Positions 1 through 64,000 of a stretch of 64,000 nucleotides of DNA are shown here, piece by piece; the first letter of the stretch is position 1; every line of letters begins with the position of its first letter. The position numbers and the translations under genes are program-made. The notes below the pieces were generated by a model. It saw only the letters and a list, made by a program, of their open reading frames with translations. It was not told the origin of the DNA and searched no databases. The stretch comes from Arcobacter cloacae (GTDB taxonomy: Bacteria; Campylobacterota; Campylobacteria; Campylobacterales; Arcobacteraceae): NCBI RefSeq assembly GCF_013201935.1, contig NZ_CP053833.1, positions 620,001 through 684,000 of the forward strand. The letters run 5' to 3'.

Positions 1-5
1 TGGTA

Positions 6-40
6 GTTTATTTAATGTTATAATTTTATTGTTCTTCTAA
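6..40 (+). promoter_or_regulatory. Porin promoter/leader, copy 1
   Basis: A 35-nt block that recurs at 1388-1422 with two mismatches. It contains an extended -10 (TG, one base, TATAAT at 19-24) followed by TTGTTCTTCTAA, which should include the transcription start. It lies about 65 nt ahead of the first porin gene. The shared part downstream of the -10 suggests a common 5' leader or operator as well as a common promoter. Confidence 0.6.
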
Positions 41-104
41 TATGAATTTTACATTTTGCGCGAAATGTTTTATTCAAAAGATTTATTATATTTAAGGAAA
101 AAAC

Positions 105-1229
105 ATGAAAAACCTTTTAAGAGGTCAAACAATAAGTTTAGTAGCTTGTGGATTAATTTTAACTTCAACTATGTCTTTGGGGGCTGAGACAATAGATAGT
201 GCATTTAAAGAAGGTAAAGTTTCAGGAAGCTTAGCTTTATATGGTGAAAAACATGATAAAACAGCTGGAAATTTAGATTCTGGATTTGGTAATGGAAATG
301 CAACAATTGGGTATGAAACAGGTTCATTTTATGGTTTCACAGCTAAAGCTGAATTTAAAGGAAATCTAGGTCTTGGTGAAATAGAAAAAAATGATAGAGA
401 TGGAAATTCAGATTCTGCATTTGCAAATAACGCATTAATGACTGAAGCATATATAAAATATACAACAGAAGGTTTTGCTATAAGTGCCGGTAGACAAGCT
501 ATTGATTTAGAATGGTTGGGTGATTATAATGAATCAGTAGTTGCAGCAATTACAGCTATTCCAGATACTACAATTGTATTAGGATTTGCAAATAGACAAG
601 CTGAATCTGGAATTGATTTAAGTGAAGATTTTACTGATATCAATGGAAGTAAAGGTGTTTATGTAGTTGATGCTAAATATGCTGGTTTAAAAGATGTTGA
701 ATTAAATCCATATTATTACTCAGCTCCTAATCTTGCTGATTGGTATGGTTTAAAAACAATATTTACAACTGAATATTTTGGTGCTATTGCACACTATGCT
801 GCTTCAAATGAAGAAACACAAAAAGATGGTTCAATTGGTCATATAGAATTAAATACAACTTTAGAAGGAGTTTCTGCAGCAGTTGGTTATATTAAAGCTG
901 GTAAAGATGTTGGAGCAGGAAGTATGAGTAAAGGAGGAGACAACATTTCTCCATTTGATACAGGTAATAATACTTATTCAGCAGATGCAAAAACTATATA
1001 TGGTTCATTAGGATATACAATTGTTGGAATTGAATTATGTGCTTTATATGGTGAAACAAAATATGGTACAAATGATTATAAAGAAACAGAATTAAATTTA
1101 ACAGCAGGTTATTCTATAACTGAGTCAATTAAAACATCGATTTTATATGGTGTTGTTAATGAAGATTCAAGAGAAACATCTTTTTCAGATGATAAATATG
1201 TACTAGCAAGTGTAGAATATACTTTCTAA
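105..1229 (+). CDS. OprD/Opr-like outer membrane porin
   Basis: A 374-residue outer-membrane beta-barrel protein that probably lets small solutes across the outer membrane. Residues 1-27 form a signal peptide ending in SLGA. The mature part is rich in alternating Gly/Tyr/Thr strands and ends in Phe (EYTF), the usual barrel-assembly signal. The stretch ISAGRQAIDLEWLG resembles the 'GRQ' segment of OprD-type porins of Campylobacterota. AAGGAAAA precedes the ATG. The neighbouring gene is a second porin with the same upstream block, so the two are probably co-regulated. The substrate cannot be told from sequence. Confidence 0.75.
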   Translation: MKNLLRGQTISLVACGLILTSTMSLGAETIDSAFKEGKVSGSLALYGEKHDKTAGNLDSGFGNGNATIGYETGSFYGFTAKAEFKGNLGLGEIEKNDRDGNSDSAFANNALMTEAYIKYTTEGFAISAGRQAIDLEWLGDYNESVVAAITAIPDTTIVLGFANRQAESGIDLSEDFTDINGSKGVYVVDAKYAGLKDVELNPYYYSAPNLADWYGLKTIFTTEYFGAIAHYAASNEETQKDGSIGHIELNTTLEGVSAAVGYIKAGKDVGAGSMSKGGDNISPFDTGNNTYSADAKTIYGSLGYTIVGIELCALYGETKYGTNDYKETELNLTAGYSITESIKTSILYGVVNEDSRETSFSDDKYVLASVEYTF

Positions 1230-1250
1230 TATAAATTTATGTAAATATAA

Positions 1251-1269
1251 TTGGGGAAAATTTCCTCAA
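1251..1269 (+). terminator. Short stem-loop after porin 1
   Basis: TTGGGGAA (1251-1258) can pair with TTCCTCAA (1262-1269) with one G-U pair and a 3-nt loop, 21 nt after the porin stop. Only a weak T-rich stretch follows, so this is a tentative terminator. Confidence 0.4.
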
Positions 1270-1387
1270 TTTATATCTAAGATTAATTACTTTTTAAAAT
1301 CTCTTGCCTACTTTTCTTGCGTATTTATTGTAAAATTAATAATTAAAATATTGTATAAAAAATATACATTAAAGGTATTTATAATTT

Positions 1388-1422
1388 GTTTACTTAATGT
1401 TATAATTTTTTTGTTCTTCTAA
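1388..1422 (+). promoter_or_regulatory. Porin promoter/leader, copy 2
   Basis: This block matches 6-40 at 33 of 35 positions, with TATAAT at 1401-1406 preceded by TG one base away. It lies 53 nt before the second porin ATG. Sequence outside the block has diverged, so this part appears to be under selection. Confidence 0.6.
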
Positions 1423-1475
1423 GATAAATCTTTTTCAGTCATGAAAAGTTTTACAAATAATAATAAGGAAAAATT

Positions 1476-2147
1476 ATGAAAAAATTAAGTTTAGCAGCTT
1501 TGTTAGCGTTAGGTACACTGGGGTCAGTATCAACAATTCAAGCAAATGATTTAGAGGTTAGTGGTAATGTAGGAGCAGCTTCAAATTATATTTGGAGAGG
1601 TATGACTCAAACTAAAGATAAATCTGCTGTTAATGGTGGTGTTGATTTAAAATATAATGGTTTTTATTTAGGTACTTGGGCTTCAAATGTTGATTTTGGT
1701 ACACAAGCAAATTATGAATTAGATGGATATGTTGGTTATAGTAATACAATTAATGATTTTTCATATGATTTATCTTATATTAAATATATGTATCCTGATT
1801 CAAAAGATCAATCTGATTTTGATGAAGCAAAACTTGCATTAGGTTATACTTTAGGAGATTTATCATTAGGTGCATCTTACTCTAAAGCAATGTATCAAGA
1901 ATGGGGTGGACACAAACCATATTATGTTGAAGGAACAGTATCATATGACTTTAAAATCTTAAGTGTAGATGCAAGTTATGGAGATTATCAAGATTATGGT
2001 AGAAATTATACAGCTGGAATTAGTAAAACTGTTGAAATTGAAGGTCAATCAATTGATTTAGCACTTATTTATGCAAATTATAATCCAGATGATACAACTA
2101 AAGGTGATCAAAAAAATTTATTTGTAACAGCAAAATATTCATTTTAA
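1476..2147 (+). CDS. TorF-family putative porin
   Basis: A 223-residue outer-membrane protein of the TorF / CHP02001 (Gcw_chp) type. The signal peptide is about residues 1-23 (cleaved after IQA). The mature N-terminus has the family hallmark SGNVGAASNYIWRGMTQT, followed by short amphipathic strands, and the protein ends in Phe (TAKYSF). ATG is preceded by AAGGAAAAATT. Members are often found near transport and respiration genes, but their substrate is not established. The promoter block shared with the upstream porin suggests joint control. Confidence 0.8.
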   Translation: MKKLSLAALLALGTLGSVSTIQANDLEVSGNVGAASNYIWRGMTQTKDKSAVNGGVDLKYNGFYLGTWASNVDFGTQANYELDGYVGYSNTINDFSYDLSYIKYMYPDSKDQSDFDEAKLALGYTLGDLSLGASYSKAMYQEWGGHKPYYVEGTVSYDFKILSVDASYGDYQDYGRNYTAGISKTVEIEGQSIDLALIYANYNPDDTTKGDQKNLFVTAKYSF

Positions 2148-2155
2148 ATATTATA

Positions 2156-2180
2156 TGAGTTGACGTATAATGTCAACTCA
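2156..2180. terminator. Hairpin between convergent torF-like and mnmA
   Basis: A perfect 9-bp inverted repeat (TGAGTTGAC at 2156-2164, GTCAACTCA at 2172-2180) with a 7-nt loop sits between two convergent genes. It has no strong T-tract on either side, but its position suggests a shared terminator. Confidence 0.55.
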
Positions 2181-2200
2181 CATAAGTAAATCTTTTAGAT

Positions 2201-3238
2201 TTATTTAGTTCCTTCTATCCAAGCACTTCCAATTACTTTTTGTCTATCATAAAAAACTGCAAGTTGTCCAGTTGCAACACCATAAACTGGTTCTTTTAAA
2301 GTAATATAAACTTTTTCATCTTTTATTTCTACTTCACAAGGTGTCGAAGTTGATCTATATCTTAGTTTTACACTACATGAAAATTTAGTATCATCGATAA
2401 ACATATTTAAATTATTTCCAACAACTTCATTTACTTCTAAAGACTCTTTTTTACCTACAACAATAGTATTGTCTTTCGGATTTAATTTTGTAACAAAATG
2501 TGGATCATGTGCACCATGAACAGTGAATCCTCTTCTTTTTCCAATTGTATAATGCGCAAAACCTTTATGAATTCCGACAACATTACCCTTTTCATCTAAA
2601 ACATCACCTTCTTGGTCAATATTTACGTGTCTTTTGATAACATCAGTATAAACAGTTTCAACAAAACAAATTTCTTGAGATTCACTTTTTTCAGTAATTT
2701 TTTTATAGGCTACATCAAGTTTTGCACCAAATTTTACAATATCTTCTTTTTTATAAGTACTTAAAGGAAACATCATAAAGGGAAGGGCATCTGGACTTAC
2801 TTGAGATAAAAAATAACTTTGATCTTTTGTTTTATCATCAGCTTCATAAAAAAACTTGCCATCAGTTTTTGCATAATGTCCAGTTGCTAAAAAACTTGCA
2901 CCTTGACTTTTTGCAAAATCAAGCATAGCACCAAATTTAATTTGTCTATTACATTTTACACATGGATTTGGAGTCGTACCTTGCAAATAAGAATCAACAA
3001 AATAGTCATAAACTTCTTTTGAAAACTTATCAGTTAAGTCTAATATATGGTATTTAATATTTAAAAATTTAGCTACATCTTTAATATAACTTAAATTTTT
3101 TTCATGATAACCGTCAGTTCGATTATGAAGTTTTAGATAAACACCTTCAACTTCATAACCATCATTTTGTAGCATATAAGCTGTAACAGATGAGTCGATT
3201 CCTCCACTCATTCCAACCATTACTTTTTGTTTATTCAT
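2201..3238 (-). CDS. mnmA: tRNA 2-thiouridylase MnmA, Campylobacter type
   Basis: Makes 2-thiouridine at position 34 of the Lys, Glu and Gln tRNAs, in the cytoplasm. The PP-loop SGGIDSS is at residues 11-17. The cysteine pair used for sulfur transfer is C96 (in TPNPCVKCN) and C191 (in SQEICFV). At 345 residues it has the length and motif style of Campylobacter MnmA (NPCxxCN, IGKRRGF, GAHDPHFV). It is the last gene of a minus-strand run peptidase-folK-mnmA-mnmA, 11 nt after a second MnmA of a different lineage. Both copies look intact, so division of labour or one recently acquired copy is possible. Confidence 0.93.
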   Translation of the reverse strand: MNKQKVMVGMSGGIDSSVTAYMLQNDGYEVEGVYLKLHNRTDGYHEKNLSYIKDVAKFLNIKYHILDLTDKFSKEVYDYFVDSYLQGTTPNPCVKCNRQIKFGAMLDFAKSQGASFLATGHYAKTDGKFFYEADDKTKDQSYFLSQVSPDALPFMMFPLSTYKKEDIVKFGAKLDVAYKKITEKSESQEICFVETVYTDVIKRHVNIDQEGDVLDEKGNVVGIHKGFAHYTIGKRRGFTVHGAHDPHFVTKLNPKDNTIVVGKKESLEVNEVVGNNLNMFIDDTKFSCSVKLRYRSTSTPCEVEIKDEKVYITLKEPVYGVATGQLAVFYDRQKVIGSAWIEGTK

Positions 3239-3249
3239 TATTTGTCTAC

Positions 3250-4353
3250 TTATTTATAGAAACTAATAAACCCACCACCAAGACAATAATCACCAGAATA
3301 TAAAACAAGGCTTTGTCCTAGAGTTACTGCTCTTTGAGGATTATCAAATTCAACTACTACTTTTTCATCACTTGTCTCAACAACTGTACAAGCTTGTTTT
3401 TGTTGTCTATATCTAACTTGTGCCATTAGTTTATCTCCAACTTTAGGTGCCTCTTCAAGCACCCAATGCATATGGCTTGCTTCAACTGTTTTACTCATTA
3501 GTAGTGGATGATTTGTATCTTGAACAATTGTTAAAGTATTATTTACTACATCTTTAGAAGCTACAAACCAAGGTTTGTGTGTATTGTTTTTATTTTCATT
3601 ACCTTTAATACCACCAAGACCAATACCTTTTCTTTGTCCCAATGTATAACAAACAAGACCTTTATGAATTCCGATAACTTTTCCATTTTCATCAAGAATA
3701 TCTCCAGGAATTGCTTTTAGATGTTGTGTAATAAATTCATCAAATTTTTGATTACCAATAAAACAAATTCCAGTACTATCTTTTTTATCACTAACAGGAA
3801 GATTATGTACTCTTGCTATTTCTCTAACTTCTTTTTTTGTTAAATCTCCAAGTGGAAACATTGCATGACTTAATTGTTCACTTGATAATGCATGTAAGAA
3901 ATAACTTTGGTCTTTTGAACTATCTTTTGGTGTATCTAATACATAATGATCTTTGTATTTTGCAATTTTTGCATAATGTCCAGTTGCTATCATATCAGCA
4001 CCCATACTTTTTGCTTCATTTAAAAATACGTTGAATTTTATCTCTTTGTTACATAAAATATCAGGATTTGGTGTAAGACCTTGTTTTAAACCTTCTAAAA
4101 ATACATCAAAAACTCTATCTCTATACTCTTTAACGAAGTCTTTTCCTCTTACTTCAATTCCAATTAATGCACCAACTTTTTTTGCATCTTCAAACTCTAT
4201 ACGATTAGGACATTGACTTCCTTTGATTCCATATTCCCAGTTACGCATGAATAATCCAATAACATCATAACCTTGTTGTTTTAATAATAACGCTGTAACA
4301 GATGAATCAACTCCACCTGACATTCCTACAACTACTTTTTTATTTTTGTTCAT
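3250..4353 (-). CDS. mnmA: tRNA 2-thiouridylase MnmA, E. coli-like type
   Basis: A second MnmA, 367 residues. The PP-loop SGGVDSS is at residues 12-18. The catalytic cysteines are C101 in TPNPDILCN and C197 in STGICFIG, and LGQRKGIGLGG follows. These motifs match the E. coli/Firmicute style rather than that of the adjacent Campylobacter-type copy, so the pair is likelier xenologous than a recent duplication. The ATG overlaps the 3' end of folK by 14 nt, indicating translational coupling. All expected active-site residues are present. Whether the two differ in tRNA preference or sulfur donor cannot be read from sequence. Confidence 0.93.
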   Translation of the reverse strand: MNKNKKVVVGMSGGVDSSVTALLLKQQGYDVIGLFMRNWEYGIKGSQCPNRIEFEDAKKVGALIGIEVRGKDFVKEYRDRVFDVFLEGLKQGLTPNPDILCNKEIKFNVFLNEAKSMGADMIATGHYAKIAKYKDHYVLDTPKDSSKDQSYFLHALSSEQLSHAMFPLGDLTKKEVREIARVHNLPVSDKKDSTGICFIGNQKFDEFITQHLKAIPGDILDENGKVIGIHKGLVCYTLGQRKGIGLGGIKGNENKNNTHKPWFVASKDVVNNTLTIVQDTNHPLLMSKTVEASHMHWVLEEAPKVGDKLMAQVRYRQQKQACTVVETSDEKVVVEFDNPQRAVTLGQSLVLYSGDYCLGGGFISFYK

Positions 4354-4852
4354 TTTTTGCCTTTAAAAAATTATTTTTTATATATTTTAAAGGAATAATC
4401 ACTGACTCTCTATTTGCCCAATTTTTGTGAGGGATAATAAGATTTTTTGTATTTATTTTCTTATTATCAAAAAATATAATATCTATATCCAAGGTTCTAG
4501 GCGCATCTTGAAAGGATCGCTTTCTTCCAAATTTATTTTCATATCTTTGCATTGCTTTTAAAAAAGCATTAGGACAAAGATTTGTTTTAAGCAAAATTAT
4601 ACCATTTAAAAAATCACTTTGTTGCGTAAATCCAAAGGGAGGATTTTTTAAAAGAGCTGAAGTCATAAGTAAAGTAAATCTTGCATCTTTTTTTAAACAT
4701 AAAATTAATTTATCAAATATTTTTTTTGTATCTCCAATATTTCCCCCAATTCCAATGGTTACATTATATTTCTTCGATGAGATATTATTAAATTTCTTAG
4801 GAAAATTGCTACTAAAAAATAATGTTAAATTTTGTGATAATTTTTTTTTCAA
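4340..4852 (-). CDS. folK: HPPK, 6-hydroxymethyl-dihydropterin pyrophosphokinase
   Basis: Transfers pyrophosphate from ATP to 6-hydroxymethyl-7,8-dihydropterin in folate synthesis. The 170-residue protein has GIGGNIGD near residue 34, KNPPFGFTQQSDFLNG in the middle, and the HPPK signature RKRSFQDAPRTLDIDIIFFD with its metal-binding DxD. A roughly 30-residue lysine/phenylalanine-rich N-terminal stretch precedes the conserved core, so a later start is possible, though I see no better Met with a ribosome site. It lies between the M24 peptidase and mnmA genes in one operon. Confidence 0.9.
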   Translation of the reverse strand: MKKKLSQNLTLFFSSNFPKKFNNISSKKYNVTIGIGGNIGDTKKIFDKLILCLKKDARFTLLMTSALLKNPPFGFTQQSDFLNGIILLKTNLCPNAFLKAMQRYENKFGRKRSFQDAPRTLDIDIIFFDNKKINTKNLIIPHKNWANRESVIIPLKYIKNNFLKAKNEQK

Positions 4853-4879
4853 ATTTCTCTCTTATTTTCATCTCTTGAT

Positions 4880-5905
4880 TTAAAGTATTATTGCTTTTCC
4901 ATTTTTCATTACAACAGTATCTTCAATTCTAACACCAAATTCATTTGGAAGATAAATACCTGGCTCTATAGTAAATACCATATTATCTTCAATAATTAAA
5001 TCAGATTTTGAATTTATATTTGGGTATTCGTGAATATCAAGCCCAACTCCATGACCAGTGCTGTGAACAAAATATTTTCCAAAACCAGCTTTTTCTATAA
5101 TATCTCTAGCTAATTTGTCAATTTCAGAAGCTTTCATTCCACTTCTTGCTTTTTCTATAGCGTTTAATTGAGCTTTTAAAACAATATCATAAACTTTTTG
5201 ATGTTTATTGTTTTTGAATTTTTGCTCTCTTTTAAATGAAAATTTTTCAAAATTCACAACACTTGTACATGTTCTATCAGAACAATATCTTTTATATTTA
5301 ATTCCAGCATCAACTAATAATAAATCATTTAGTTTTAACTTTTTTGAAGTAGGAAGAGCATGAGGTTTTGCTGCATTTTCATTTATTGCAACGATTGGTT
5401 CAAAACTAATATCAAGTTTTCCACTTTGGCTCATTTTTTCAAAAGCTTTAAAGTATAAAAACTGTTCGGTTTTATCAAAACCATTTTTTCTTATATATTT
5501 TGCAAGTTCATTAAATCCAACTCTTCCAGCATCTGCTGCTTTTTTAAGTAAATTAATCTCTTTTTCACTTTTGATTAACCTTTTTTCTTTTGAAAAATTA
5601 GGTTTTTGAATAAATTCAACTTTTAAATTTTCACATAATTTTGAATAAGTGGCAAAACTAAAATCATTTGGGTCAAATACTAATTTTTTAATCTTATTTT
5701 TCTTTAAAATCTCTTTTGTTGTTTCTATTAAATTTGATGATTCTATTACTTCACAATTCTTTGCATACTCTTTAGCTTCTATAGTGTATCTTGCATCAGT
5801 TATGAAAAATCTCTCTTTTTCTAAATTTAAAAAAATTACATTATCACAAGAAAATTTACATTCAAAATATATCGCATTCTCATTTTGAAGAATGAAGTTT
5901 TTCAT
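4880..5905 (-). CDS. M24-family Xaa-Pro aminopeptidase
   Basis: A cytoplasmic metallopeptidase that probably removes N-terminal residues preceding proline (PepP/PepQ group). The 341-residue protein has a creatinase-like N-terminal domain (about 1-120) and a pita-bread domain. Metal ligands are visible: the two Asp of DAGIKYKRYCSDRT, His in HSTGHGVGLDIHE, Glu in TIEPGIYLP and Glu in RIEDTV. First gene of a minus-strand operon with folK and the two mnmA genes, divergent from aroQ. Pairing of this peptidase with aroQ is, from memory, common in Campylobacterota. Confidence 0.85.
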   Translation of the reverse strand: MKNFILQNENAIYFECKFSCDNVIFLNLEKERFFITDARYTIEAKEYAKNCEVIESSNLIETTKEILKKNKIKKLVFDPNDFSFATYSKLCENLKVEFIQKPNFSKEKRLIKSEKEINLLKKAADAGRVGFNELAKYIRKNGFDKTEQFLYFKAFEKMSQSGKLDISFEPIVAINENAAKPHALPTSKKLKLNDLLLVDAGIKYKRYCSDRTCTSVVNFEKFSFKREQKFKNNKHQKVYDIVLKAQLNAIEKARSGMKASEIDKLARDIIEKAGFGKYFVHSTGHGVGLDIHEYPNINSKSDLIIEDNMVFTIEPGIYLPNEFGVRIEDTVVMKNGKAIIL

Positions 5906-5945
5906 AAAAAGCCTTTAATTTGGGATGTTTTAACTAAAATTTAAT

Positions 5946-5951
5946 TATAAT
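5946..5951 (+). promoter_or_regulatory. -10 element for aroQ operon
   Basis: TATAAT lies 30 nt before the aroQ ATG in the 76-nt gap between divergent genes. As is usual for Campylobacterota sigma-70 promoters, no good -35 is seen. It should drive aroQ, the deaminase and sppA. Confidence 0.5.
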
Positions 5952-5981
5952 CTTACCTAAAATTTATAAAAGGAATATAAT

Positions 5982-6452
5982 ATGAAAATTGCCGTAATTC
6001 AAGGACCAAACTTAAATATGTTAGGAATTAGAGAACAACACATTTATGGTTCTATGAGTCTTGAACAAATTCATGAACAATTAAAAGCAGCTGCTTCTCA
6101 AAATGGAGTTGAAGTTGAATTTTTTCAATCAAATTTTGAGGGTGAAATAGTAGATAGAATTCAAGAGTGTTTAGGAACAGTTGATGGAATTATGATTAAT
6201 CCAGCTGCATATTCTCACACATCAATTGCTATAAAAGATGCTTTAAGTGCTGTAAATATGCCAGTTGTTGAAGTTCATATTTCAAATATTTATAAAAGAG
6301 AAGAGTTTAGACAAAAGTCAATCACAGCAGGTGCCTCAACAGGAGTAATTTCAGGATTTGGACCATTTGGTTATCATATGGGTTTAATAGCTTTAATGCA
6401 AATTATTGCAGAATTAAAAGCTGTAACACAAGCTCAACAAGCAAACGCATAA
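5982..6452 (+). CDS. aroQ: Type II 3-dehydroquinate dehydratase
   Basis: Dehydrates 3-dehydroquinate to 3-dehydroshikimate in the shikimate pathway, as a cytoplasmic dodecamer. At 156 residues it is near the usual length. It carries QGPNLNMLG at residues 7-15, catalytic Tyr22 in [14 protein letters not shown] at 73-81 and the catalytic His99 in VEVHISN, followed by the Arg of KREEFR. AAAAGGAA precedes the ATG. Ten bases separate it from the deaminase gene of the menaquinone branch, which also starts from chorismate, so both steps serve aromatic and quinone supply. Confidence 0.95.
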
Positions 6453-6462
6453 TTTAAATTTT

Positions 6463-7686
6463 ATGAAAATTATAAGTGCTAATTGGCTTGTAACTTGTGA
6501 TGAAAACAGCAGAATCATAAAAAATGGTGCTGTTGTTTTTGATGATAAGATTATAGAAGTAGATTCTCTTTTAGAAATAGAAAAAAAATATCCTAATATT
6601 GAAATAAACAAATTAGATAAAAACTCTGTGTTAATGCCAGGACTTATAAATTCTCATGTTCATTTAGAGTTTAGTTCAAACACAACTACCTTAAAATATG
6701 GAAATTTTTACTCTTGGCTAAATTCAGTTATAAAACATAGAGAAGAGTTAATTACTAAAGCTACAAAAGAGTTGATTTCTACAAAATTAAGCCGAATGAA
6801 AAAAACTGGAACTACAACAATAGGTGCTATTTCTTCTTACTCTTTTGATATTGAGCCATGTATTAAATCCCCTATAAATACAGTTTTCTTTTGTGAAGTT
6901 ATTGGTTCAAAAGCAGATATGATAGATACTTTATTTGCAGATTTTAAAAGTAGATTGAATAACGCAAAAAAGTATGCTTCAAAAAGTTTTATTCCTGCTG
7001 TTGCTATTCATTCACCATATTCTGTACATCCTTTTTTATTAAGGGAGAGTTTAAATTTAGCGAGAAATGAAAATTTAGCAGTTAGTGCGCATTTTTTAGA
7101 ATCACGTGAAGAGTTTGATTGGTTACATAAGGATGAAGGCTCTTTTTTAGAGTTTTTCAAAAATTTTTTAAATCAAGAAAAAGCTGTTTCAAAACCTATG
7201 GAGTTTTTAAATCACTTTACTAATATAAAAAATCTATCTTTTACACATTGTGTTGAAGCAAGTGAAAGAGATTTAGAAAAAATCAAAAGTTTAGGTGCAA
7301 ATATTAATCATTGTGTTACTTCAAATAGACTTTTGAATAATAGTAAATTAGACTTATTGAGATTAGAAGATATTCCTTTTACTATAGGAACAGATGGGCT
7401 TAGTTCAAACAACTCTTTATCAATGTTTGACGAATTAAGAAATGCTTTGATGGCTCATTATGATAAAAATATTAATGATTTTTCAAAAATACTTCTAAAA
7501 GCAGCAACTGTAAATGGAAGTAGGGCATTAGGATTAAATAAAGGTGTTATAGAAAAAGATTTTGATGCAGATATGATCTCTTTTTCTTTACCTGATGAAG
7601 TAGAAGATATTGAAGATTTACCAATGTATATTATTTTACACACAAAATTTGTGGATAACACAATTATAGGAGGAGAGTATGTTTAA
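6463..7686 (+). CDS. mqnX: Aminofutalosine deaminase (amidohydrolase)
   Basis: Probably deaminates 6-amino-6-deoxyfutalosine in the futalosine route to menaquinone. The 407-residue protein is an amidohydrolase: H65-V-H67 in INSHVHLEF, the later metal His in SAHFLESREE, and the catalytic Asp in IGTDGLSSNNS. The SREEFDWL stretch is typical of the Campylobacterota enzyme (Cj0067-like). The 3' end overlaps sppA by 8 nt. The alternative, a related deaminase acting on another purine, is less likely given the lineage and the aroQ neighbour. Confidence 0.82.
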   Translation: MKIISANWLVTCDENSRIIKNGAVVFDDKIIEVDSLLEIEKKYPNIEINKLDKNSVLMPGLINSHVHLEFSSNTTTLKYGNFYSWLNSVIKHREELITKATKELISTKLSRMKKTGTTTIGAISSYSFDIEPCIKSPINTVFFCEVIGSKADMIDTLFADFKSRLNNAKKYASKSFIPAVAIHSPYSVHPFLLRESLNLARNENLAVSAHFLESREEFDWLHKDEGSFLEFFKNFLNQEKAVSKPMEFLNHFTNIKNLSFTHCVEASERDLEKIKSLGANINHCVTSNRLLNNSKLDLLRLEDIPFTIGTDGLSSNNSLSMFDELRNALMAHYDKNINDFSKILLKAATVNGSRALGLNKGVIEKDFDADMISFSLPDEVEDIEDLPMYIILHTKFVDNTIIGGEYV

Positions 7687-8563
7687 TTTTTTTAGATTTT
7701 TGTTTTCTCCAATTATTGCTATATTAGATTTTATAACTAAATATTTTAAAACGATTGTTTTTTTGACTATTATGTATTTTTTTGTATTTAGTTCAAATGA
7801 TGAAATAAGTAGTTCTAAAAATTTGGCTAATTTGCAAAAAATAGACTTAAGTGGTCCAATAATGGATGTAAATAAAGTTTTAGAAAATATTGATAAAGCA
7901 AAAAAAGATACTAATATAAAAGGGGTAATGCTTGTAGTTGATTCTCCAGGTGGTGCTGTTGCTCCTTCTATTGAAGTTGCTTATGCTATTAAAGAACTAA
8001 AGCAAATTAAACCAGTTGTTGTTTATGCAAGTGGAGTAATAGCAAGTGGAAGTTATTATGCTTCAATTTGGGCAGATAAAATTATTGCAAATCCTGGAAG
8101 TATAGTTGGTTCTATTGGAGTTATAATGCAAGGTATTAATGCAGAAGAATTGATGGAAAAAATAGGAATTTCAACTCAAACTGTAAAAGCAGGAAAGTTT
8201 AAAGAATCAGGAACTCCAAGTAGAAAATGGACTGATTTTGAAGAAAAACAACTTCAAACTGTAATAGATGATACTTACAATATGTTTATAACAGATGTTG
8301 CAAATGCTAGAAATCTTGATGTTAAAAATCATACATTATTTGCAGATGCAAAAATTTTTACTTCAAAACAAGCAAAAGAGGTTGGTTTAGTTGATGAGGT
8401 TGCTACAATTTCATATGCACAAGATGAACTTGCTAAATTATCAAATGTTCAAAATCCAGTTTGGAAAAAAGAGGATAAATTTGAGAAATTTATGGATAGA
8501 TTAGTTTCTGAGGCAGTGTCTAAGATAAGTATGAATTTAATTGGTGGTTTAAAAGCTTATTAA
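7679..8563 (+). CDS. sppA: Signal peptide peptidase SppA, short form
   Basis: A membrane-bound serine protease that degrades released signal peptides on the periplasmic side. The 294-residue protein has one N-terminal membrane segment (about 20-38) and a single S49 domain, the short form that works as a multimer. VDSPGGAVAPS marks the oxyanion region, ASGSYYAS carries the nucleophile serine, and KAGKFKESGTPSR carries the lysine base. Translation is coupled to the preceding deaminase through an 8-nt overlap, although the functions are unrelated. Confidence 0.9.
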   Translation: MFNFFRFLFSPIIAILDFITKYFKTIVFLTIMYFFVFSSNDEISSSKNLANLQKIDLSGPIMDVNKVLENIDKAKKDTNIKGVMLVVDSPGGAVAPSIEVAYAIKELKQIKPVVVYASGVIASGSYYASIWADKIIANPGSIVGSIGVIMQGINAEELMEKIGISTQTVKAGKFKESGTPSRKWTDFEEKQLQTVIDDTYNMFITDVANARNLDVKNHTLFADAKIFTSKQAKEVGLVDEVATISYAQDELAKLSNVQNPVWKKEDKFEKFMDRLVSEAVSKISMNLIGGLKAY

Positions 8564-8572
8564 TTTGAAGTT

Positions 8573-8603
8573 AAAAGGGATAAAGTTTTAATTTATCCCT
8601 TTT
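8573..8603. terminator. Bidirectional terminator between sppA and ackA
   Basis: A perfect 12-bp stem (8573-8584 with 8592-8603) and a 7-nt loop. A T-run follows on the plus strand and an A-run precedes it, so it can stop transcription from both convergent genes. Confidence 0.8.
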
Positions 8604-8614
8604 TTTATATAAAT

Positions 8615-9817
8615 CTATTTTTGTAATTCAGAAACAATTTTAAATGTATCATTTGCGATAACAAACTCTTCATTTGTAGGAATAACAAATATTCTTGATG
8701 CAGAACCATTTGTTGCAATATCTCTTGCTTCTCTTGATCTTCTGTTATTTTTAACAGGATCTATTACTAATCCCATTGAATCTAATCCAGCACAAACTTT
8801 TTCTCTAATTAATGCAGCATTTTCACCAATTCCACCTGTAAAACATAATGCATCAACACCATCAAGTGCAGCTACATAAGCTCCTACATATTTTTTGATG
8901 TTATAAGCAACCATATCAACTGCTAATCTACATTTATCATCACCATTTTGCATACCTTCTAAAACTTCTCTTAAATCAGAAGATTTTCCAGAAATTCCTA
9001 AGATACCAGATTTTTTATTCATAACGTCAAGAGCTTGATCAATTGTTAAATTTTCTCTACTCATCATATAAGAAATTGCACCAGCACCAACATCTCCAGC
9101 TCTTGTCCCCATCATTAAACCTTGAACAGGAGTTAATCCCATTGAAGTATCAATACATTTACCATTTAAAACAGCACTAACAGAAGAACCATTTCCTAAA
9201 TGACAAACAATAATTCTTGTATTTTGTTTTTTATCTAACATTGCTCTTGCTTCATTAGAAACAAAATAGTGAGAAGTTCCATGGAATCCGTATTTTCTTA
9301 TTCCATGTTTTGTATACATATCATGTGGTAAAGCATACATATAAGCATAATCAGGCATAGTTTGGTGGAATGCAGTGTCAAATACAGCTACATTTGGTTT
9401 ACCAGGCATTAATTGTTGACAAATTTCCATTCCCATAATATTTGCTGGATTGTGTAATGGAGCTAAAGGAATTAATTCTTTCATTTTAGCAATTACTTTA
9501 TCAGTAACCATAACAGAAGATGCAAACTCTTCTCCACCATGAACGGCTCTGTGTCCAATTGCATCAATATCATCAATAGAATTGATAACTTTTCCTTCAC
9601 TTTCTACCAATGTTTTTAAAACTAATTCAATAGCTTCTTTATGAGTTGGCATTGGAATTTCTAAAGTTAATTTTTGACCTTCACCAAATTCATGTTTTAA
9701 AATTCCATCAATTCCGATTCTTTCACAAAGACCAACAGCTAAAACTTCTTTTGTAGTTGGATTCATTAATTGATATTTTAAAGATGAGCTTCCTGCATTT
9801 AAAATGAATACTAACAT
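8615..9817 (-). CDS. ackA: Acetate kinase 1
   Basis: Interconverts acetyl phosphate plus ADP and acetate plus ATP. The 400-residue protein has the complete ASKHA fold: NAGSSSLKYQL at the N-terminus, catalytic Asp in FDTAFHQTMP, HLGNGSS, GTRAGD and FTGGIGEN near the C-terminus. It follows pta by 28 nt, giving a pta-ackA operon. That operon's promoter carries the TGCTA direct repeat shared with the symporter operons. A second acetate kinase gene follows pta on the other side at 11121. Confidence 0.97.
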   Translation of the reverse strand: MLVFILNAGSSSLKYQLMNPTTKEVLAVGLCERIGIDGILKHEFGEGQKLTLEIPMPTHKEAIELVLKTLVESEGKVINSIDDIDAIGHRAVHGGEEFASSVMVTDKVIAKMKELIPLAPLHNPANIMGMEICQQLMPGKPNVAVFDTAFHQTMPDYAYMYALPHDMYTKHGIRKYGFHGTSHYFVSNEARAMLDKKQNTRIIVCHLGNGSSVSAVLNGKCIDTSMGLTPVQGLMMGTRAGDVGAGAISYMMSRENLTIDQALDVMNKKSGILGISGKSSDLREVLEGMQNGDDKCRLAVDMVAYNIKKYVGAYVAALDGVDALCFTGGIGENAALIREKVCAGLDSMGLVIDPVKNNRRSREARDIATNGSASRIFVIPTNEEFVIANDTFKIVSELQK

Positions 9818-9845
9818 ATTTACTTTCCTTTTGTTTTAAGTTTAA

Positions 9846-10841
9846 TTATTTGATTTGAGTTGCTGTAATTGCAACTAAGTTTGCGATATCTTCTACTGAA
9901 CAACCTCTTGATAAGTCATTAACTGGTTGATTTAATCCTTGAACGATTGGTCCATGAGCTTCAGCTCCTGCAAATCTTTGAACAAGTTTATAACCAATAT
10001 TTCCAGACTGTAAATCAGGGAATACTAAGATATTTGCTTTCCCAGCTACTTTTGAACCTGGTGCTTTTTTTGCTCCAATTGCTTCAACAATAGCAGCATC
10101 TGCTTGTAATTCTCCATCAAATGAGAAGTCAACATTTCTTTCAGTTAAGATGTCACAAGCATATTGAACTTTATCAACTAATGGATGTGCAGCACTTCCT
10201 TTTGTTGAAAATGATAACATAGCAACTCTTGGTTCTAATCCAACAACAGAACTTGCAGTTGCAGCTGTAGCACAAGCTATATCAGCTAATTGTTCTGCAT
10301 TTGGCTCTGGAATAACAGCACAGTCAGCAAATAAAATTAAACCATTGTCACCAAATTTTCCATCAGCTGTTTCCATAATAAATGCAGAAGATACTGTATT
10401 TATTCCAGGAGCTGTTTTAATAACTTGAATAGCAGCTTTTAAAACATCAGCAGTTGGAGAGTTTGAACCTGCAACTAAACCATCAGCATCACCAAGTCTT
10501 ACCATCATACAACCAAAAAATCTAGGTTCAGTAGTCATAATAGTAGTCGCTTCTTCTCTTGAAAGATTTTTACTCTTTCTTAATTCAACTAACTCATCAA
10601 TATACTTATTAATATTATCAAATTTTTTAGGGTCAACAATTGTTGCACCTTCAATATTTGCTCCACATTTAGCTGCATCAGCTTTAATAGTTTCAGCATT
10701 TCCAATTAAAACCACTTTTGCAGTTTTTTCTTCTAAAACTTGTTGTGCAGCTTTTAGAACTCTTTCATCTTCTGGCTCTGGAAGAACAATAGTTCTTAAT
10801 TGCAGTTTCGCTTTTTCTTTGATACTTTCAATTAAACCCAT
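9846..10841 (-). CDS. pta: Phosphate acetyltransferase, short form
   Basis: Interconverts acetyl-CoA and acetyl phosphate. The 331-residue protein is the catalytic PTA_PTB domain only, without the N-terminal DRTGG/P-loop regulatory region of the E. coli enzyme. Motifs include LPEPEDERVL, FFGCMMVRLGDADGLVAGS and VFPDLQSGNIGYKLVQR. First gene of the pta-ackA operon. Its upstream region has a TATAAT and a TGCTA-N6-TGCTA direct repeat in the same geometry as two of the downstream symporter operons. The set may therefore switch together between acetate production and uptake. Confidence 0.95.
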   Translation of the reverse strand: MGLIESIKEKAKLQLRTIVLPEPEDERVLKAAQQVLEEKTAKVVLIGNAETIKADAAKCGANIEGATIVDPKKFDNINKYIDELVELRKSKNLSREEATTIMTTEPRFFGCMMVRLGDADGLVAGSNSPTADVLKAAIQVIKTAPGINTVSSAFIMETADGKFGDNGLILFADCAVIPEPNAEQLADIACATAATASSVVGLEPRVAMLSFSTKGSAAHPLVDKVQYACDILTERNVDFSFDGELQADAAIVEAIGAKKAPGSKVAGKANILVFPDLQSGNIGYKLVQRFAGAEAHGPIVQGLNQPVNDLSRGCSVEDIANLVAITATQIK

Positions 10842-10879
10842 GGGTAAGTTATCCTTTCTACTTTAATCTATGTGGAAAA

Positions 10880-10912
10880 ATTATAATTAAGAAGCGTAGC
10901 ATTAAAATAGCA
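10880..10912 (-). promoter_or_regulatory. TGCTA direct-repeat promoter, site A (pta-ackA)
   Basis: In the coding direction this reads TTGCTATTTTAATGCTA, then 11 nt, then TATAAT. Half-sites are at 10908-10912 and 10897-10901, and the -10 is at 10880-10885. It has no -35; the repeat occupies that place. The start codon is 38 nt beyond the -10. The same layout recurs at sites B, C and D. Confidence 0.65.
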
Positions 10913-11056
10913 ATCTCTTATAATCTCTCATAGGATAATTTTATAGAATAATTAAAAAAAAGTACATAAAATATACATAATTGTAAAAAAATTTTTAATT
11001 ATTGAGAAATAGTGTTAAGATATGACAATATTTTGTTTTGATTATATATAATAAGA

Positions 11057-11089
11057 GAGTATTTTGTACAATTATTGTACATAATACTC
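11057..11089. promoter_or_regulatory. Long palindrome between ackA2 and pta
   Basis: Two 16-nt arms (11057-11072 and 11074-11089) form an inverted repeat around one central base, with a single mismatch and a core TGTACAAT-T-ATTGTACA. It begins 32 nt after the ackA2 stop. It may act as the ackA2 terminator, although no T-run follows on the minus strand. The near-perfect symmetry without a loop also suits a dimeric repressor site. The rest of 10842-11120 holds only AT-rich sequence and site A. Confidence 0.45.
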
Positions 11090-11120
11090 AATTTTTCTCA
11101 TTTTTCTAAAATGTAACAGT

Positions 11121-12314
11121 TTAAGATTTTTTAATTAGATTAAAAGTGTCTTTTGCGATTACTAATTCTTCATTTGTGGGAATAACAAATATTTTAGTTT
11201 TTGAAGATTCTTTATTTATCTCTTTTATTTGTGTAAATCTACCTTTGTTTTTTTCAGTATCAATTTCTATTCCCATAAATTCTAAGCCTTGACAAACTTT
11301 TTCTCTTATTAAATCAGAGTTTTCTCCAATTCCAGCAGTAAAACATATAGCATCAACTCCATGCATTAATCCAGCATATGAACAAAGATATTTTTTTATT
11401 CTTCCGCATAACATCTCAATTGCAATTTTAGATCTTTTATCTCCATCATTAGAAGCTTTTATAACTTCTCTTAAATCAGAACTAATTCCTGAAATTCCTA
11501 AAATACCAGATTTTTTATTTAGATAGTTTATTATTTGGTGTGTATCTAAACCTTTTTTTTCCATTAAATAAGGAATAACACCAGCATCAATATCTCCACT
11601 TCTTGTACCCATGATTAATCCTTCAAGAGGTGTTAAGCCCATTGAGGTATTTATTGATTTTCCATCTTTTACAGCACAAACAGAAGAGCCATTTCCTAAA
11701 TGACAAACTATTATTTTTGAATCTTTTTTATTTAAAATTTTTATTGCTTCATTTGAAACATAATAATGACTTGTTCCGTGAAAACCATATTTTCTTAAGT
11801 GATGTTCTGTATAGTCACTATAAGGAACTGCATATAAAAAATTTTCTTCAGGCATAGTTTGATGAAATGCTGTATCAAAAGTGGCAACATTTGGGACATT
11901 TGGCATTAATTCTTTACATATTTTAATACCTAAAATATTTGCTGGATTATGCAAAGGTGCTAAAGGAATTAATTCTTCAATTTTTTTTATAACATCTTCA
12001 TTGATTAAAATTGATTGCTTAAAATATTCTCCACCATGTACAACTCTGTGCCCAATAGCTTCTATTTCAGTTATAGAATTTATTACTTTTGTTTCATCAT
12101 TTGTTAAAATTCTTAATACTAATTCAATAGCTTCTTTGTGAGTAGGAATAGGTAGTTCAAAAGTTAATTTTTTATTTTCTCCTATTTCATGTTTTAAAAT
12201 TCCATCAATTCCAATTCTTTCTACAAGACCACTAGCTTTTAATTCACCCGTTTTCGCATTTATTAGTTGATATTTTAGAGATGATGAACCAGCATTCAAT
12301 ACAAATACTAACAT
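11121..12314 (-). CDS. ackA: Acetate kinase 2
   Basis: A second, complete 397-residue acetate kinase, clearly paralogous to the one at 8615. It keeps NAGSSSLKYQL, FDTAFHQTMP, HLGNGSS, GTRSGD and the FTAGIGEN C-terminal motif. It differs from copy 1 mostly in conservative changes plus more Lys/Ile/Asn, so it has drifted towards AT-rich codons. It appears to be transcribed alone and its upstream region lacks the TGCTA repeat found before pta. A propionate kinase role is possible; sequence alone cannot separate the two. Confidence 0.92.
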   Translation of the reverse strand: MLVFVLNAGSSSLKYQLINAKTGELKASGLVERIGIDGILKHEIGENKKLTFELPIPTHKEAIELVLRILTNDETKVINSITEIEAIGHRVVHGGEYFKQSILINEDVIKKIEELIPLAPLHNPANILGIKICKELMPNVPNVATFDTAFHQTMPEENFLYAVPYSDYTEHHLRKYGFHGTSHYYVSNEAIKILNKKDSKIIVCHLGNGSSVCAVKDGKSINTSMGLTPLEGLIMGTRSGDIDAGVIPYLMEKKGLDTHQIINYLNKKSGILGISGISSDLREVIKASNDGDKRSKIAIEMLCGRIKKYLCSYAGLMHGVDAICFTAGIGENSDLIREKVCQGLEFMGIEIDTEKNKGRFTQIKEINKESSKTKIFVIPTNEELVIAKDTFNLIKKS

Positions 12315-12398
12315 ATAATTTCCTTTTTATAAACTTAAATAAAATTTAATAAATATTTTTAATTTATTAAAATAATAACTTATTAAAACTTAAAGATT

Positions 12399-13349
12399 TT
12401 ACTCAGCCCATTCAAAATCAGTAGTAAATACAATAGTTAGCCAAAGGTCAGGATCTTCTTTACCTAGTTCTTTTTCTATTTCATCTCTTAATAAATCCCA
12501 CTCTTCAAGTCTTTTAGGAGGCCAACTTTTTGGAACTATAAAATATAGTTCTATTTGTCTTCCTCTTCCTACTCTTGCTACATATGCTCTAAATGAATTA
12601 AATCCATATTTTTTTACTATATTTTGTGCAACATTATCAACATGAGATTTTAATTCTGAAGGAGTAACTAATAAAATATCAGCTAGTGCTTTTTTTACTG
12701 TTTTTAAAGGCATAGGGATTACTAATATTGTAACTATAATTAAAATAGCTGGATCTATATAAGGTGTAATCCATTGAAGATTAGTATTCATAGCAAAATA
12801 TCCAAATCCAAAGGCTATAAGATAACCAAATGACATTGAAGCAGAAATTAACCAGCTAATTGAATCAAGGGTAAGAAATTCTGAATTTATAGTTTTATTT
12901 GCTTTTTTGATATAAAAACCTAAACTAAGTTCTATAACTATTGATATTAAAGTAATTATTATTGCATAACCAAATAATATCTCTCTTCCACCTAATAAAA
13001 AACTATCAATTGCATTTATAAAAGCATAAGTAGCAGCAGTAATTAATAAAATACCATTTACTCCTAAAACAATTGGTTCAAGATGCCAAAAGCCCATAGT
13101 AAAATGTTTTTCAAGCCTACTATTAACAAAATCTTTAGAGGTCGAATTTATTATTAGTTTTGCTACAATTAAAGCAAGAGTTGTCATAACTGCATCTATT
13201 AATCCATAAATACTATCAAAAATAATAGTAGCAGAACTAGCAAGTAAACCAAAAATAATTCCAATAATTGCTAGTATGATTGTACTAAATATAGAAATTT
13301 TAAGTAAATTAGCTTCTGTTTTTAAATTCATATAAATTCTCTTAAACAT
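12399..13349 (-). CDS. Cation diffusion facilitator transporter
   Basis: An inner-membrane proton-coupled exporter of divalent metal ions. The 316-residue protein has about six membrane segments in the first 215 residues and a cytoplasmic domain after residue 225. The TM2 metal motif is D45-SIYGLI-D52, with Tyr48 at the place where zinc-type CDF members usually have His. TM5 contributes LDSISWLISAS. The C-terminal region has YFIVPKSWPPKRLEEWD, a less common ending. The metal is uncertain. It lies 84 nt after an exonuclease gene and may share its transcript. Confidence 0.8.
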   Translation of the reverse strand: MFKRIYMNLKTEANLLKISIFSTIILAIIGIIFGLLASSATIIFDSIYGLIDAVMTTLALIVAKLIINSTSKDFVNSRLEKHFTMGFWHLEPIVLGVNGILLITAATYAFINAIDSFLLGGREILFGYAIIITLISIVIELSLGFYIKKANKTINSEFLTLDSISWLISASMSFGYLIAFGFGYFAMNTNLQWITPYIDPAILIIVTILVIPMPLKTVKKALADILLVTPSELKSHVDNVAQNIVKKYGFNSFRAYVARVGRGRQIELYFIVPKSWPPKRLEEWDLLRDEIEKELGKEDPDLWLTIVFTTDFEWAE

Positions 13350-13433
13350 AGATATACAATAAAAGATATTTTGTATTGTGAATTAATATTATATTTAAAA
13401 ATGGTTACAATAGAGTAATTATTTTTTTATAAA

Positions 13434-14054
13434 TTATTTGATTTTTACATTTGGTAAATTTTTTAATTTTATAAAAATCATTGAAGTCATTAATGCATCA
13501 TTATAAGCATCATGTTTACCTAAACTTGGTATTTCTAAATCCTGCATTATTGTATTAAATCTTAAATCAATATAACTTTGAGGAATAACATCTATTTTAT
13601 AATCATGATAAATTTCTGAAACTTCAAGAGCTTTATTTGGAAGTTTAATTCCTAGTTTAGGTTTTAAATATTTATTTATCATCGCAATATCAAATTCTAA
13701 AAAATAACCCACTAAAGTTCTATTTCCAATATATTCTAAAAATTCTTCAATTACATTATTAATATCTTCAGCATCAGCTAAATCACACTCTCTTATATGA
13801 TGAATCTTTATAGCATCTGCTTGTAATTTTGTTTTTGGTTTTACAAATTTTACAAACTTTTTACTAGAAACAATAGTATTATTTTTTATTATAACTGCAC
13901 CAATAGATACTATATCGTCAATTTTAGGGTTTAGTCCAGTTGTTTCACAATCAAAACAAACATACTCATCTTCAATTGGTTTATCGAATAAAAATGAGTA
14001 TTTTTCATCTTTTAAATTTTTTTTATTAAAGTAGTTTTTTATAGTTCTAAACAT
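13434..14054 (-). CDS. DEDDh 3'-5' exonuclease, DnaQ-like (copy 1)
   Basis: A 206-residue single-domain exonuclease of the DnaQ/epsilon family. Exo I is FDCETTGLNP (D and E ligands), Exo II includes VGYFLEFDIAMI, and Exo III is HDAYNDALMT (catalytic His and Asp). The ATG overlaps the upstream DUF294 gene by 8 nt, and the same pair recurs at 20434/21066, so the two proteins probably act together. Members of this pairing sit next to acetate-type symporters in other Proteobacteria (from memory). The substrate (DNA, RNA or a small nucleotide) is unknown. Confidence 0.85.
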   Translation of the reverse strand: MFRTIKNYFNKKNLKDEKYSFLFDKPIEDEYVCFDCETTGLNPKIDDIVSIGAVIIKNNTIVSSKKFVKFVKPKTKLQADAIKIHHIRECDLADAEDINNVIEEFLEYIGNRTLVGYFLEFDIAMINKYLKPKLGIKLPNKALEVSEIYHDYKIDVIPQSYIDLRFNTIMQDLEIPSLGKHDAYNDALMTSMIFIKLKNLPNVKIK

Positions 14055-15888
14055 AGTTCAACTTAAAATGAAATTCTAATTTTTTCTTTAATTTATTTAT
14101 AATTTTAAAAGAGTCTTTTAGTAAATCTTTTTCCATAGTATTTAAATTATTCGGATTGATATAATTATCAATCTCTTCTTTTTTATCTAATTTATCTAAA
14201 TTTGATTTCAATCTTAGATTTGTTAAAAAATTAAATGCCATAGTTAATTCTTTTGCTAATTCTTCTTCTAAAACACCTTTTTCTGATAATTTTTTTATTC
14301 TTTTTGCTGTGTTAGCATTAAATATTTTATTTTCTAAGCTTAGACTTCTAATTCCTTGAACAATTATAAAAATCCCACCTTTTTTTATATCTATCTCATT
14401 TTTGTGTTTATTATCTTTACTGTTTAAAACAAAACCATCAAAGAATCCTAATGGCACATCAAAACCTGTAATTATTTTTGCAAAATGTGAATTGAATTGT
14501 TGAGAATTTCCGCAAACATTGAATAGATATTCTTTTAATTTAGTAATTAGTTCTTTATCCCCTGAAACACAAACTGCATCATAAAAAATAGCAATATTCA
14601 TAAAGTTATCACCTGAAGGTTCATTTACCCATTTGAAAATTAAATCTTTAAAATCAGATTTTTTTCTACACCAATAAGGATTTGAAACCATTATATTTCC
14701 TGGACATCTTGGAAAACCAAAATCAACTAAAGTTTCAGTAAATATATGGGTAAACTCTTTAAGTTTTTCATCACTAATAGTGCAATCATCAGCTAAAATC
14801 AATGCATTATCTTGGTCAGTTTTAAGAATTTGTTCTCCTCTTCCTTCACTTCCCATAACAACTAAACATGATTTCTCATAAAGTTCAGCAGGTGCTAAAA
14901 TTTTATATAGTTTATCAAGTAATTTTTTGTTTAATTGATTAATTAATTTTGAGATAAACTCAATTTTTACACCTTTTGCATTTAATGATTTAATGATTTT
15001 AATAAAAGATAAAGAGGCTTCTTTTAACTCTTCTACTGTTTCTGCTTTCACTATTTGATTTGATACAGCAAAGGTGTTTGTAGCAAAAAAAGATGATAAT
15101 GATATTTGATCTAAAATACCAATTATTTCTTCATTTTCATTTCTTACAACAACCCTTTTAATACCATGTTTTGCCATCAAAAGTTGAGCATTAAATAAAA
15201 AATCATCTTCATATACAAAGATTAATCCTTTTGATGCAATTTTAATAACTTTATCATCAAAATCCATACGGTTTAAAATTACTTTTTGTCTAAAATCTGA
15301 ATCTGTAACTATATACATTTCTTGATTATTATCTTTTAATAAAACTGTTGGAACTTTCTCTTTTTTTATTATGCTTGCTGCTTCATATATTGTTTTTTCT
15401 GTATCAATAATTACTGCTTTATGTATTTTTGCATCTTTTACTTTTGCAACCATAATATTTGCCATATCTTTATTTTTTTCATGGGAAATATTATTGTTTA
15501 GCTTTTCTGAAATTGATTGAAAAAAGTAGTTTTCAAGTTCTTGATTTTCATGTAATATTTGAATAAAAAATTTTCTAGGTAAAATATAACATATAGTCTC
15601 TTCAGTTGTTACAAAAGAGTTTTTTGAGTAGTTTTCTATTAAAGATATTGAATCAAATATCTCATTTTTTGAGTATATAGATAAAACTTCATCTTCTTGT
15701 TTTTCTTGAATTAACCCTTTTAAAATAAAGAATAAAAATTCAGGAGAAGAACCTTGTGCTTGAACAATTTCATTTGCTTTATAATAAGCAATATCTAAAT
15801 TATCTATAAAATCATCAATCTGATCTGAAGTTAAATGATTAAAAGGATGAATTGATGAAATAAATGCTTTTTGTTCTAATATACTCAT
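14047..15888 (-). CDS. cNMP-binding/CBS/DUF294 nucleotidyltransferase-like protein (copy 1)
   Basis: A 613-residue putative signalling protein. Domains in order: cyclic-nucleotide-binding-like fold (about 10-125), a CBS pair (about 150-270), a DUF294 nucleotidyltransferase domain with GSEGRGEQ (346-353) and the metal-binding TDQD (357-360), and a DUF294 C-terminal domain (about 470-610). The nucleotidyltransferase motif is of the GlnD kind, so it may nucleotidylylate a partner protein. AGAGGT precedes the ATG. It follows the symporter gene at 16013 after a strong hairpin and is coupled to an exonuclease gene. The target is unknown; the small DUF485 protein or the symporter is a reasonable guess. 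Confidence 0.82.
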   Translation of the reverse strand: MSILEQKAFISSIHPFNHLTSDQIDDFIDNLDIAYYKANEIVQAQGSSPEFLFFILKGLIQEKQEDEVLSIYSKNEIFDSISLIENYSKNSFVTTEETICYILPRKFFIQILHENQELENYFFQSISEKLNNNISHEKNKDMANIMVAKVKDAKIHKAVIIDTEKTIYEAASIIKKEKVPTVLLKDNNQEMYIVTDSDFRQKVILNRMDFDDKVIKIASKGLIFVYEDDFLFNAQLLMAKHGIKRVVVRNENEEIIGILDQISLSSFFATNTFAVSNQIVKAETVEELKEASLSFIKIIKSLNAKGVKIEFISKLINQLNKKLLDKLYKILAPAELYEKSCLVVMGSEGRGEQILKTDQDNALILADDCTISDEKLKEFTHIFTETLVDFGFPRCPGNIMVSNPYWCRKKSDFKDLIFKWVNEPSGDNFMNIAIFYDAVCVSGDKELITKLKEYLFNVCGNSQQFNSHFAKIITGFDVPLGFFDGFVLNSKDNKHKNEIDIKKGGIFIIVQGIRSLSLENKIFNANTAKRIKKLSEKGVLEEELAKELTMAFNFLTNLRLKSNLDKLDKKEEIDNYINPNNLNTMEKDLLKDSFKIINKLKKKLEFHFKLNYV

Positions 15889-15979
15889 AAGACCTCTTTA
15901 AGAATAAGTATAAAATGATAGCTAAAAATTAATAAGATTATTATTTGAAAAAGTTATAAAATAGATGATTATAAAAGAA

Positions 15980-16006
15980 TTTACCAAAGGAAAATCCTTT
16001 GGTAAA
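15980..16006 (-). terminator. Hairpin between symporter 1 and DUF294 copy 1
   Basis: A perfect 12-bp stem (15980-15991 with 15995-16006) and a 3-nt loop, just after the symporter stop. In the minus direction TTCTTTT follows. It probably reduces read-through into the DUF294-exonuclease pair, making these the weakly expressed tail of the operon. Confidence 0.65.
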
Positions 16007-16012
16007 TAAAAG

Positions 16013-17662
16013 TTAGTGAGAAACTGCTCCAGCAGCACCAATACCAGTGTTTGCTCTAACATTTTGTGCTCTAAATAGTTCTCTTTCATGTTTTGCTCTA
16101 TCTGATGTGTCAATTTTAGAGAAGAACCAAATTGAAACGAAAGCAACAGTTACAGAGAATAGTGCAGGGTGAGCATAAGGGAAAATAGCTTTTTCATTTC
16201 CTAAAATTTCAACCCAAACATTTGGACCTAAAATAACTAATGCAACAGCAGTAATTAATCCCATAAATCCACCAATAAACGCACCTCTTGTTGTTAATCT
16301 TGACCAATAAATTGATAAGAATAAAATTGGGAAGTTTGCACTTGCTGCAATACCAAACGCTAATCCAACCATATAAGCAATGTTTTGAGATTCAAAAGCA
16401 ATACCTAAAGTTACTCCAATAACACCAACTAAAATAACAGTGATTTTTGAAATTTTTACAATTTTTTCATCACTAGCATTTGGGTTGATAACATTTGCGT
16501 AAATATCATGTGAAATTGCTGATGCACCAGCAAGTGTTAATCCTGAAACAACAGCTAAAATAGTAGCAAATGCAACAGCTGAAATAAATCCTAAGAATGC
16601 ATTTCCACCTAACATATGAGATAAGTGAACAGATGCCATATTTGAACCACCAAATAACTTACCATCTACAAAATATTGAGCACCTTCAGCAGAATTTAAA
16701 AATGCTATAGCACCAAATCCAACTACAGTAATAATAACCCAGAAATATGCTACAAATCCAGTTGCATAAACAACAGATTTTCTAGCTTCTTTTGCATTTC
16801 CAACTGTAAAAAATCTCATTAATACGTGAGGTAAACCAGCTGTTCCAAGCATTAATGCCATACCTAAAGAAATAGCAGAAATAGGGTCACTTATAAATCC
16901 TCCTGGACTTAAAATAGCTTCACCTAATGAGTGGTTTTCAACTGCTTTAACAGCTAAAGCTTCAAATGAGAAATTAAAGTGATATAAAACCATAATGGCC
17001 ATAAATGAAACACCAGAAAGTAATAAAACAGCTTTGATAATTTGTACCCAAGTAGTTGCAAGCATCCCTCCAAATGTTACATAAATAATCATTAATGCTC
17101 CAACCATAAATACAGCGTATTCATACTCCATACCAAATAAAACTTGAATTAGTTTTCCAGCTCCAACCATTTGTGCAATAAGATATAAAATTACAACAGA
17201 TAAAGAACCAAATGCAGCAAGAGTTCTAATCTCTTTTTGACCTAATCTATAAGCTGCAATATCTGCAAATGTAAATTTACCTAAGTTTCTTAATTTTTCA
17301 GCCATGAAAAAAAGAATTACAGGCCAACCAACTAGGAAAGAAACGGCATAGATAACTCCATCATAACCCTTCATATAAATAAGTCCAGATACTCCAAGAA
17401 ATGCAGCAGCAGACATATAATCACCAGCAATTGCTAAACCATTTTGAAAACCAGTTATTCCTCCACCAGCTGTATAAAAATCATTTGCTGATTTTGTTTT
17501 TCTAGCTGCCCAATAAGTAATACTCAATGTTCCAGCAATAAATATTAAGAACATGATAATTGCAGGAATATTAAGTTCTCTTTTTGTTGCTTCAAAAGTT
17601 GCATCACCTGCTGCAAATGCTGTTAAAGCTATAAGTGAGATAAGTGCTAATATTTTTAACAT
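16013..17662 (-). CDS. actP: Cation:acetate symporter, ActP-like (1)
   Basis: A sodium:solute symporter family member that probably takes up acetate or another short carboxylate. The 549-residue protein has an N-terminal signal-like hydrophobic segment and about 13 membrane helices, with [30 protein letters not shown]-type ActP motifs (only key parts quoted: FYTAGGG, GDYMSAA). [15 protein letters not shown] is also present. The ATG overlaps the stop of the DUF485 gene, as in the E. coli yjcH-actP pair. The operon promoter has the TGCTA repeat (site B). A near-identical paralog lies at 18284. Acetate is inferred from family and from pta-ackA nearby. Confidence 0.88.
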
Positions 17663-17976
17663 TATAATAAATCCTTTACATCTTTTTTAATATCGTTAGT
17701 TAAATCTTCAAACTCTGAATTTGCTTTTTTTACATATACCAAAGTTGTTAAAAAACTAAGTACTAAAATTGCTAATGCAATAGGAAATGCAATAGTAGTC
17801 ATGTTATCTCCAATTTTTGCTGCTAACAGTTCTTTGTCAAATGCAATTACTAAAATAAATGCATAAAACATAACTAATACAAAAATACCAAGCTTAATAC
17901 CTAAGCCATTTCTTTTTGAAACTAATTCTTTATATTTAGGATTAGATTCAATTCTTTCAACCAATTCGTCGTTCAT
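17662..17976 (-). CDS. yjcH: DUF485 membrane protein, YjcH-like (1)
   Basis: A small inner-membrane partner of the ActP symporter, of unclear role. I place the start at the ATG at 17976 (104 residues), which has AAGGAAG six bases upstream and matches the 105-residue paralog at 19933. An in-frame ATG at 18021 would lie almost at the predicted transcription start and has no ribosome site. [12 protein letters not shown] is conserved with the paralog, and two membrane helices lie at about 27-50 and 60-82. The stop overlaps the symporter start. Confidence 0.85.
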
Positions 17977-18030
17977 TCTGCTTCCTTTTTGATAAGATAA
18001 TAAATTTTCATTTATTACCATTTTTCATAA

Positions 18031-18062
18031 ATACTAAATTAATTAATAGCATTAAAATAGCA
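18031..18062 (-). promoter_or_regulatory. TGCTA direct-repeat promoter, site B (DUF485-ActP 1)
   Basis: Reads TTGCTATTTTAATGCTA in the coding direction, identical over 17 nt to site A. Half-sites are at 18058-18062 and 18047-18051. The -10 is weaker here: TAGTAT (18031-18036), 10 nt after the repeat. Flanking sequence differs from site A, so the repeat itself is conserved. Confidence 0.6.
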
Positions 18063-18249
18063 AATGAAAAAAAGTAACTGATTATACATATAAAAGCTTT
18101 TTTTTATTAGTTAATTGAATAAAATGTGTAAGAATTGTGTAAAAATTTGTAAAATTGTAACAAAAATACGAATATAAATTATTAAATTTAATTGTTTAAA
18201 TTAAGTTTCAGTTAAGATTTGATTATAAGAATAAATTATAAAATAGAAT

Positions 18250-18275
18250 TACTAAAGAGATTTCTCTCTTTAGTA
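18250..18275 (-). terminator. Terminator-like hairpin after symporter 2
   Basis: A perfect 11-bp stem (18250-18260 with 18265-18275) and a 4-nt loop lie nine bases after the stop of the second ActP-like gene. The following minus-strand sequence is only moderately T-rich. It separates this operon from the next, which starts from site B. Confidence 0.65.
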
Positions 18276-18283
18276 AAAAAATA

Positions 18284-19933
18284 CTAGTGATCAACAGCTC
18301 CATCAGCTCCGATACCAGTTTCAGCTCTAATTTGTTGAGCTTCAAATCCACCTTTATCTTCTTCAGCTCTCGCAGATTTATCTGTAATAGAGAAGAACCA
18401 AATACCAATAAATGCTGCAAGAATTGAGAATAATGCAGGTTGTGTATATGGGAATATAGCCGTTTCAAATCCAAAAATATCAACCCATACAGTTTTACTT
18501 AATACAACTAAAAGAACAGCAGTAATAAGACCTAAGAATCCACCAATGAATGCTCCTCTTGTTGTTAGTTTAGACCAGTAAATTGATAAAATTAAGATTG
18601 GGAAGTTAGCTGATGCAGCAACTGCAAACGCTAAACCAACCATGAAAGCAATATTTTGATTTTCAAATGCAAATCCTAATAAAATAGCAACAATACCAAT
18701 AACTAAAACTGTTCTTTTTGAAACTTTCATTTCTTCTTCATCTGTAGCTTTACCTTTTCTAATAACAATTGCATATAAATCATGTGCAATAGAGTTAGAA
18801 GCAGCAAGAGTAAGTCCTGCAACAACCGCTAAGATTGTAGCAAAAGAAACAGCAGCAATAAATCCTAAGAAAATATCTCCACCAATAGCAGAAGATAAGT
18901 GAACCGCAGCCATGTTATTTCCACCGATGATATTTTTCATATCAATAACACCGTCTTTAAAGTACATAGTTGCTTCTGGACTTAATAAGAAAACAACAGC
19001 ACCTAATCCAACAATACCAATAATTAAATAGAAATATCCAATAAATCCAGTTGCCCAAACAACAGACTTTCTAGCTTCTCTTGCATTTCCAACTGTAAAG
19101 AATCTCATAAGAATGTGAGGTAACCCAGCAGTTCCAAGCATTAATGCAAGTCCTAATGATATAGCAGAAACTGGATCAGATACGAATGGACCTGGATTTA
19201 ATATAGCTTCACCTTTTGGATGCATACTAATAGCCTCAGCTGCTAAAGATATAAAAGAGAATCCATAGTGAGAAAGTACCATAAATGCAATAAATGTTAC
19301 TCCTGATAAAAGTAATACAGCTTTTATAATTTGTACCCAAGTAGTTGCAAGCATACCACCAAAAGTTACATAAACAATCATTAATGCACCAACAATAACA
19401 ACTGACCAAGCATAAGGGATATGGAATAATAATTCAATTAATTTACCAGCACCAACCATTTGAGCAATTAAATAAAAAGTTACAACTGTTAAAGAACCAA
19501 ACGCTGCAAGAATTCTTATTTTTTGTTCATCTAATCTATATGCAGCAATATCTGTAAAGTTGAATTTACCTAAGTTTCTTAATTTTTCAGCCATTAAGAA
19601 TAATATAATTGGCCAACCAACTAAAAATCCAATAGCATAAATCATACCATCAAATCCATGTAAGAAAATCATTCCTGAAATACCAAGGAATGATGCCGCA
19701 GACATATAATCTCCAGCAATTGCTAGACCATTTTGGAATCCTGAAATTCCACCACCTGCTGTATAGAAATCTGAAGCAGATTTTGTTTTACTAGCAGCCC
19801 ATTTTGTAATACCCATAGTTCCTACAATAAATATAAAGAACATAATTACAGCATTAATATTTAAAGCTTTATCACCTTCAGCAGCAAATAATGCTAATGA
19901 TGACAAACCTAATAAAGTAAATATTTTTAACAT
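18284..19933 (-). CDS. actP: Cation:acetate symporter, ActP-like (2)
   Basis: The second ActP-like sodium:solute symporter, also 549 residues and closely similar to the copy at 16013 along its whole length, including [33 protein letters not shown] and the C-terminal [12 protein letters not shown]. It forms a two-gene operon with the DUF485 gene at 19933 and, unlike the other two symporter operons, has no DUF294-exonuclease pair downstream. Two near-equal copies may differ in affinity or expression. Site C with a TATGAT -10 lies before its operon. Confidence 0.88.
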
Positions 19934-20250
19934 TATAACAGATCCTTTGCATCATTTTTAATAGCTATTTCTAAGTCTTCAAACTCGCCATTTGCTTTCA
20001 CAACATAAATCACAGTTGTGATAAAAGCAATTAAAATGATTGTAACAGCTATAGGCCACCCAAAAGTCATAACACCTTCAGCTGATAATTTTGTAGCAAA
20101 AAATTCTTTATTAAATGCAATAGTTAAAACGAAACCGTAATATATTACCAACATAAAGATTGCTAGTTTAACAGCGAAAGAATTTCTTTTTGAAACAAGT
20201 TCAGCATATTTAGGATTAGCTTTAATCCTTTTTACCAACTCTTTGTCCAT
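19933..20250 (-). CDS. yjcH: DUF485 membrane protein, YjcH-like (2)
   Basis: A 105-residue partner of the second ActP-like symporter. The N-terminus ([12 protein letters not shown]) matches the first copy, followed by two membrane helices (about 26-50 and 60-82) and a short acidic cytoplasmic tail ([20 protein letters not shown]). AAGGAG sits nine bases before the ATG. The stop codon overlaps the symporter ATG, so synthesis is coupled. The function of the family is not established, but it co-occurs with ActP. Confidence 0.85.
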
Positions 20251-20289
20251 TTTATATCTCCTTGTAAAGATTTTTTTTCGAAAGCGGAA

Positions 20290-20322
20290 ATCATAAACTA
20301 TTTAAATAGCAATAAAATAGCA
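20290..20322 (-). promoter_or_regulatory. TGCTA direct-repeat promoter, site C (DUF485-ActP 2)
   Basis: In the coding direction: ATGCTATTTTATTGCTA, 11 nt, then TATGAT (-10 at 20290-20295). Half-sites are at 20318-20322 and 20307-20311. Same spacing as sites A and D. Confidence 0.65.
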
Positions 20323-20433
20323 TCGAAAAAAACTTAATGAATTGTAATTATAATAGGCTTAATTAGTAATATTAGCTTATCTATTCAAGGAGTAATTAAA
20401 AAATAAGTAGTAAAATGTAACGTTTTTGTTTAC

Positions 20434-21066
20434 TTAACTTGTATAAAATGTTGTCTTAGCTGGTGTTAAATCTTTCAATTTTAAAAACATCATTGAAGTC
20501 ATAATAGCATCATTTAAAGCATCATGTTTACCAAGAGCTGGAATATTTAAATTCTTTAAAATAGTGTCAAATTTTAAATCAATAAATTCAAAGTCACTAG
20601 ATTTTTTTCTTGTTTTGTAATACATTGAAGATACTTCAATTGTTTCATTTGGAAGTTTTACTCCAATATATTTTTTTGTATATTTTGAAATAATAGTTAC
20701 ATCGAATTTTATATAATAACCAACAATTGGTCGCGAACCAATAAAATCAAGAAGTTTATAAATAGCCTCTTCTGGATCATGACCATTTTCTAAATCAATT
20801 GGTCTTATATGGTGGATTTTTATAGATTCAGGGTCTATTTTATTTGATGGTTTTAAAAAAATATTAAAAGTTTCACGCATTAATATTTTATTATCTTTTA
20901 TTTTTACTACACCAATTGATAAAATCTCATCTTTTTTTGGATTAAGTCCTGTTGTTTCACAATCTAAAGAAACATATTCATTTGGCAACGGCTCATCAAA
21001 TAAAAAATCATATTTTTTATTTTTTAATCTTTTTCTATTCCAGTTTTTTATAAATGATTCGAACAT
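20434..21066 (-). CDS. DEDDh 3'-5' exonuclease, DnaQ-like (copy 2)
   Basis: A 210-residue paralog of the exonuclease at 13434. Exo I is LDCETTGLNP, Exo II is VGYYIKFDVTII, and Exo III is HDALNDAIMT; all five catalytic positions are kept. NRKRLKNKKYDFLFDEPLPNEYVS at the N-terminus aligns with copy 1, so this extension is a shared feature of the subgroup and not of DnaQ itself. The start overlaps the DUF294 stop by one base. It is the last gene of the third symporter operon. Confidence 0.85.
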   Translation of the reverse strand: MFESFIKNWNRKRLKNKKYDFLFDEPLPNEYVSLDCETTGLNPKKDEILSIGVVKIKDNKILMRETFNIFLKPSNKIDPESIKIHHIRPIDLENGHDPEEAIYKLLDFIGSRPIVGYYIKFDVTIISKYTKKYIGVKLPNETIEVSSMYYKTRKKSSDFEFIDLKFDTILKNLNIPALGKHDALNDAIMTSMMFLKLKDLTPAKTTFYTS

Positions 21067-22886
21067 TATGAAATCTTATCTATTTTAAATGTATAATTTA
21101 TGAATTTTTTAAATTCAATAACTATTTTAAAAGAGTCTTTTAATAAATCCCTTTCAATTTTTCCTAAACTATGAGTATCTATCTCATTATTAATTTTTTT
21201 ACCTGCTTGAATATCTTCTAATTGAGATTTTAATCTAAGAGTGTTTACAACATCAAAAGCTTCTAGTAATTCGGCTGCTTTATTTTTTTCTATAATTTTC
21301 TTATCTTCTAAAATTTTTATTCTTTTTACTGTTGTTGTTTCTCTGATTCTTTCTCTTAAAGCTAAACTTCTAATCCCTTGAACTATTGGGAAAACAGCCG
21401 CTTTTTTTATATCTATAAAATGGGTTTTTGTCATAAAGTTTCCAATTGTTGTTGGAGTATCAAAAGCTAATGTTGCTCTTGCAAAATATGCCATAAATAC
21501 ATCTTTATCATGAAGTTTATTAAATAAATCATCTTTTAAATTTATTAATAATTCTTTATCTCCAGCAACTGCAAAAGAATCAAAAAATATCGCTAAATCC
21601 ATATAGTTTTGCATATCAGGAGCTTCAATCCATCTTCTAGTTTCACTTTTGTATTCACTTACAGTTTTACACCAAAATGGATTAGAAACCATAATATTTC
21701 CTTCACATCTTGGATAACCAAAATCTATTAAATAATCAGTAATTTGATTCATATAAGGTCTATATTGTTCAACATCTATTCCATCTTTTACAACAAGTGC
21801 ATTATCTTGGTCTGTTTTTATAATTTGTTCATTTCTTCCTTCACTTCCCATTACAATTAAACAAGCATCTTTTTGTAACTCTTTTGGTAAAACTAAATTA
21901 TAAAGTTTTTGATAGACTTTTGTGTTTAGTTGTCCTATCAAATTTGAAATATGATTTACTTTTACACCTTTTGCATGGAGACTTTTTATGATATTTAGTA
22001 AATCGTTACTTGCTCTTTTTAGATCTTCAATATTTTTTGCTTTTTTTATTTTAGAATCAACAACATAAGTATGATTTGCAAAATGAGATAGAACATCTAT
22101 TTGTTCTAAAATACCTATCATTTCACCATTACTATTTGTAACACCAACTCTTTTTATATTTTTTTTGATTAAAATAGTAAGAGCTTCAAATAAATAGTCG
22201 TCATTATTAACCGTAAGAAGCGGAAAAATTGCAATATCTTTAACCGGAATTGTTAAATCTCTTTGTTCAAGTAATACTTTAACTTTTAGTAAAGAATCAG
22301 TAATAATTCCATATCCTCCCTTAGAATTTTTTACAATAATAGTAGATGTTTTGTATTCTGTTGATTTTTGAATTGCATCTAGTAATTTAGTATCTTCTTC
22401 TACAATACAAGCTTCATGTATCAATGTATCTTCAACTTTTGCAATCATAAATGAAGAGAGTTGTGAAGTATATTCTTTATCTTTTAGAGTTTGAATTTTA
22501 TTTACTAAGTCTTTTAAAAAATAATCTTTAAATTGTTGATTTTTTTCAATCAAATTTAAAAATGCAGATTTATCTATTTCGTAACATATTAAATCTTCAT
22601 ATACTTTAAATGTATTAGTACACTTTCCATAAATCAAAGAATTAGAATCAAATGAGTCTTCATGTTGATAGTCCATTACAATTATATTTTCAGGAGAATA
22701 CTCATGTACAGTCCCTTTAATGATTATGAAAAAATGATTAGGAATTTTTTCAGGTGTAATAAGTATTGAATCTTTTGGATAATAAGCTATATCCATATGT
22801 TGAATACACATAGACATTTGACCAGGAGTTAATACCTGAAATGGATGTATATTTGAAAGAAAAGCTTCTTGGTCTTGTATACTCAT
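21066..22886 (-). CDS. cNMP-binding/CBS/DUF294 nucleotidyltransferase-like protein (copy 2)
   Basis: A 606-residue paralog of the protein at 14047 with the same order: cyclic-nucleotide-binding-like domain (about 10-125), CBS pair (about 150-270), DUF294 nucleotidyltransferase (GSEGRNEQ at 347-354, TDQD at 358-361) and the DUF294 C-terminal domain. The catalytic motif is intact in both copies. AAAGGA precedes the ATG. It follows symporter 3 after a strong hairpin. A role in sensing adenylates through CBS or cNMP domains and modifying a transport or regulatory partner is inference only. Confidence 0.82.
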   Translation of the reverse strand: MSIQDQEAFLSNIHPFQVLTPGQMSMCIQHMDIAYYPKDSILITPEKIPNHFFIIIKGTVHEYSPENIIVMDYQHEDSFDSNSLIYGKCTNTFKVYEDLICYEIDKSAFLNLIEKNQQFKDYFLKDLVNKIQTLKDKEYTSQLSSFMIAKVEDTLIHEACIVEEDTKLLDAIQKSTEYKTSTIIVKNSKGGYGIITDSLLKVKVLLEQRDLTIPVKDIAIFPLLTVNNDDYLFEALTILIKKNIKRVGVTNSNGEMIGILEQIDVLSHFANHTYVVDSKIKKAKNIEDLKRASNDLLNIIKSLHAKGVKVNHISNLIGQLNTKVYQKLYNLVLPKELQKDACLIVMGSEGRNEQIIKTDQDNALVVKDGIDVEQYRPYMNQITDYLIDFGYPRCEGNIMVSNPFWCKTVSEYKSETRRWIEAPDMQNYMDLAIFFDSFAVAGDKELLINLKDDLFNKLHDKDVFMAYFARATLAFDTPTTIGNFMTKTHFIDIKKAAVFPIVQGIRSLALRERIRETTTVKRIKILEDKKIIEKNKAAELLEAFDVVNTLRLKSQLEDIQAGKKINNEIDTHSLGKIERDLLKDSFKIVIEFKKFINYTFKIDKIS

Positions 22887-22948
22887 TAGATTTTTCCTTT
22901 AATATTTAGTACTTTTTTATATTAAAACTTTTAACATAAAAAAATACT

Positions 22949-22974
22949 AAAAGTATACCCTAAGGTATACTTTT
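22949..22974 (-). terminator. Terminator-like hairpin between symporter 3 and DUF294 copy 2
   Basis: A perfect 11-bp stem (22949-22959 with 22964-22974) and a 4-nt loop, followed on the minus strand by AGTATTTTTTT. This is a convincing intrinsic terminator inside what would otherwise be one operon, so the DUF294-exonuclease pair is either read through at low level or has its own promoter. Confidence 0.75.
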
Positions 22975-22985
22975 TAGTTTTGATG

Positions 22986-24881
22986 TTAGTGATCTAACGC
23001 TTCACCAGCACCAGAAGGAATTCTGATTTTCTCAACCAGCTCTTGAATATGAGCAGGAGGTGGAGGAGTCATTCTTGATACAACTATTGCAACGATTAGG
23101 TGTAATAATGTTCCTAAAGTTCCAATACCTGTTGGAGCGATTCCAAATAAGTAATCTTCTGGTTTTCCACCCATGAATACGAAGTATACAATGTATGCAA
23201 ATGTGAATATTAAACCAGTTAAAATACCAGCAATAGCACCTTCTTTATTCATTCTCTTATCAAATACCCCAAGGATAATTGTAGGGAAGAATGCAGCAGC
23301 TGCAAGACCGAATGCAAACGCAACAACTTGTGCAACGAAACCTGGAGGGTTAATTCCTAAGTAACCAGCAATTAAGATTGCAACGATAGCTGAAATTCTA
23401 GCCCACATTAACTCTGTTTTTTCATTTAATGTAGATTTTCCAGTTGTTTTATCTTTAAAGATAATTTGACCCATTAAATCGTGTGAAATAGCTGAAGCAA
23501 TTACAAGTAATAATCCAGCCGCTGTTGATAATGCTGCTGCTAAACCTCCAGCTGCAATAAACGCGATTACCCAGTTTGGTAAGTTTGCAATCTCAGGATT
23601 TGCAAGAACCATGATATCAATATCAACATATAACTCATTAGCAATTCCATTACCTTTAGCTAATTCAGCTTCATCAGCAGGTCCTTTTGCATTAGTAGTC
23701 AATTTATGACCATCTTCTGCTCTTTTATCACCATCAAATGCAGGTTTTGCACCTTTACCATCAAATGCAGGTCCAGAAGCGTATTGGATTTTTCCATCAC
23801 CATTTCTATCATTCCATGCAATTAATCCACCATTTTCCCATGTAGCAAACCATTTACCATTGTTAGCAGTACCATCAACGTGAGTAGCTTCACCATTTAC
23901 GAACGCTTTATATTCAACATTTTGTACATTTTTAATCAAGTTAACTCTTGAGAAAGAAGCAACTGAAGATATAGTTGTATACATAATTGCAATGAATATT
24001 AATGCCCAACCAGCAGAAATTCTTGCATCTTTAACAGTTGGAACTGTAAAGAATCTAACGATAACGTGTGGTAAACCAGCAGTTCCTAACATTAAGGCTG
24101 TTGTTAACATAAACATATTCCATAAGTTACCTGGTTCTGTATATGCTTTAAAACCTAAATCTAATAAAGATTGGTCAAGTGCATGTAGAAGGTAAGTTCC
24201 CTCAGGAATAACTTGAACACCTGTATTAAATGCAAAAGTAGTAGTTGCAAAAATACCTAATTGTGGTAAGAATGTATCAGTTACTTGTAATGATAAGAAA
24301 ATTGCAGGAATCATATATGCAAAAATCATAACAACATATTGAGCAACTTGAGTATAAGTAATACCTTTCATTCCTCCAAGAACTGAATAGAAGAATACAA
24401 TTGCCATACCAATGATAACACCTGTATTTACATCAACTTGTAAGAATCTTGAGAATACAATCCCAACCCCTCTCATTTGTCCAGCAACATATGTAAATGA
24501 TACGAAAATAACAGAGATAACAGCAACTAATCTAGCCGTATCAGAGTAATATCTATCACCAACGAAATCTGGAACTGTAAATTTACCAAATTTTCTTAAA
24601 TATGGAGCCAATAACATAGCAAGTAGAACGTATCCATCTGTCCATCCCATTAAGTAAGCACCACCATCACTTCCTTGGAAAGCGATAATACCAGCTAATG
24701 AAATAAATGATGCTGCTGACATCCAGTCTGCTGCAGTCGCCATACCATTTGCAACTGGATGAACTCCACCACCTGCAACGTAAAAGTCTTTAGTTGAACC
24801 AGCTTTTGCCCATAAAGCAATACCGATATAAATTGCAAAAGAAACACCTACGAATAGGTAAATTAGTGTTTGTAATTCCAT
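22986..24881 (-). CDS. Sodium:solute symporter, VC_2705-like (3)
   Basis: A third symporter, 631 residues, of the SSS subfamily that pairs with DUF4212 proteins, probably for acetate or a related carboxylate. It has DFYVAGGGVHPVANG near residue 32, ADWMSAASFI at 51-60, [16 protein letters not shown] near 266, and about 13 helices. Unlike the two ActP-like paralogs it has a roughly 110-residue hydrophilic insertion (about 312-425) between helices that includes NDRNGDGKIQ (357-366), an EF-hand-like loop. It follows its DUF4212 partner by 11 nt. Downstream genes are the DUF294-exonuclease pair. Confidence 0.87.
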   Translation of the reverse strand: MELQTLIYLFVGVSFAIYIGIALWAKAGSTKDFYVAGGGVHPVANGMATAADWMSAASFISLAGIIAFQGSDGGAYLMGWTDGYVLLAMLLAPYLRKFGKFTVPDFVGDRYYSDTARLVAVISVIFVSFTYVAGQMRGVGIVFSRFLQVDVNTGVIIGMAIVFFYSVLGGMKGITYTQVAQYVVMIFAYMIPAIFLSLQVTDTFLPQLGIFATTTFAFNTGVQVIPEGTYLLHALDQSLLDLGFKAYTEPGNLWNMFMLTTALMLGTAGLPHVIVRFFTVPTVKDARISAGWALIFIAIMYTTISSVASFSRVNLIKNVQNVEYKAFVNGEATHVDGTANNGKWFATWENGGLIAWNDRNGDGKIQYASGPAFDGKGAKPAFDGDKRAEDGHKLTTNAKGPADEAELAKGNGIANELYVDIDIMVLANPEIANLPNWVIAFIAAGGLAAALSTAAGLLLVIASAISHDLMGQIIFKDKTTGKSTLNEKTELMWARISAIVAILIAGYLGINPPGFVAQVVAFAFGLAAAAFFPTIILGVFDKRMNKEGAIAGILTGLIFTFAYIVYFVFMGGKPEDYLFGIAPTGIGTLGTLLHLIVAIVVSRMTPPPPAHIQELVEKIRIPSGAGEALDH

Positions 24882-24892
24882 TATACTACTCC

Positions 24893-25147
24893 CTATTCAT
24901 GTACACCGTATTTCTCATCAATTCCTGTCATTACTTTTACGTAAACAAAAATTAAGATAACAAATACATATATCGCACCTTGTTGTGCAAACCAGTAACC
25001 TAATTTAACACCACTAATTTCAATAGCGTTAAGTTCGTTGATAAATAAAATACCACAACCAAAAGAAACAATAAACCAAACTATTAAAAGTTTGATAATC
25101 ATAGAAATGTTTTCTTTCCAGTATGCTTGTGCTTTTTCTGGACTCAT
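24893..25147 (-). CDS. DUF4212 small membrane protein
   Basis: An 84-residue protein with two membrane helices (about 18-38 and 48-72), the small partner gene found before VC_2705-type symporters. The N-terminus AQAYWKENISMIIKLL is typical of the family. AAGGAG lies nine bases before the ATG. It plays the positional role of DUF485 in the other two symporter operons, though the sequences are different families. The function is unknown; a symporter subunit or stabiliser is likely. The promoter carries site D. Confidence 0.85.
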   Translation of the reverse strand: MSPEKAQAYWKENISMIIKLLIVWFIVSFGCGILFINELNAIEISGVKLGYWFAQQGAIYVFVILIFVYVKVMTGIDEKYGVHE

Positions 25148-25206
25148 CCTGCTCTCCTTTTTGAATTTTATTAAACAATTGATATTGTTAAATAATTAAC
25201 AATGAA

Positions 25207-25239
25207 ATTATAATAACTGTGGATAGCAAAAGGGTAGCA
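25207..25239 (-). promoter_or_regulatory. TGCTA direct-repeat promoter, site D (DUF4212-symporter 3)
   Basis: In the coding direction: TTGCTACCCTTTTGCTA, 11 nt, then TATAAT (-10 at 25207-25212). Half-sites are at 25235-25239 and 25224-25228. The six spacer bases differ from sites A-C while both TGCTA half-sites and the distance to the -10 are the same, which singles out the half-sites as the conserved element. Confidence 0.65.
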
Positions 25240-25286
25240 ATTGAAATTTTTTTGAAAATTTAGAGAAATTTATTTTTTTATGAAGC

Positions 25287-25313
25287 AAGAATAGCCAAAA
25301 TATGGCTATTCTT
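25287..25313 (-). terminator. Hairpin at the end of the response regulator gene
   Basis: A perfect 11-bp stem (25287-25297 with 25303-25313) overlaps the stop codon of the regulator gene. No T-tract follows on the minus strand. It may separate the two-component operon from the symporter 3 operon or stabilise the mRNA end. Confidence 0.5.
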
Positions 25314-25974
25314 AAACAGAGTAATATCTGTCTATTTTGTATCCAAGACCTCGAATATTTTTTATAAAATCTTCTTTTAAAGCTTTTTTTAATCTAGAAA
25401 TTTCTGCTCTTATTGTTGGATTGTCTATATTTTCACCTTCCCAAACATCAATTCTAAATCTTTCAAAATCTACAATCATATTAATATTTAAAGCTAAAAT
25501 ATGAATAATTTCAAGTTGTTTTTTTGTAAGACTTTGAGGTTCTCCATTAAAGTATAGAGTTTGCTTATCTTTTGAATACGAATAATTTTCAGAAAATCTA
25601 ATATGTGAAGTATTATTTTGCTCTTTTTTTAATATTTGATTGATTTTTATTCCTAATTCACCTAAATGAAAAGGTTTTTTTATGTATTCCCTACATCCTA
25701 AATTGTATGCTTTTGATATATCTTCTATATCTATCAAAGCTGAAATAAAAATAGTTGGTATATATATTTTTCTGCTATTTAATTCAGTTAAAATTTCAAA
25801 ACCATCTTTTGTAGGTACGTTTATATCAAGTATAAGTAAATCCAAAGTACTATCAATATTATCTAAAACTTCTTGACCATCAGAATAACTTTCAACCATA
25901 TGTCCAATATTTCTTAAATATTCACTAATTGCATTATTTAGCATCAATTCATCTTCAAGTAACAGTATTTTCAT
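25312..25974 (-). CDS. OmpR-family response regulator
   Basis: A 220-residue DNA-binding response regulator. The receiver domain (1-115) has the acidic pair ED at 7-8, phospho-acceptor Asp50 in LLILDINVP, and the conserved Lys in YIKKPF. The C-terminal winged helix (about 130-215) contains LTKKQLEIIHILA and IRAEISRLKKAL. Its start overlaps the kinase gene by 20 nt. It lies directly upstream of the symporter 3 operon, so it is the obvious candidate to bind the TGCTA direct repeats, whose 11-bp period suits OmpR-type tandem binding. That link is inference. Confidence 0.9.
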   Translation of the reverse strand: MKILLLEDELMLNNAISEYLRNIGHMVESYSDGQEVLDNIDSTLDLLILDINVPTKDGFEILTELNSRKIYIPTIFISALIDIEDISKAYNLGCREYIKKPFHLGELGIKINQILKKEQNNTSHIRFSENYSYSKDKQTLYFNGEPQSLTKKQLEIIHILALNINMIVDFERFRIDVWEGENIDNPTIRAEISRLKKALKEDFIKNIRGLGYKIDRYYSV

Positions 25975-27538
25975 TTATTTTAAACCTATAAGTAAATTTT
26001 GTCTCTTTTTCGTTTGATTGAAGATTGATTATAACTAAATTTTTATCACATATATCTTTTACTATTTTTAAGCCTAATCCAAAACCGCCTCTGGCATTAT
26101 TTTCTCTATAAAAATCATCAAAAATTCTATTTGTATCTTCTATTTTTTTAGAATTTGTAGTAACTGAAAATTCAATTTCATCATCATTTAAATAGTATAA
26201 TTCAACAATAATCATTGAATTAGAATGAGAGTATTTTATAGCATTAGAAAGATTATTATCTATGATTCTTTGTATTTCAGTAATGTTAAATTTGATATAT
26301 AAATCATCTTCAATTTTTGAATTAAATGATAAAGAATTTGATTTAGCAATTTCATCAAAAAAATCCATTCTATTTTTTAATATTTTTGCAAAATCCAAAT
26401 ACTCTTTTTCATAAATAACTCTATCTTTTTTAACAAGATATGATAAATCATCATATATATTTTGAATAATTTTTGAACCAGATTCTATATTTGTTATGTA
26501 TTTATTATTTTGTATTTTCATTTTTAATAAATCAATATTTGTTTGAATTATTGTTAAGGGTGTATTTATTTCGTGTACTGAATTTTTTATAAATTTTTTT
26601 TGTGATTCAATTAGATTTGTTAGTTCTTTTGTTTTTTCATTTACTTTATATTCTAGATTTTTATTCAAGTCTTCAAGCATATGGGTTTTTAATTTTATAT
26701 TATTCATTGCATCTGTTGCATAATTTGCAATAACTTTGAATTCACCAAATATGATTCTATTTTGATTTATTGGATCATCATTTTTTTGAGATTCTTTAAA
26801 ATATTTTCCTATCTCTTTTACATCATTTACAATCAAAATAGTTGCATTTTTATATATAAATATTGAGTATAAAACTAACATTATTGTCAAAGAAGTTATT
26901 TGTAGAGTATAATTAGAGATTTTTTCGTTGTATTCTTCCTCTTTTATTTGTACTAATTTATCTATCTCATCTAAATAAACCCCTCGACCTATTGTCCAAT
27001 TCCATCTATCGTAAGATTTAGCATAAGATATTTTATTTGTCTCTTTGTTTATTTCAGGATTCAACCATACATAATCAACATATCCTCCAAACTCTTTTTT
27101 TGAAGTTTCTATTAGTTCTTTAATTACTTTCTTACCATTAGAATCAACAACTTCAATAAAATTGTCTTGATGATTATTCTTTAATGCAGCACTTTGTATT
27201 ACTTTTCCATCAAAATTATATATAAAAATATATTCATTTGGATTTTTAGTAATCTTTAACAACTCTATTGCATCTAAAATATCTTTTTGAATTACTTCAA
27301 CAGGTTTTATATTTTTATTTTGGTTATAATAGTAGTCTATAAAATTGATAACATAATTTACATGTTCTTTTATCAAAGTTTTTTGGCTATTTGTATAATC
27401 AGTTTTGAGTGTTTTTATTTTTTCTTGTAGCTCTTCATGTGCGTTATTAATTATAATAAATGTGAAAAAAGAGATTAATAAAATTATAAATAATATACTG
27501 TAGACAATTAGGTGATACAGACTTTTTGCTTTTAACAT
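25955..27538 (-). CDS. Cache-domain sensor histidine kinase
   Basis: A 527-residue membrane sensor. Helices at about 13-32 and 210-230 bracket a periplasmic single Cache domain (about 40-200) that ends in the typical YDRWNWTIGRGVYLDEID. A linker and coiled coil (about 280-315) lead to the H-box with His322 (SVHEINTPL). The ATPase domain has the N-box DNNLSNAIKYS and a GFGLGLKIV glycine box. Cache domains of this kind often bind small carboxylates. With the overlapping regulator gene it forms a two-component pair next to acetate-type transporters, so a short-chain fatty acid signal is plausible. Confidence 0.9.
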   Translation of the reverse strand: MLKAKSLYHLIVYSILFIILLISFFTFIIINNAHEELQEKIKTLKTDYTNSQKTLIKEHVNYVINFIDYYYNQNKNIKPVEVIQKDILDAIELLKITKNPNEYIFIYNFDGKVIQSAALKNNHQDNFIEVVDSNGKKVIKELIETSKKEFGGYVDYVWLNPEINKETNKISYAKSYDRWNWTIGRGVYLDEIDKLVQIKEEEYNEKISNYTLQITSLTIMLVLYSIFIYKNATILIVNDVKEIGKYFKESQKNDDPINQNRIIFGEFKVIANYATDAMNNIKLKTHMLEDLNKNLEYKVNEKTKELTNLIESQKKFIKNSVHEINTPLTIIQTNIDLLKMKIQNNKYITNIESGSKIIQNIYDDLSYLVKKDRVIYEKEYLDFAKILKNRMDFFDEIAKSNSLSFNSKIEDDLYIKFNITEIQRIIDNNLSNAIKYSHSNSMIIVELYYLNDDEIEFSVTTNSKKIEDTNRIFDDFYRENNARGGFGLGLKIVKDICDKNLVIINLQSNEKETKFTYRFKINENTVT

Positions 27539-27613
27539 TGAAACCCTTTTCTTAAGTTAAAGGTATAATATCAAGTTTTGTATGAGAAGTTTCTTTTGAG
27601 AGTTAAATATAAG

Positions 27614-27690
27614 TGGCGCGGTTGAAGGGACTCGAACCCTCGACCTCCTGCGTGACAGGCAGGCATTCTAACCAACTAAACTACAACCGC
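27614..27690 (-). tRNA. tRNA-Asp (GTC), unit 1
   Basis: A 77-nt cloverleaf with a perfect GCGGTTG/CAACCGC acceptor stem, anticodon GTC in loop CTGTCAC, T-loop GGTTCGAGTCC, and an encoded CCA end. It is the last gene of the unit in transcription order. No clear intrinsic terminator follows. Confidence 0.96.
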
Positions 27691-27775
27691 ACTAAAAATA
27701 CTATTCATAAAATAAATAGAAGTCACGAAAATAAAATTTAAAAATCAATAGAACTCTATTTTAGATTTTTAAAAG

Positions 27776-27851
27776 TGGTGGTCGATATAAGACTCGAACT
27801 TATGACATCTACCTTGTAAGGGTAGCGCTCTACCAACTGAGCTAATCGACC
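27776..27851 (-). tRNA. tRNA-Val (TAC), unit 1
   Basis: A 76-nt cloverleaf with acceptor GGTCGAT/ATCGACC, anticodon TAC in loop CTTACAA, and encoded CCA. A stem-loop (27737-27746 with 27764-27773) lies just after its 3' end and may help processing from the Asp tRNA. Confidence 0.96.
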
Positions 27852-27870
27852 GTTTGTTGCATACTAAACT

Positions 27871-27945
27871 TGGTGACCCCTAGGGGATTCGAACCCCTGT
27901 GGCATGGATGAAAACCATGAATCCTAACCGTTAGATGAAGGGGCC
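27871..27945 (-). tRNA. tRNA-Glu (TTC), unit 1
   Basis: A 75-nt cloverleaf with anticodon TTC in loop TTTTCAT, one G-U pair in the acceptor stem, and encoded CCA. A perfect 10-bp inverted repeat (27854-27863 with 27957-27966) flanks the gene, so the precursor can extend its acceptor stem. Confidence 0.96.
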
Positions 27946-27972
27946 AAGACTATGACTATGCAACAATAAAAA

Positions 27973-28048
27973 TGGTGACCCGTGATGGATTCGAACCATC
28001 GGCCCCCTCATTAAAAGTGAGATGCTCTACCGGCTGAGCTAACGGGTC
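27973..28048 (-). tRNA. tRNA-Lys (TTT), unit 1
   Basis: A 76-nt cloverleaf with acceptor GACCCGT/ACGGGTC, anticodon TTT in loop TTTTAAT, and encoded CCA. It is the first gene of unit 1 in transcription order, 15 nt after the Asp gene of unit 2. Confidence 0.96.
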
Positions 28049-28063
28049 TTAACAATCACAAAG

Positions 28064-28140
28064 TGGCGCGGTTGAAGGGACTCGAACCCTCGACCTCCTG
28101 CGTGACAGGCAGGCATTCTAACCAACTAAACTACAACCGC
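28064..28140 (-). tRNA. tRNA-Asp (GTC), unit 2
   Basis: Identical to the Asp gene at 27614-27690: anticodon GTC, encoded CCA. Confidence 0.96.
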
Positions 28141-28225
28141 ACTAAAAATACTATTCATAAAATAAATAGAAGTCACAAAAATAAAATTTAAAAATCAATA
28201 GAACTCTATTTTAGATTTTTAAAAG

Positions 28226-28301
28226 TGGTGGTCGATATAAGACTCGAACTTATGACATCTACCTTGTAAGGGTAGCGCTCTACCAACTGAGCTAATCGAC
28301 C
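28226..28301 (-). tRNA. tRNA-Val (TAC), unit 2
   Basis: Identical to the Val gene at 27776-27851: anticodon TAC, encoded CCA, with the same downstream stem-loop. Confidence 0.96.
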
Positions 28302-28320
28302 GTTTGTTGCATACTAAACT

Positions 28321-28395
28321 TGGTGACCCCTAGGGGATTCGAACCCCTGTGGCATGGATGAAAACCATGAATCCTAACCGTTAGATGAAGGGGCC
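28321..28395 (-). tRNA. tRNA-Glu (TTC), unit 2
   Basis: Identical to the Glu gene at 27871-27945: anticodon TTC, with the same flanking 10-bp inverted repeat. Confidence 0.96.
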
Positions 28396-28422
28396 AAGAC
28401 TATGACTATGCAACAATAAAAA

Positions 28423-28498
28423 TGGTGACCCGTGATGGATTCGAACCATCGGCCCCCTCATTAAAAGTGAGATGCTCTACCGGCTGAGCTAACGGGTC
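28423..28498 (-). tRNA. tRNA-Lys (TTT), unit 2
   Basis: Identical to the Lys gene at 27973-28048. First gene of the whole eight-tRNA transcript, about 45 nt downstream of a consensus promoter. Confidence 0.96.
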
Positions 28499-28545
28499 AC
28501 AAATATTTCCAGTTTTAGTAGATGTTCTACTTAAATTGGACTGGA

Positions 28546-28574
28546 ATTATAGTGCAAATTCATTTATTTGTCAA
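28546..28574 (-). promoter_or_regulatory. Consensus sigma-70 promoter of the tRNA array
   Basis: TTGACA (28569-28574), a 17-nt spacer and TATAAT (28546-28551) on the minus strand make a full-consensus promoter, unusual for this AT-rich lineage, where -35 boxes are rarely recognisable. The -35 lies inside the last codons of the cinA-like gene. It fits strong stable-RNA expression. Confidence 0.85.
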
Positions 28575-29070
28575 GAGTATTTTGAATAAATTTTAAAATT
28601 TCTTTCAAAGATGTTTTTGCAGCTTGTATTTGTACTTCTTCTCTTGAACCATTAAATATATGTACATTAACGATTTTATGGTTATTGTTATCACAAATTC
28701 CTATTACTACTGTTCCTACAGGTTTATTTTTTGTTGCTCCATTTGGACCTGCAATTCCTGATATAGCAATTGCATAATCTGCATCAAATTTTTTAATTAC
28801 ACCATCTAACATTTCATTTACTACTTCACAACTAACAGCTCCAAATTTATCTAAAGTCTCATTTTTTACATTTAATTCTTGATGTTTTATTTTATTTGAA
28901 TAACTAACTATACTTCCATTAAAGATTTCAGATGAGCCGGAAATTTTAGTAATCAAAGATGCAACTAATCCTCCTGTGCATGATTCAGCAGTTGTAATAC
29001 TTTTTTTATTTTTTCTAAGTAGTTCTTGAAGAGAAATCATCTCTTTTTCGTTGAAAATGTTGTTATACAT
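28564..29070 (-). CDS. CinA C-terminal domain protein (NMN amidohydrolase, PncC-like)
   Basis: A 168-residue protein equal to the C-terminal domain of CinA, which deamidates nicotinamide mononucleotide in NAD recycling. It has TTAESCTGGLVASLIT (catalytic Ser region) near residue 26, GSIVSYSNKIK, and AISGIAGPNGATKNKPVGTV. The N-terminal COG1058 domain of full CinA is absent, as in E. coli PncC. The last codons also serve as the -35 box of the tRNA promoter. It appears to be a single gene between mqo and the tRNAs. Confidence 0.9.
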   Translation of the reverse strand: MYNNIFNEKEMISLQELLRKNKKSITTAESCTGGLVASLITKISGSSEIFNGSIVSYSNKIKHQELNVKNETLDKFGAVSCEVVNEMLDGVIKKFDADYAIAISGIAGPNGATKNKPVGTVVIGICDNNNHKIVNVHIFNGSREEVQIQAAKTSLKEILKFIQNTLDK

Positions 29071-29153
29071 TGATTAATCCTTTTATTGAGTATGGATTTT
29101 CAATTTTAGTATTTTTTTAGTTAAATTATAAAGTAAAAGAAGCTTAATAAGAG

Positions 29154-29181
29154 AAAAAACAAAGAGAATTAACTCTTTGTT
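29154..29181 (-). terminator. Terminator of mqo
   Basis: A 9-bp stem (29158-29166 with 29173-29181) with a 6-nt loop, followed on the minus strand by a run of six T. It lies 20 nt after the mqo stop. Confidence 0.8.
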
Positions 29182-29201
29182 TTATATTAGGTATTAAAAG
29201 A

Positions 29202-30560
29202 TTATTCTGCGTCTGTAAAATCAGCTAAGAATTGATCTTCATAGAAAGTTTTACCTAAAGATTGACATACTTTTTTAATATCTCTTTCTGCGTTTCCTAA
29301 ACAAGAAGTTGCACCTGGAGATGGAGTCATATTAAAAATAATACCTTCTAATTCAGTAATTGAAGCTTCACCAAGCATTAATTTCTTTTCTGTTTTATTT
29401 AAAACTTGAGGTCTAACTCCTCCAAATCCTTTTGCGTATTCAATATCTTCTACACTTAAAGATGGAACAATTTTTTGTGCATCTTTAACAAATAGTTTTT
29501 TATTAATTCCTGGAACTTCAAATAAGAAGTTTCTAAATACATAATTTCTGATATCTGAATCTTTTAATAAATCCCAGAAAATTTTCATAATGCTTCCGTC
29601 AAAGTTCATAGTTTTTAAACATTGGAAGAATGATTTTCCACCTTTGTATCTTTCAAGAACTAATAATGCTAATGCAGTTGGTCCAAATCTTGTTTTTCCA
29701 TTTTCTAAAATATCTGGATCTCCATGAAGAGCAGCAAATGGTAATTTATCATTTTGTACCATATAAACTTTACCATTTAAGTAAGTTCCATTTGTGATAT
29801 AGAATGAACCAGCCATAGATAAAGAACCCATATGTTTTCCGAAGCCCATTTTGTGAGCTAAGTATAATGAATGAGCACCAGCATTTACAACAACGAAATC
29901 AGCTGTATAAACAGTACCATTTACAGTTGTTAATTTGAATTTTTTACCAATTTGTTCAATCTCTTCAACTTCAGAATTAAAGAACACATCAGTTGTTTTA
30001 GAACTATCAGCATTTTGACCAGCTTTTACTAATTCTTTAGTCATTGCACCAAAATCTACAGTTGTATATTGGTCATTTGTTCCCATTGCAATAATTGGTT
30101 CAGGTCTATCTTTAGTTCTTTCTTTGTCAGCATAAACTAATAAAGGCTCTTTTTCTCTTAAAGCTTCTTTATCCCATAACTCTAAATAAGGGAAAATTTC
30201 TTTAAATTTATTATATCTGTCAGTTATAAACTGAACTTCTTTTTCTCCAACACCTAAAGCCATTTTTTGGTGTTTAAACATAATTTTGTCTTGAAGGTCA
30301 TACATTAGATTGAATTTTTCAATCATTTTTGCAGTTCTTTTTGTAATTTTTGCTTTTTCAAAAGTATAATTTGTTTCAATGTCTCCCACGTGGATAGTTT
30401 GAGAGTTACTAGTTCCTTTTGAGTTTAACGTTGCAAGATCTTCATATTTTTCTAGTAAACAAATACTGCTTACATCAGAGTATTTTGCTAATTCAAAAAA
30501 TAGAGCTGCTCCAGAGATTCCTCCACCAACAATTACTACTTCATAGTGTTTTTCATTCAT
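29202..30560 (-). CDS. mqo: Malate:quinone oxidoreductase, FAD-dependent
   Basis: Oxidises malate to oxaloacetate and passes electrons to the quinone pool, a peripheral membrane enzyme of the TCA cycle in Campylobacterota. The 452-residue protein has the FAD-binding VVIVGGGISGAALFFELAKY at the start (GGGISG), SNSQTIHVGDIETNY, and GGVRPQVLNKTEKKLMLGEA towards the end. The sequence resembles the Helicobacter-type Mqo more than the E. coli one. The alternative, an L-2-hydroxyglutarate oxidase-like protein, is less likely. It stands alone, with its own terminator. Confidence 0.85.
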   Translation of the reverse strand: MNEKHYEVVIVGGGISGAALFFELAKYSDVSSICLLEKYEDLATLNSKGTSNSQTIHVGDIETNYTFEKAKITKRTAKMIEKFNLMYDLQDKIMFKHQKMALGVGEKEVQFITDRYNKFKEIFPYLELWDKEALREKEPLLVYADKERTKDRPEPIIAMGTNDQYTTVDFGAMTKELVKAGQNADSSKTTDVFFNSEVEEIEQIGKKFKLTTVNGTVYTADFVVVNAGAHSLYLAHKMGFGKHMGSLSMAGSFYITNGTYLNGKVYMVQNDKLPFAALHGDPDILENGKTRFGPTALALLVLERYKGGKSFFQCLKTMNFDGSIMKIFWDLLKDSDIRNYVFRNFLFEVPGINKKLFVKDAQKIVPSLSVEDIEYAKGFGGVRPQVLNKTEKKLMLGEASITELEGIIFNMTPSPGATSCLGNAERDIKKVCQSLGKTFYEDQFLADFTDAE

Positions 30561-30722
30561 TTATCTTTCCTATGCTTTTTGTGAAATATTTGGTGATTCT
30601 AACATATATATTTTTTATTTTACATAAATGCTACATAAATTTGAACAATTCTAATATAATTCATAGATTTTAGTAACAAAAATAATTTGTATTCCATAAA
30701 TATTGTTTTAAATTTAATTGGA

Positions 30723-30728
30723 TATAAT
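30723..30728 (+). promoter_or_regulatory. -10 element for the ileS cluster
   Basis: TATAAT 51 nt before the ileS ATG, in the 219-nt gap between divergent mqo and ileS. The rest of the gap is AT-rich without other recognisable features. Confidence 0.4.
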
Positions 30729-30779
30729 CTACGATTTATTAAAATGAAACTATAAATATTTGAAAATGAAGGTGTTATA

Positions 30780-33509
30780 ATGGATTATAAAGAGAGTTTA
30801 CTACTTCCTAAAACAGATTTCCCAATGAGAGGAAATCTTCCTCAAAATGAACCTATTAAATATAAACAATGGGATGAAAAAAAAGTTTATGAAAGAATGA
30901 AACAAAATAGAGTAGGTTGTGAATCATTTACTCTTCATGATGGACCTCCTTATGCAAATGGGAATATTCATATTGGACATGCCTTAAATAAAATTTTAAA
31001 AGATATTATCAATAAATTCCATTATTTCGAAGGTAAATCGATAAGATATGTTCCAGGTTGGGATTGTCATGGTTTACCAATTGAACAAAAAGTTGAAGAA
31101 AAAATTGGTGCTGAAAAGAAAAAAGTTCTTCCAAAATCAAAACTTAGACAATTGTGTCGTGATCATGCAACTAAATTTGTAGATATTCAAAAAGGCGAAT
31201 TTAAACAATTAGGTGTTATTGCTGATTGGGAAAATCCATATTTAACAATGGATTTTAAATTTGAAGCAAATATTTATAGAGAATTATGTGCTATTGCAAA
31301 ACAAGGTTTGTTAATTCAAAGAAGTAAACCAGTTTATTGGTCTTGGGCTGCGCAAACAGCTTTAGCTGAAGCTGAAGTTGAATATGAAGACAAAACATCT
31401 CCATCAATTTATGTGGCATTTAAACATGAATCTATTGATGCAAGTATCATCATTTGGACTACAACCCCTTGGACACTTCCAGCAAATACAGGAATTTCAT
31501 TAAATGGTGAAGAAGAGTATGTAAAAACAGCTGATAAATTTATAGTGGCTAAAAAACTATATAACTCATTAATTGAAAATGGTGTTATTTCTGGTGAAGT
31601 TGTTGAAACTATTAATCCAAAAGATTTAGAAAACACAAATGCTATAAATCCACTAAATGGAAGAACTTCTAAAATTGTTTTAGGTGACCATGTTATGATG
31701 GATAGTGGAACTGGAGCTGTTCACACAGCACCTGGACATGGAGAGGATGACTATAAAGTTGGATTAAGATATAACTTAGATGTTATTATGCCAGTGGATG
31801 CTTATGGAAAATATGATGAAACAATAGTTAGAGAAAAACTATTTAGAGATACAGATAAATATTTAGGATTAAATGTATTTAAAGCAAATGAGTTAATCTT
31901 AGAAGAATTAGGTGAGGCTTTATTAAAAAGAGTAGATATTAGACACTCATATCCACACTGTTGGAGAACACATACACCAATTATTTTTAGAGCAACAAAA
32001 CAATGGTTTATTTCTATAGATGATAAATATGGAAACAAAAATAACACTTTAAGAGAAAATGCTTTAAATGTTGTAGAAAATTTAACTTTCTATCCTGAGT
32101 GGGGAAGAAATAGATTAAAAGCAATGCTTGAAGGAAGACCTGATTGGTGTATTTCAAGACAAAGAGATTGGGGAGTTCCAATCGCATTTTTTAGAAATAA
32201 AAAAACTGATGAAATCATTTTTGATGAAAAAGTTTTAAATTATACAGCTATGATTTTTGAGCAAAAAGGTTGTGATGCTTGGTATGATTTAGAGATTTCT
32301 GATTTATTATATCCAGGAAGTGGATTAAATCCTGATGATTTAGAAAAAACTACAGATATTTTAGATGTTTGGTTTGATAGTGGTTCAACACAAAATGCAG
32401 TTTTAAGAAGTAGAAATTATGATGCTGGAACTTTCCCTGCTGATATGTATCTTGAGGGAAGTGACCAACACAGAGGTTGGTTCCAATCTTCACTTTTAAC
32501 AACTTTAGCTTCAAACGAAATTGCTCCTTACAAATCGATTTTAACACACGGATTCACTGTTGATGAAAAAGGTGAAAAAATGTCAAAATCAAAAGGAAAT
32601 GTTGTTGCTCCTGATAAAGTTTTAAAAGAGTACGGAAGTGAAATTTTAAGACTTTGGGTTGCTATGAGTGATTATCAATCTGATTTAAAAATCTCTGATA
32701 ATATCTTAAAACAAAATGGTGAGTTGTATAGAAAAATTAGAAATACAGCAAGATTTTTACTTGCAAATATTGATGATTTAGAAGAGATTATCAGTGTTGA
32801 TAAAATGGGACCTTTAGATAAATGGGTTTTAAATAAAGCTAAAAAAGTATTTGATGAAATCGAAGCTTCATTTTATGCCTATGAATTTTCAAAAGGTTTA
32901 AATAAATTAAATAACTTCTTAGTTGTTGATTTATCAGGAATTTACCTTGATGTTTGTAAAGATAGATTATATTGTGATGATAAAAAAGATATACACAGAC
33001 TTGCATCTCAAAGTGCAATGGCATTAATTGCTAAAAAATTAATCTCTACAATGGCTCCAATTTTAACTTATACAATGGATGAATTATTAGAGTTTGCTCC
33101 AGCTATTTTAAAAGATGATTGTGCTGATATTTTTGATTATAAAAAAGTTGTTTTACCTGAAGTAGAATCAAATATTGATGAAACAATTTTATTAGCAGCA
33201 AAAGAAAAATTCTCTGAAATTAAAGATTCTTTAAGTAAAGAAAAAGTAATTAAATCAACTTTAGAGTTAATGATTTACACAAATTGTGAAGAGATTTTAG
33301 CTTTAGATGAAGTAGAATCAAGTGATTGGTTCTTAGTTAGTTCAGTAACAAAAGATAAACAAAACTCTGATATACTTGGAAGTTTCCAAATTGATGGGAA
33401 AGAATTTGAAGTTTATAAAGTAACTGCACATAAATGTCCAAGATGTTGGAAGTTTACAGCAGTTAAAGAAGAAACACTTTGTAATAGATGTGAAGAAGTT
33501 TTAAAATAG
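30780..33509 (+). CDS. ileS: Isoleucyl-tRNA synthetase
   Basis: Charges tRNA-Ile, in the cytoplasm. The 909-residue class I enzyme has PPYANGNIHIGHAL (HIGH at 64-67), CP1 editing-domain motifs (TTPWTLPANT, GTGAVHTAPGHGEDD), the WCISRQRDWGVPIAF stretch and the KMSKSKGN loop. The C-terminus ends in a zinc finger with CPRCW and CNRC. It is the bacterial (type 1) form. It leads a plus-strand cluster with a 39-residue membrane peptide, a NifU-like protein, a TPR-like protein and murE. Confidence 0.98.
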   Translation: MDYKESLLLPKTDFPMRGNLPQNEPIKYKQWDEKKVYERMKQNRVGCESFTLHDGPPYANGNIHIGHALNKILKDIINKFHYFEGKSIRYVPGWDCHGLPIEQKVEEKIGAEKKKVLPKSKLRQLCRDHATKFVDIQKGEFKQLGVIADWENPYLTMDFKFEANIYRELCAIAKQGLLIQRSKPVYWSWAAQTALAEAEVEYEDKTSPSIYVAFKHESIDASIIIWTTTPWTLPANTGISLNGEEEYVKTADKFIVAKKLYNSLIENGVISGEVVETINPKDLENTNAINPLNGRTSKIVLGDHVMMDSGTGAVHTAPGHGEDDYKVGLRYNLDVIMPVDAYGKYDETIVREKLFRDTDKYLGLNVFKANELILEELGEALLKRVDIRHSYPHCWRTHTPIIFRATKQWFISIDDKYGNKNNTLRENALNVVENLTFYPEWGRNRLKAMLEGRPDWCISRQRDWGVPIAFFRNKKTDEIIFDEKVLNYTAMIFEQKGCDAWYDLEISDLLYPGSGLNPDDLEKTTDILDVWFDSGSTQNAVLRSRNYDAGTFPADMYLEGSDQHRGWFQSSLLTTLASNEIAPYKSILTHGFTVDEKGEKMSKSKGNVVAPDKVLKEYGSEILRLWVAMSDYQSDLKISDNILKQNGELYRKIRNTARFLLANIDDLEEIISVDKMGPLDKWVLNKAKKVFDEIEASFYAYEFSKGLNKLNNFLVVDLSGIYLDVCKDRLYCDDKKDIHRLASQSAMALIAKKLISTMAPILTYTMDELLEFAPAILKDDCADIFDYKKVVLPEVESNIDETILLAAKEKFSEIKDSLSKEKVIKSTLELMIYTNCEEILALDEVESSDWFLVSSVTKDKQNSDILGSFQIDGKEFEVYKVTAHKCPRCWKFTAVKEETLCNRCEEVLK

Positions 33510-33516
33510 GAAAAAA

Positions 33517-33636
33517 ATGTTTCAAGAAGAAGTAACACTTACTTTTATATTTCAAACAATAGCGGTTATTTTACTTATGACTGCTATTGGAATATTTTAT
33601 GTAAAGAAAAAAGCAAAAGAGGTAAAAAGCAAATGA
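33517..33636 (+). CDS. 39-residue single-span membrane peptide
   Basis: A short open frame between ileS and the NifU-like gene: an acidic N-terminus (MFQEEVTLT), one membrane helix (about 9-29, rich in Ile/Leu/Thr) and a strongly basic tail (KKKAKEVKSK). It starts 7 nt after the ileS stop, with AGGAAAAAA just upstream. Its TGA overlaps the next ATG, so it fits the operon without gaps. I do not recognise the family. The basic tail facing the cytoplasm suggests an N-out, C-in topology. Confidence 0.55.
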   Translation: MFQEEVTLTFIFQTIAVILLMTAIGIFYVKKKAKEVKSK

Positions 33637-33911
33637 TGCCATTTTCTGATGAAGATTTACAATTACCTGTTAGTACTATTATTGAAAAAAAAGTTGCTCC
33701 AATGTTAGCACGTGATGGTGGAGCAATAGAACTTTTGGATATAAAAAATGGACGAGTATTTGTACAATTAAAAGGTGCTTGTGTTGGATGTAGTGCAAGT
33801 GGAAGTACATTGAAATATGTTGTTGAAAAAGAGTTAAAATCAGCAATTCATCCAGATTTACAAATAGTTAATGTACCACAAGGTATGGAAAATAATTTAG
33901 AGGAATTATAA
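33633..33911 (+). CDS. NifU-like Fe-S scaffold protein (Nfu domain)
   Basis: A 92-residue Nfu-type carrier that assembles or delivers Fe-S clusters. VAPMLARDGGAIELLDI near residue 26 and the cluster-binding CVGCSAS (CxxC) are typical. There is no IscA-like domain, so it is a stand-alone Nfu domain. It begins with two Met codons, and the first overlaps the stop of the small membrane peptide gene. From memory, the order nfu - unknown protein - murE is the same as Cj1639-Cj1641 in Campylobacter jejuni. Confidence 0.9.
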   Translation: MMPFSDEDLQLPVSTIIEKKVAPMLARDGGAIELLDIKNGRVFVQLKGACVGCSASGSTLKYVVEKELKSAIHPDLQIVNVPQGMENNLEEL

Positions 33912-33913
33912 TA

Positions 33914-34507
33914 ATGATAAATGAGAGTAGATTATTAAATGAAGCAAATTCTCTTTTTGTTCAAAAGAAATTTGATAAAGCTTTGTTTTTATATTCACAA
34001 CTATCATCAAATTTCCCACAAAATAAAGAGTACCCAATTTATGCGCTTTTCTGTGACATTGCAACTGAAGATGTGCAAAAAGCAATGTCATTGTATGATT
34101 ATTTTTCAATAATAAAAGATGAAAATTTAGACGAAGCTATAAGATATGTTGAAGATATTATTAATGCATATGATGGTGATATTGATAAAATGATGGAAAT
34201 ATTAAAAGATTTAAGTACATCAACAGTTGAATCTTTGGATGCTATAAGATATGAGGATTTTAAAAAACTTATAGAATCAAGAGGTTCTTTTAGAATTGCT
34301 TTTGAAGATATTATGTTTTCAACAAAAGTTGCTATAGAAAATAAAGATGATTTTTTCGATTTTGTTACAAAATTGATAGATAATGATTTTAATACTACAG
34401 CTTATACTTATCTTGATGGCTTTAATGAGTATTTTTCTTACGATAAAGAGATAGAAAAATTATATAAAAAATTAGAAGAGAAAAACCTTGCAATTAATCA
34501 TAAATAA
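33914..34507 (+). CDS. TPR-like protein of unknown function
   Basis: A 197-residue soluble, mostly helical protein with no signal peptide. The N-terminal part (ANSLFVQKKFDKALFLYSQL) looks like one tetratricopeptide unit and the rest is acidic and helical. It starts two bases after the nfu stop and overlaps murE by 20 nt, so it is translated with cell-wall and Fe-S genes. It corresponds in position to Cj1640 of C. jejuni (from memory). Its function is unknown. Confidence 0.7.
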   Translation: MINESRLLNEANSLFVQKKFDKALFLYSQLSSNFPQNKEYPIYALFCDIATEDVQKAMSLYDYFSIIKDENLDEAIRYVEDIINAYDGDIDKMMEILKDLSTSTVESLDAIRYEDFKKLIESRGSFRIAFEDIMFSTKVAIENKDDFFDFVTKLIDNDFNTTAYTYLDGFNEYFSYDKEIEKLYKKLEEKNLAINHK

Positions 34508-35777
34508 TAAAATTTACACAGATAATTCTAATGAAGCAAATAAAGATTCAATTTTTGTTGTTTCAAAACAGAATGAAAAATATAAAGAGTTAGCAATTGC
34601 TAATGGTTGTGAACAAATAGTTAAGGCAAAAGATTTAAAAAACCATCTTGATATGTCAAGTATAAAAGTTATAGGAATAACTGGAACTAATGGAAAAACA
34701 ACAACAGCAGCAGCAATATATTCTATTTTATTAGATTTGGGATATAAAGTTGCACTTCAAGGTACGCGTGGATTTTTTATAAATGATGAAAGAGTTGAAG
34801 AGTACTCTTTGACAACTCCTGTTCAACTTGGAAACTTTGCTCATATTCAAAAAGCTATGCAAAATGGATGCTCTTTTTTTGTGATGGAAGTTAGTTCTCA
34901 TGCAATTGAGCAAAAAAGAATAGAAGGTTTAGAGTTTGCTTTAAAAATTCATACGAATATTACAAGAGATCATCTTGATTATCACAAAACAATTGAAGAG
35001 TATATAAGAGTGAAGAACTCTTTTTTTGAAGATAAAACTTTAAAACTTATAAATAAAGATGATGAAAAAGTAAGATATAACATTAAAAATGGTTTCGCAT
35101 ACTCTTTGGAAAAGCCTTCAACTTATAAAGTTGATGCATATTCATTTAAAAATGGAATGCATGTTATGTTTAACCATTTTGGAAAACACTACTCTTTTTC
35201 GTCAATGATGATGGGAATATTTAACGTTTATAATCTAATGGCAGCAGTTGCTGCTGTTCATATAACTACTCAAAAACCACTTGAAGAGATTTGTGAAGCT
35301 CTTGAAGGTTTTGGAGGAGTTAGTGGAAGGATGGAAACAATTTCTTCGAATCCTTTAGTAATTGTAGATTTTGCTCATACTCCTGATGGAATGGAAGAGG
35401 TTTTAAAAAGCTTTAATGAAAAAGATATTATTTGTGTATTTGGTGCAGGTGGAGATAGAGATAGACAAAAACGTCCATTAATGGGTTTAGTTGCAGCAAA
35501 ATATTCAAAACATATAATAGTTACATCAGATAATCCAAGATTTGAAGACCCTGATAAAATTATTGAAGATATTTTAGAAGGAATTAAAAATCATCCAAAT
35601 ATTACTGTTGAAATAAACAGAAAAGAAGCTATAAAAAAAGCTATTGAAATGGCAAATGATAATTGTGTTGTTTTAGTTCTTGGAAAAGGTGATGAATCAA
35701 CACAAATAATTTATGACAAAAAATTCCATTTTTCTGACAAGGAAGAGATTTTAAAAATTTTAAATAAAGATAAATAA
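34488..35777 (+). CDS. murE: UDP-MurNAc-tripeptide synthetase
   Basis: Adds the third amino acid to UDP-MurNAc-L-Ala-D-Glu in peptidoglycan synthesis. The 429-residue ligase has the ATP loop GTNGKTTTAAAI, EVSSHAIEQKRIEG, and GRMETISSNPLVIVDFAHTPD. The specificity motif DNPR is present (TSDNPRFEDP), which marks meso-diaminopimelate as substrate rather than lysine. Length is shorter than E. coli MurE (about 495) because the N-terminal domain is reduced, as in relatives. The C-terminal NKDK and stop are encoded inside a terminator hairpin. Confidence 0.95.
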   Translation: MQLIINNKIYTDNSNEANKDSIFVVSKQNEKYKELAIANGCEQIVKAKDLKNHLDMSSIKVIGITGTNGKTTTAAAIYSILLDLGYKVALQGTRGFFINDERVEEYSLTTPVQLGNFAHIQKAMQNGCSFFVMEVSSHAIEQKRIEGLEFALKIHTNITRDHLDYHKTIEEYIRVKNSFFEDKTLKLINKDDEKVRYNIKNGFAYSLEKPSTYKVDAYSFKNGMHVMFNHFGKHYSFSSMMMGIFNVYNLMAAVAAVHITTQKPLEEICEALEGFGGVSGRMETISSNPLVIVDFAHTPDGMEEVLKSFNEKDIICVFGAGGDRDRQKRPLMGLVAAKYSKHIIVTSDNPRFEDPDKIIEDILEGIKNHPNITVEINRKEAIKKAIEMANDNCVVLVLGKGDESTQIIYDKKFHFSDKEEILKILNKDK

Positions 35778-35795
35778 TTTATTTATCTTTATTTA
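35761..35795. terminator. Bidirectional terminator containing both stop codons
   Basis: A perfect 15-bp inverted repeat (35761-35775 with 35781-35795) with a 5-nt loop. The murE stop (35775-35777) and the kinase stop (35779-35781) lie in it, one base apart. Because the repeat is coding on both strands, both proteins end in LNKDK. Confidence 0.8.
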
Positions 35796-37128
35796 ATGGA
35801 ATAGTTATTGTAAAAATTGCTCCATGGTGACTTTTATTTAAATATTCAAACTCTATATTAGAAGCTTCAACTGAGCCATTTAAATGTTTTGTAATTATTT
35901 CTTTACTCATATAAAGTCCAATTCCAGTTCCTTGTTTCTCATTTTTTGTAGTAAAGTATGGATCAAAAATCTTATCAATTATATTTTTATCAATTCCACC
36001 TGCATTATCTTTAATTTTTATAACTATTTTATTATCAAACTCTTTAACGTCAATAAAAATGTATTTATCTTCACTTATATTTTCAAATGCATCAATTGAA
36101 TTATTTATTATATTTATAAAAACTTGTATTAATTCACTTTCGTAAGTATCAAATCTTATCTGTGTGTAGTTGTTTTGAATTATTTGAATATCTCTATTTT
36201 TTAATCTTGATTGTATTAGTTTAAATGTTTTTTCAAATAATTCTTTAAAATAGATATTTGTTTTATTATTATCTTTTTTGAAAAAATTTTTAAAATCATC
36301 AATAGTTTTTGATAGATATTGAGCATTTTCGTTTATATTATCTAAAGACTCCTTTTCATACTCTTCATTTGAGATATGTAACTCTTTTTGTAATTTCATG
36401 CCTGTTGAAAGAGTAGAAATAACAGATAAAGGTTGTCTCCATTGATGGGCAATATTAGCAATCATTTCACCCATTGCTGCAAGTTTTGATTGTTGGATTA
36501 GTAACTCTTCTTGAGTTTTTATTTTATTTTGATTATTTATTTGTTCTGTAACATCTTCACTAACTCCTAAAACACCAATTACCTCACCTTTATTATCAAA
36601 TAATGGTACTTTTGAAGTATTTAATATTCTTAATATTTTGTTTTTAGTAGTTACTGTTTCTAAATAGTCTAATTTAGGTTGACAAGAAGATATAACAATC
36701 ATATCATCATTTATAAAATTTTCTTTTTCAAGAATAGAAAAATCAGTATCAGTTTTACCTAATAGTTCATCTTTTGAAGTTAAATTAATTAATTGTAAGA
36801 ATTTACTATTACATCCAAGATAAACACCTTTATTGCTTTTCCAAAAGATTATAAGAGGTGCATTTTCAATAATTTTCTCTAAAAGTTCATTTGATTTTAA
36901 AAGTTCTTCTTTTTTTGATTCTATTTGAATAAATAGTTTATATGAAATAAAATATATCAAAATTGAAGAAAAAGTTATAAATAACCAACCCTTTATAGTT
37001 TGTAGAAATTGTAGTTTTTCTAAATCTTTTACTAACAAATTTATTGCATTATCAGAAAAATAAATCCATAAAAGTCCAAATAAAAAATAAGTAATAGATA
37101 TTTTTAAAGCTAAAGATATATATTTCAT
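35779..37128 (-). CDS. PAS-domain sensor histidine kinase (orphan)
   Basis: A 449-residue membrane kinase. Two helices (about 7-27 and 45-65) with a short periplasmic loop are followed by a PAS domain (about 80-195, ending VIGVLGVSEDVTEQ). The kinase core has the variant H-box NIAHQWRQPL of the NtrB-like HisKA group, an N-box with INNSIDAF, NAGGIDKNI, and GTGIGLYMSK. No response regulator is adjacent. The PAS domain, not the small periplasmic loop, is the likely sensor. Such orphan kinases are numerous in Arcobacter. Confidence 0.9.
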   Translation of the reverse strand: MKYISLALKISITYFLFGLLWIYFSDNAINLLVKDLEKLQFLQTIKGWLFITFSSILIYFISYKLFIQIESKKEELLKSNELLEKIIENAPLIIFWKSNKGVYLGCNSKFLQLINLTSKDELLGKTDTDFSILEKENFINDDMIVISSCQPKLDYLETVTTKNKILRILNTSKVPLFDNKGEVIGVLGVSEDVTEQINNQNKIKTQEELLIQQSKLAAMGEMIANIAHQWRQPLSVISTLSTGMKLQKELHISNEEYEKESLDNINENAQYLSKTIDDFKNFFKKDNNKTNIYFKELFEKTFKLIQSRLKNRDIQIIQNNYTQIRFDTYESELIQVFINIINNSIDAFENISEDKYIFIDVKEFDNKIVIKIKDNAGGIDKNIIDKIFDPYFTTKNEKQGTGIGLYMSKEIITKHLNGSVEASNIEFEYLNKSHHGAIFTITIPLNKDK

Positions 37129-37164
37129 TTTAATTCTCCAAAAATATTATAACCTAATTTTTTC

Positions 37165-38067
37165 TTATTCTTTATTTTTTAAGTAAATAAATATTATTAA
37201 AGATAAAACAGCTATAAATAAAGGGTAAAAAAATAAATAATCTTTTAACACAATTTTATTTTGTTCAATTTGTGATTTTTCTAAATTATTTATATCTTCA
37301 TATATTTTTATTAAATCGCTTTTTGAGTTTGCAAAATAAGATTTTCCATTTGATTCTTTGGCTAATAAATCTAAGATATTTGTATTAAATCTTCCAATAC
37401 CAATTGTGTAAACTTTTATATGATATTTATTTAATAATTTTATAACCACATCTAAAGGAATCTTACTTACATTATCTTCTCCATCACTTAACAAAATTAT
37501 TATATTTGATTTTGCTTTTTTATCTTTCAAAATATTTACACTTGAAGCAACTGAATCAATCAAAGCTGTATTTTTACCAGCCATTCCAATATCTAAATAA
37601 TCAATCATCTCTTTTTGTGAATTTTTATCAAAACTTAAAGGACTTGAAATTAATACAGAATCTGCAAAAATAACAATACCTATATTATCATTTACTCTTT
37701 TTGTTATGAAGTCTTTCACTATCTCTTTTACAATTTCAAAACGATTTTTAGTATAGTTTTCATCTAAATCTTGTTCATACATTGAAAAACTCGTATCCAG
37801 ATTTAGCATTATATTTACACCTTCATTTTTTAAAATTATTGAATCATTTATTTTTATAGGACTACTAAGAGCAATAATAGAAAAAATAATAATTATGTAT
37901 TTTAATACTAGAGTAAATAGAGTAGATTTTTTATTGGATTGTTGAAAAATATGAAGATGTGGAATCAAATAAGAGGGAGATTTTGCTTTACAAATAAATT
38001 CACAAATAATAAATAATAAAATTAAGAGTAAAAAATATGGATATTCAAAACTTATATTGTTAAACAT
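37165..38067 (-). CDS. VWA-domain membrane protein, BatA-like
   Basis: A 300-residue protein with two N-terminal helices, a von Willebrand A domain (about 85-265) and a C-terminal helix. The metal-ion-dependent adhesion site is intact: DTSFS, the Thr in GKNTALIDS, and the Asp of LLSDGEDN. Last gene of a MoxR-DUF58-small membrane protein-VWA operon, overlapping the previous gene by 8 nt. In other bacteria such operons assist protein maturation or stress tolerance; the client here is unknown. Confidence 0.88.
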   Translation of the reverse strand: MFNNISFEYPYFLLLILLFIICEFICKAKSPSYLIPHLHIFQQSNKKSTLFTLVLKYIIIIFSIIALSSPIKINDSIILKNEGVNIMLNLDTSFSMYEQDLDENYTKNRFEIVKEIVKDFITKRVNDNIGIVIFADSVLISSPLSFDKNSQKEMIDYLDIGMAGKNTALIDSVASSVNILKDKKAKSNIIILLSDGEDNVSKIPLDVVIKLLNKYHIKVYTIGIGRFNTNILDLLAKESNGKSYFANSKSDLIKIYEDINNLEKSQIEQNKIVLKDYLFFYPLFIAVLSLIIFIYLKNKE

Positions 38068-38455
38068 CTAAAGATTCCATAAAAATAGAGTATTTTGCTT
38101 TTATATGGTTATCTATTTTCCCAACGTTTTTTTTGTATTTGAATTTTTCTAGCTCTTCTATTAGTTCATTTGCTAATTTTTTTTCTCTATCGTTTATAGT
38201 GATTAATCTTGCATATTTTGAAATAGTATAAGCACTATTTTTTGAATCGTTAAAATCTATCTCTTTTAATATTTTTAAATATTTTTTTCTAGGAGTCGTT
38301 TTTTTATTTTTTATAAATTTAATCAAAAAAAATAAAAAAATTAAACAAAATAGAGTTCCTAAAAATATTAAAAGTATAAGAATAAAAATAGAGTAATCAG
38401 GTATTTTTTCTAACTCTTTTATATCATGGAGTTTTGATAAAAGATTTTCATTCAT
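38060..38455 (-). CDS. DUF4381-like membrane protein of the MoxR operon
   Basis: A 131-residue protein with a short N-terminal segment, one membrane helix (about 25-48) and a basic cytoplasmic part (KNKKTTPRKKYLKILKEI). The place between DUF58 and VWA genes is where a DUF4381 protein normally sits, and the helix followed by PRK..YL.L fits. The sequence itself is diverged, so the family name is by position and layout. It overlaps both neighbours by a few bases. Confidence 0.65.
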   Translation of the reverse strand: MNENLLSKLHDIKELEKIPDYSIFILILLIFLGTLFCLIFLFFLIKFIKNKKTTPRKKYLKILKEIDFNDSKNSAYTISKYARLITINDREKKLANELIEELEKFKYKKNVGKIDNHIKAKYSIFMESLDV

Positions 38456-39285
38456 TTTAAAACACCAAGCAGTTTTTTTATTGGATTTTCATTTGTATAA
38501 ATTTTTGTAAATTTAACAGCACAATTTTGCAAATGATTAAAAAGTTTATGGTCATTTTGTAAAACTTTTTTTTCATACTCTAAAATAGAATTTTTATTTA
38601 AAATAGATTCAAATATTTTATTATTATTTGGGTCTATAAAACTAACATTTCCAAGCTCAATAGGATGTTCTTCAAATTTATCTCTTACTATCAAAACAAT
38701 AACTTCATGTTTTTGGCAAAGAAGTTTCAAATCAAGTTTTTCGATGTTAAAAAAATCTCCAATTAAAAATATTAAAGATTTTTCTTTTATTAATTTAAAA
38801 AGCTCTTTTGAGATTTTTTCATAATCTATATTTTTCCCAATTACAGGATAATAAAAAAGTTGCTCCGCCATAAAATTTACATTAAAAATTTGTTTAGATT
38901 TTTTAGTACAAATTTCAAGCTTCTCGTTTGCTATAAATGAAGAGAAAGGATTTCCTTGTTTAACACAAATAAATCCCAATGCAGTTGCAACTTCAGTGAT
39001 AATTTCTTGTTTGAAAACATCTGTTCCAAAATAGGTCGAACCACTTAATAAACAAACAATATTTACATTCAACTCTTTTTGTGCATAAAAAACTTTTACA
39101 TAAGGTTTCTGCATTTTTGCACTTATTATCCAATCTATATTTTTTACATCTTCTCCATATTCATACTCTTTTAACTCACAAAAATCATAACCTTCGCCTT
39201 TTAATTTTGTGCTGTTATTTCCTATAATTTCTGAAAAAACTTGTTTTTTTGTTTTTATAACTATTTTTTTTAAAGCTTGATTCAT
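38452..39285 (-). CDS. DUF58 domain protein
   Basis: A 277-residue cytoplasmic protein. The DUF58 signature is clear: GEGYDFCELKEYEYGEDVKNIDW (core YGEDVKNIDW) at about 30-52, followed by a VWA-like fold in which the metal site is incomplete (CLLSGSTYFG where DxSxS would be). It follows moxR by 3 nt and overlaps the next gene by 4 nt. It is likely the adaptor between the MoxR ATPase and the VWA proteins. Confidence 0.88.
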   Translation of the reverse strand: MNQALKKIVIKTKKQVFSEIIGNNSTKLKGEGYDFCELKEYEYGEDVKNIDWIISAKMQKPYVKVFYAQKELNVNIVCLLSGSTYFGTDVFKQEIITEVATALGFICVKQGNPFSSFIANEKLEICTKKSKQIFNVNFMAEQLFYYPVIGKNIDYEKISKELFKLIKEKSLIFLIGDFFNIEKLDLKLLCQKHEVIVLIVRDKFEEHPIELGNVSFIDPNNNKIFESILNKNSILEYEKKVLQNDHKLFNHLQNCAVKFTKIYTNENPIKKLLGVLK

Positions 39286-39288
39286 ATT

Positions 39289-40281
39289 TTATGGAATTGC
39301 TATTTTTTCTAAAATTTTTTGAATTACATCATCTACATTTATCTCTTTTGCCATGGCTTCATAAGTTAAAATAATTCTATGTCTTAAAACATTTTTTACA
39401 ACCATTGCAATATCAATGGGACTTACATAATCATTTCCTCTTAAATATGCGTTTGCTTTTACCGCTTTGAACATATCAATAGTAGCCCTTGGACTTGCAC
39501 CAAAATGAATAATATCAATTAAATCATCAAGTGCATAATTTTGAGGGTTTCTTGAAGCATCAATAATATCAATGATATATTCTTCCAACTCTTTATCAAT
39601 GTGAATATTTTTTACAGCTTTTTTTAATTCTTCTAAAGTCTCTTTATCTAAAACTTTGTTTATCGTTTCAAAGGAGTTCATTGTAACTTTTTTTGCTATT
39701 TCATACTCTTGCTCTTTTGTGTTGTATGAAACTACAATTTTAAACATAAATCTATCAAGTTGAGCTTCAGGTAGAGTATAAGCTCCCTCTTGTTCTATTG
39801 GATTTTGAGTTGCAAGAACTAAGAAAGGAGAATCAACTTTAAATGTATTTTCTGCAATTGTAACTTGTCTTTCTTGCATAACTTCAAGAAGTGCAGATTG
39901 TACTTTTGCAGGGGCTCTATTTATCTCATCTGCTAAAAGTAAATTTGTGAAAATTGGACCTTTTTTAATTTTAAACTCATTTGTTTTCATATCAAAAATT
40001 TGAGCACCAATAATATCGCTAGGAAGTAAATCAGGAGTAAATTGTATTCTTTTAAAATCTAAATTTAATGCTTGTGAAACTGCTTTTACAGTGGTTGTTT
40101 TAGCTAATCCTGGAACACCTTCAAGTAAAATATGACCTGAAGTTAAAAGACCTATTAAAATGGAGTTAACCATCTCCTCTTGTCCAATAACTCCCTTTGC
40201 AATTTCTGTTTTTAGTTCATTTAATTTATTTTGTAAATGCAAGTTATTATCCTTCTTTTTTGTTAAAAGCATTCTAGCCAA
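39289..40281 (-). CDS. MoxR-family AAA+ ATPase
   Basis: A 330-residue AAA+ chaperone-like ATPase that leads the operon. Walker A is LLEGVPGLAKTTT, Walker B is LLADEINRAPAKVQSALLEVMQE (core LLADEINR), sensor 1 is LATQNPIEQEG, and sensor 2 lies in SPRATIDM. The C-terminal lid domain is present. It works with DUF58 and VWA partners encoded downstream to remodel or insert cofactors into client proteins. The ATG at 40273, after MAR, is an alternative start. No client enzyme gene lies next to the operon. Confidence 0.92.
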   Translation of the reverse strand: MARMLLTKKKDNNLHLQNKLNELKTEIAKGVIGQEEMVNSILIGLLTSGHILLEGVPGLAKTTTVKAVSQALNLDFKRIQFTPDLLPSDIIGAQIFDMKTNEFKIKKGPIFTNLLLADEINRAPAKVQSALLEVMQERQVTIAENTFKVDSPFLVLATQNPIEQEGAYTLPEAQLDRFMFKIVVSYNTKEQEYEIAKKVTMNSFETINKVLDKETLEELKKAVKNIHIDKELEEYIIDIIDASRNPQNYALDDLIDIIHFGASPRATIDMFKAVKANAYLRGNDYVSPIDIAMVVKNVLRHRIILTYEAMAKEINVDDVIQKILEKIAIP

Positions 40282-40366
40282 ATAGAATTTAAATATTTAT
40301 TCATTAGGGTTAAAGTTAAATTAAACTTAATTTAGCTAAAATCACCACTCTAATTTTAAATTAGAA

Positions 40367-40432
40367 CCTCACATGTGTCAATCCTTGTACGGGTTGTGAC
40401 TGAAGAAATTTAGGCATTAAGGGACACAGAGG
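40367..40432 (+). promoter_or_regulatory. Structured 5' leader of rpsB-tsf
   Basis: The only relatively GC-rich stretch of this gap can fold: CCTC/GAGG (40367-40370, 40429-40432), GTGTC/GACAC (40375-40379, 40423-40427) and AATCC/GGGTT (40380-40384, 40391-40395). rpsB mRNAs in other bacteria carry leaders bound by S2 for feedback control; a similar role here is inference. A TAAAAT -10-like box lies upstream near 40336. Confidence 0.5.
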
Positions 40433-40480
40433 CCAAAACCCTATTACAAAAAAATACAATTAATTCAAGGAGAATTACTC

Positions 40481-41272
40481 ATGGTTACAATGAAAGACCT
40501 ATTAGAGTGTGGTGTACACTTCGGACACCAAACAAGAAGATGGAATCCAAAAATGAAAAAATTCATTTTCGGTGTTAGAAAAAATATCTATATTATAGAT
40601 TTACAAAAAACATTAAGATATTTCAGATATACATATAATGTTGTTAGAGACAGAGCTGCTGAAGGTCAAACAATGATTTTCGTAGGTACTAAAAAACAAG
40701 CTAGCGAAACAATCAAAAAAGCTGCTATTTCTTGTGGAATGCCATATGTTAACCACAGATGGTTAGGTGGAATGTTAACTAACTTCGGAACAATTAAAAA
40801 ATCAATTAGAAAATTAGAAATTATTAAAAAAATGAGAGAAGAAGGTCAATTAGATCTTTTAACTAAAAAAGAAGCTTTAATGCTTTCAAGAAAAGAAGAA
40901 AAATTAGAATTATACCTTGGTGGTATCAAAGAAATGCACAAACTTCCAGATATGATGTTTGTTCTTGATGCTGTTAAAGAAAAAATCGCTATTCAAGAAG
41001 CTAGAAGATTAGGAATTACAGTTGTTGCTCCTTTAGATACAAACTGTGACCCTGATGTTGTAGATTTACCAATTCCAGGAAATGATGATGCAATCAGATC
41101 AATTCACTTATTCTGCAACGAAATGGCTGCAGCTATGAATGAAGGAAAAGCAGCATTAGCTGATGAAACTGGTACTGATTTAGAGCCTGTAACAGTTGAA
41201 GAAACTGAAGCTTTAATTGCTGAAGCTGTAGCTGAAGGTGATGTAGAATTTACAGAGGAGGAGCAAGCGTAA
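40481..41272 (+). CDS. rpsB: 30S ribosomal protein S2
   Basis: Binds the small subunit between head and body and recruits S1. The 263-residue protein starts [25 protein letters not shown]-like (core [13 protein letters not shown]) and has the second S2 signature [10 protein letters not shown]. The tail after residue 225 is acidic and specific to the group. AAGGAG lies nine bases before the ATG. The stop overlaps the tsf ATG, so the two translation genes are coupled. Confidence 0.98.
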
Positions 41273-42318
41273 TGGCAGGAGCAACTCCACAATTAATTAA
41301 AGAATTAAGAGAGATGACTGGTGCAGGAATGCTTGATTGTAAAAATGCACTTAATGAAACTGGTGGTGATTTAGATAAAGCTGTTCAAGCTTTAAGAGAA
41401 GCTGGACTTGGAAAAGCTGCAAAAAAAGCTGGAAATGTTGCTGCTGAAGGATTAATTTCTGTTTTAGTAAATGCAGATAATACAAAAGCTACAATTTTAG
41501 AATTAAATTCACAAACAGATTTTGTTGCTAAAAATGAAAATTTCATTAATATCACAAAAGAAATCACTTCTTTTGCACAAAATAATGGAATTGAAGATGC
41601 AGCTGCTTTAGCTTCTTCTACAATTAATGGACAAGATTTCGCAACTTATTTAAATGAAAAAATTGCAACAATTGGTGAAAATTTAGTTGCAAGAAAATTA
41701 ACTACTGTATCTGGACAAGTTGTTAATGGTTATGTTCATGCAACAGGAAGAGTAGGGGTTGTTTTAGCTGCTACTTGTGATGAAGCTGTTAAAGATAAAG
41801 CAGCTACTTTATTAAGAAATATTGCAATGCATGCATCTGCTATGAAACCAACAGTTATTTCATATAAAGATTTAGATCCTGCTTTTGTAGAGTCTGAAAA
41901 TAAAGCTATCGTTGCTGAAATTATTGCAGAAAATGATGAATTAAAAAGATTAGGAAAACCATTAAAGAAAATTCCTGAGTTTGTTTCTAAATCTCAATTA
42001 ACAGATGAAGCTATTGCAAATGCAAAAGCTAGATTTGAAGAAGAGTTAAGAGCAGCTGGTAAACCAGAAAAAATTTGGGCAAATATTATTCCTGGACAAA
42101 TTGAGAGATTTATTACTGATAACACTCAATTAGATGGAAGATTTGCACTTTTATCTCAAGCTTATGTAATGGATGACAAAAAAACTGTTGAGCAAGCAAT
42201 TGCTGAAGTTGATGCATCTATTAAAATTACTGAGTACATTAGATTTGAACTTGGTGAAGGTATTGAGAAAAAAGAAGAAGATTTTGCAGCAGAAGTTGCA
42301 AAACAAATGGGTAAATAA
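41272..42318 (+). CDS. tsf: Elongation factor Ts
   Basis: Exchanges GDP for GTP on EF-Tu. The 348-residue protein has the N-terminal UBA-like LIKELREMTGAGMLDCKNAL and the core motif LNSQTDFVAKN. It is longer than E. coli EF-Ts (283) because of extra sequence in the dimerisation core. AGGAGG sits upstream inside rpsB, and its start shares one base with the rpsB stop. The order rpsB-tsf-ABC ATPase follows the Campylobacter arrangement. Confidence 0.98.
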   Translation: MAGATPQLIKELREMTGAGMLDCKNALNETGGDLDKAVQALREAGLGKAAKKAGNVAAEGLISVLVNADNTKATILELNSQTDFVAKNENFINITKEITSFAQNNGIEDAAALASSTINGQDFATYLNEKIATIGENLVARKLTTVSGQVVNGYVHATGRVGVVLAATCDEAVKDKAATLLRNIAMHASAMKPTVISYKDLDPAFVESENKAIVAEIIAENDELKRLGKPLKKIPEFVSKSQLTDEAIANAKARFEEELRAAGKPEKIWANIIPGQIERFITDNTQLDGRFALLSQAYVMDDKKTVEQAIAEVDASIKITEYIRFELGEGIEKKEEDFAAEVAKQMGK

Positions 42319-42364
42319 TATAGTTTACCAAACTATGTAAATATAAAATAAGAGGAAATTTGTG

Positions 42365-43048
42365 ATGAGTGAAACTAATAAACTGGATGCGCTCATCGCA
42401 GAAGACCTACTGCTTCAAGCTAACAATTTATCTCATAAGTTTGATTATGAGCTTTTTAAAGATATCAATCTTTCGTTATATAAAAAAGAATCAATAGCAA
42501 TTATTGGGACAAGTGGTAGTGGAAAATCTACTTTTTTAAATATTTTATCTTCACTTTTAAAACCATCATCTGGAAAAGTTGTTTTTAAAAGTAAAGATAT
42601 GTACTCAATTAAACAAAATGAACTTCTAAAAATTAGAAGAGATGATTTTGGTATAATATTTCAAGCCCATTATCTTTTTAGAGGTTTTTCAGCAATTGAG
42701 AACTTGGAAATAGCTACACTGTTAAGTGGTGAAAAAATAGACGAAAAACTATTGAAAGCACTTAATATTGATTATGTAATTAATCAAGGTGTTGGAGAGT
42801 TAAGTGGTGGTCAACAACAAAGACTTTCAATAGCAAGAGTGTTAACAAAAAAACCTAAGATTATATTTGCAGATGAACCAACTGGTAATTTAGATAAAGA
42901 TACAGCAAATATTGTTATGGATACACTATTTAATTATATAAAAAATAATGATGCAGGTTTAATTCTTGTAACCCATGAAAATGAACTTGCAATGAAATGT
43001 GATAAGGTGTATAAGCTAGAAGATTTAAAGTTGCAGGAGATAAAGTGA
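42365..43048 (+). CDS. ABC transporter ATPase, LolD-like
   Basis: A 227-residue ATPase. Walker A is GTSGSGKST, the signature is LSGGQQQRLSIAR, Walker B is IIFADEPTGNLD, and THENE is the H-loop. The ...NLDKDTA and RRDDFGIIFQAHYLF motifs place it with LolD/MacB/FtsE-type ATPases. I choose the ATG at 42365, 8 nt after AGAGGAAA; a GTG at 42362 just before it is possible. No permease gene is adjacent. In C. jejuni the matching gene also follows tsf, so its partner is elsewhere. Confidence 0.85.
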   Translation: MSETNKLDALIAEDLLLQANNLSHKFDYELFKDINLSLYKKESIAIIGTSGSGKSTFLNILSSLLKPSSGKVVFKSKDMYSIKQNELLKIRRDDFGIIFQAHYLFRGFSAIENLEIATLLSGEKIDEKLLKALNIDYVINQGVGELSGGQQQRLSIARVLTKKPKIIFADEPTGNLDKDTANIVMDTLFNYIKNNDAGLILVTHENELAMKCDKVYKLEDLKLQEIK

Positions 43049-43860
43049 AATTATTATTAATATGTGAAACTGCAATTATTGAGCATATTTTTACTTTAGT
43101 TTGTAAAAGATTAGATATAAATTTATCTATTCAAAAAACTACTACAGTCAATGAAGAGTTTGATGTAATAGTTGTTGATCAAAATTTTATTGATGATAAA
43201 TTTAATTCTTTTAAACAATTTACCAAAAAGCTAGGAGCTATTAGCTCAGAAGAACTACCTTTTGATAAATCAAGAGACTTTATCATTCCAAGACCTTTTT
43301 TACCAACAAAATTAGAAACTTTATTAACTGAGCAAAAAGAGATTATAAAAGAAGAGGAAGAGTATGAGAAAAATAGAAAAGTGACTACTTTTACCTCTTA
43401 TGATTTAGATGAAAATGATGATGAAGTTACAGTACCAGTGGTAAATTATATAAATAAATTAGAAGAGGAAAATATACCTTCTTTTGATGAAGATTTTAAT
43501 TTTGATGATGAAGATGAAAGTATTGTATCTTTAGAAAATTTAAATACAGGAGGAGTTTTAGACTCTTCAGAATTAACTAAAATAAATGATATTTTAAGGG
43601 AAGACTCTATTCAAAATGAGATTAATCTTGAAAAAAATGATTGGAAAGATATTTCATCTATAATTGATGATGCTTTAGCAGAAGTTAAAGAGTATGAGTT
43701 TGACTTAAAAGAGCCCATATTAAAACCATATAATTTAATATTGAGTAATTTTAATATTAATGAATTAAGACCTTTATTGGAAAAATTAGATCAATCAATA
43801 ATTGATAAGCTTTCAAGTGGTGACACAGTTGATATAAGAATTAGCTTAAAGGATAAATAG
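43045..43860 (+). CDS. Highly acidic protein with receiver-like N-terminus
   Basis: A 271-residue protein. The first 90 residues (LLLICETAIIEHIF, FDVIVVDQNFI) look like a degenerate alpha/beta receiver-type fold. The middle (about 105-200) is very rich in Asp and Glu (EEEEYEKN, DEDFNFDDEDE) and probably disordered. The end is a short helical domain. It overlaps the ABC gene by 4 nt and gmk by one base. A 'highly acidic protein' (Cj1178) sits before gmk in C. jejuni, from memory. There fliR lies upstream of it, but not here. Function unknown. Confidence 0.7.
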   Translation: MKLLLICETAIIEHIFTLVCKRLDINLSIQKTTTVNEEFDVIVVDQNFIDDKFNSFKQFTKKLGAISSEELPFDKSRDFIIPRPFLPTKLETLLTEQKEIIKEEEEYEKNRKVTTFTSYDLDENDDEVTVPVVNYINKLEEENIPSFDEDFNFDDEDESIVSLENLNTGGVLDSSELTKINDILREDSIQNEINLEKNDWKDISSIIDDALAEVKEYEFDLKEPILKPYNLILSNFNINELRPLLEKLDQSIIDKLSSGDTVDIRISLKDK

Positions 43861-44483
43861 TGATTAATGAAAAAAAAGGGGCAATTCTAATACTTTCAGG
43901 TCCTAGTGGCTGTGGTAAATCTACTTTACTTAAAGAAGTTTATAAAGATATTGCTGATTACTATTTTTCTATTTCAACTACAACAAGAGATCCAAGAGTT
44001 GGTGAAAAAGATGGTGTTGACTATTTTTTTGTTACTAAAGAAGAGTTTGAAAAAGATATAGAAAATGGTGATTTTTTAGAGTATGCAAAAGTTCATGATA
44101 ATTATTATGGAACTTCTTTAAAACCTATTAAAAAAGCTTTAGAAGATGAAAAATTGGTTATTTTTGATATCGATGTTCAAGGGCATGAAATAGTAAGAAA
44201 AAAGCTAGATTCAATAGTTACATCAGTTTTTATAACAACACCTTCATTAAAAGTTTTAGAAAGCAGATTAAATAGTAGAAATACTGATAGTAAAGAGATT
44301 ATAGAGAAAAGAATAAAAAATGCGAAAGGGGAAGTTGAATATTTTCAAAATTATGATTATTTGATAATAAATGATAATTTAGAAATAGCAGCTAAACAAC
44401 TCGTTTGTATTGCTAATATTGCCAGAATAAAGAGTAAACTTTTTGATAAAAGTAAAATAATATCAACTTGGTTAGAAAACTAA
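43860..44483 (+). CDS. gmk: Guanylate kinase
   Basis: Phosphorylates GMP (and dGMP) to GDP. The 207-residue protein has the P-loop SGPSGCGKST, the GMP-binding SISTTTRDPRVGEKDGVDYFF (core TTRDPRVGE) and IDVQG. The start is GTG, sharing one base with the TAG of the acidic protein gene, so it depends on coupled translation. The last codons and stop lie in a hairpin shared with the convergent gene. Confidence 0.95.
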   Translation: MINEKKGAILILSGPSGCGKSTLLKEVYKDIADYYFSISTTTRDPRVGEKDGVDYFFVTKEEFEKDIENGDFLEYAKVHDNYYGTSLKPIKKALEDEKLVIFDIDVQGHEIVRKKLDSIVTSVFITTPSLKVLESRLNSRNTDSKEIIEKRIKNAKGEVEYFQNYDYLIINDNLEIAAKQLVCIANIARIKSKLFDKSKIISTWLEN

Positions 44484-44499
44484 CTTTTTAGTTGATATT
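44459..44499. terminator. Shared hairpin at the gmk / GGDEF-EAL junction
   Basis: Outer stem 44459-44468 with 44490-44499 (10 bp, perfect), inner stem 44471-44475 with 44480-44484, loop AAAA. Both stop codons (44481-44483 and 44488-44490) lie within it, so the hairpin is made from the coding ends of two convergent genes. Confidence 0.7.
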
Positions 44500-46110
44500 T
44501 TCATAGCTTAAGGGTTTTTCGAAGTAGTATCCTTGACAGAAGTCTATGTTTAAGTCTTTAATTTTGTTATAAATATCTTCATTTGAAACATATTCAGCAA
44601 CTGTTTTTACTTTAAATTCTTTTGAGAAATTTGCTATTGTATTTACAATAATCTCCAAATCTTTTGAACTATTTATCTTTTCAATTAATGAACCATCAAT
44701 TTTTACAAAATCAATATCAAGCAGTGTTAATAGATTAAAGTTTGAATATCCAGCACCAAAGTCATCAACTCCAACTATACAATTGAATTTTCTAACTTCA
44801 GAAATAAATTTTGATACTTCATTAAAATCTGAGATTTCTTCTGATTCTAAGATTTCAAACTCTAAAAATTGACTATAATCTCTGTTCTTTTCTAAAGTTT
44901 CATAAATAAATGAAGTTGTTTCAACATTTGCAATATCATCAAAAGAGATATTTACAGATACTCTTTTATTTTTATTGATTATAAGTTTAAACGCATCTTG
45001 AAGTACTATTTTTATGATATTTGGATAAAGTTTTGTTTTTTTAGCAACATTAATAAAATTATATGGAGCTATTTCAAGACCTTCTTTAGTAACATATCTA
45101 ATAAGAGCTTCATACTTATAAACTTCTTTTGTTTTAGTATTAACTATAGGTTGAAAATATGCTTGGAAAAGATTTTCTCTAAATCCAATTTTTAGTTGTT
45201 TAACCCACTTTATGTTTTCTTCAAATGATTGTTGAATTTTGAATGATTCATTATAAATCATAATTCTTTGAAGTTTTGTTCTTGCATAGTTTATTACTCT
45301 TTGTGAGTATTTGAAAGCTCTTGAACCATCTCCTTGGGCAATTCCAATTGTAATATTTATATCTATCTCATCTTCATCTATTAGTAAAGACTCTTTTTCT
45401 ATTTTATCTGCAAAACTTTTACACAAATCATAAAATTTATCTATATCTTGATTTTTCATTTTTGCAACAATTGCAAATTTATCTGCTTCAATTCTATAAA
45501 CTAAATACTCTTCTTCATCAAAATAATCTTTTAATTTTCTAGCTAATTCAAAAAGAATTGTATCTCCGATATTTTCACCAAACAAATCATTTATAGTAGA
45601 AAATTCATCGATATCTAATAGTGCCATTAAATCAATATTTGTTTCATCTAAATCTTTTTTTAATTTATTTCTATTTGGTAAGTTTGTTAATTTATCAGTG
45701 TATAAATCTTTTAATTCATGATAAATAAGAGATTGAGACATAACTTGTAAAAGTTTTGCTATGTCTATAGGTTTTAAAACATATTTATCAACTCCAATAT
45801 CAATGGCTTCTAGCAAATACTCTTTATTTGAAAAAGCAGTTGCCACTATTATTGGAATATTTATATTGATTTTTTTTATCTCTTTTACCATATCTAAACC
45901 ATTTAGAACTGGCATATTAACATCAGTGATGATTAAATCAATCTCTTTTTCATGTTTTTTAAAAAGTTCAAGCCCCTCTTGACCATTTTGAGCTACATAT
46001 TGCTTTTTGGTGAAGCCCTTTAAAATTTGATGGGTAACTTCTCTTAAGTCTTTCTCATCTTCAGCATATAAAATAGTTATATTTTTTAGTATCGAAATGT
46101 TATTTATCAT
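44488..46110 (-). CDS. REC-GGDEF-EAL response regulator (c-di-GMP phosphodiesterase)
   Basis: A 540-residue cytoplasmic regulator. The receiver (about 8-125) has Asp in IITDVNMP and Lys in VLKPID. The GGDEF domain (about 150-285) is degenerate: EADKF stands where GGDEF should be, so it is unlikely to make c-di-GMP. The EAL domain (about 300-540) keeps EALIR, the Glu of FEILES, DDFGAGYSN, KIDGSLI and VAEYV, so it is probably an active phosphodiesterase. I use the ATG at 46110, 10 nt after GGAGAG, rather than a TTG at 46128. No kinase is adjacent. Confidence 0.88.
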   Translation of the reverse strand: MINNISILKNITILYAEDEKDLREVTHQILKGFTKKQYVAQNGQEGLELFKKHEKEIDLIITDVNMPVLNGLDMVKEIKKININIPIIVATAFSNKEYLLEAIDIGVDKYVLKPIDIAKLLQVMSQSLIYHELKDLYTDKLTNLPNRNKLKKDLDETNIDLMALLDIDEFSTINDLFGENIGDTILFELARKLKDYFDEEEYLVYRIEADKFAIVAKMKNQDIDKFYDLCKSFADKIEKESLLIDEDEIDINITIGIAQGDGSRAFKYSQRVINYARTKLQRIMIYNESFKIQQSFEENIKWVKQLKIGFRENLFQAYFQPIVNTKTKEVYKYEALIRYVTKEGLEIAPYNFINVAKKTKLYPNIIKIVLQDAFKLIINKNKRVSVNISFDDIANVETTSFIYETLEKNRDYSQFLEFEILESEEISDFNEVSKFISEVRKFNCIVGVDDFGAGYSNFNLLTLLDIDFVKIDGSLIEKINSSKDLEIIVNTIANFSKEFKVKTVAEYVSNEDIYNKIKDLNIDFCQGYYFEKPLSYENIN

Positions 46111-46212
46111 TATTAAGAGTCTCTCCAAAATTATTAAGATATAATATCATAAATAACTTAATATCTAAGCTATAAACTATACATTAGATATTTTTTTCTA
46201 ATAGGAGTCTTT

Positions 46213-48654
46213 TTGTCTAAAATCAAATGTAATCATTGTCACTTAGAATTTGAAGAAAATATAATGATAAAAGAGAATGATTTAAATTTTTGTTGTAAAG
46301 GTTGTCAAGGGGTTTATCATCTTTTAAAAAATGATGGGTTGGACTCTTTTTATGAAAAACTTGGAAATAAAACGATTGCTCCTCCTATTGAATTAAACAA
46401 TGATGATATTTCAAAATTTGATTCTTTAAATTTTTTAGATAATTATGTAAGTACTACAAAAGAGGGCTTTTCTCAAATTGATTTAATTATTGAAGGAATT
46501 CATTGTGCTGCTTGTGTTTGGTTGAATGAAAAGATTCTTCATGATACAAAAGGAATAGTTGAAGCAAATATAAATTTTACAACAAATAAAGCAAGAATAG
46601 TTTGGAATGAAGAGAAATTAAAATTATCAGAAATTATTTTAAAAATAAGATCAATTGGATATAACGCTTATGCTTATGATTCAAGCGTAGCAGATGCACA
46701 AGCATCGAAAGCAAAACGAGATTATTTTATTCGTATGATGGTTGCTGTTGTTTGTAGTATGAATATCATGATGTTAAGTGTTGCTAAATATACTGGATTT
46801 TTTACTGGTATTTCAAAAGAAGTAAAAGATATGATTCACATAGGTGAATTTTTACTTTCAACGCCAGTTTTATTTTATAGTGGATGGATATTTTTTAAAG
46901 GTGCTTATTATGGTTTAAAAAATCGTATGATAAATATGGATTTTTTAGTTGCCACGGGAGCTACTTCTACTTATATTTATTCGTTATTTATTCTTTTTGG
47001 TGCAAAAGGAGAAAGTTATTTTGATTCAGTATCCATGATTATTACTTTTGTTTTGGTTGGAAAATATTTAGAGGTAATAGGAAAAAAATCAGCTATTGAT
47101 ACTTTAGATAAAATAAAATCAACTCTACCTTTAGAAGCTATTGTAATAAAAGATAATCAAAGAAAAGTAGTAGCTTTAAATAGTTTAAATATTGGTGATA
47201 TTATTGAGATAAAAGCCGGAGAGAAAGTACCTGTTGATGGTAAAATAGTTTTTGGTTCTGGCTCTTTTGATGAATCAACTTTAACAGGAGAATCTATACC
47301 TGTTTATAAAAAAGTTAATGATTCAGTTTATAGTGGAACTATAAATATTGATTCTTTAATTCAATTTGAAGTTACAAAAAGTTTTAAAAATTCTACTTTT
47401 TCTTCTATTGTTGCTTTACTTGAAGACTCTTTAAATTCAAAACCTGCAATTCAAACAAAAGCTGCTGAAATTTCAAAAGGTTTTAGTGTTACAATTTTAA
47501 GTTTAGCTTTTGCAACTTTTTTAGTTTGGTATTTTTTTGGTTTAGATTTAGGATTTGATTATGAAGGAACAGATACTTTTGAAAGATCATTTATAGTTGC
47601 TGTTTCTGTTGTAGTAATAGCTTGTCCTTGTGCTTTAGCGCTTGCTACTCCAATGGCAAGTTTAATAGGAATATCAGAACTTGCTAAAAAAGGCTTATTG
47701 TTTAAAGAGGCTAAGTTTATAGAAACTTTAGCTTCTGCTAATTGTGTGGTATTTGATAAAACAGGAACTTTAACAAAAGGCGAACTAAATGTAGTAAAAG
47801 CTAGATTTTTAGATGATAATATCTATAAAATACAACTTTTATATTCATTGTTAAATGCTTCAAAACATCCTGTTAGTATCTCTATAAAAAAATATTTAGA
47901 ATCAAAATATGAAAACCTTGAAATAAAAAATCTTCAAAATGTAAAAAATATTGAAGCAAAAGGAATGAGTGCTATATATAAAAATATAGAAGATAAAGAG
48001 TTTGAAATAATTGGTGGAAATGTGGAGCTATTAAGAGAATTTGAAATAAATTATAAATTTGATTCTTCAAAAACAGTTTATTTATTTGCTATAAATAAAA
48101 AAGTTATTGCTACTTTTGAACTTGAAGATGATATAAAAGATGGTGCAAAAGATTTAATAGATTATCTACAAAATAAAAATATTGATGTTATTATGTTAAC
48201 AGGTGATAATGAGCAAGTTGCTTCAAAAATCGCAAAAGAGTTAAATATTAAAAAATATTTTGCAAAACAAACACCTATTTCAAAAGCAAATTTTATAAAA
48301 GAGTTAAAAAAAGAGAATAAAATAGTTGTAATGGTTGGTGATGGAGTAAATGATAGTGTAGCTTTAAGTAATTCAGATGTTGCCGTTGCTATGGGAAGTT
48401 CAGCTGATATTTCACTTGCTGTTTCTGATATTGTTTTATTAAATTCAACACTAAAATCATTAAAAGAGGCATTTGAAATTTCTAATAAAACATATAAATA
48501 TATAAAACAAAATTTATCTTTGTCTATAATATATAATATAGTTACAATTCCACTTGCAATGGCTGGATATGTTATACCACTAATTGCAGCTCTTTCGATG
48601 AGTTTAAGTTCTTTAATGGTTGTATTAAATTCACTTAGAATAAAAATGAAATAA
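46213..48654 (+). CDS. ccoI: Copper P-type ATPase for cbb3 oxidase assembly (CcoI/FixI)
   Basis: An inner-membrane P1B ATPase that supplies copper during cbb3-type cytochrome oxidase assembly. The 813-residue protein starts with a Cys-rich zinc-finger-like region (CNHCH, FCCKGCQGVYH) seen in CcoI, then a heavy-metal domain (HCAACVW, C98 and C101). The pump has TGES, the membrane CPC (ACPCALALATP), DKTGTLTKG and MVGDGVNDS. The start is TTG, 5 nt after AGGAG. The next gene is ccoS, confirming the assignment over a general copper exporter. Confidence 0.92.
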   Translation: MSKIKCNHCHLEFEENIMIKENDLNFCCKGCQGVYHLLKNDGLDSFYEKLGNKTIAPPIELNNDDISKFDSLNFLDNYVSTTKEGFSQIDLIIEGIHCAACVWLNEKILHDTKGIVEANINFTTNKARIVWNEEKLKLSEIILKIRSIGYNAYAYDSSVADAQASKAKRDYFIRMMVAVVCSMNIMMLSVAKYTGFFTGISKEVKDMIHIGEFLLSTPVLFYSGWIFFKGAYYGLKNRMINMDFLVATGATSTYIYSLFILFGAKGESYFDSVSMIITFVLVGKYLEVIGKKSAIDTLDKIKSTLPLEAIVIKDNQRKVVALNSLNIGDIIEIKAGEKVPVDGKIVFGSGSFDESTLTGESIPVYKKVNDSVYSGTINIDSLIQFEVTKSFKNSTFSSIVALLEDSLNSKPAIQTKAAEISKGFSVTILSLAFATFLVWYFFGLDLGFDYEGTDTFERSFIVAVSVVVIACPCALALATPMASLIGISELAKKGLLFKEAKFIETLASANCVVFDKTGTLTKGELNVVKARFLDDNIYKIQLLYSLLNASKHPVSISIKKYLESKYENLEIKNLQNVKNIEAKGMSAIYKNIEDKEFEIIGGNVELLREFEINYKFDSSKTVYLFAINKKVIATFELEDDIKDGAKDLIDYLQNKNIDVIMLTGDNEQVASKIAKELNIKKYFAKQTPISKANFIKELKKENKIVVMVGDGVNDSVALSNSDVAVAMGSSADISLAVSDIVLLNSTLKSLKEAFEISNKTYKYIKQNLSLSIIYNIVTIPLAMAGYVIPLIAALSMSLSSLMVVLNSLRIKMK

Positions 48655-48684
48655 AATTTTATAGATTAAAAATGAGGATAAGAA

Positions 48685-48945
48685 ATGATAAATGACACAC
48701 TTTTTTTTATGTTAATTGTGGGAATAATAATCTCAGCAGGACTTTTACTTTTATTTATTTGGGCTGCAAGAAGTGGACAGTTTGATGATGCAAATAAGAT
48801 GCTTAATGGACCATTATATGATAGTGTTGAAGATTTAAATGATGCTATTAAAAAAGAAAAGAATTCAAAAGAAGCAAAAGAAGAAAAATTAAAAAGTGAA
48901 AAAGAGAAATCAAAAGAAGATGAAGTTAGTCAAAAACTTGACTAA
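48685..48945 (+). CDS. ccoS: cbb3 oxidase maturation protein CcoS
   Basis: An 86-residue inner-membrane protein needed for cofactor insertion into cbb3 oxidase. One helix (about 6-27) is followed by the CcoS hallmark WAARSGQFDDANKMLNGPL, then a long Lys/Glu tail (about 50-86), longer than in most CcoS. It follows ccoI by 30 nt with AGGATAAG before the ATG. The C-terminal codons form half of a 12-bp hairpin facing the cytochrome gene. Confidence 0.92.
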   Translation: MINDTLFFMLIVGIIISAGLLLLFIWAARSGQFDDANKMLNGPLYDSVEDLNDAIKKEKNSKEAKEEKLKSEKEKSKEDEVSQKLD

Positions 48946-48949
48946 CTTC
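48922..48949. terminator. Hairpin across the end of ccoS
   Basis: A perfect 12-bp stem (48922-48933 with 48938-48949) with loop AAAC spans the last codons and stop of ccoS, just before the stop of the convergent cytochrome gene. No strong T-tract on either strand. Confidence 0.6.
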
Positions 48950-48956
48950 TAAAAAA

Positions 48957-49250
48957 TTACTTCATTGCAGCAATTTGTTTTGCTAAATCAGCGATATCAG
49001 CATCACTTAATTTTGCAACTTGACCTTTCATAACAGCTCCCATACCGTGAACATTTAAAGTTCCAGCTTTGTAACCATTTAAAGATTCGATAGTTTTAGC
49101 TTCATCCCAACCTGTAATAATTGCAGATTTTCCTAATGCAGCTTTTTCACCATTTGCACCATGACATGTTGCACAAGCTGCAAAAGAAGCAGCACTTAAA
49201 GAAGCAGCAGCAGCTGCAGCGATGATTGTACTTAATACGATTTTTTTCAT
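48957..49250 (-). CDS. Periplasmic c-type cytochrome (c553-like)
   Basis: A 97-residue electron carrier with an alanine-rich signal peptide (residues 1-24). Haem is attached at CATCH just after it, and the axial Met is probably in HGMGAVMKG. The last helix DADIADLAKQIAAMK is typical of small class I cytochromes such as Campylobacter/Helicobacter c553, the electron donor of cbb3 oxidase. Convergent with the cbb3 assembly genes ccoI-ccoS, which suits that role. AAGGAG lies upstream. Codons are less AT-biased than average, a sign of high expression. Confidence 0.92.
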   Translation of the reverse strand: MKKIVLSTIIAAAAAASLSAASFAACATCHGANGEKAALGKSAIITGWDEAKTIESLNGYKAGTLNVHGMGAVMKGQVAKLSDADIADLAKQIAAMK

Positions 49251-49449
49251 TTTATTCTCCTTGATTTTAAGCGAAATATTTTAGCTTTTTTTTCTTTTTT
49301 TATGCTTAATATTTGAGCTATTTTTTGTAATAAACAGTATAAGTTTTACCTATTATTGTATAAAAAAAGTGAATTACTTATAAACTCTATATAGAGGTAA
49401 TTTAAAGCTATTTTTTAATACTATATTAACTTTAAAAAAAAGGCAAATT

Positions 49450-50052
49450 TTGAAAAAAGAGATAGTTTTAAATATTAATAATTTAACATTTTATTATAAA
49501 AAAGAGAATCCTATATATAAAGATTTTTCTTTAGAGTTAAAAAAAGGTGAATTAGTAACTATATTTGGGAAAAGTGGTACAGGAAAAACTACACTTTTTG
49601 AGTTAATTATAGGTAGTTTAAAACCAATAAGTGGAACAGTACAAAAGTCTAAAATAGCCATGATTTTTCAAGATCCGTTTAACTCTTTTCATCCTACATA
49701 CTCTATAATTGAACAAATAAAAGATGTTGTAAATAGTAATTTTGATGATGAACTACCAGAACTTTTGGAAAAATTAAGTTTAAAAGAAGAGTTACTTTAT
49801 AAAAAAACATATCAGTTAAGTGGAGGGCAACTTCAAAGATGTTCTATTTTAAGAGCAATTTTGATGAAACCAGATTTACTTTTAGTTGATGAACCAACAT
49901 CAGCTTTGGATAATATTATTGCTTATGATGTGATGAAACTGTTGGTATCTCTTTTGAAAAATAGTGCTATTTTGCTTATTACCCATGATTTAGATATGGC
50001 TTCATGGTGCAGTGATAAAATTATAAGGTTGGAAGAAAATGCAAGAAAATAA
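49450..50052 (+). CDS. ABC transporter ATPase, peptide/nickel-type
   Basis: A 200-residue ATPase. Walker A is GKSGTGKTT, then FQDPFNSFHPTYSI, which resembles the Q-loop of DppF/OppF-type oligopeptide and nickel transporters, the signature LSGGQLQR, Walker B LLLVDEPTSALD and THD. It lacks the C-terminal oligopeptide-binding extension of DppF. The start is TTG. No permease or binding protein is adjacent. It overlaps hemH by 14 nt, so it may serve iron or haem metabolism, but this is only context. Confidence 0.8.
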   Translation: MKKEIVLNINNLTFYYKKENPIYKDFSLELKKGELVTIFGKSGTGKTTLFELIIGSLKPISGTVQKSKIAMIFQDPFNSFHPTYSIIEQIKDVVNSNFDDELPELLEKLSLKEELLYKKTYQLSGGQLQRCSILRAILMKPDLLLVDEPTSALDNIIAYDVMKLLVSLLKNSAILLITHDLDMASWCSDKIIRLEENARK

Positions 50053-50974
50053 AAAAGCACTAGTTTTACTTAATATGGGTGGAGCTAGAAATAAAGATGA
50101 ATTGAAAATGTTTTTAACAAATATGTTTAATGACAAAAATATAATAACAGTAAAAAATCCTTTAATTAGAAAAATGATAGCTTTTTTTATTACAACTACA
50201 AGACTTAATAGTGCTTGGAAAAATTATGAAGAGATAGGAAATGAATCACCTATAAATAAGCTAACTGAAAAATTAGTTGATAAATGTAATGAAAAAATTG
50301 AAGATTATAAGACATATCAAGTTATGCGTTATACCCCTCCATTTGCAAATGACGTAATAACAAAGATGTTAGAAGATGGAATAAATGAGATAGTTCTTTT
50401 ACCTTTATATCCACAATATTCAACAACTACAACGAAATCATCAATTGAGGACTTTATAGATTATTTACCATATACTTTTGGTAAAAACATAAGATATATT
50501 GAAACTTTTTATAAAAATGATAAATTCAATGATTGTATTATTGAAGAAATTGGTAGAAATACACAAAATCCAAGTGAATATAATCTAATATTTTCAGCAC
50601 ATGGATTACCTCAAAAAATAGTAGATGCTGGTGACCCTTATGAAATTCAAATGAATGAACATGTAAAAATATTATCTGATAAATTACAAGAAAAAGGTAT
50701 GGATTTTAAATCGGTAAATCTAGCATATCAATCAAAAGTAGGTCCTATGAAGTGGCTTGACCCATCACTTGAAGATATGCTTAAAAATTTTAAAGGGCAA
50801 AAAGTGATTATCTATCCAATAGCTTTTATTGTTGATAACTCTGAAACAGATTTTGAGCTTGATATAGAGTATAGAGAAATTGCACATGAATTAGGAATAG
50901 AAGATTATAAAGTTTGTAAATGTGTGAATGATAGTGATGGATTTATTGAAGCTATAAAATATATTATAAAGTAA
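50039..50974 (+). CDS. hemH: Ferrochelatase
   Basis: Inserts ferrous iron into protoporphyrin IX, the last step of haem synthesis, at the inner face of the membrane. The 311-residue protein has LLNMGGARNKDEL at the start, the catalytic His in FSAHGLPQKIVDAGDPY and the Glu-rich helix DNSETDFELDIEY. The reading frame overlaps the ABC ATPase by 14 nt. Haem demand from the cytochromes nearby is met by this step, though the genes are not in one operon with them. Confidence 0.94.
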   Translation: MQENKKALVLLNMGGARNKDELKMFLTNMFNDKNIITVKNPLIRKMIAFFITTTRLNSAWKNYEEIGNESPINKLTEKLVDKCNEKIEDYKTYQVMRYTPPFANDVITKMLEDGINEIVLLPLYPQYSTTTTKSSIEDFIDYLPYTFGKNIRYIETFYKNDKFNDCIIEEIGRNTQNPSEYNLIFSAHGLPQKIVDAGDPYEIQMNEHVKILSDKLQEKGMDFKSVNLAYQSKVGPMKWLDPSLEDMLKNFKGQKVIIYPIAFIVDNSETDFELDIEYREIAHELGIEDYKVCKCVNDSDGFIEAIKYIIK

Positions 50975-50986
50975 TTGGAAAATTTT

Positions 50987-51532
50987 ATGGAGAATCAAAT
51001 TTTATTAGAAATAGCCAAAAAATCAATAGAAAGAAAATTTGATTCAAATATAAAAATAGATAAAGATAAACTTCTAAAAGATTTTCCCGAACTTAAAGAA
51101 ATTGGTGCAACTTTTGTAACTTTAAAATTAAATAATGAATTAAGAGGTTGTATAGGAACTTTAAATGCAAAAGTTTCAATACTTGAAGATTTAATATCAA
51201 ATGCCTATGGTGCAGCTTTTGAAGATCCAAGATTTTATGAACTGACAAAAGAAGAGTTTGAAAAAACAGATATAGAAATTTCTATTTTATCTTCACCTGT
51301 ACAGATAAAATATACAGATATAAAAGATTTAAAATCAAAAATAAAACCAAATATTCATGGTGTGATTTTACAAAAAGATGGACGAAGAAGTACATTTTTA
51401 CCACAAGTTTGGGAACAACTTCCAACTTTTGAAGAGTTTTTTTCTCATCTTTGTTATAAAGGAAGTTTTGAAGAAGATTGTTTGGAGTTTCATCCTTTAG
51501 TTTTTACTTATGAAGTTAAGAAAATAAAATGA
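50987..51532 (+). CDS. AMMECR1-domain protein (AmmeMemoRadiSam system A)
   Basis: A 181-residue AMMECR1-fold protein. The family hallmark LRGCIGTL is present near residue 50, with AFEDPRFYELTKEE and the C-terminal LPQVWEQLPTFEEFFSHLCYKGS. I choose ATG 50987, preceded by TTGGAAAA, over a TTG at 50975. The stop overlaps the next gene, a MEMO-family protein. The two are part of the AmmeMemoRadiSam set. The third member, a radical SAM enzyme, is not encoded next to them. Its biochemical role is not known. Confidence 0.88.
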   Translation: MENQILLEIAKKSIERKFDSNIKIDKDKLLKDFPELKEIGATFVTLKLNNELRGCIGTLNAKVSILEDLISNAYGAAFEDPRFYELTKEEFEKTDIEISILSSPVQIKYTDIKDLKSKIKPNIHGVILQKDGRRSTFLPQVWEQLPTFEEFFSHLCYKGSFEEDCLEFHPLVFTYEVKKIK

Positions 51533-52329
51533 GTTTTAAAAATATAAGAAAAGCAGTTGTAAGCGGAAGTTTTTATCCACAAAAAAAAGAAGAGATTTTA
51601 GAATATATAAATCATTTTAATAGTGTTAAAACAAATGATGAAACCTTTGAAGATATAAAAGCTATTATTGTTCCACATGCTGGATATATTTATAGTGGAT
51701 TTACTGCAAATATAACTTATAAATTAGTTTCATCTTCAAAAAAAGATATAAAAAGGGTTGTTGTATTTGGACCATCTCATAGGGTTTATTTAAAAGGGGC
51801 AAGTGTTGCTCTTTATGATGAGTATGAAACACCTCTTGGAAATCTAAAAATTGACAAAGAGTTTTCTCAAAACTTAATAGATAAATATGATTTTTTAGAT
51901 TTTAATATAGAGTGTGAATTTGAGCATTCAACAGAAACTCAAGCACCATTTATAAAACATTATTTTGAAAATGTACAATTAGTTGAGATTATTTATGGTG
52001 AGATTGATTATGAAGAGTTATCAAAAGTTATAGATGAGGTTTTAGCCAGTAGTGATAATTTTGTAGTAATAAGTACTGATTTAAGCCATTTCTATACTTT
52101 ACAAGAGGCTCAAAAGCTTGATAATATCTGTATCGAAGCTATAAATAAAAAGGATTTAAAACTTTTTGATTATTGTGAAGCTTGTGGAAAAGTTGGAGTA
52201 AAAGCAGTTATAAATTGGGCGATAAAAAATGATTTTGATACAAAAATATTAAATTATTGTACAAGTGCTGATGTTACAAAAGATGAAAATAGGGTTGTTG
52301 GATATACATCAGCTCTCATAGGAAGATAG
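51529..52329 (+). CDS. MEMO1-family protein (AmmeMemoRadiSam system B)
   Basis: A 266-residue protein of the MEMO / extradiol dioxygenase-like fold. Likely metal ligands are the His of IVPHAGYIYSG, the His of FGPSHRVYL and the Cys near the C-terminus (CEACGKVG), with EFEHSTETQAPF and STDLSHFY as further conserved blocks. The start overlaps the AMMECR1 gene by 4 nt, and the next gene starts at the next base. Human MEMO1 binds iron or copper; a redox role here would be inference. Confidence 0.9.
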   Translation: MSFKNIRKAVVSGSFYPQKKEEILEYINHFNSVKTNDETFEDIKAIIVPHAGYIYSGFTANITYKLVSSSKKDIKRVVVFGPSHRVYLKGASVALYDEYETPLGNLKIDKEFSQNLIDKYDFLDFNIECEFEHSTETQAPFIKHYFENVQLVEIIYGEIDYEELSKVIDEVLASSDNFVVISTDLSHFYTLQEAQKLDNICIEAINKKDLKLFDYCEACGKVGVKAVINWAIKNDFDTKILNYCTSADVTKDENRVVGYTSALIGR

Positions 52330-53073
52330 ATGTTTACTCTTAAAAAAATTATTTCAGCTTTTTTACTACCAATTCCTATTGGAATTTTTTTACTTTTTAT
52401 GGCTTTTATTTATTTGATGTTTAATTCATATAAAAAAGCAAAAGTATTTCTGTTTTTAGGATTATCTTGGTTTGTTCTTTTATCATTTCAACCAATTTCA
52501 AATGCTATTTTAGCTCCTCTTGAAAATTCCCATAAAGCTTTGATTGAAACTCCAAAGGTGAATTATATTTTAGTTTTAGGAAGTGGTCATAAGAGTGATG
52601 AGAATTTAAGTATAACCTCACAGATAAAAATGGTAGCTATAAACAGGCTTGTTGAGGGAATAAGGCATTATAAAAATCTTGAAAATGTAAAACTAATAGT
52701 TTCAGGATTTAGTTTTAGTGATAAAAATTCTCATGCTTTTATGCAAGAAAAACTAGCTATTTCTTTGGGTGTTAAACAAGAAGATATTATAAGACTTGAT
52801 TCACCAAGAGATACAAAAGAAGAAGCTATTGAAGCTAAAAAAATAGTTGGAAATAATGAAATTATCTTAGTAACTTCAGCTTCGCATATGAAACGTTCAG
52901 TTTTACTTTTTGAAAAAGAGGGCTTAAATGTAATAGCAAGTCCAACAAATCATCTAGCTTACAAAGATGATTCTTATAGTGCTTATTTTTCAGCTAAAAA
53001 TATTAGAAAAGTTGAAATGGCGATACATGAATATCTAGGATTATTGTACTCATTTTTAAGAAAAGAGATTTGA
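52330..53073 (+). CDS. YdcF/ElyC-family membrane protein (DUF218)
   Basis: A 247-residue inner-membrane protein with two N-terminal helices (about 8-30 and 38-55) and a cytoplasm- or periplasm-facing DUF218 domain. YILVLGSGHKSDENLS, VSGFSF, SPRDTKEEAIEAKK and TSASHMKRSVLLFEKEGL are the family blocks. E. coli ElyC of this family affects lipid carrier use and envelope integrity. ATG directly follows the MEMO stop, so it belongs to the hemH-AMMECR1-MEMO transcript. Confidence 0.85.
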   Translation: MFTLKKIISAFLLPIPIGIFLLFMAFIYLMFNSYKKAKVFLFLGLSWFVLLSFQPISNAILAPLENSHKALIETPKVNYILVLGSGHKSDENLSITSQIKMVAINRLVEGIRHYKNLENVKLIVSGFSFSDKNSHAFMQEKLAISLGVKQEDIIRLDSPRDTKEEAIEAKKIVGNNEIILVTSASHMKRSVLLFEKEGLNVIASPTNHLAYKDDSYSAYFSAKNIRKVEMAIHEYLGLLYSFLRKEI

Positions 53074-53101
53074 GACAAAATTAATCCAATATCTGATAAT
53101 A

Positions 53102-53118
53102 TTGCAACAAAGTTGCAA
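53102..53118 (+). promoter_or_regulatory. Palindrome before the zinc-type ABC operon
   Basis: TTGCAAC-AAA-GTTGCAA, a perfect 7-bp inverted repeat, lies 13 nt before the GTG start and just after a TGATAAT -10-like box. The position at the predicted transcript start suits a metal-responsive repressor such as Zur or MntR. The sequence is not a known box I can name. Confidence 0.45.
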
Positions 53119-53131
53119 ATAAAGGTTTTTA

Positions 53132-53872
53132 GTGGAATTAATAACTATAAGTAATCTATCTTATAAATATCATAAAACAGAAGTATTAGAAAATATAAAT
53201 TTAAAAATAAATGACGATGATTTTTTAGCAATAATTGGTCCAAATGGTGGAGGAAAATCTACTTTATTGAAACTTATTTTAGGATTGCTAACTACACAAG
53301 ATGGAAATATAGAAAAAAAAATAAAAAATAATCAAGTAGGATATGTACCTCAAAATACAAATTTAAATATAGATTTTCCTATTACTGCTTTAGAAATAGT
53401 GTTAATGGGACATATAAGTTCAAAAAAAAGATTATTTGGATATTCAAAAGAAGATATAGCTTGTGCCATGGCTTCTTTAAAACAAGTGGGAATGCAAGAG
53501 TTTGCAAATAGAAAAGTTGGTGATTTAAGTGGAGGTCAAAGACAAAGGGTTTTTATAGCACGAGCTTTATGTTCAAATCCAAAAGTTATGTTACTTGATG
53601 AACCAACGGCAAGTATTGATGTAAAAGGTCAAAGGGAGATTTATGAGTTATTAAAAGAGCTTAATAAATCTATTTGTATAGTGGTTGTTAGTCATGATAT
53701 TTCAGTTTTATTAAACTATGCAAAAAATGTTGCCCATATAAATAAAAACTTAGTTTATCACTCTTTAGAAAATATAGAAAAAAATATAAATACACAAAAT
53801 GAGCATTTATGTGAAGTAGAACTTTTATCAGCTTTAGGTAAATCTCATGTTTGTTGTGACCATACTCATTAA
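53132..53872 (+). CDS. Metal ABC transporter ATPase, ZnuC-like
   Basis: Energises uptake of zinc or manganese. The 246-residue ATPase has Walker A GPNGGGKST, signature LSGGQRQRVFIARAL, Walker B MLLDEPTASID and SHD. The tail ends in CCDHTH, a possible metal-sensing site. The start is GTG, 6 nt after AAAGG. The permease gene follows 8 nt later. No periplasmic binding protein gene is found on either side, so it is encoded elsewhere. Confidence 0.88.
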   Translation: MELITISNLSYKYHKTEVLENINLKINDDDFLAIIGPNGGGKSTLLKLILGLLTTQDGNIEKKIKNNQVGYVPQNTNLNIDFPITALEIVLMGHISSKKRLFGYSKEDIACAMASLKQVGMQEFANRKVGDLSGGQRQRVFIARALCSNPKVMLLDEPTASIDVKGQREIYELLKELNKSICIVVVSHDISVLLNYAKNVAHINKNLVYHSLENIEKNINTQNEHLCEVELLSALGKSHVCCDHTH

Positions 53873-53880
53873 GGTTAAGA

Positions 53881-54681
53881 ATGTTAGAAGTTTTACAATA
53901 TGATTTTATTCAAAATGCTTTAATAGCAGGGGTATTAATCTCAATAGCAGCAGGAATTATAGGAAGTTTAGTAGTTGTAAATAAGATTACATTTTTAACA
54001 GGTGGAATTGCACATAGCTCTTATGGAGGAATTGGACTTGCTATTTATTTAGGAATTCCTGTACTTTTTGGAGCAACAGTGTTTGCTGTTATAACGGCAA
54101 TTATAATTGCCATAATAACTTTAAAAAACAGAACAAGAATCGATGCAATTATAGGTATGATGTGGGCAAGTGGAATGGCTATTGGTATTATCTTTGTGGA
54201 TTTAACTCCTGGATATAATGTGGATTTAATGTCATATTTATTTGGAAGTATAGTAGCTGTTTCAAATGAAGATATTTATTATATGACTATTTTAGATTTA
54301 TTTATTATAGGAATAGTTGTTTATTTTTATAAAGAGATTTTAGCAGTCTCTTATGATAGTGAATTTGCAAGTTTACGAGGAATAAATGTAAAGTTTTTTT
54401 ATACTTTGATTTTAATTTTAGCAGCTTTATGTGTGGTTGCTGCAATTAAAGCTGTAGGTTTAATCCTTGTAATTGCACTTTTGACAATACCTACATATCT
54501 TGCGGAAACTTTTGCTTCAAAACTTTCAAGTATGATGATAATAAGTTCTGTTTTAGCTACGATTTTTACTATTTTAGGACTTGTTGTTTCATATCTTTAT
54601 GATATTAGCTCAGGTGCAAGTATTATTATGGTTGCTGTTTTGGTTTTGGGAGTTGTAAAGGTTTTAAAAATAAAAAAATAA
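53881..54681 (+). CDS. Metal ABC transporter permease, ZnuB-like
   Basis: A 266-residue inner-membrane permease of the ABC-3 family with about eight helices. Motifs include GSLVVVNKITFLTGGIAHSSYGGIG (core GGIAHSSYGG) and the central AALCVVAAIKAVGLILVIALL. It pairs with the ZnuC-like ATPase directly upstream. Its 3' 140 nt and the following 50 nt recur in decayed form at 55805-55993, on the other side of the next gene. Confidence 0.88.
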   Translation: MLEVLQYDFIQNALIAGVLISIAAGIIGSLVVVNKITFLTGGIAHSSYGGIGLAIYLGIPVLFGATVFAVITAIIIAIITLKNRTRIDAIIGMMWASGMAIGIIFVDLTPGYNVDLMSYLFGSIVAVSNEDIYYMTILDLFIIGIVVYFYKEILAVSYDSEFASLRGINVKFFYTLILILAALCVVAAIKAVGLILVIALLTIPTYLAETFASKLSSMMIISSVLATIFTILGLVVSYLYDISSGASIIMVAVLVLGVVKVLKIKK

Positions 54682-54730
54682 TTTTTTATTAGTATTTAGT
54701 TATAATAAAATTTAGAAATTAATTTTATTA
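54541..54730 (+). repeat. Direct repeat, intact copy (znuB 3' end)
   Basis: About 190 bp comprising the last part of the permease gene and its downstream AT-rich segment. It is repeated at 55805-55993 in the same orientation with clear divergence. The two copies flank the unknown gene at 54749. Confidence 0.85.
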
Positions 54731-54748
54731 CTAATACTAAGGAATTCT

Positions 54749-55771
54749 TTGTTTAAAAAAAATCCAAAATTATTAAAAAAGTGGCTTTATATAGTACTAT
54801 TTATCTTTGTACTTCAAAATAGTTTTTCATTTTACAAAGATTATCAAGTTCATATAATAAATGCACCCGAACATCTAAAAGAAGCAAATAGGGATTATAT
54901 TATTGCAAAATTATTTGCAAATTATAATGCTTTTTTTATTGAAACTTTTAGAATGCAAACAGATAATATTTTACTTTTTCCATTTCGTGAACCAATGCTT
55001 TATTTTTATAATAAAGGTTTAGAAAAATTACCTAAAGATGAGCCAATAAGAGCTTCTTGGTTTAATGAATTTAAACTTATGATGCATAATTATTCAAATA
55101 AAGGGAAATATGGAAGTTTAGCAAGGGATTATGGTTATGAATATGCTAGAGATTTCGTAGATGAAGTTTATTTTAATATTGAGTTATTAAATAAAGGTAA
55201 AGAAAAACTAAATGAATATAGTTCTTCTGGATATAAAAATGAATTAACAACTACGCTTTTACAAACTTTTATACATTATGTTAATTTTTACACAAATACT
55301 TATCATTTGAATTTAGAAGGTTATCCTATGACAAAAGAAAATCTTATAAAAGTATCCACCTACCTTGAGTTATATGAAAGATTTAAAAATATAGATGCAT
55401 GGAGTGATGAATTTATCTTATATTATAAAACTAATTATTCAAAGGAATATGATGCAATTATAAATCCAAATCGAGGTTGGTATAGTGATTATAGAGATTA
55501 CTATTTAAATAATATCAAATTTTCTTCATATATTTTATTTTATGAAATAAAATATAATAGATTTGATTGTGAAAATAGTAAAAAATATTTAGAAAAAATA
55601 GCTTCTTCAAAAAAGATTTTAAGAGAGTTTGTAGATAAATATAATGTATCTTCGAGTAATAAAGAGTTGATGGAGAGAATAATAAGATATTTAGATATAA
55701 AAAATATTTCAGGTGAGGATTTTGAAAAAAATGAAAATCCTTTAAACTTATCAATAGATTGTAAATATTAA
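54749..55771 (+). CDS. Unknown protein with N-terminal anchor
   Basis: A 340-residue protein I do not recognise. It has a basic N-terminus and one hydrophobic segment (about 11-28), then a long Tyr/Asn/Lys-rich, mainly helical part with WFNEFKLMMHNYSNKGKYG and YSDYRDYYLNN; no further membrane spans. Probably exported and anchored. The start is TTG, 7 nt after AAGGA. It lies between two copies of a znuB-derived repeat, which suggests it arrived or was rearranged here. TTG is also used by several neighbours. Function cannot be assigned. Confidence 0.7.
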   Translation: MFKKNPKLLKKWLYIVLFIFVLQNSFSFYKDYQVHIINAPEHLKEANRDYIIAKLFANYNAFFIETFRMQTDNILLFPFREPMLYFYNKGLEKLPKDEPIRASWFNEFKLMMHNYSNKGKYGSLARDYGYEYARDFVDEVYFNIELLNKGKEKLNEYSSSGYKNELTTTLLQTFIHYVNFYTNTYHLNLEGYPMTKENLIKVSTYLELYERFKNIDAWSDEFILYYKTNYSKEYDAIINPNRGWYSDYRDYYLNNIKFSSYILFYEIKYNRFDCENSKKYLEKIASSKKILREFVDKYNVSSSNKELMERIIRYLDIKNISGEDFEKNENPLNLSIDCKY

Positions 55772-55804
55772 AAAGTTGACATAAGCCTTTTTCTCTTTTT
55801 TTTA

Positions 55805-55993
55805 ATAACTTTTATTCTAGCTACGATTTTACTATTTTAGGGACTTGTTGGTTCATATCTTTGCGATATTAGTTTAAGTACAAGTATTATTATTGTTACT
55901 GTTTTGTTTTTGTGAGTTGTAAAGGTTTTGAAAATAAAAAATAATTTTTTATTAGTATTTAGTTATAATAAAATTTAAAAAATAATTTTATTT
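55805..55993 (+). pseudogene. Decayed copy of the znuB 3' end
   Basis: Matches 54541-54730 over about 190 bp. In the coding part a T is lost, a G is gained (GGGACTTG against GGACTTG) and many substitutions have built up, including an in-frame TGA where GGA stood. It cannot encode the permease C-terminus. The gap 55772-56023 otherwise holds only the ribosome site of the next gene. Confidence 0.8.
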
Positions 55994-56023
55994 AATATTC
56001 AAATATATTTTAGGAGGGATTAA

Positions 56024-57787
56024 TTGTTAAAAAATATCTCTATGAGTTTAGGATTTTTATTTCTTGGTTATGTTGTAATCACTTATGAAAATTTTACTGT
56101 ACTTTTAAGTGGAATTGCCATTTTTATTATTGGTATGTTCTTTATGCAAGATGGCTTTAAGCAACTATCTGGAGGTCTTTTAGAAAGACTTTTACAAAAG
56201 TTTACTTATAATAGTTTTTATGCAATTGCAACTGGTCTTGTAGCAACCTCAATAGTTCAAAGTTCAACTATAACAACACTTCTTACAATCTCTTTTGTAG
56301 GTGCTGAGTTAATAACTTTAGTTCAAGGGATTGGAGTAATATTTGGATCAAACCTTGGAAGTACAACAACAGCTTGGATAGTTTCGAGTTTAGGGGTTGA
56401 TGTAAAAATCTCAGCTTATGCTTTTCCTATGCTTGTATTTGGTGTAATTTTAAGATTTTTTAAAAAGAATTCATTTAAAGGAACAGGTAATGTTCTTTTA
56501 GGACTTGGTTTTATATTCTTAGGAATAGCATATATGAAAGATGGATTTGATGTAATTAAAGATCAAATTGATTTAGCTTCATATGCTATGGATGGTTATG
56601 CTGGAATTATATTATATATTTTAATAGGGCTTTTAGTAACAATTGTTATTCAATCAAGTGCAGCTACACTAGCAATTGTAATTACAGCTTTAAATGCAGA
56701 TAGTATTTCATATATAAATGCTCTGTCTTTAGCAATTGGAGCGAATCTTGGTACGGTTTTAACAGCTGTTGTAGCATCTTTTACTTCAACTCAAGATGCA
56801 AAAAGAGTGGCTGGTTCTCATGTTATTTTTAACTTTGTAACAGCTTCTATTATTACTATTTTTATTTATCAATTTAAAGATTTTGTTGATTTAATTGCTC
56901 CATATTTTGGAATTAGTGATGATAATTATGGAATGAAACTAGCACTATTCCATACTCTATTTAGCTTGGTTGGTATTTTAGTTTTATCGCCTTTTATTCC
57001 TAGTATTGCAAGATTTTTGGAGAGAATTCTTCCTCAAAAAGTTTCATCTGCTTCAAAACCAAAATTTTTAACTCCTATTGTTTTAGAAAGCCCTGATGCT
57101 TCTTTAGTATCTATTAAAAAAGAGATAATAAATCTTTACGAAAATTGTCAAAAAGCTATGCTTCACGCTTTAAGTCTTCATACAACAGGGCTTAATAAAG
57201 AGACTTTAGCCATTCAACTAAACAAAGATTTTAAAATAATTGATACAAATATAGATGAAATTTATCAAACAAACTTGAAATCTTTATATAGTGAAATTAT
57301 AAAATACTCATCACTTGCTCAAACAAATATGTTTGATTTTCAACAAAAAGAGGCAGGAGAACTCAAGCGTGCAGCATCTTTGATAGTTGAAGTTTTAAAA
57401 GATACAAGAGATATTCAAAAAAATTTAAATTTCTATTTAAAAAGTAGAAATCATTTTATTAAAGAAGAATATAACATTTTAAGAAAAGAGCTTGCACAGA
57501 TTTTAATAGATATTGATACTCTTAAATCTTTAGAAGATGATGTTGAACAATTAACTCAGTTTGAAATTATAAAATCTGAATTAGCACAAAATGATTTATC
57601 AAGTAGTGAAGAAATAGATGCACTTATTAGAGAAGATAAAATCAAATCAACAATGGCGACTTCCTATATGAATGATAGTGCAACGGGTTATTCTATTCAG
57701 AAAAAACTTGTTGAAGTTGCTAGTATACTATTTTTAAATAGTGAACTTATCAAAAAAATTAGTGAGGTGAAAAATGAAACTAAATAA
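56024..57787 (+). CDS. Na/Pi cotransporter family protein with PhoU-like tail
   Basis: A 587-residue sodium-dependent phosphate transporter-like protein. Residues 1-340 form about nine helices with the two inverted family repeats, marked by VQSSTITTLLTISF and IQSSAATLAIVITAL. GSNLGSTTTAWIV and GANLGTVLTAVVAS follow each. Residues 350-587 are a helical PhoU-like domain. The start is TTG with a perfect AGGAGG six bases before it; the next Met at residue 7 lacks one. It overlaps the next small gene by 14 nt. Confidence 0.88.
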   Translation: MLKNISMSLGFLFLGYVVITYENFTVLLSGIAIFIIGMFFMQDGFKQLSGGLLERLLQKFTYNSFYAIATGLVATSIVQSSTITTLLTISFVGAELITLVQGIGVIFGSNLGSTTTAWIVSSLGVDVKISAYAFPMLVFGVILRFFKKNSFKGTGNVLLGLGFIFLGIAYMKDGFDVIKDQIDLASYAMDGYAGIILYILIGLLVTIVIQSSAATLAIVITALNADSISYINALSLAIGANLGTVLTAVVASFTSTQDAKRVAGSHVIFNFVTASIITIFIYQFKDFVDLIAPYFGISDDNYGMKLALFHTLFSLVGILVLSPFIPSIARFLERILPQKVSSASKPKFLTPIVLESPDASLVSIKKEIINLYENCQKAMLHALSLHTTGLNKETLAIQLNKDFKIIDTNIDEIYQTNLKSLYSEIIKYSSLAQTNMFDFQQKEAGELKRAASLIVEVLKDTRDIQKNLNFYLKSRNHFIKEEYNILRKELAQILIDIDTLKSLEDDVEQLTQFEIIKSELAQNDLSSSEEIDALIREDKIKSTMATSYMNDSATGYSIQKKLVEVASILFLNSELIKKISEVKNETK

Positions 57788-58016
57788 AGTTGTAGATAAG
57801 GTAAAAAAATATATTAAAAAAGATAAATTAAGTAATTCTGAAGAAGAGAAGATAAAAGAGATAGTTGAAAATTTGAAGCTAGGAAAAGAGAAAATAAAAC
57901 TTGAAATGAGTGAACTTAAAGAGTATGACTTAAAAAAAAATATAGAACTTGAAAAGAAGTTAAAAGCTATTAATATTCTTATTAAAAAAACTAAATCTTT
58001 AGTATCTAAATCTTAA
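57774..58016 (+). CDS. Small charged coiled-coil protein
   Basis: An 80-residue protein that is about a third lysine and a fifth glutamate and predicted to be one long helix (VENLKLGKEKIKLEMSELKE). It has no Cys, Trp or signal peptide. Its start overlaps the Na/Pi transporter gene by 14 nt, with GAGGTGAAAA upstream, so the two are translated together. I do not recognise it; a partner of the PhoU-like domain is conceivable. Confidence 0.6.
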   Translation: MKLNKVVDKVKKYIKKDKLSNSEEEKIKEIVENLKLGKEKIKLEMSELKEYDLKKNIELEKKLKAINILIKKTKSLVSKS

Positions 58017-58110
58017 AAGAAATTAAGCAGAGTTTTTTATAAGAATTACTCAAAAAGAATTATTTAGCTATAATCAATAATTAAATATAAATAAAAACGG
58101 AAAAACCAAA

Positions 58111-58950
58111 ATGAACAAAAAACAAATAAACGAACACATCTATGTGGGAGAGTTAAATACTCTTGCTGTTAACAGAGTTAGCGAACCTGGAATTTATCTA
58201 ATTAGTGATGACCAAACAGAAGTTTTACTTCCAAATGCTTATGTGAATAAATCTATGGAAATAGGTAGCTTCCTTGAGGTATTTATTTACACAGATAGTG
58301 AAGATAGACTTGTGGCAACTACACTTAAACCTTATGTATATTTATATGAATTTGCATTTTTAGAAATTGTTGATAATATGAAATTTGGCTCTTTTGTGGA
58401 TATTGGATTACCAAAACATATTTTAGTTCCTAAAAATAAACAAAAGGGAACTTTTGAAGTTGGAAAAAGAAAAGTTTTACAACTTTTACTTGATGAAAAA
58501 ACAAATAGATTAATAGCTTCTGAAAAATTTGAATTACTAAAAGAGATAAAAGATTTAGAAAAAAATGCTGAGGTAGAAATAATACTTTATTCAAAAACAC
58601 CACTTGGATATAAAGTAATAGTAAATAACTCTTATGAAGGAATGATTTATCATACAGAGATTTTTGAAAATCTAAAAATAGGTGATAAACGAAGAGCTTA
58701 TATAAAACAAATAAGAGCTGATAATAAACTTGATATCTCTTTACAAAAAATAGGTGTTAAGCCTTCAGGAGATAAGGTTTTTGATATATTAATTCAAAGT
58801 GGTGGAAAGTTAGATTTTACTTATAAAAGTGAAGCTGATGAAATAAAAGAGAAGTTTGGTTTAAGTAAAAAAGCTTTCAAAGCATCTTTGACAAAATTGA
58901 TTGCTGAAGGTAAAATAATCCTTGAAGAGAGTTGTATTAGAGTCAAATAG
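58111..58950 (+). CDS. S1-like RNA-binding protein, CvfB family
   Basis: A 279-residue protein of the CvfB/YitL family: an N-terminal S1-like domain (about 1-65), a second and third S1-type domain (FGSFVDIGLPKHILVP near 90, YKVIVNNSYEGMIYHTEIF near 170) and a C-terminal winged helix (FGLSKKAFKASLTKLIAEGKI). Members bind RNA and, in Staphylococcus, affect virulence regulators. It stands alone between the coiled-coil gene and tpx. Confidence 0.88.
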   Translation: MNKKQINEHIYVGELNTLAVNRVSEPGIYLISDDQTEVLLPNAYVNKSMEIGSFLEVFIYTDSEDRLVATTLKPYVYLYEFAFLEIVDNMKFGSFVDIGLPKHILVPKNKQKGTFEVGKRKVLQLLLDEKTNRLIASEKFELLKEIKDLEKNAEVEIILYSKTPLGYKVIVNNSYEGMIYHTEIFENLKIGDKRRAYIKQIRADNKLDISLQKIGVKPSGDKVFDILIQSGGKLDFTYKSEADEIKEKFGLSKKAFKASLTKLIAEGKIILEESCIRVK

Positions 58951-59050
58951 TAACACTTAAAAAGGATAAATCTTGATTGCAAATAATTAAGAGTAAATTT
59001 ATCCTATTTAAATATAATTGCAAAATATTTTAAAAAGTAAGGAAAATAAA

Positions 59051-59587
59051 ATGGCAACAACAAAATTAAAAGGTAATGAAGTTACTTTAAGTGGTACAGA
59101 TGTAAATGTAGGAGATATCGCTCCTGTTGTAACAGTAGTAGCTGCTGATTTATCAGATGTTCAAATTGGTGGACAAAATGGAAAAGCTCAAATCGTAGTA
59201 GTAGTTCCATCTTTAGATACAGCTGTTTGTGCTGCTGAAACTAGAAGATTCAATGAAGAAGCTGCAAAAGTTAATAATGCTGAAGTAATCGTAGTTTCTA
59301 TGGATTTACCGTTTGCAATGAAAAGATTTTGTACAACAGAAGGAATCGAAAACTTAAAAGTTGGTTCTGATTTTAGAGCAAAAGCATTTGCAAAATCTTA
59401 TGGTGTTTTAATTTCAAGTGGAGCATTAGCAGGTGTTGCTTGTAGAGCTGTATTTGTTATTAATGCTTCTGGAAAAATCACTTATAAAGAAATTTGTCCT
59501 GAAATTACTGAAGAGCCAAATTATGAAGCAGCATTAAATGCAGCAAAAGATGCAACTTCAACTTCTTGTTGTGGAACTTGTCATTAA
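59051..59587 (+). CDS. tpx: Thiol peroxidase Tpx (atypical 2-Cys peroxiredoxin)
   Basis: Reduces peroxides, with thioredoxin as electron donor. The 178-residue protein has the peroxidatic Cys60 in PSLDTAVCAAETRRFN and the resolving Cys94 in RFCTTEGI. A Cys-rich tail (STSCCGTCH, C173, C174, C177) extends beyond the usual Tpx end. I take ATG 59051, 6 nt after AAGGAAA; a frame from 59018 has no ribosome site. Many GCA/GCT codons suggest high expression. A strong terminator follows. Confidence 0.95.
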   Translation: MATTKLKGNEVTLSGTDVNVGDIAPVVTVVAADLSDVQIGGQNGKAQIVVVVPSLDTAVCAAETRRFNEEAAKVNNAEVIVVSMDLPFAMKRFCTTEGIENLKVGSDFRAKAFAKSYGVLISSGALAGVACRAVFVINASGKITYKEICPEITEEPNYEAALNAAKDATSTSCCGTCH

Positions 59588-59591
59588 TCAT

Positions 59592-59621
59592 TAAAAAAAG
59601 TCACAAAATTGTGACTTTTTT
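59592..59621 (+). terminator. Terminator of tpx
   Basis: GTCACA (59599-59604) pairs with TGTGAC (59609-59614) around loop AAAT. It is flanked by A-runs and T-runs that extend the stem to 13 bp and provide a long T-tract on the plus strand. Confidence 0.88.
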
Positions 59622-59691
59622 TTCTTCTTAACTTTAAACTTTCAAAACAGTAGTATAATAACAAATAGTAATTTTATTATTAGGAGTAATT

Positions 59692-60426
59692 ATGCTAAAA
59701 AATCTACTTAAATTTTTATTATTTTCATTTTTAGGTTTACAAACTTTAAATGCTTCATCTGTTGTGAATGATGGATTTGAAGAGTTAAAAAAAGGAAATG
59801 TTTTAGAAGCAGCAAATATTTTTTCAAATGCTTGTAATGCAGGTGCTAGTTCGGGTTGTTATAATTTAGGACTTATGTATTACAAAGGTAAAGATATAGC
59901 TCAAAACTATTCAAAAGCAGCAGAACTTTTCACAAAAGCTTGTGATGATGGACACAATACGGCTTGTTATAATTTAGCTTATATGTATCAAAATGCCCAA
60001 GGTGTAAGACTTGATTCTTTAAAAGCATTAGAACTTTATGAAAAAACTTGTCAAGTAGGAGTAAGTGCAGCTTGTTATAATATTGCAAATATGTATGAAA
60101 TTGGCGATGGGATAGAAAAAGATTCATTTAAAACAGTTGAATATTTAGTAAAAGCTTGTAATTTAAACCATTCAAAAGCTTGTTATAATTTAGCATTAAA
60201 ATATAACAATGAAGATGGAGTTGAAAAAAATCCATTAAAAGCTGCAAATTTATACGAAAAATCTTGTGATTTAGGTTATTCAAATGCTTGTTATAATTTA
60301 GGTGTTATGTATTTAAATGGTGAGTATTTTACAAAAAATCAAGGTTTAGCTTCTTCATTGTTTAAAAAAGCTTGTGATATGAATTTGGATATTGCTTGTG
60401 AGGCATATAAAAATTTAAATAATTAA
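59692..60426 (+). CDS. Sel1-repeat Cys-rich secreted protein (Hcp-like)
   Basis: A 244-residue protein with a signal peptide (about 1-21, ending LNAS) and six Sel1-like repeats of about 36 residues. Each repeat has the pattern ACYNLGLMY...A..L..KAC, with a Cys pair spaced to form one disulfide per repeat, as in Helicobacter cysteine-rich proteins (HcpA and relatives). Probably periplasmic or secreted. AGGAG precedes the ATG. The role in free-living relatives is unknown. Confidence 0.9.
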   Translation: MLKNLLKFLLFSFLGLQTLNASSVVNDGFEELKKGNVLEAANIFSNACNAGASSGCYNLGLMYYKGKDIAQNYSKAAELFTKACDDGHNTACYNLAYMYQNAQGVRLDSLKALELYEKTCQVGVSAACYNIANMYEIGDGIEKDSFKTVEYLVKACNLNHSKACYNLALKYNNEDGVEKNPLKAANLYEKSCDLGYSNACYNLGVMYLNGEYFTKNQGLASSLFKKACDMNLDIACEAYKNLNN

Positions 60427-60497
60427 AAAATCTTGTTTTAAATCAATGTTTTGATTTTTTATAACAGCTAAAATCTTCTAAAATTTTAGGAGATTTT

Positions 60498-61691
60498 ATG
60501 TTGTTAGCTTGGTATAAAAGATTTTCTTCCCAACCACATCAGCCATTTTTTACAAGTGGTATTTTGTTTTTTTCACTTTTTATGATTTTATTTATTTTTT
60601 CATATTCAAATATTTTGTTTTTAGATGAATCTATTTTAACTTATCATGCATATACTTTAATATTTGTAGTATTTATCCAGTTTTTTTTAGGATTTTTATT
60701 TGTTGTTTTTCCACGATTTTTAATGCAAGCAGAGATTTTAGAAAAAGAGTATATGCAACAATTTTTTCTCTATTTTTTCTCAAGTTTTGGAATATTTTTA
60801 ACTTTAATCTTTTATTCAAAAATCACTTTTTTATTTCAAATTTGTTTATTGATTACTCAAATTTTAAGTTTCAAACTACTTTATACTATTCATAAAAAAA
60901 GTATAATTCAAGTAAAAGATGACACAAAGTGGATTTTAATAGCTTTATTTGTTGGACTTATTTCGCATTTTTTATTTATTGTTTCAAATATAGATTTTAA
61001 ATATTCATATTTTATTTCAAAAATAGCCATAAATAGTGGATTTTATATCTTTTTATTTATGATAGTTTTTACTATTTCTCAAAGAATGATTCCATTTTTT
61101 ACCACAGCAAAAGCACCAAATTATAAAATAAATAAAAGTTCAAAACTTCTTGAAACAATCTTTTTTTTATTGATTCTAAAAGTAATAATTTTATCTTTTG
61201 ATAATCCTAAATTGAATCTAATAAGCGATATTCCTTTTTTCATAATAGTTACAAAAGAGCTTATAAAATGGAAGCTTCCAATATTAAAAGTTCCTGCTAT
61301 TATGTGGATTTTATATATTGGACTTTATTGGATTCCTATTGCTTTATTTATATCAATTATTGAAAGTTTGATGGCTTTTTATGATTCTTCATTCTATTTT
61401 GAAAAAGCTGTGATTCATACTATTGCTTTAGGATATTTTGTTACACTACTAATAGGTTTTGGAACTAGGGTTATTTTAGGACATTCAGGAACAACTCCAC
61501 ATGCGAACAGATTTGCAATATTTATATTTATTGCAATCCAGTTTGTAACAATACTTAGAATTTTCTCATCTTTTAGTATTAATTTTGCTTTTGATTATCA
61601 AACTTTTATTAATTTAACAGCCATTATTTTACTAATAGTTTTACTTTTATGGTCAAGTAAATATGTAAAAATCTTATTAAAAGGGAAATAG
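60498..61691 (+). CDS. NnrS-family membrane protein
   Basis: A 397-residue integral membrane protein with about twelve helices, of the NnrS family associated with nitric oxide tolerance and often with denitrification genes. FTSGILFFSLF near the N-terminus, FVVFPRFLMQAE, SQRMIPFFT, and HTIALGYFVTLLIGFGTRVILGHSG (core HTIALGYF) are family positions with conserved His that may bind haem or metal. AGGAG lies before the ATG. No nitric oxide reductase gene is nearby. Confidence 0.87.
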   Translation: MLLAWYKRFSSQPHQPFFTSGILFFSLFMILFIFSYSNILFLDESILTYHAYTLIFVVFIQFFLGFLFVVFPRFLMQAEILEKEYMQQFFLYFFSSFGIFLTLIFYSKITFLFQICLLITQILSFKLLYTIHKKSIIQVKDDTKWILIALFVGLISHFLFIVSNIDFKYSYFISKIAINSGFYIFLFMIVFTISQRMIPFFTTAKAPNYKINKSSKLLETIFFLLILKVIILSFDNPKLNLISDIPFFIIVTKELIKWKLPILKVPAIMWILYIGLYWIPIALFISIIESLMAFYDSSFYFEKAVIHTIALGYFVTLLIGFGTRVILGHSGTTPHANRFAIFIFIAIQFVTILRIFSSFSINFAFDYQTFINLTAIILLIVLLLWSSKYVKILLKGK

Positions 61692-61758
61692 ATTTTATAA
61701 ACACATCCTTTACAAAAAACTTTTATAATTGCACTAAGATTAAAAAAGGATGTGTTAT

Positions 61759-62718
61759 ATGAATATTATTAAAAAAAAATCTTGGCAAATAAATGAAAAT
61801 CTAGTAACACCAAAAGAGTTATTTGAAAAAAGAAGAAATTTTATAAAACTTGGTGCTGCTGCTCTTGTTTCAACTGGCTCAATAATGGAACTTTTAGCAA
61901 ATGAAAAATTACCCGTACAAACTTTAAAATATATAAAAGATGGAAATAAAAATAATCTAAAATTAACTAGTTATGAACAAATAACTTCTCACAATAATTT
62001 CTATGAATTTACAACAAATCAAGGTGCTGTAAAAAATATGGCTCATACTTTAAAAACTGAAGATTGGAAAATAAAAATTGATGGTTTAGTTGAAAATCCT
62101 ATGGAGATTGATTTAGATGATTTAACAAAAATGTTTCAATTAGAAGAGAGAATTTATAGATTTAGATGTGTTGAAGGTTGGTCTATGGTTGTTCCTTGGA
62201 ATGGATTTTCTCTTTCTAGTTTAATAAAAAAAGTAAAACCACTTTCCAATGCAAAATATTTAAGGTTTGAAACTTTGGTTGACTCAAGCTCTTTTCCTGA
62301 CCAAAAAAGTAAAATGTTTGCAGCTTTGGATTATCCTTATGTTGAAGGTTTAAGAATAGATGAAGCTATGAATGATTTGTCATTTTTGGCTATTGGATTA
62401 TATGGTGAAAATTTACCAAAGCAAAACGGTGCGCCAATTAGATTAGTAGTTCCATGGAAATATGGTTTTAAATCTATAAAATCAATAGTAAAAATATCAT
62501 TTGTTGAAAATGAACCTTTAAATACTTGGCAAAAAATGGCTTCAAATGAATATGGATTTTATGCAAATGTAAATCCAAATGTTGACCATCCAAGATGGTC
62601 TCAAAAAAAAGAGAGAGTTTTAGGAAGTTTCTTAAAGCAAAACACTTTGATGTTTAATGGTTATGAAAATGAAGTAGCTTCTTTATATGCTGGTATGGAT
62701 TTAAAAAAGAATTTTTAA
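61759..62718 (+). CDS. msrP: Methionine sulfoxide reductase, molybdoenzyme subunit MsrP
   Basis: Periplasmic molybdopterin enzyme that repairs oxidised methionines in envelope proteins. The 319-residue protein has a Tat signal with twin Arg at 25-26 (KRRNFIKLG), the molybdenum-ligating Cys137 in RFRCVEGW, and [13 protein letters not shown] near the C-terminus. ATG 61759 is chosen, since AAAAGGA lies eight bases upstream; an ATG at 61750 overlaps that site. Its TAA overlaps the ATG of msrQ. Confidence 0.92.
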
Positions 62719-63278
62719 TGAAAAGATTATTTATATATTTAGTTGCACTTTTACCTTTGGTTTATTTATCAATTAGACTATTTATATTTGAAAATGTTAA
62801 TGACCCAATTAAATATATTTACACAATAACAGGAGCAACAGCAACTGTTATTTTGTTTTTTTCTATAATTATCTCTTTAATTAAAGAGAAAATAAATTTA
62901 ATGAAATATCGAAAAGAAGTAGGTCTTTTAGGATTCTTTTATAGTTTTTTACATCTTTTAAATTTTATTATTTTTGATGCCTCTTTTGATTTGCTTTTTA
63001 TTTTAGAACAAACTTTAGAAAAGCCTTTTATTTATCTTGGAATGATTGCTTTTTTTATACTTTTATTTATGGCAATTACATCTACAAAACTATTATTTAA
63101 AAAATACAATAAATATCATAGATTTGTTTATTTATCATTGATTTTAATAACAATTCATTGGATAATGGCTCAAAAATCTTTAAATATTGAACAAATTATA
63201 TATATTATTATGATTTTAATTATTGGATATTATAAACTTTATCAATATATTTTAAGAAATAACAGACTCAATAATTAA
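62718..63278 (+). CDS. msrQ: MsrQ haem-binding membrane subunit
   Basis: A 186-residue membrane protein with about six helices that passes electrons from the quinone pool to MsrP. It belongs to the ferric reductase-like family; likely haem His are in FLHLLNF, KYHRFVYLSL and TIHWIMA. The start overlaps the msrP stop in ATGA-type coupling (TAATG). The pair is the complete MsrPQ system. Confidence 0.9.
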   Translation: MKRLFIYLVALLPLVYLSIRLFIFENVNDPIKYIYTITGATATVILFFSIIISLIKEKINLMKYRKEVGLLGFFYSFLHLLNFIIFDASFDLLFILEQTLEKPFIYLGMIAFFILLFMAITSTKLLFKKYNKYHRFVYLSLILITIHWIMAQKSLNIEQIIYIIMILIIGYYKLYQYILRNNRLNN

Positions 63279-63336
63279 ACTCCAAAAAAACACTTATATA
63301 AGGTATAATATTTCTAAAAGATAAAAAAGGAAAGTT

Positions 63337-64000
63337 ATGTCTTATAAAAATTTATCAAAACTGCCAATAGTTTTAATTTTATTGCTTGTTTTTTTGGGGT
63401 GTGAAAAAAAAGAAGAGAAAAAAGTTGAAACAAAAGAGATAAAAAAAATTGAAGTTGAAGTAAACAAAATAACAAAGAGTAATTATCCTATTTGGGTTAA
63501 TTTTTCAGGGAAAACTGAAGCTTTTAAAAATGTAGAAGTTACTTCAAGGGTTAGTGGAGAATTAAAAGAGATATATTTTAAAGCAGGAGATGAAGTAAAA
63601 AAAGATCAGCTTTTGTTTAAAATAGATGATAGTCAATATAAAGCAATTTTAGAGCAAAAAATAGCAGGGTTGCAAAAAGATGAAGCAAGTTTAAATCTTG
63701 CCATTTCAAATGTAAATAGATATAAACCTTTAGTAAAAGATGGTTTAGCTCCAAGAGAAAAATTAGATGAATTAGTTGCTACTCAAAAGCAACTTCAAGC
63801 TGTTGTAAATGCAAGTAAAGCAAGTATAAAACAAGCTAATTTAGATGTTGAATATACACAAATAAAAGCAACAATAGATGGAAAAGTTGGACAAAATCTT
63901 TTAGATGTTGGTAATTTAGTAAATGCAACTTCAACAGTTCTTACAAAAATTGTAGATTCTAAAAAATTATATGTTAATTTTAATCCAAGTGCAAATGAAG
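63337..64000 (+). CDS. RND efflux periplasmic adaptor lipoprotein (truncated by window end)
   Basis: The open frame starts at ATG 63337 (AAAAAGGAAAG upstream) and runs off the window after 221 codons. It has a lipoprotein signal with FLGC lipobox (Cys at residue 22), a charged Lys/Glu linker, then a membrane-fusion-protein core: SGKTEAFKNVEVTSRVSGEL, a lipoyl half (FKAGDEVKKDQLLFKID), a coiled-coil hairpin (about 100-165) and IKATIDGKVGQNLLDVGNLV. The efflux pump and outer-membrane genes are expected beyond the window. Substrate unknown. Confidence 0.9.
   Translation, partial: MSYKNLSKLPIVLILLLVFLGCEKKEEKKVETKEIKKIEVEVNKITKSNYPIWVNFSGKTEAFKNVEVTSRVSGELKEIYFKAGDEVKKDQLLFKIDDSQYKAILEQKIAGLQKDEASLNLAISNVNRYKPLVKDGLAPREKLDELVATQKQLQAVVNASKASIKQANLDVEYTQIKATIDGKVGQNLLDVGNLVNATSTVLTKIVDSKKLYVNFNPSANE

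Follow-up and report, generated by a model that had tools for sequence, protein, structure and literature searches.

A Cache-domain kinase and an OmpR-type regulator as the probable controllers of acetate uptake and activation in Arcobacter cloacae through a tandem TGCTA repeat

A membrane histidine kinase (HK1) and an OmpR-type response regulator (RR1) encoded side by side in Arcobacter cloacae very probably turn on the uptake and use of acetate, the regulator acting by binding a TGCTA repeat in front of the genes concerned. The explanation as a whole, that the pair controls acetate uptake and activation through TGCTA-N6-TGCTA, has been drawn from sequence comparison and is held with high confidence. 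The window analysed is a stretch of 64,000 nucleotides whose source genome measures 2.81 Mb and is assembled into two contigs, and the closest named loci, judged by RR1, are those of Aliarcobacter/Arcobacter. RR1 (25312..25974, minus strand, as are HK1, sites A-D and the genes that follow these sites) has 220 amino acids with a receiver domain (PF00072, 3.4e-19) and a winged-helix Trans_reg_C domain (PF00486, 1.7e-10), both over the Pfam cut-offs, so that the OmpR type assigned to it by the first-pass annotation stands. HK1 (25955..27538, 527 amino acids) gives Pfam matches to dCache_2 and sCache_2 (3.9e-25 and 3.7e-24), HisKA and HATPase_c, in keeping with the Cache domain that the same annotation had read in it. 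On the minus strand HK1 is followed by RR1, with an overlap of 20 bases, and then by site D, a DUF4212 small membrane protein (24893..25147; PF13937), a VC_2705-family sodium/solute symporter (22986..24881; PF00474, TIGR03648 over cut-off), a cNMP-binding/CBS/DUF294 protein (21066..22886; Pfam) and an exonuclease-family protein (20434..21066; PF00929), an order which confirms that the pair lies directly upstream of the site D operon on the same strand. The interval from RR1 to site D contains an inverted repeat (about 25287-25313), and a terminator scan of it gave no terminator-like site. Further along are DUF485 protein C (19933..20250; PF04341) with an ActP-type cation/acetate symporter C (18284..19933; NF006903 over cut-off), DUF485 protein B (17662..18021, an open reading frame resembling C) with a second such symporter, B (16013..17662; NF006903 over cut-off), and the phosphate acetyltransferase Pta (9846..10841; TIGR00651 over cut-off) with AckA of the acetate kinase family (8615..9817; TIGR00016 over cut-off). 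The acetate gene region of the window holds two acetate-kinase paralogues (8615-9817 and 11121-12314) and two DUF294-exonuclease pairs (13434-15888 and 20434-22886), and upstream of HK1 there are two tandem copies of a four-tRNA block, Asp-Val-Glu-Lys (27614-28498).

Exact copies of TGCTA-N6-TGCTA precede four of these gene groups: site D, TGCTACCCTTTTGCTA (25224..25239), the DUF4212-symporter operon; site C, TGCTATTTTATTGCTA (20307..20322), DUF485-actP C; site B, TGCTATTTTAATGCTA (18047..18062), DUF485-actP B; and site A, again TGCTATTTTAATGCTA (10897..10912), pta-ackA. All four lie on the minus strand, as do the acetate-related genes that each of them precedes. The -10 hexamer, 11 nt on, is TATAAT at sites D (25207..25212) and A (10880-10885) and TATGAT at site C (20290-20295), and at site B the hexamer in this position (AGTATT) is a poor fit. 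It might be supposed that such repeats are simply a product of chance in AT-rich promoters, the word being short, the bare pattern being present in 193 of 200 genomes of the class, so that its count per genome does not discriminate, and no excess being seen in the window once one mismatch is allowed (5 observed, 5.28 expected). This is extremely improbable in view of the four exact copies, against a mean of 0.19 and a maximum of two in 100 dinucleotide shuffles, none of which reached four, together with the fixed spacing to the -10 and the conservation of the site in 35/35 orthologous regulator loci and 29/29 small-RNA loci discussed below. The whole genome holds 11 exact copies. Two of those outside the window precede a sulfite-oxidase-type molybdoenzyme (L007, C1:692529) and the small subunit of a NiFe-hydrogenase (L010, C1:1605265), and in relatives the site likewise stands before the molybdoenzyme (L266 and L273, in G030 and G008) and the hydrogenase subunit (L259, in G122); these genes are possible further members of the regulon. 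Another copy (L009) lies about 90 bp before a gene with a chemoreceptor-type signalling domain and another (L011) about 50 bp before a gene with no Pfam match. Two were set aside for want of clear support, L002 having no correctly oriented gene nearby and L008 touching the start of a reading frame.

The arrangement of these promoters suggests how the regulator might act. Among 101 distinct exact sites a -10-like hexamer begins 11 nt past the second repeat (T77 A73 T73 A80 A56 T76 per cent) and the spacer tends to Y-N-T-T-W-W; in this profile the TGCTA columns are fixed by selection of the sites, and the informative positions are those of the spacer and flanks. The pho box, whose 11-bp direct repeats stand some 11 nt before the -10, provides a model, the repeats at PhoB-activated promoters lying over the -35 region. 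It is proposed that HK1, a membrane-bound kinase whose sensor is a Cache domain, would phosphorylate RR1, that phosphorylated RR1 would bind directly to the tandem 11-bp TGCTA-N6-TGCTA repeats over the -35, 11 nt upstream of the -10, and that transcription would then be activated in the fashion of PhoB. Binding by RR1 to repeats one helical turn apart would fit the sites, which are linked to the regulator, and activation rather than repression is suggested because the repeats would cover the -35 region as they do at PhoB-activated promoters. The predicted targets are uptake (actP and the VC_2705-type symporter) and activation (pta-ackA, and acs in relatives), with a small RNA of about 75 nt encoded outside the window as a probable addition, and the signal would be a small carboxylate, most likely acetate.

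An important consideration is whether RR1 is indeed the protein that recognises the repeat. In this genome 36 OmpR-type regulators score above the Pfam cut-off and the site occurs 11 times, and adjacency alone could therefore not identify the regulator. However, the exact site lies 9-253 bp past the end of RR1 in 35/35 orthologous loci (those fetched with at least 75% identity), as opposed to 0/29 loci of other OmpR-type regulators of this genome (29 of the 35 others over the cut-off, with 1.5 kb fetched per side) and 0/14 at homologues below 45% identity. Within the 35 loci, which share ancestry and so are not independent events, the exact site stands upstream of DUF4212 in every case, at 23 of 50 DUF485 genes (a further 14 have it with one mismatch and 13 have neither) and at two of four pta genes (one of the others with one mismatch, one without), compared with none of 124 control genes (Mqo, CinA, HK1, DUF294a, EXOa), two of which have a one-mismatch copy. 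At five of the loci (L026, L031-L033 and L035) the DUF4212-symporter pair has been swapped for one that is 31-45% identical and the site has been retained. A wider comparison was made for pta, using 30 RR1-positive genomes chosen from 69 to span genera. The exact site was found in 27/30 loci (29 genomes), starting 62-75 bp upstream, the remainder being two loci with one mismatch and one (L169) without the site, as against 0/14 exact and a single one-mismatch copy in genomes without full-length RR1; this contrast is partly one of phylogeny, because only one of the 14 Pta proteins (G257, 68%) is a close orthologue and the others are 42-52% identical. The 14 were the Pta matches obtained from 29 comparison genomes, made up of 18 of the 20 family genomes that lack full-length RR1 and 11 others.

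Could the repeats instead be bound by a different OmpR-type regulator, or by a transcription factor of unrelated type, with HK1-RR1 a mere syntenic neighbour? The number of candidate regulators leaves room for this, as do two genomes of the genus: G216, in which stop codons break the RR1 gene (L295, L229), retains site D and the small-RNA promoter, and G211, in which RR1 was not found in a 91%-complete assembly, retains the small-RNA promoter. Nevertheless, both genomes hold an RR1 paralogue of 53-55% identity, none of the other regulators sampled in A. cloacae has a site beside it, and the genome holds no second member of the RR1 sub-family, the next best regulator being 38-40% identical. Moreover RR1 homologues in other families keep an adjoining site in front of different target genes, for which simple synteny is insufficient. 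Control by another factor is accordingly considered improbable. The first-pass annotation had put forward the pair as the likely controller of the TGCTA regulon, and the linkage of site and regulator, the pta comparison and the presence of the site beside homologous regulators at acs and actP operons elsewhere all argue in its favour.

The distribution of RR1 and its relatives extends well beyond the genus. Full-length RR1 (at least 71% identity) was found in 69 of 89 family genomes, the other 20 including G216 with its broken copy. Among homologues of 48-66% identity the link with the site is kept, in many but not all cases, while the target genes differ: the regulator may be followed by the site and acs (L062, L291), by the site and DUF485-actP (L048, L187, L188) or by the site, a porin and DUF485-actP-DUF294 (L277, L278, L280, L281, the porin being OprD by Pfam in L277, the only one of the four scanned), and in L071 the order is site, acs, regulator, satP, site. 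Seventeen regulator regions, namely 15 of 20 chosen regions together with L187 and L188, had the site right after the regulator in exact form in eight cases and with one mismatch in three, leaving six with none, though this is no random sample because the 20 were chosen mostly for a known regulator homologue or actP. When all loci of 45-75% identity are taken together, a class that includes L179, L187 and L188 from a search with ActP, the site lies within 300 bp in 4/30 and within 2.5 kb in 10/30. No exact site was found beside the regulator at homologues of 68-71% (L044-L046, L072, L294); in L046 there is an exact site before acs at about 5 kb from the regulator. That search with ActP covered 32 genomes, of which 12 were chosen for holding an RR1 homologue, and nine genomes that lack an RR1 of 71% and have a homologue of 50-55% were found with exact sites before DUF485-actP. 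Paralogues of about 55% adjoin an aldehyde-dehydrogenase-type gene at eight loci (L051, L052, L054, L058-L061, L063), with an exact site before that gene at four (L054, L058, L059, L061) and an additional site before a PQQ-alcohol-dehydrogenase-type gene in L054, the Pfam identification of these genes coming from L058 and L054; such paralogues perhaps control the oxidation of alcohols or aldehydes. A recognition-helix stretch, TIRAE..R.KK.LKEDFIKNI(R/K)G, is common to RR1 and these homologues with few changes and is absent from the other regulators of the genome.

Whilst all of the window sites precede protein-coding genes, the copy at C1:374566 has no close gene on the same strand. A TATAAT lies 11 nt downstream of it and is followed by a hairpin with a fold z-score of -3.8, and the region (C1:374566-374680; L001:1501-1615) is taken to encode a putative small RNA of about 75 nt. 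Its promoter, being outside the window, was beyond the view of the first-pass annotation. A covariance model (R1), built from ten loci found by DNA search and with the site excluded, was run against the 89 family genomes and detected the small RNA in 28/28 genomes of the genus and in G266 (E <1e-6), with weak matches in three other genomes, one of which (L256) lacks the site. At each of the 29 strong loci the exact TGCTA-N6-TGCTA is present, and the hexamer 11 nt past it is TATAAT in 21 and differs from this by one base in 8; ten of the 29 are seeds whose query included the site, and for the other 19 the model excluded it. In an alignment that was fitted to the structure, 8 of the 11 pairs of the hairpin change on both sides (a value reached by 6 of 500 shuffles), 96.2% of cells pair compared with 81.2% when shuffled and the covariation score is 0.555 compared with 0.247 (0/500 in both cases), the number of pair types is not above that of shuffles (263/500), and slid versions of the hairpin pair at 40-58%. 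Around TTTTTGCGACCTT the loop hardly varies, and the CCUU in the loop UUUUUGCGACCUU could pair with ribosome-binding sites. Within the window the loop complement occurs at the level of chance (6 found and 6.5 expected with up to two mismatches), and none of the 5' regions of 57 open reading frames shares more than seven bases with the small RNA. A similar promoter and 5' part, with a hairpin that carries a different loop, occurs in L065 (3792), L203 and L204, which are possibly divergent forms. Full-length RR1 is present in 26 of the 28 genomes of the genus, the exceptions being G216 and G211, where the conserved small RNA and its site may reflect either a recent loss of RR1 or control by the paralogue of 53-55%. 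From its promoter, RR1 probably switches on the small RNA. Twelve loci gave no match in Rfam up to E 1, and no description was found among the titles and openings of abstracts of the matches listed in the open-licence literature, as distinct from subscription papers and preprints. Part of the text of one study reports a screen of the intergenic regions of Arcobacter sp. L in which several motifs were left unnamed, and the small RNA may or may not be one of these (PMC6429828).

The Cache sensor of HK1 (residues 36-200; 26939..27433) matches the solved sCache domains 2qhk, 4k08, 4exo and 5g4y. Passages of PMC5062169 describe PscD (5g4y/5g4z) as binding acetate, glycolate, propionate and pyruvate and name seven contact residues, and record acetate in 4k08 and pyruvate in 4exo. 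As far as that description goes, four of the seven are kept in HK1 (Tyr90, Tyr143, Trp145 and Lys156) and three are changed (Trp92 to Phe, His103 to Ser and Phe126 to Ile), so that the full PscD-type pocket is not present. Across 39 aligned kinases, a count that leaves out L062, the four residues are kept in 37, 39, 39 and 38 respectively and position His103 is variable. The Pfam Cache domain is absent from four of six distant kinases (present in two); those four, beside the RR1 homologues L281, L291, L283 and L280, stand in systems that keep the regulator, the site and the acetate targets, the sensor having been exchanged, and because of this we can only infer acetate as the ligand of HK1. 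It may be, then, that RR1 binds the sites but answers to a different carboxylate (propionate, pyruvate or lactate), or else to redox state or overflow metabolism, the acetate genes being part of a broader regulon, a tentative alternative of appreciable weight. It would accommodate the exchanged sensors and the variable His103, the recurrent sites before the molybdoenzyme and hydrogenase genes, and sites in G122 before lactate-permease-like and TRAP-type substrate-binding-like genes (read from sequence alone); against it, the most widely conserved targets are acs, actP and pta. Acetate is preferred as the signal.

If the explanation is correct, the Campylobacterota would possess an acetate control circuit whose regulator is defined, whose binding site can be read and whose regulon is predicted. 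In addition, a small RNA that is conserved and has no name would come under one specific regulator, so that its function could be tested directly. In a broader reading, to which we give an even chance, RR1 would belong to a Campylobacterota-wide family of C2 regulators, independent of CrbS/CrbR, in which sensors and the operons under control (acs, satP, actP, porin, alcohol or aldehyde oxidation) are exchanged around a fixed OmpR module and TGCTA direct repeat, the small RNA of the genus, with its loop UUUUUGCGACCUU, serving as a post-transcriptional arm of the acetate response.

Several known systems resemble the pair in part. PhoR/PhoB is alike in having an OmpR/PhoB-type regulator and direct repeats of 11-bp period that lie about 11 nt ahead of the -10, but RR1 scores 71.6 bits against a cut-off of 296.2 for the PhoB model TIGR02154 (NCBIfam), and the repeat and the targets are different. 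None of the terms acetate, pta, symporter and TGCTA occurs in the published text on CemR, a rival candidate as regulator, but since that text also lacks the words 'motif' and 'consensus' this says little (PMC11334517). No system of the RR1-HK1 type was found described in the open-licence literature, judged from titles and the starts of abstracts among the matches listed, subscription papers and preprints lying outside this scope. The portion seen of PMC9449129 presents BumS/BumR of Campylobacter jejuni, also of the Campylobacterota, as a two-component system that serves short-chain fatty acids; BumS works there as a phosphatase and has no transmembrane domains, whereas HK1 has a Cache sensor, the comparison being of the kinase side. 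MctS/MctR, which in the available part of PMC9100948 controls the monocarboxylate symporter mctP in Rhizobium, likewise has a Cache kinase adjoining a symporter, and residues 9-224 of HK1 match the MctS model (3.7e-28); compared on the kinase side only, HK1 nonetheless reaches 98.1 bits against the NF052443 cut-off of 700 (NCBIfam). CrbS/CrbR (MxtR/ErdR) of Vibrio and Pseudomonas also exerts two-component control over acetate uptake and activation, including actP and its DUF485 partner, and is characterised, in the sections of PMC5715377 consulted, by an SLC5-fused kinase, a LuxR-type regulator and an imperfect inverted-repeat site. The first-pass annotation had contrasted the pair with this system, and on the same partial account kinase, regulator type and site do all differ: HK1 is a Cache kinase with no SSF domain in Pfam and hence no SLC5 fusion, RR1 carries PF00486 and is not of the LuxR type, and the site is a direct repeat, so that RR1-HK1, if the explanation holds, would be an acetate circuit assembled from parts other than those of CrbS/CrbR.
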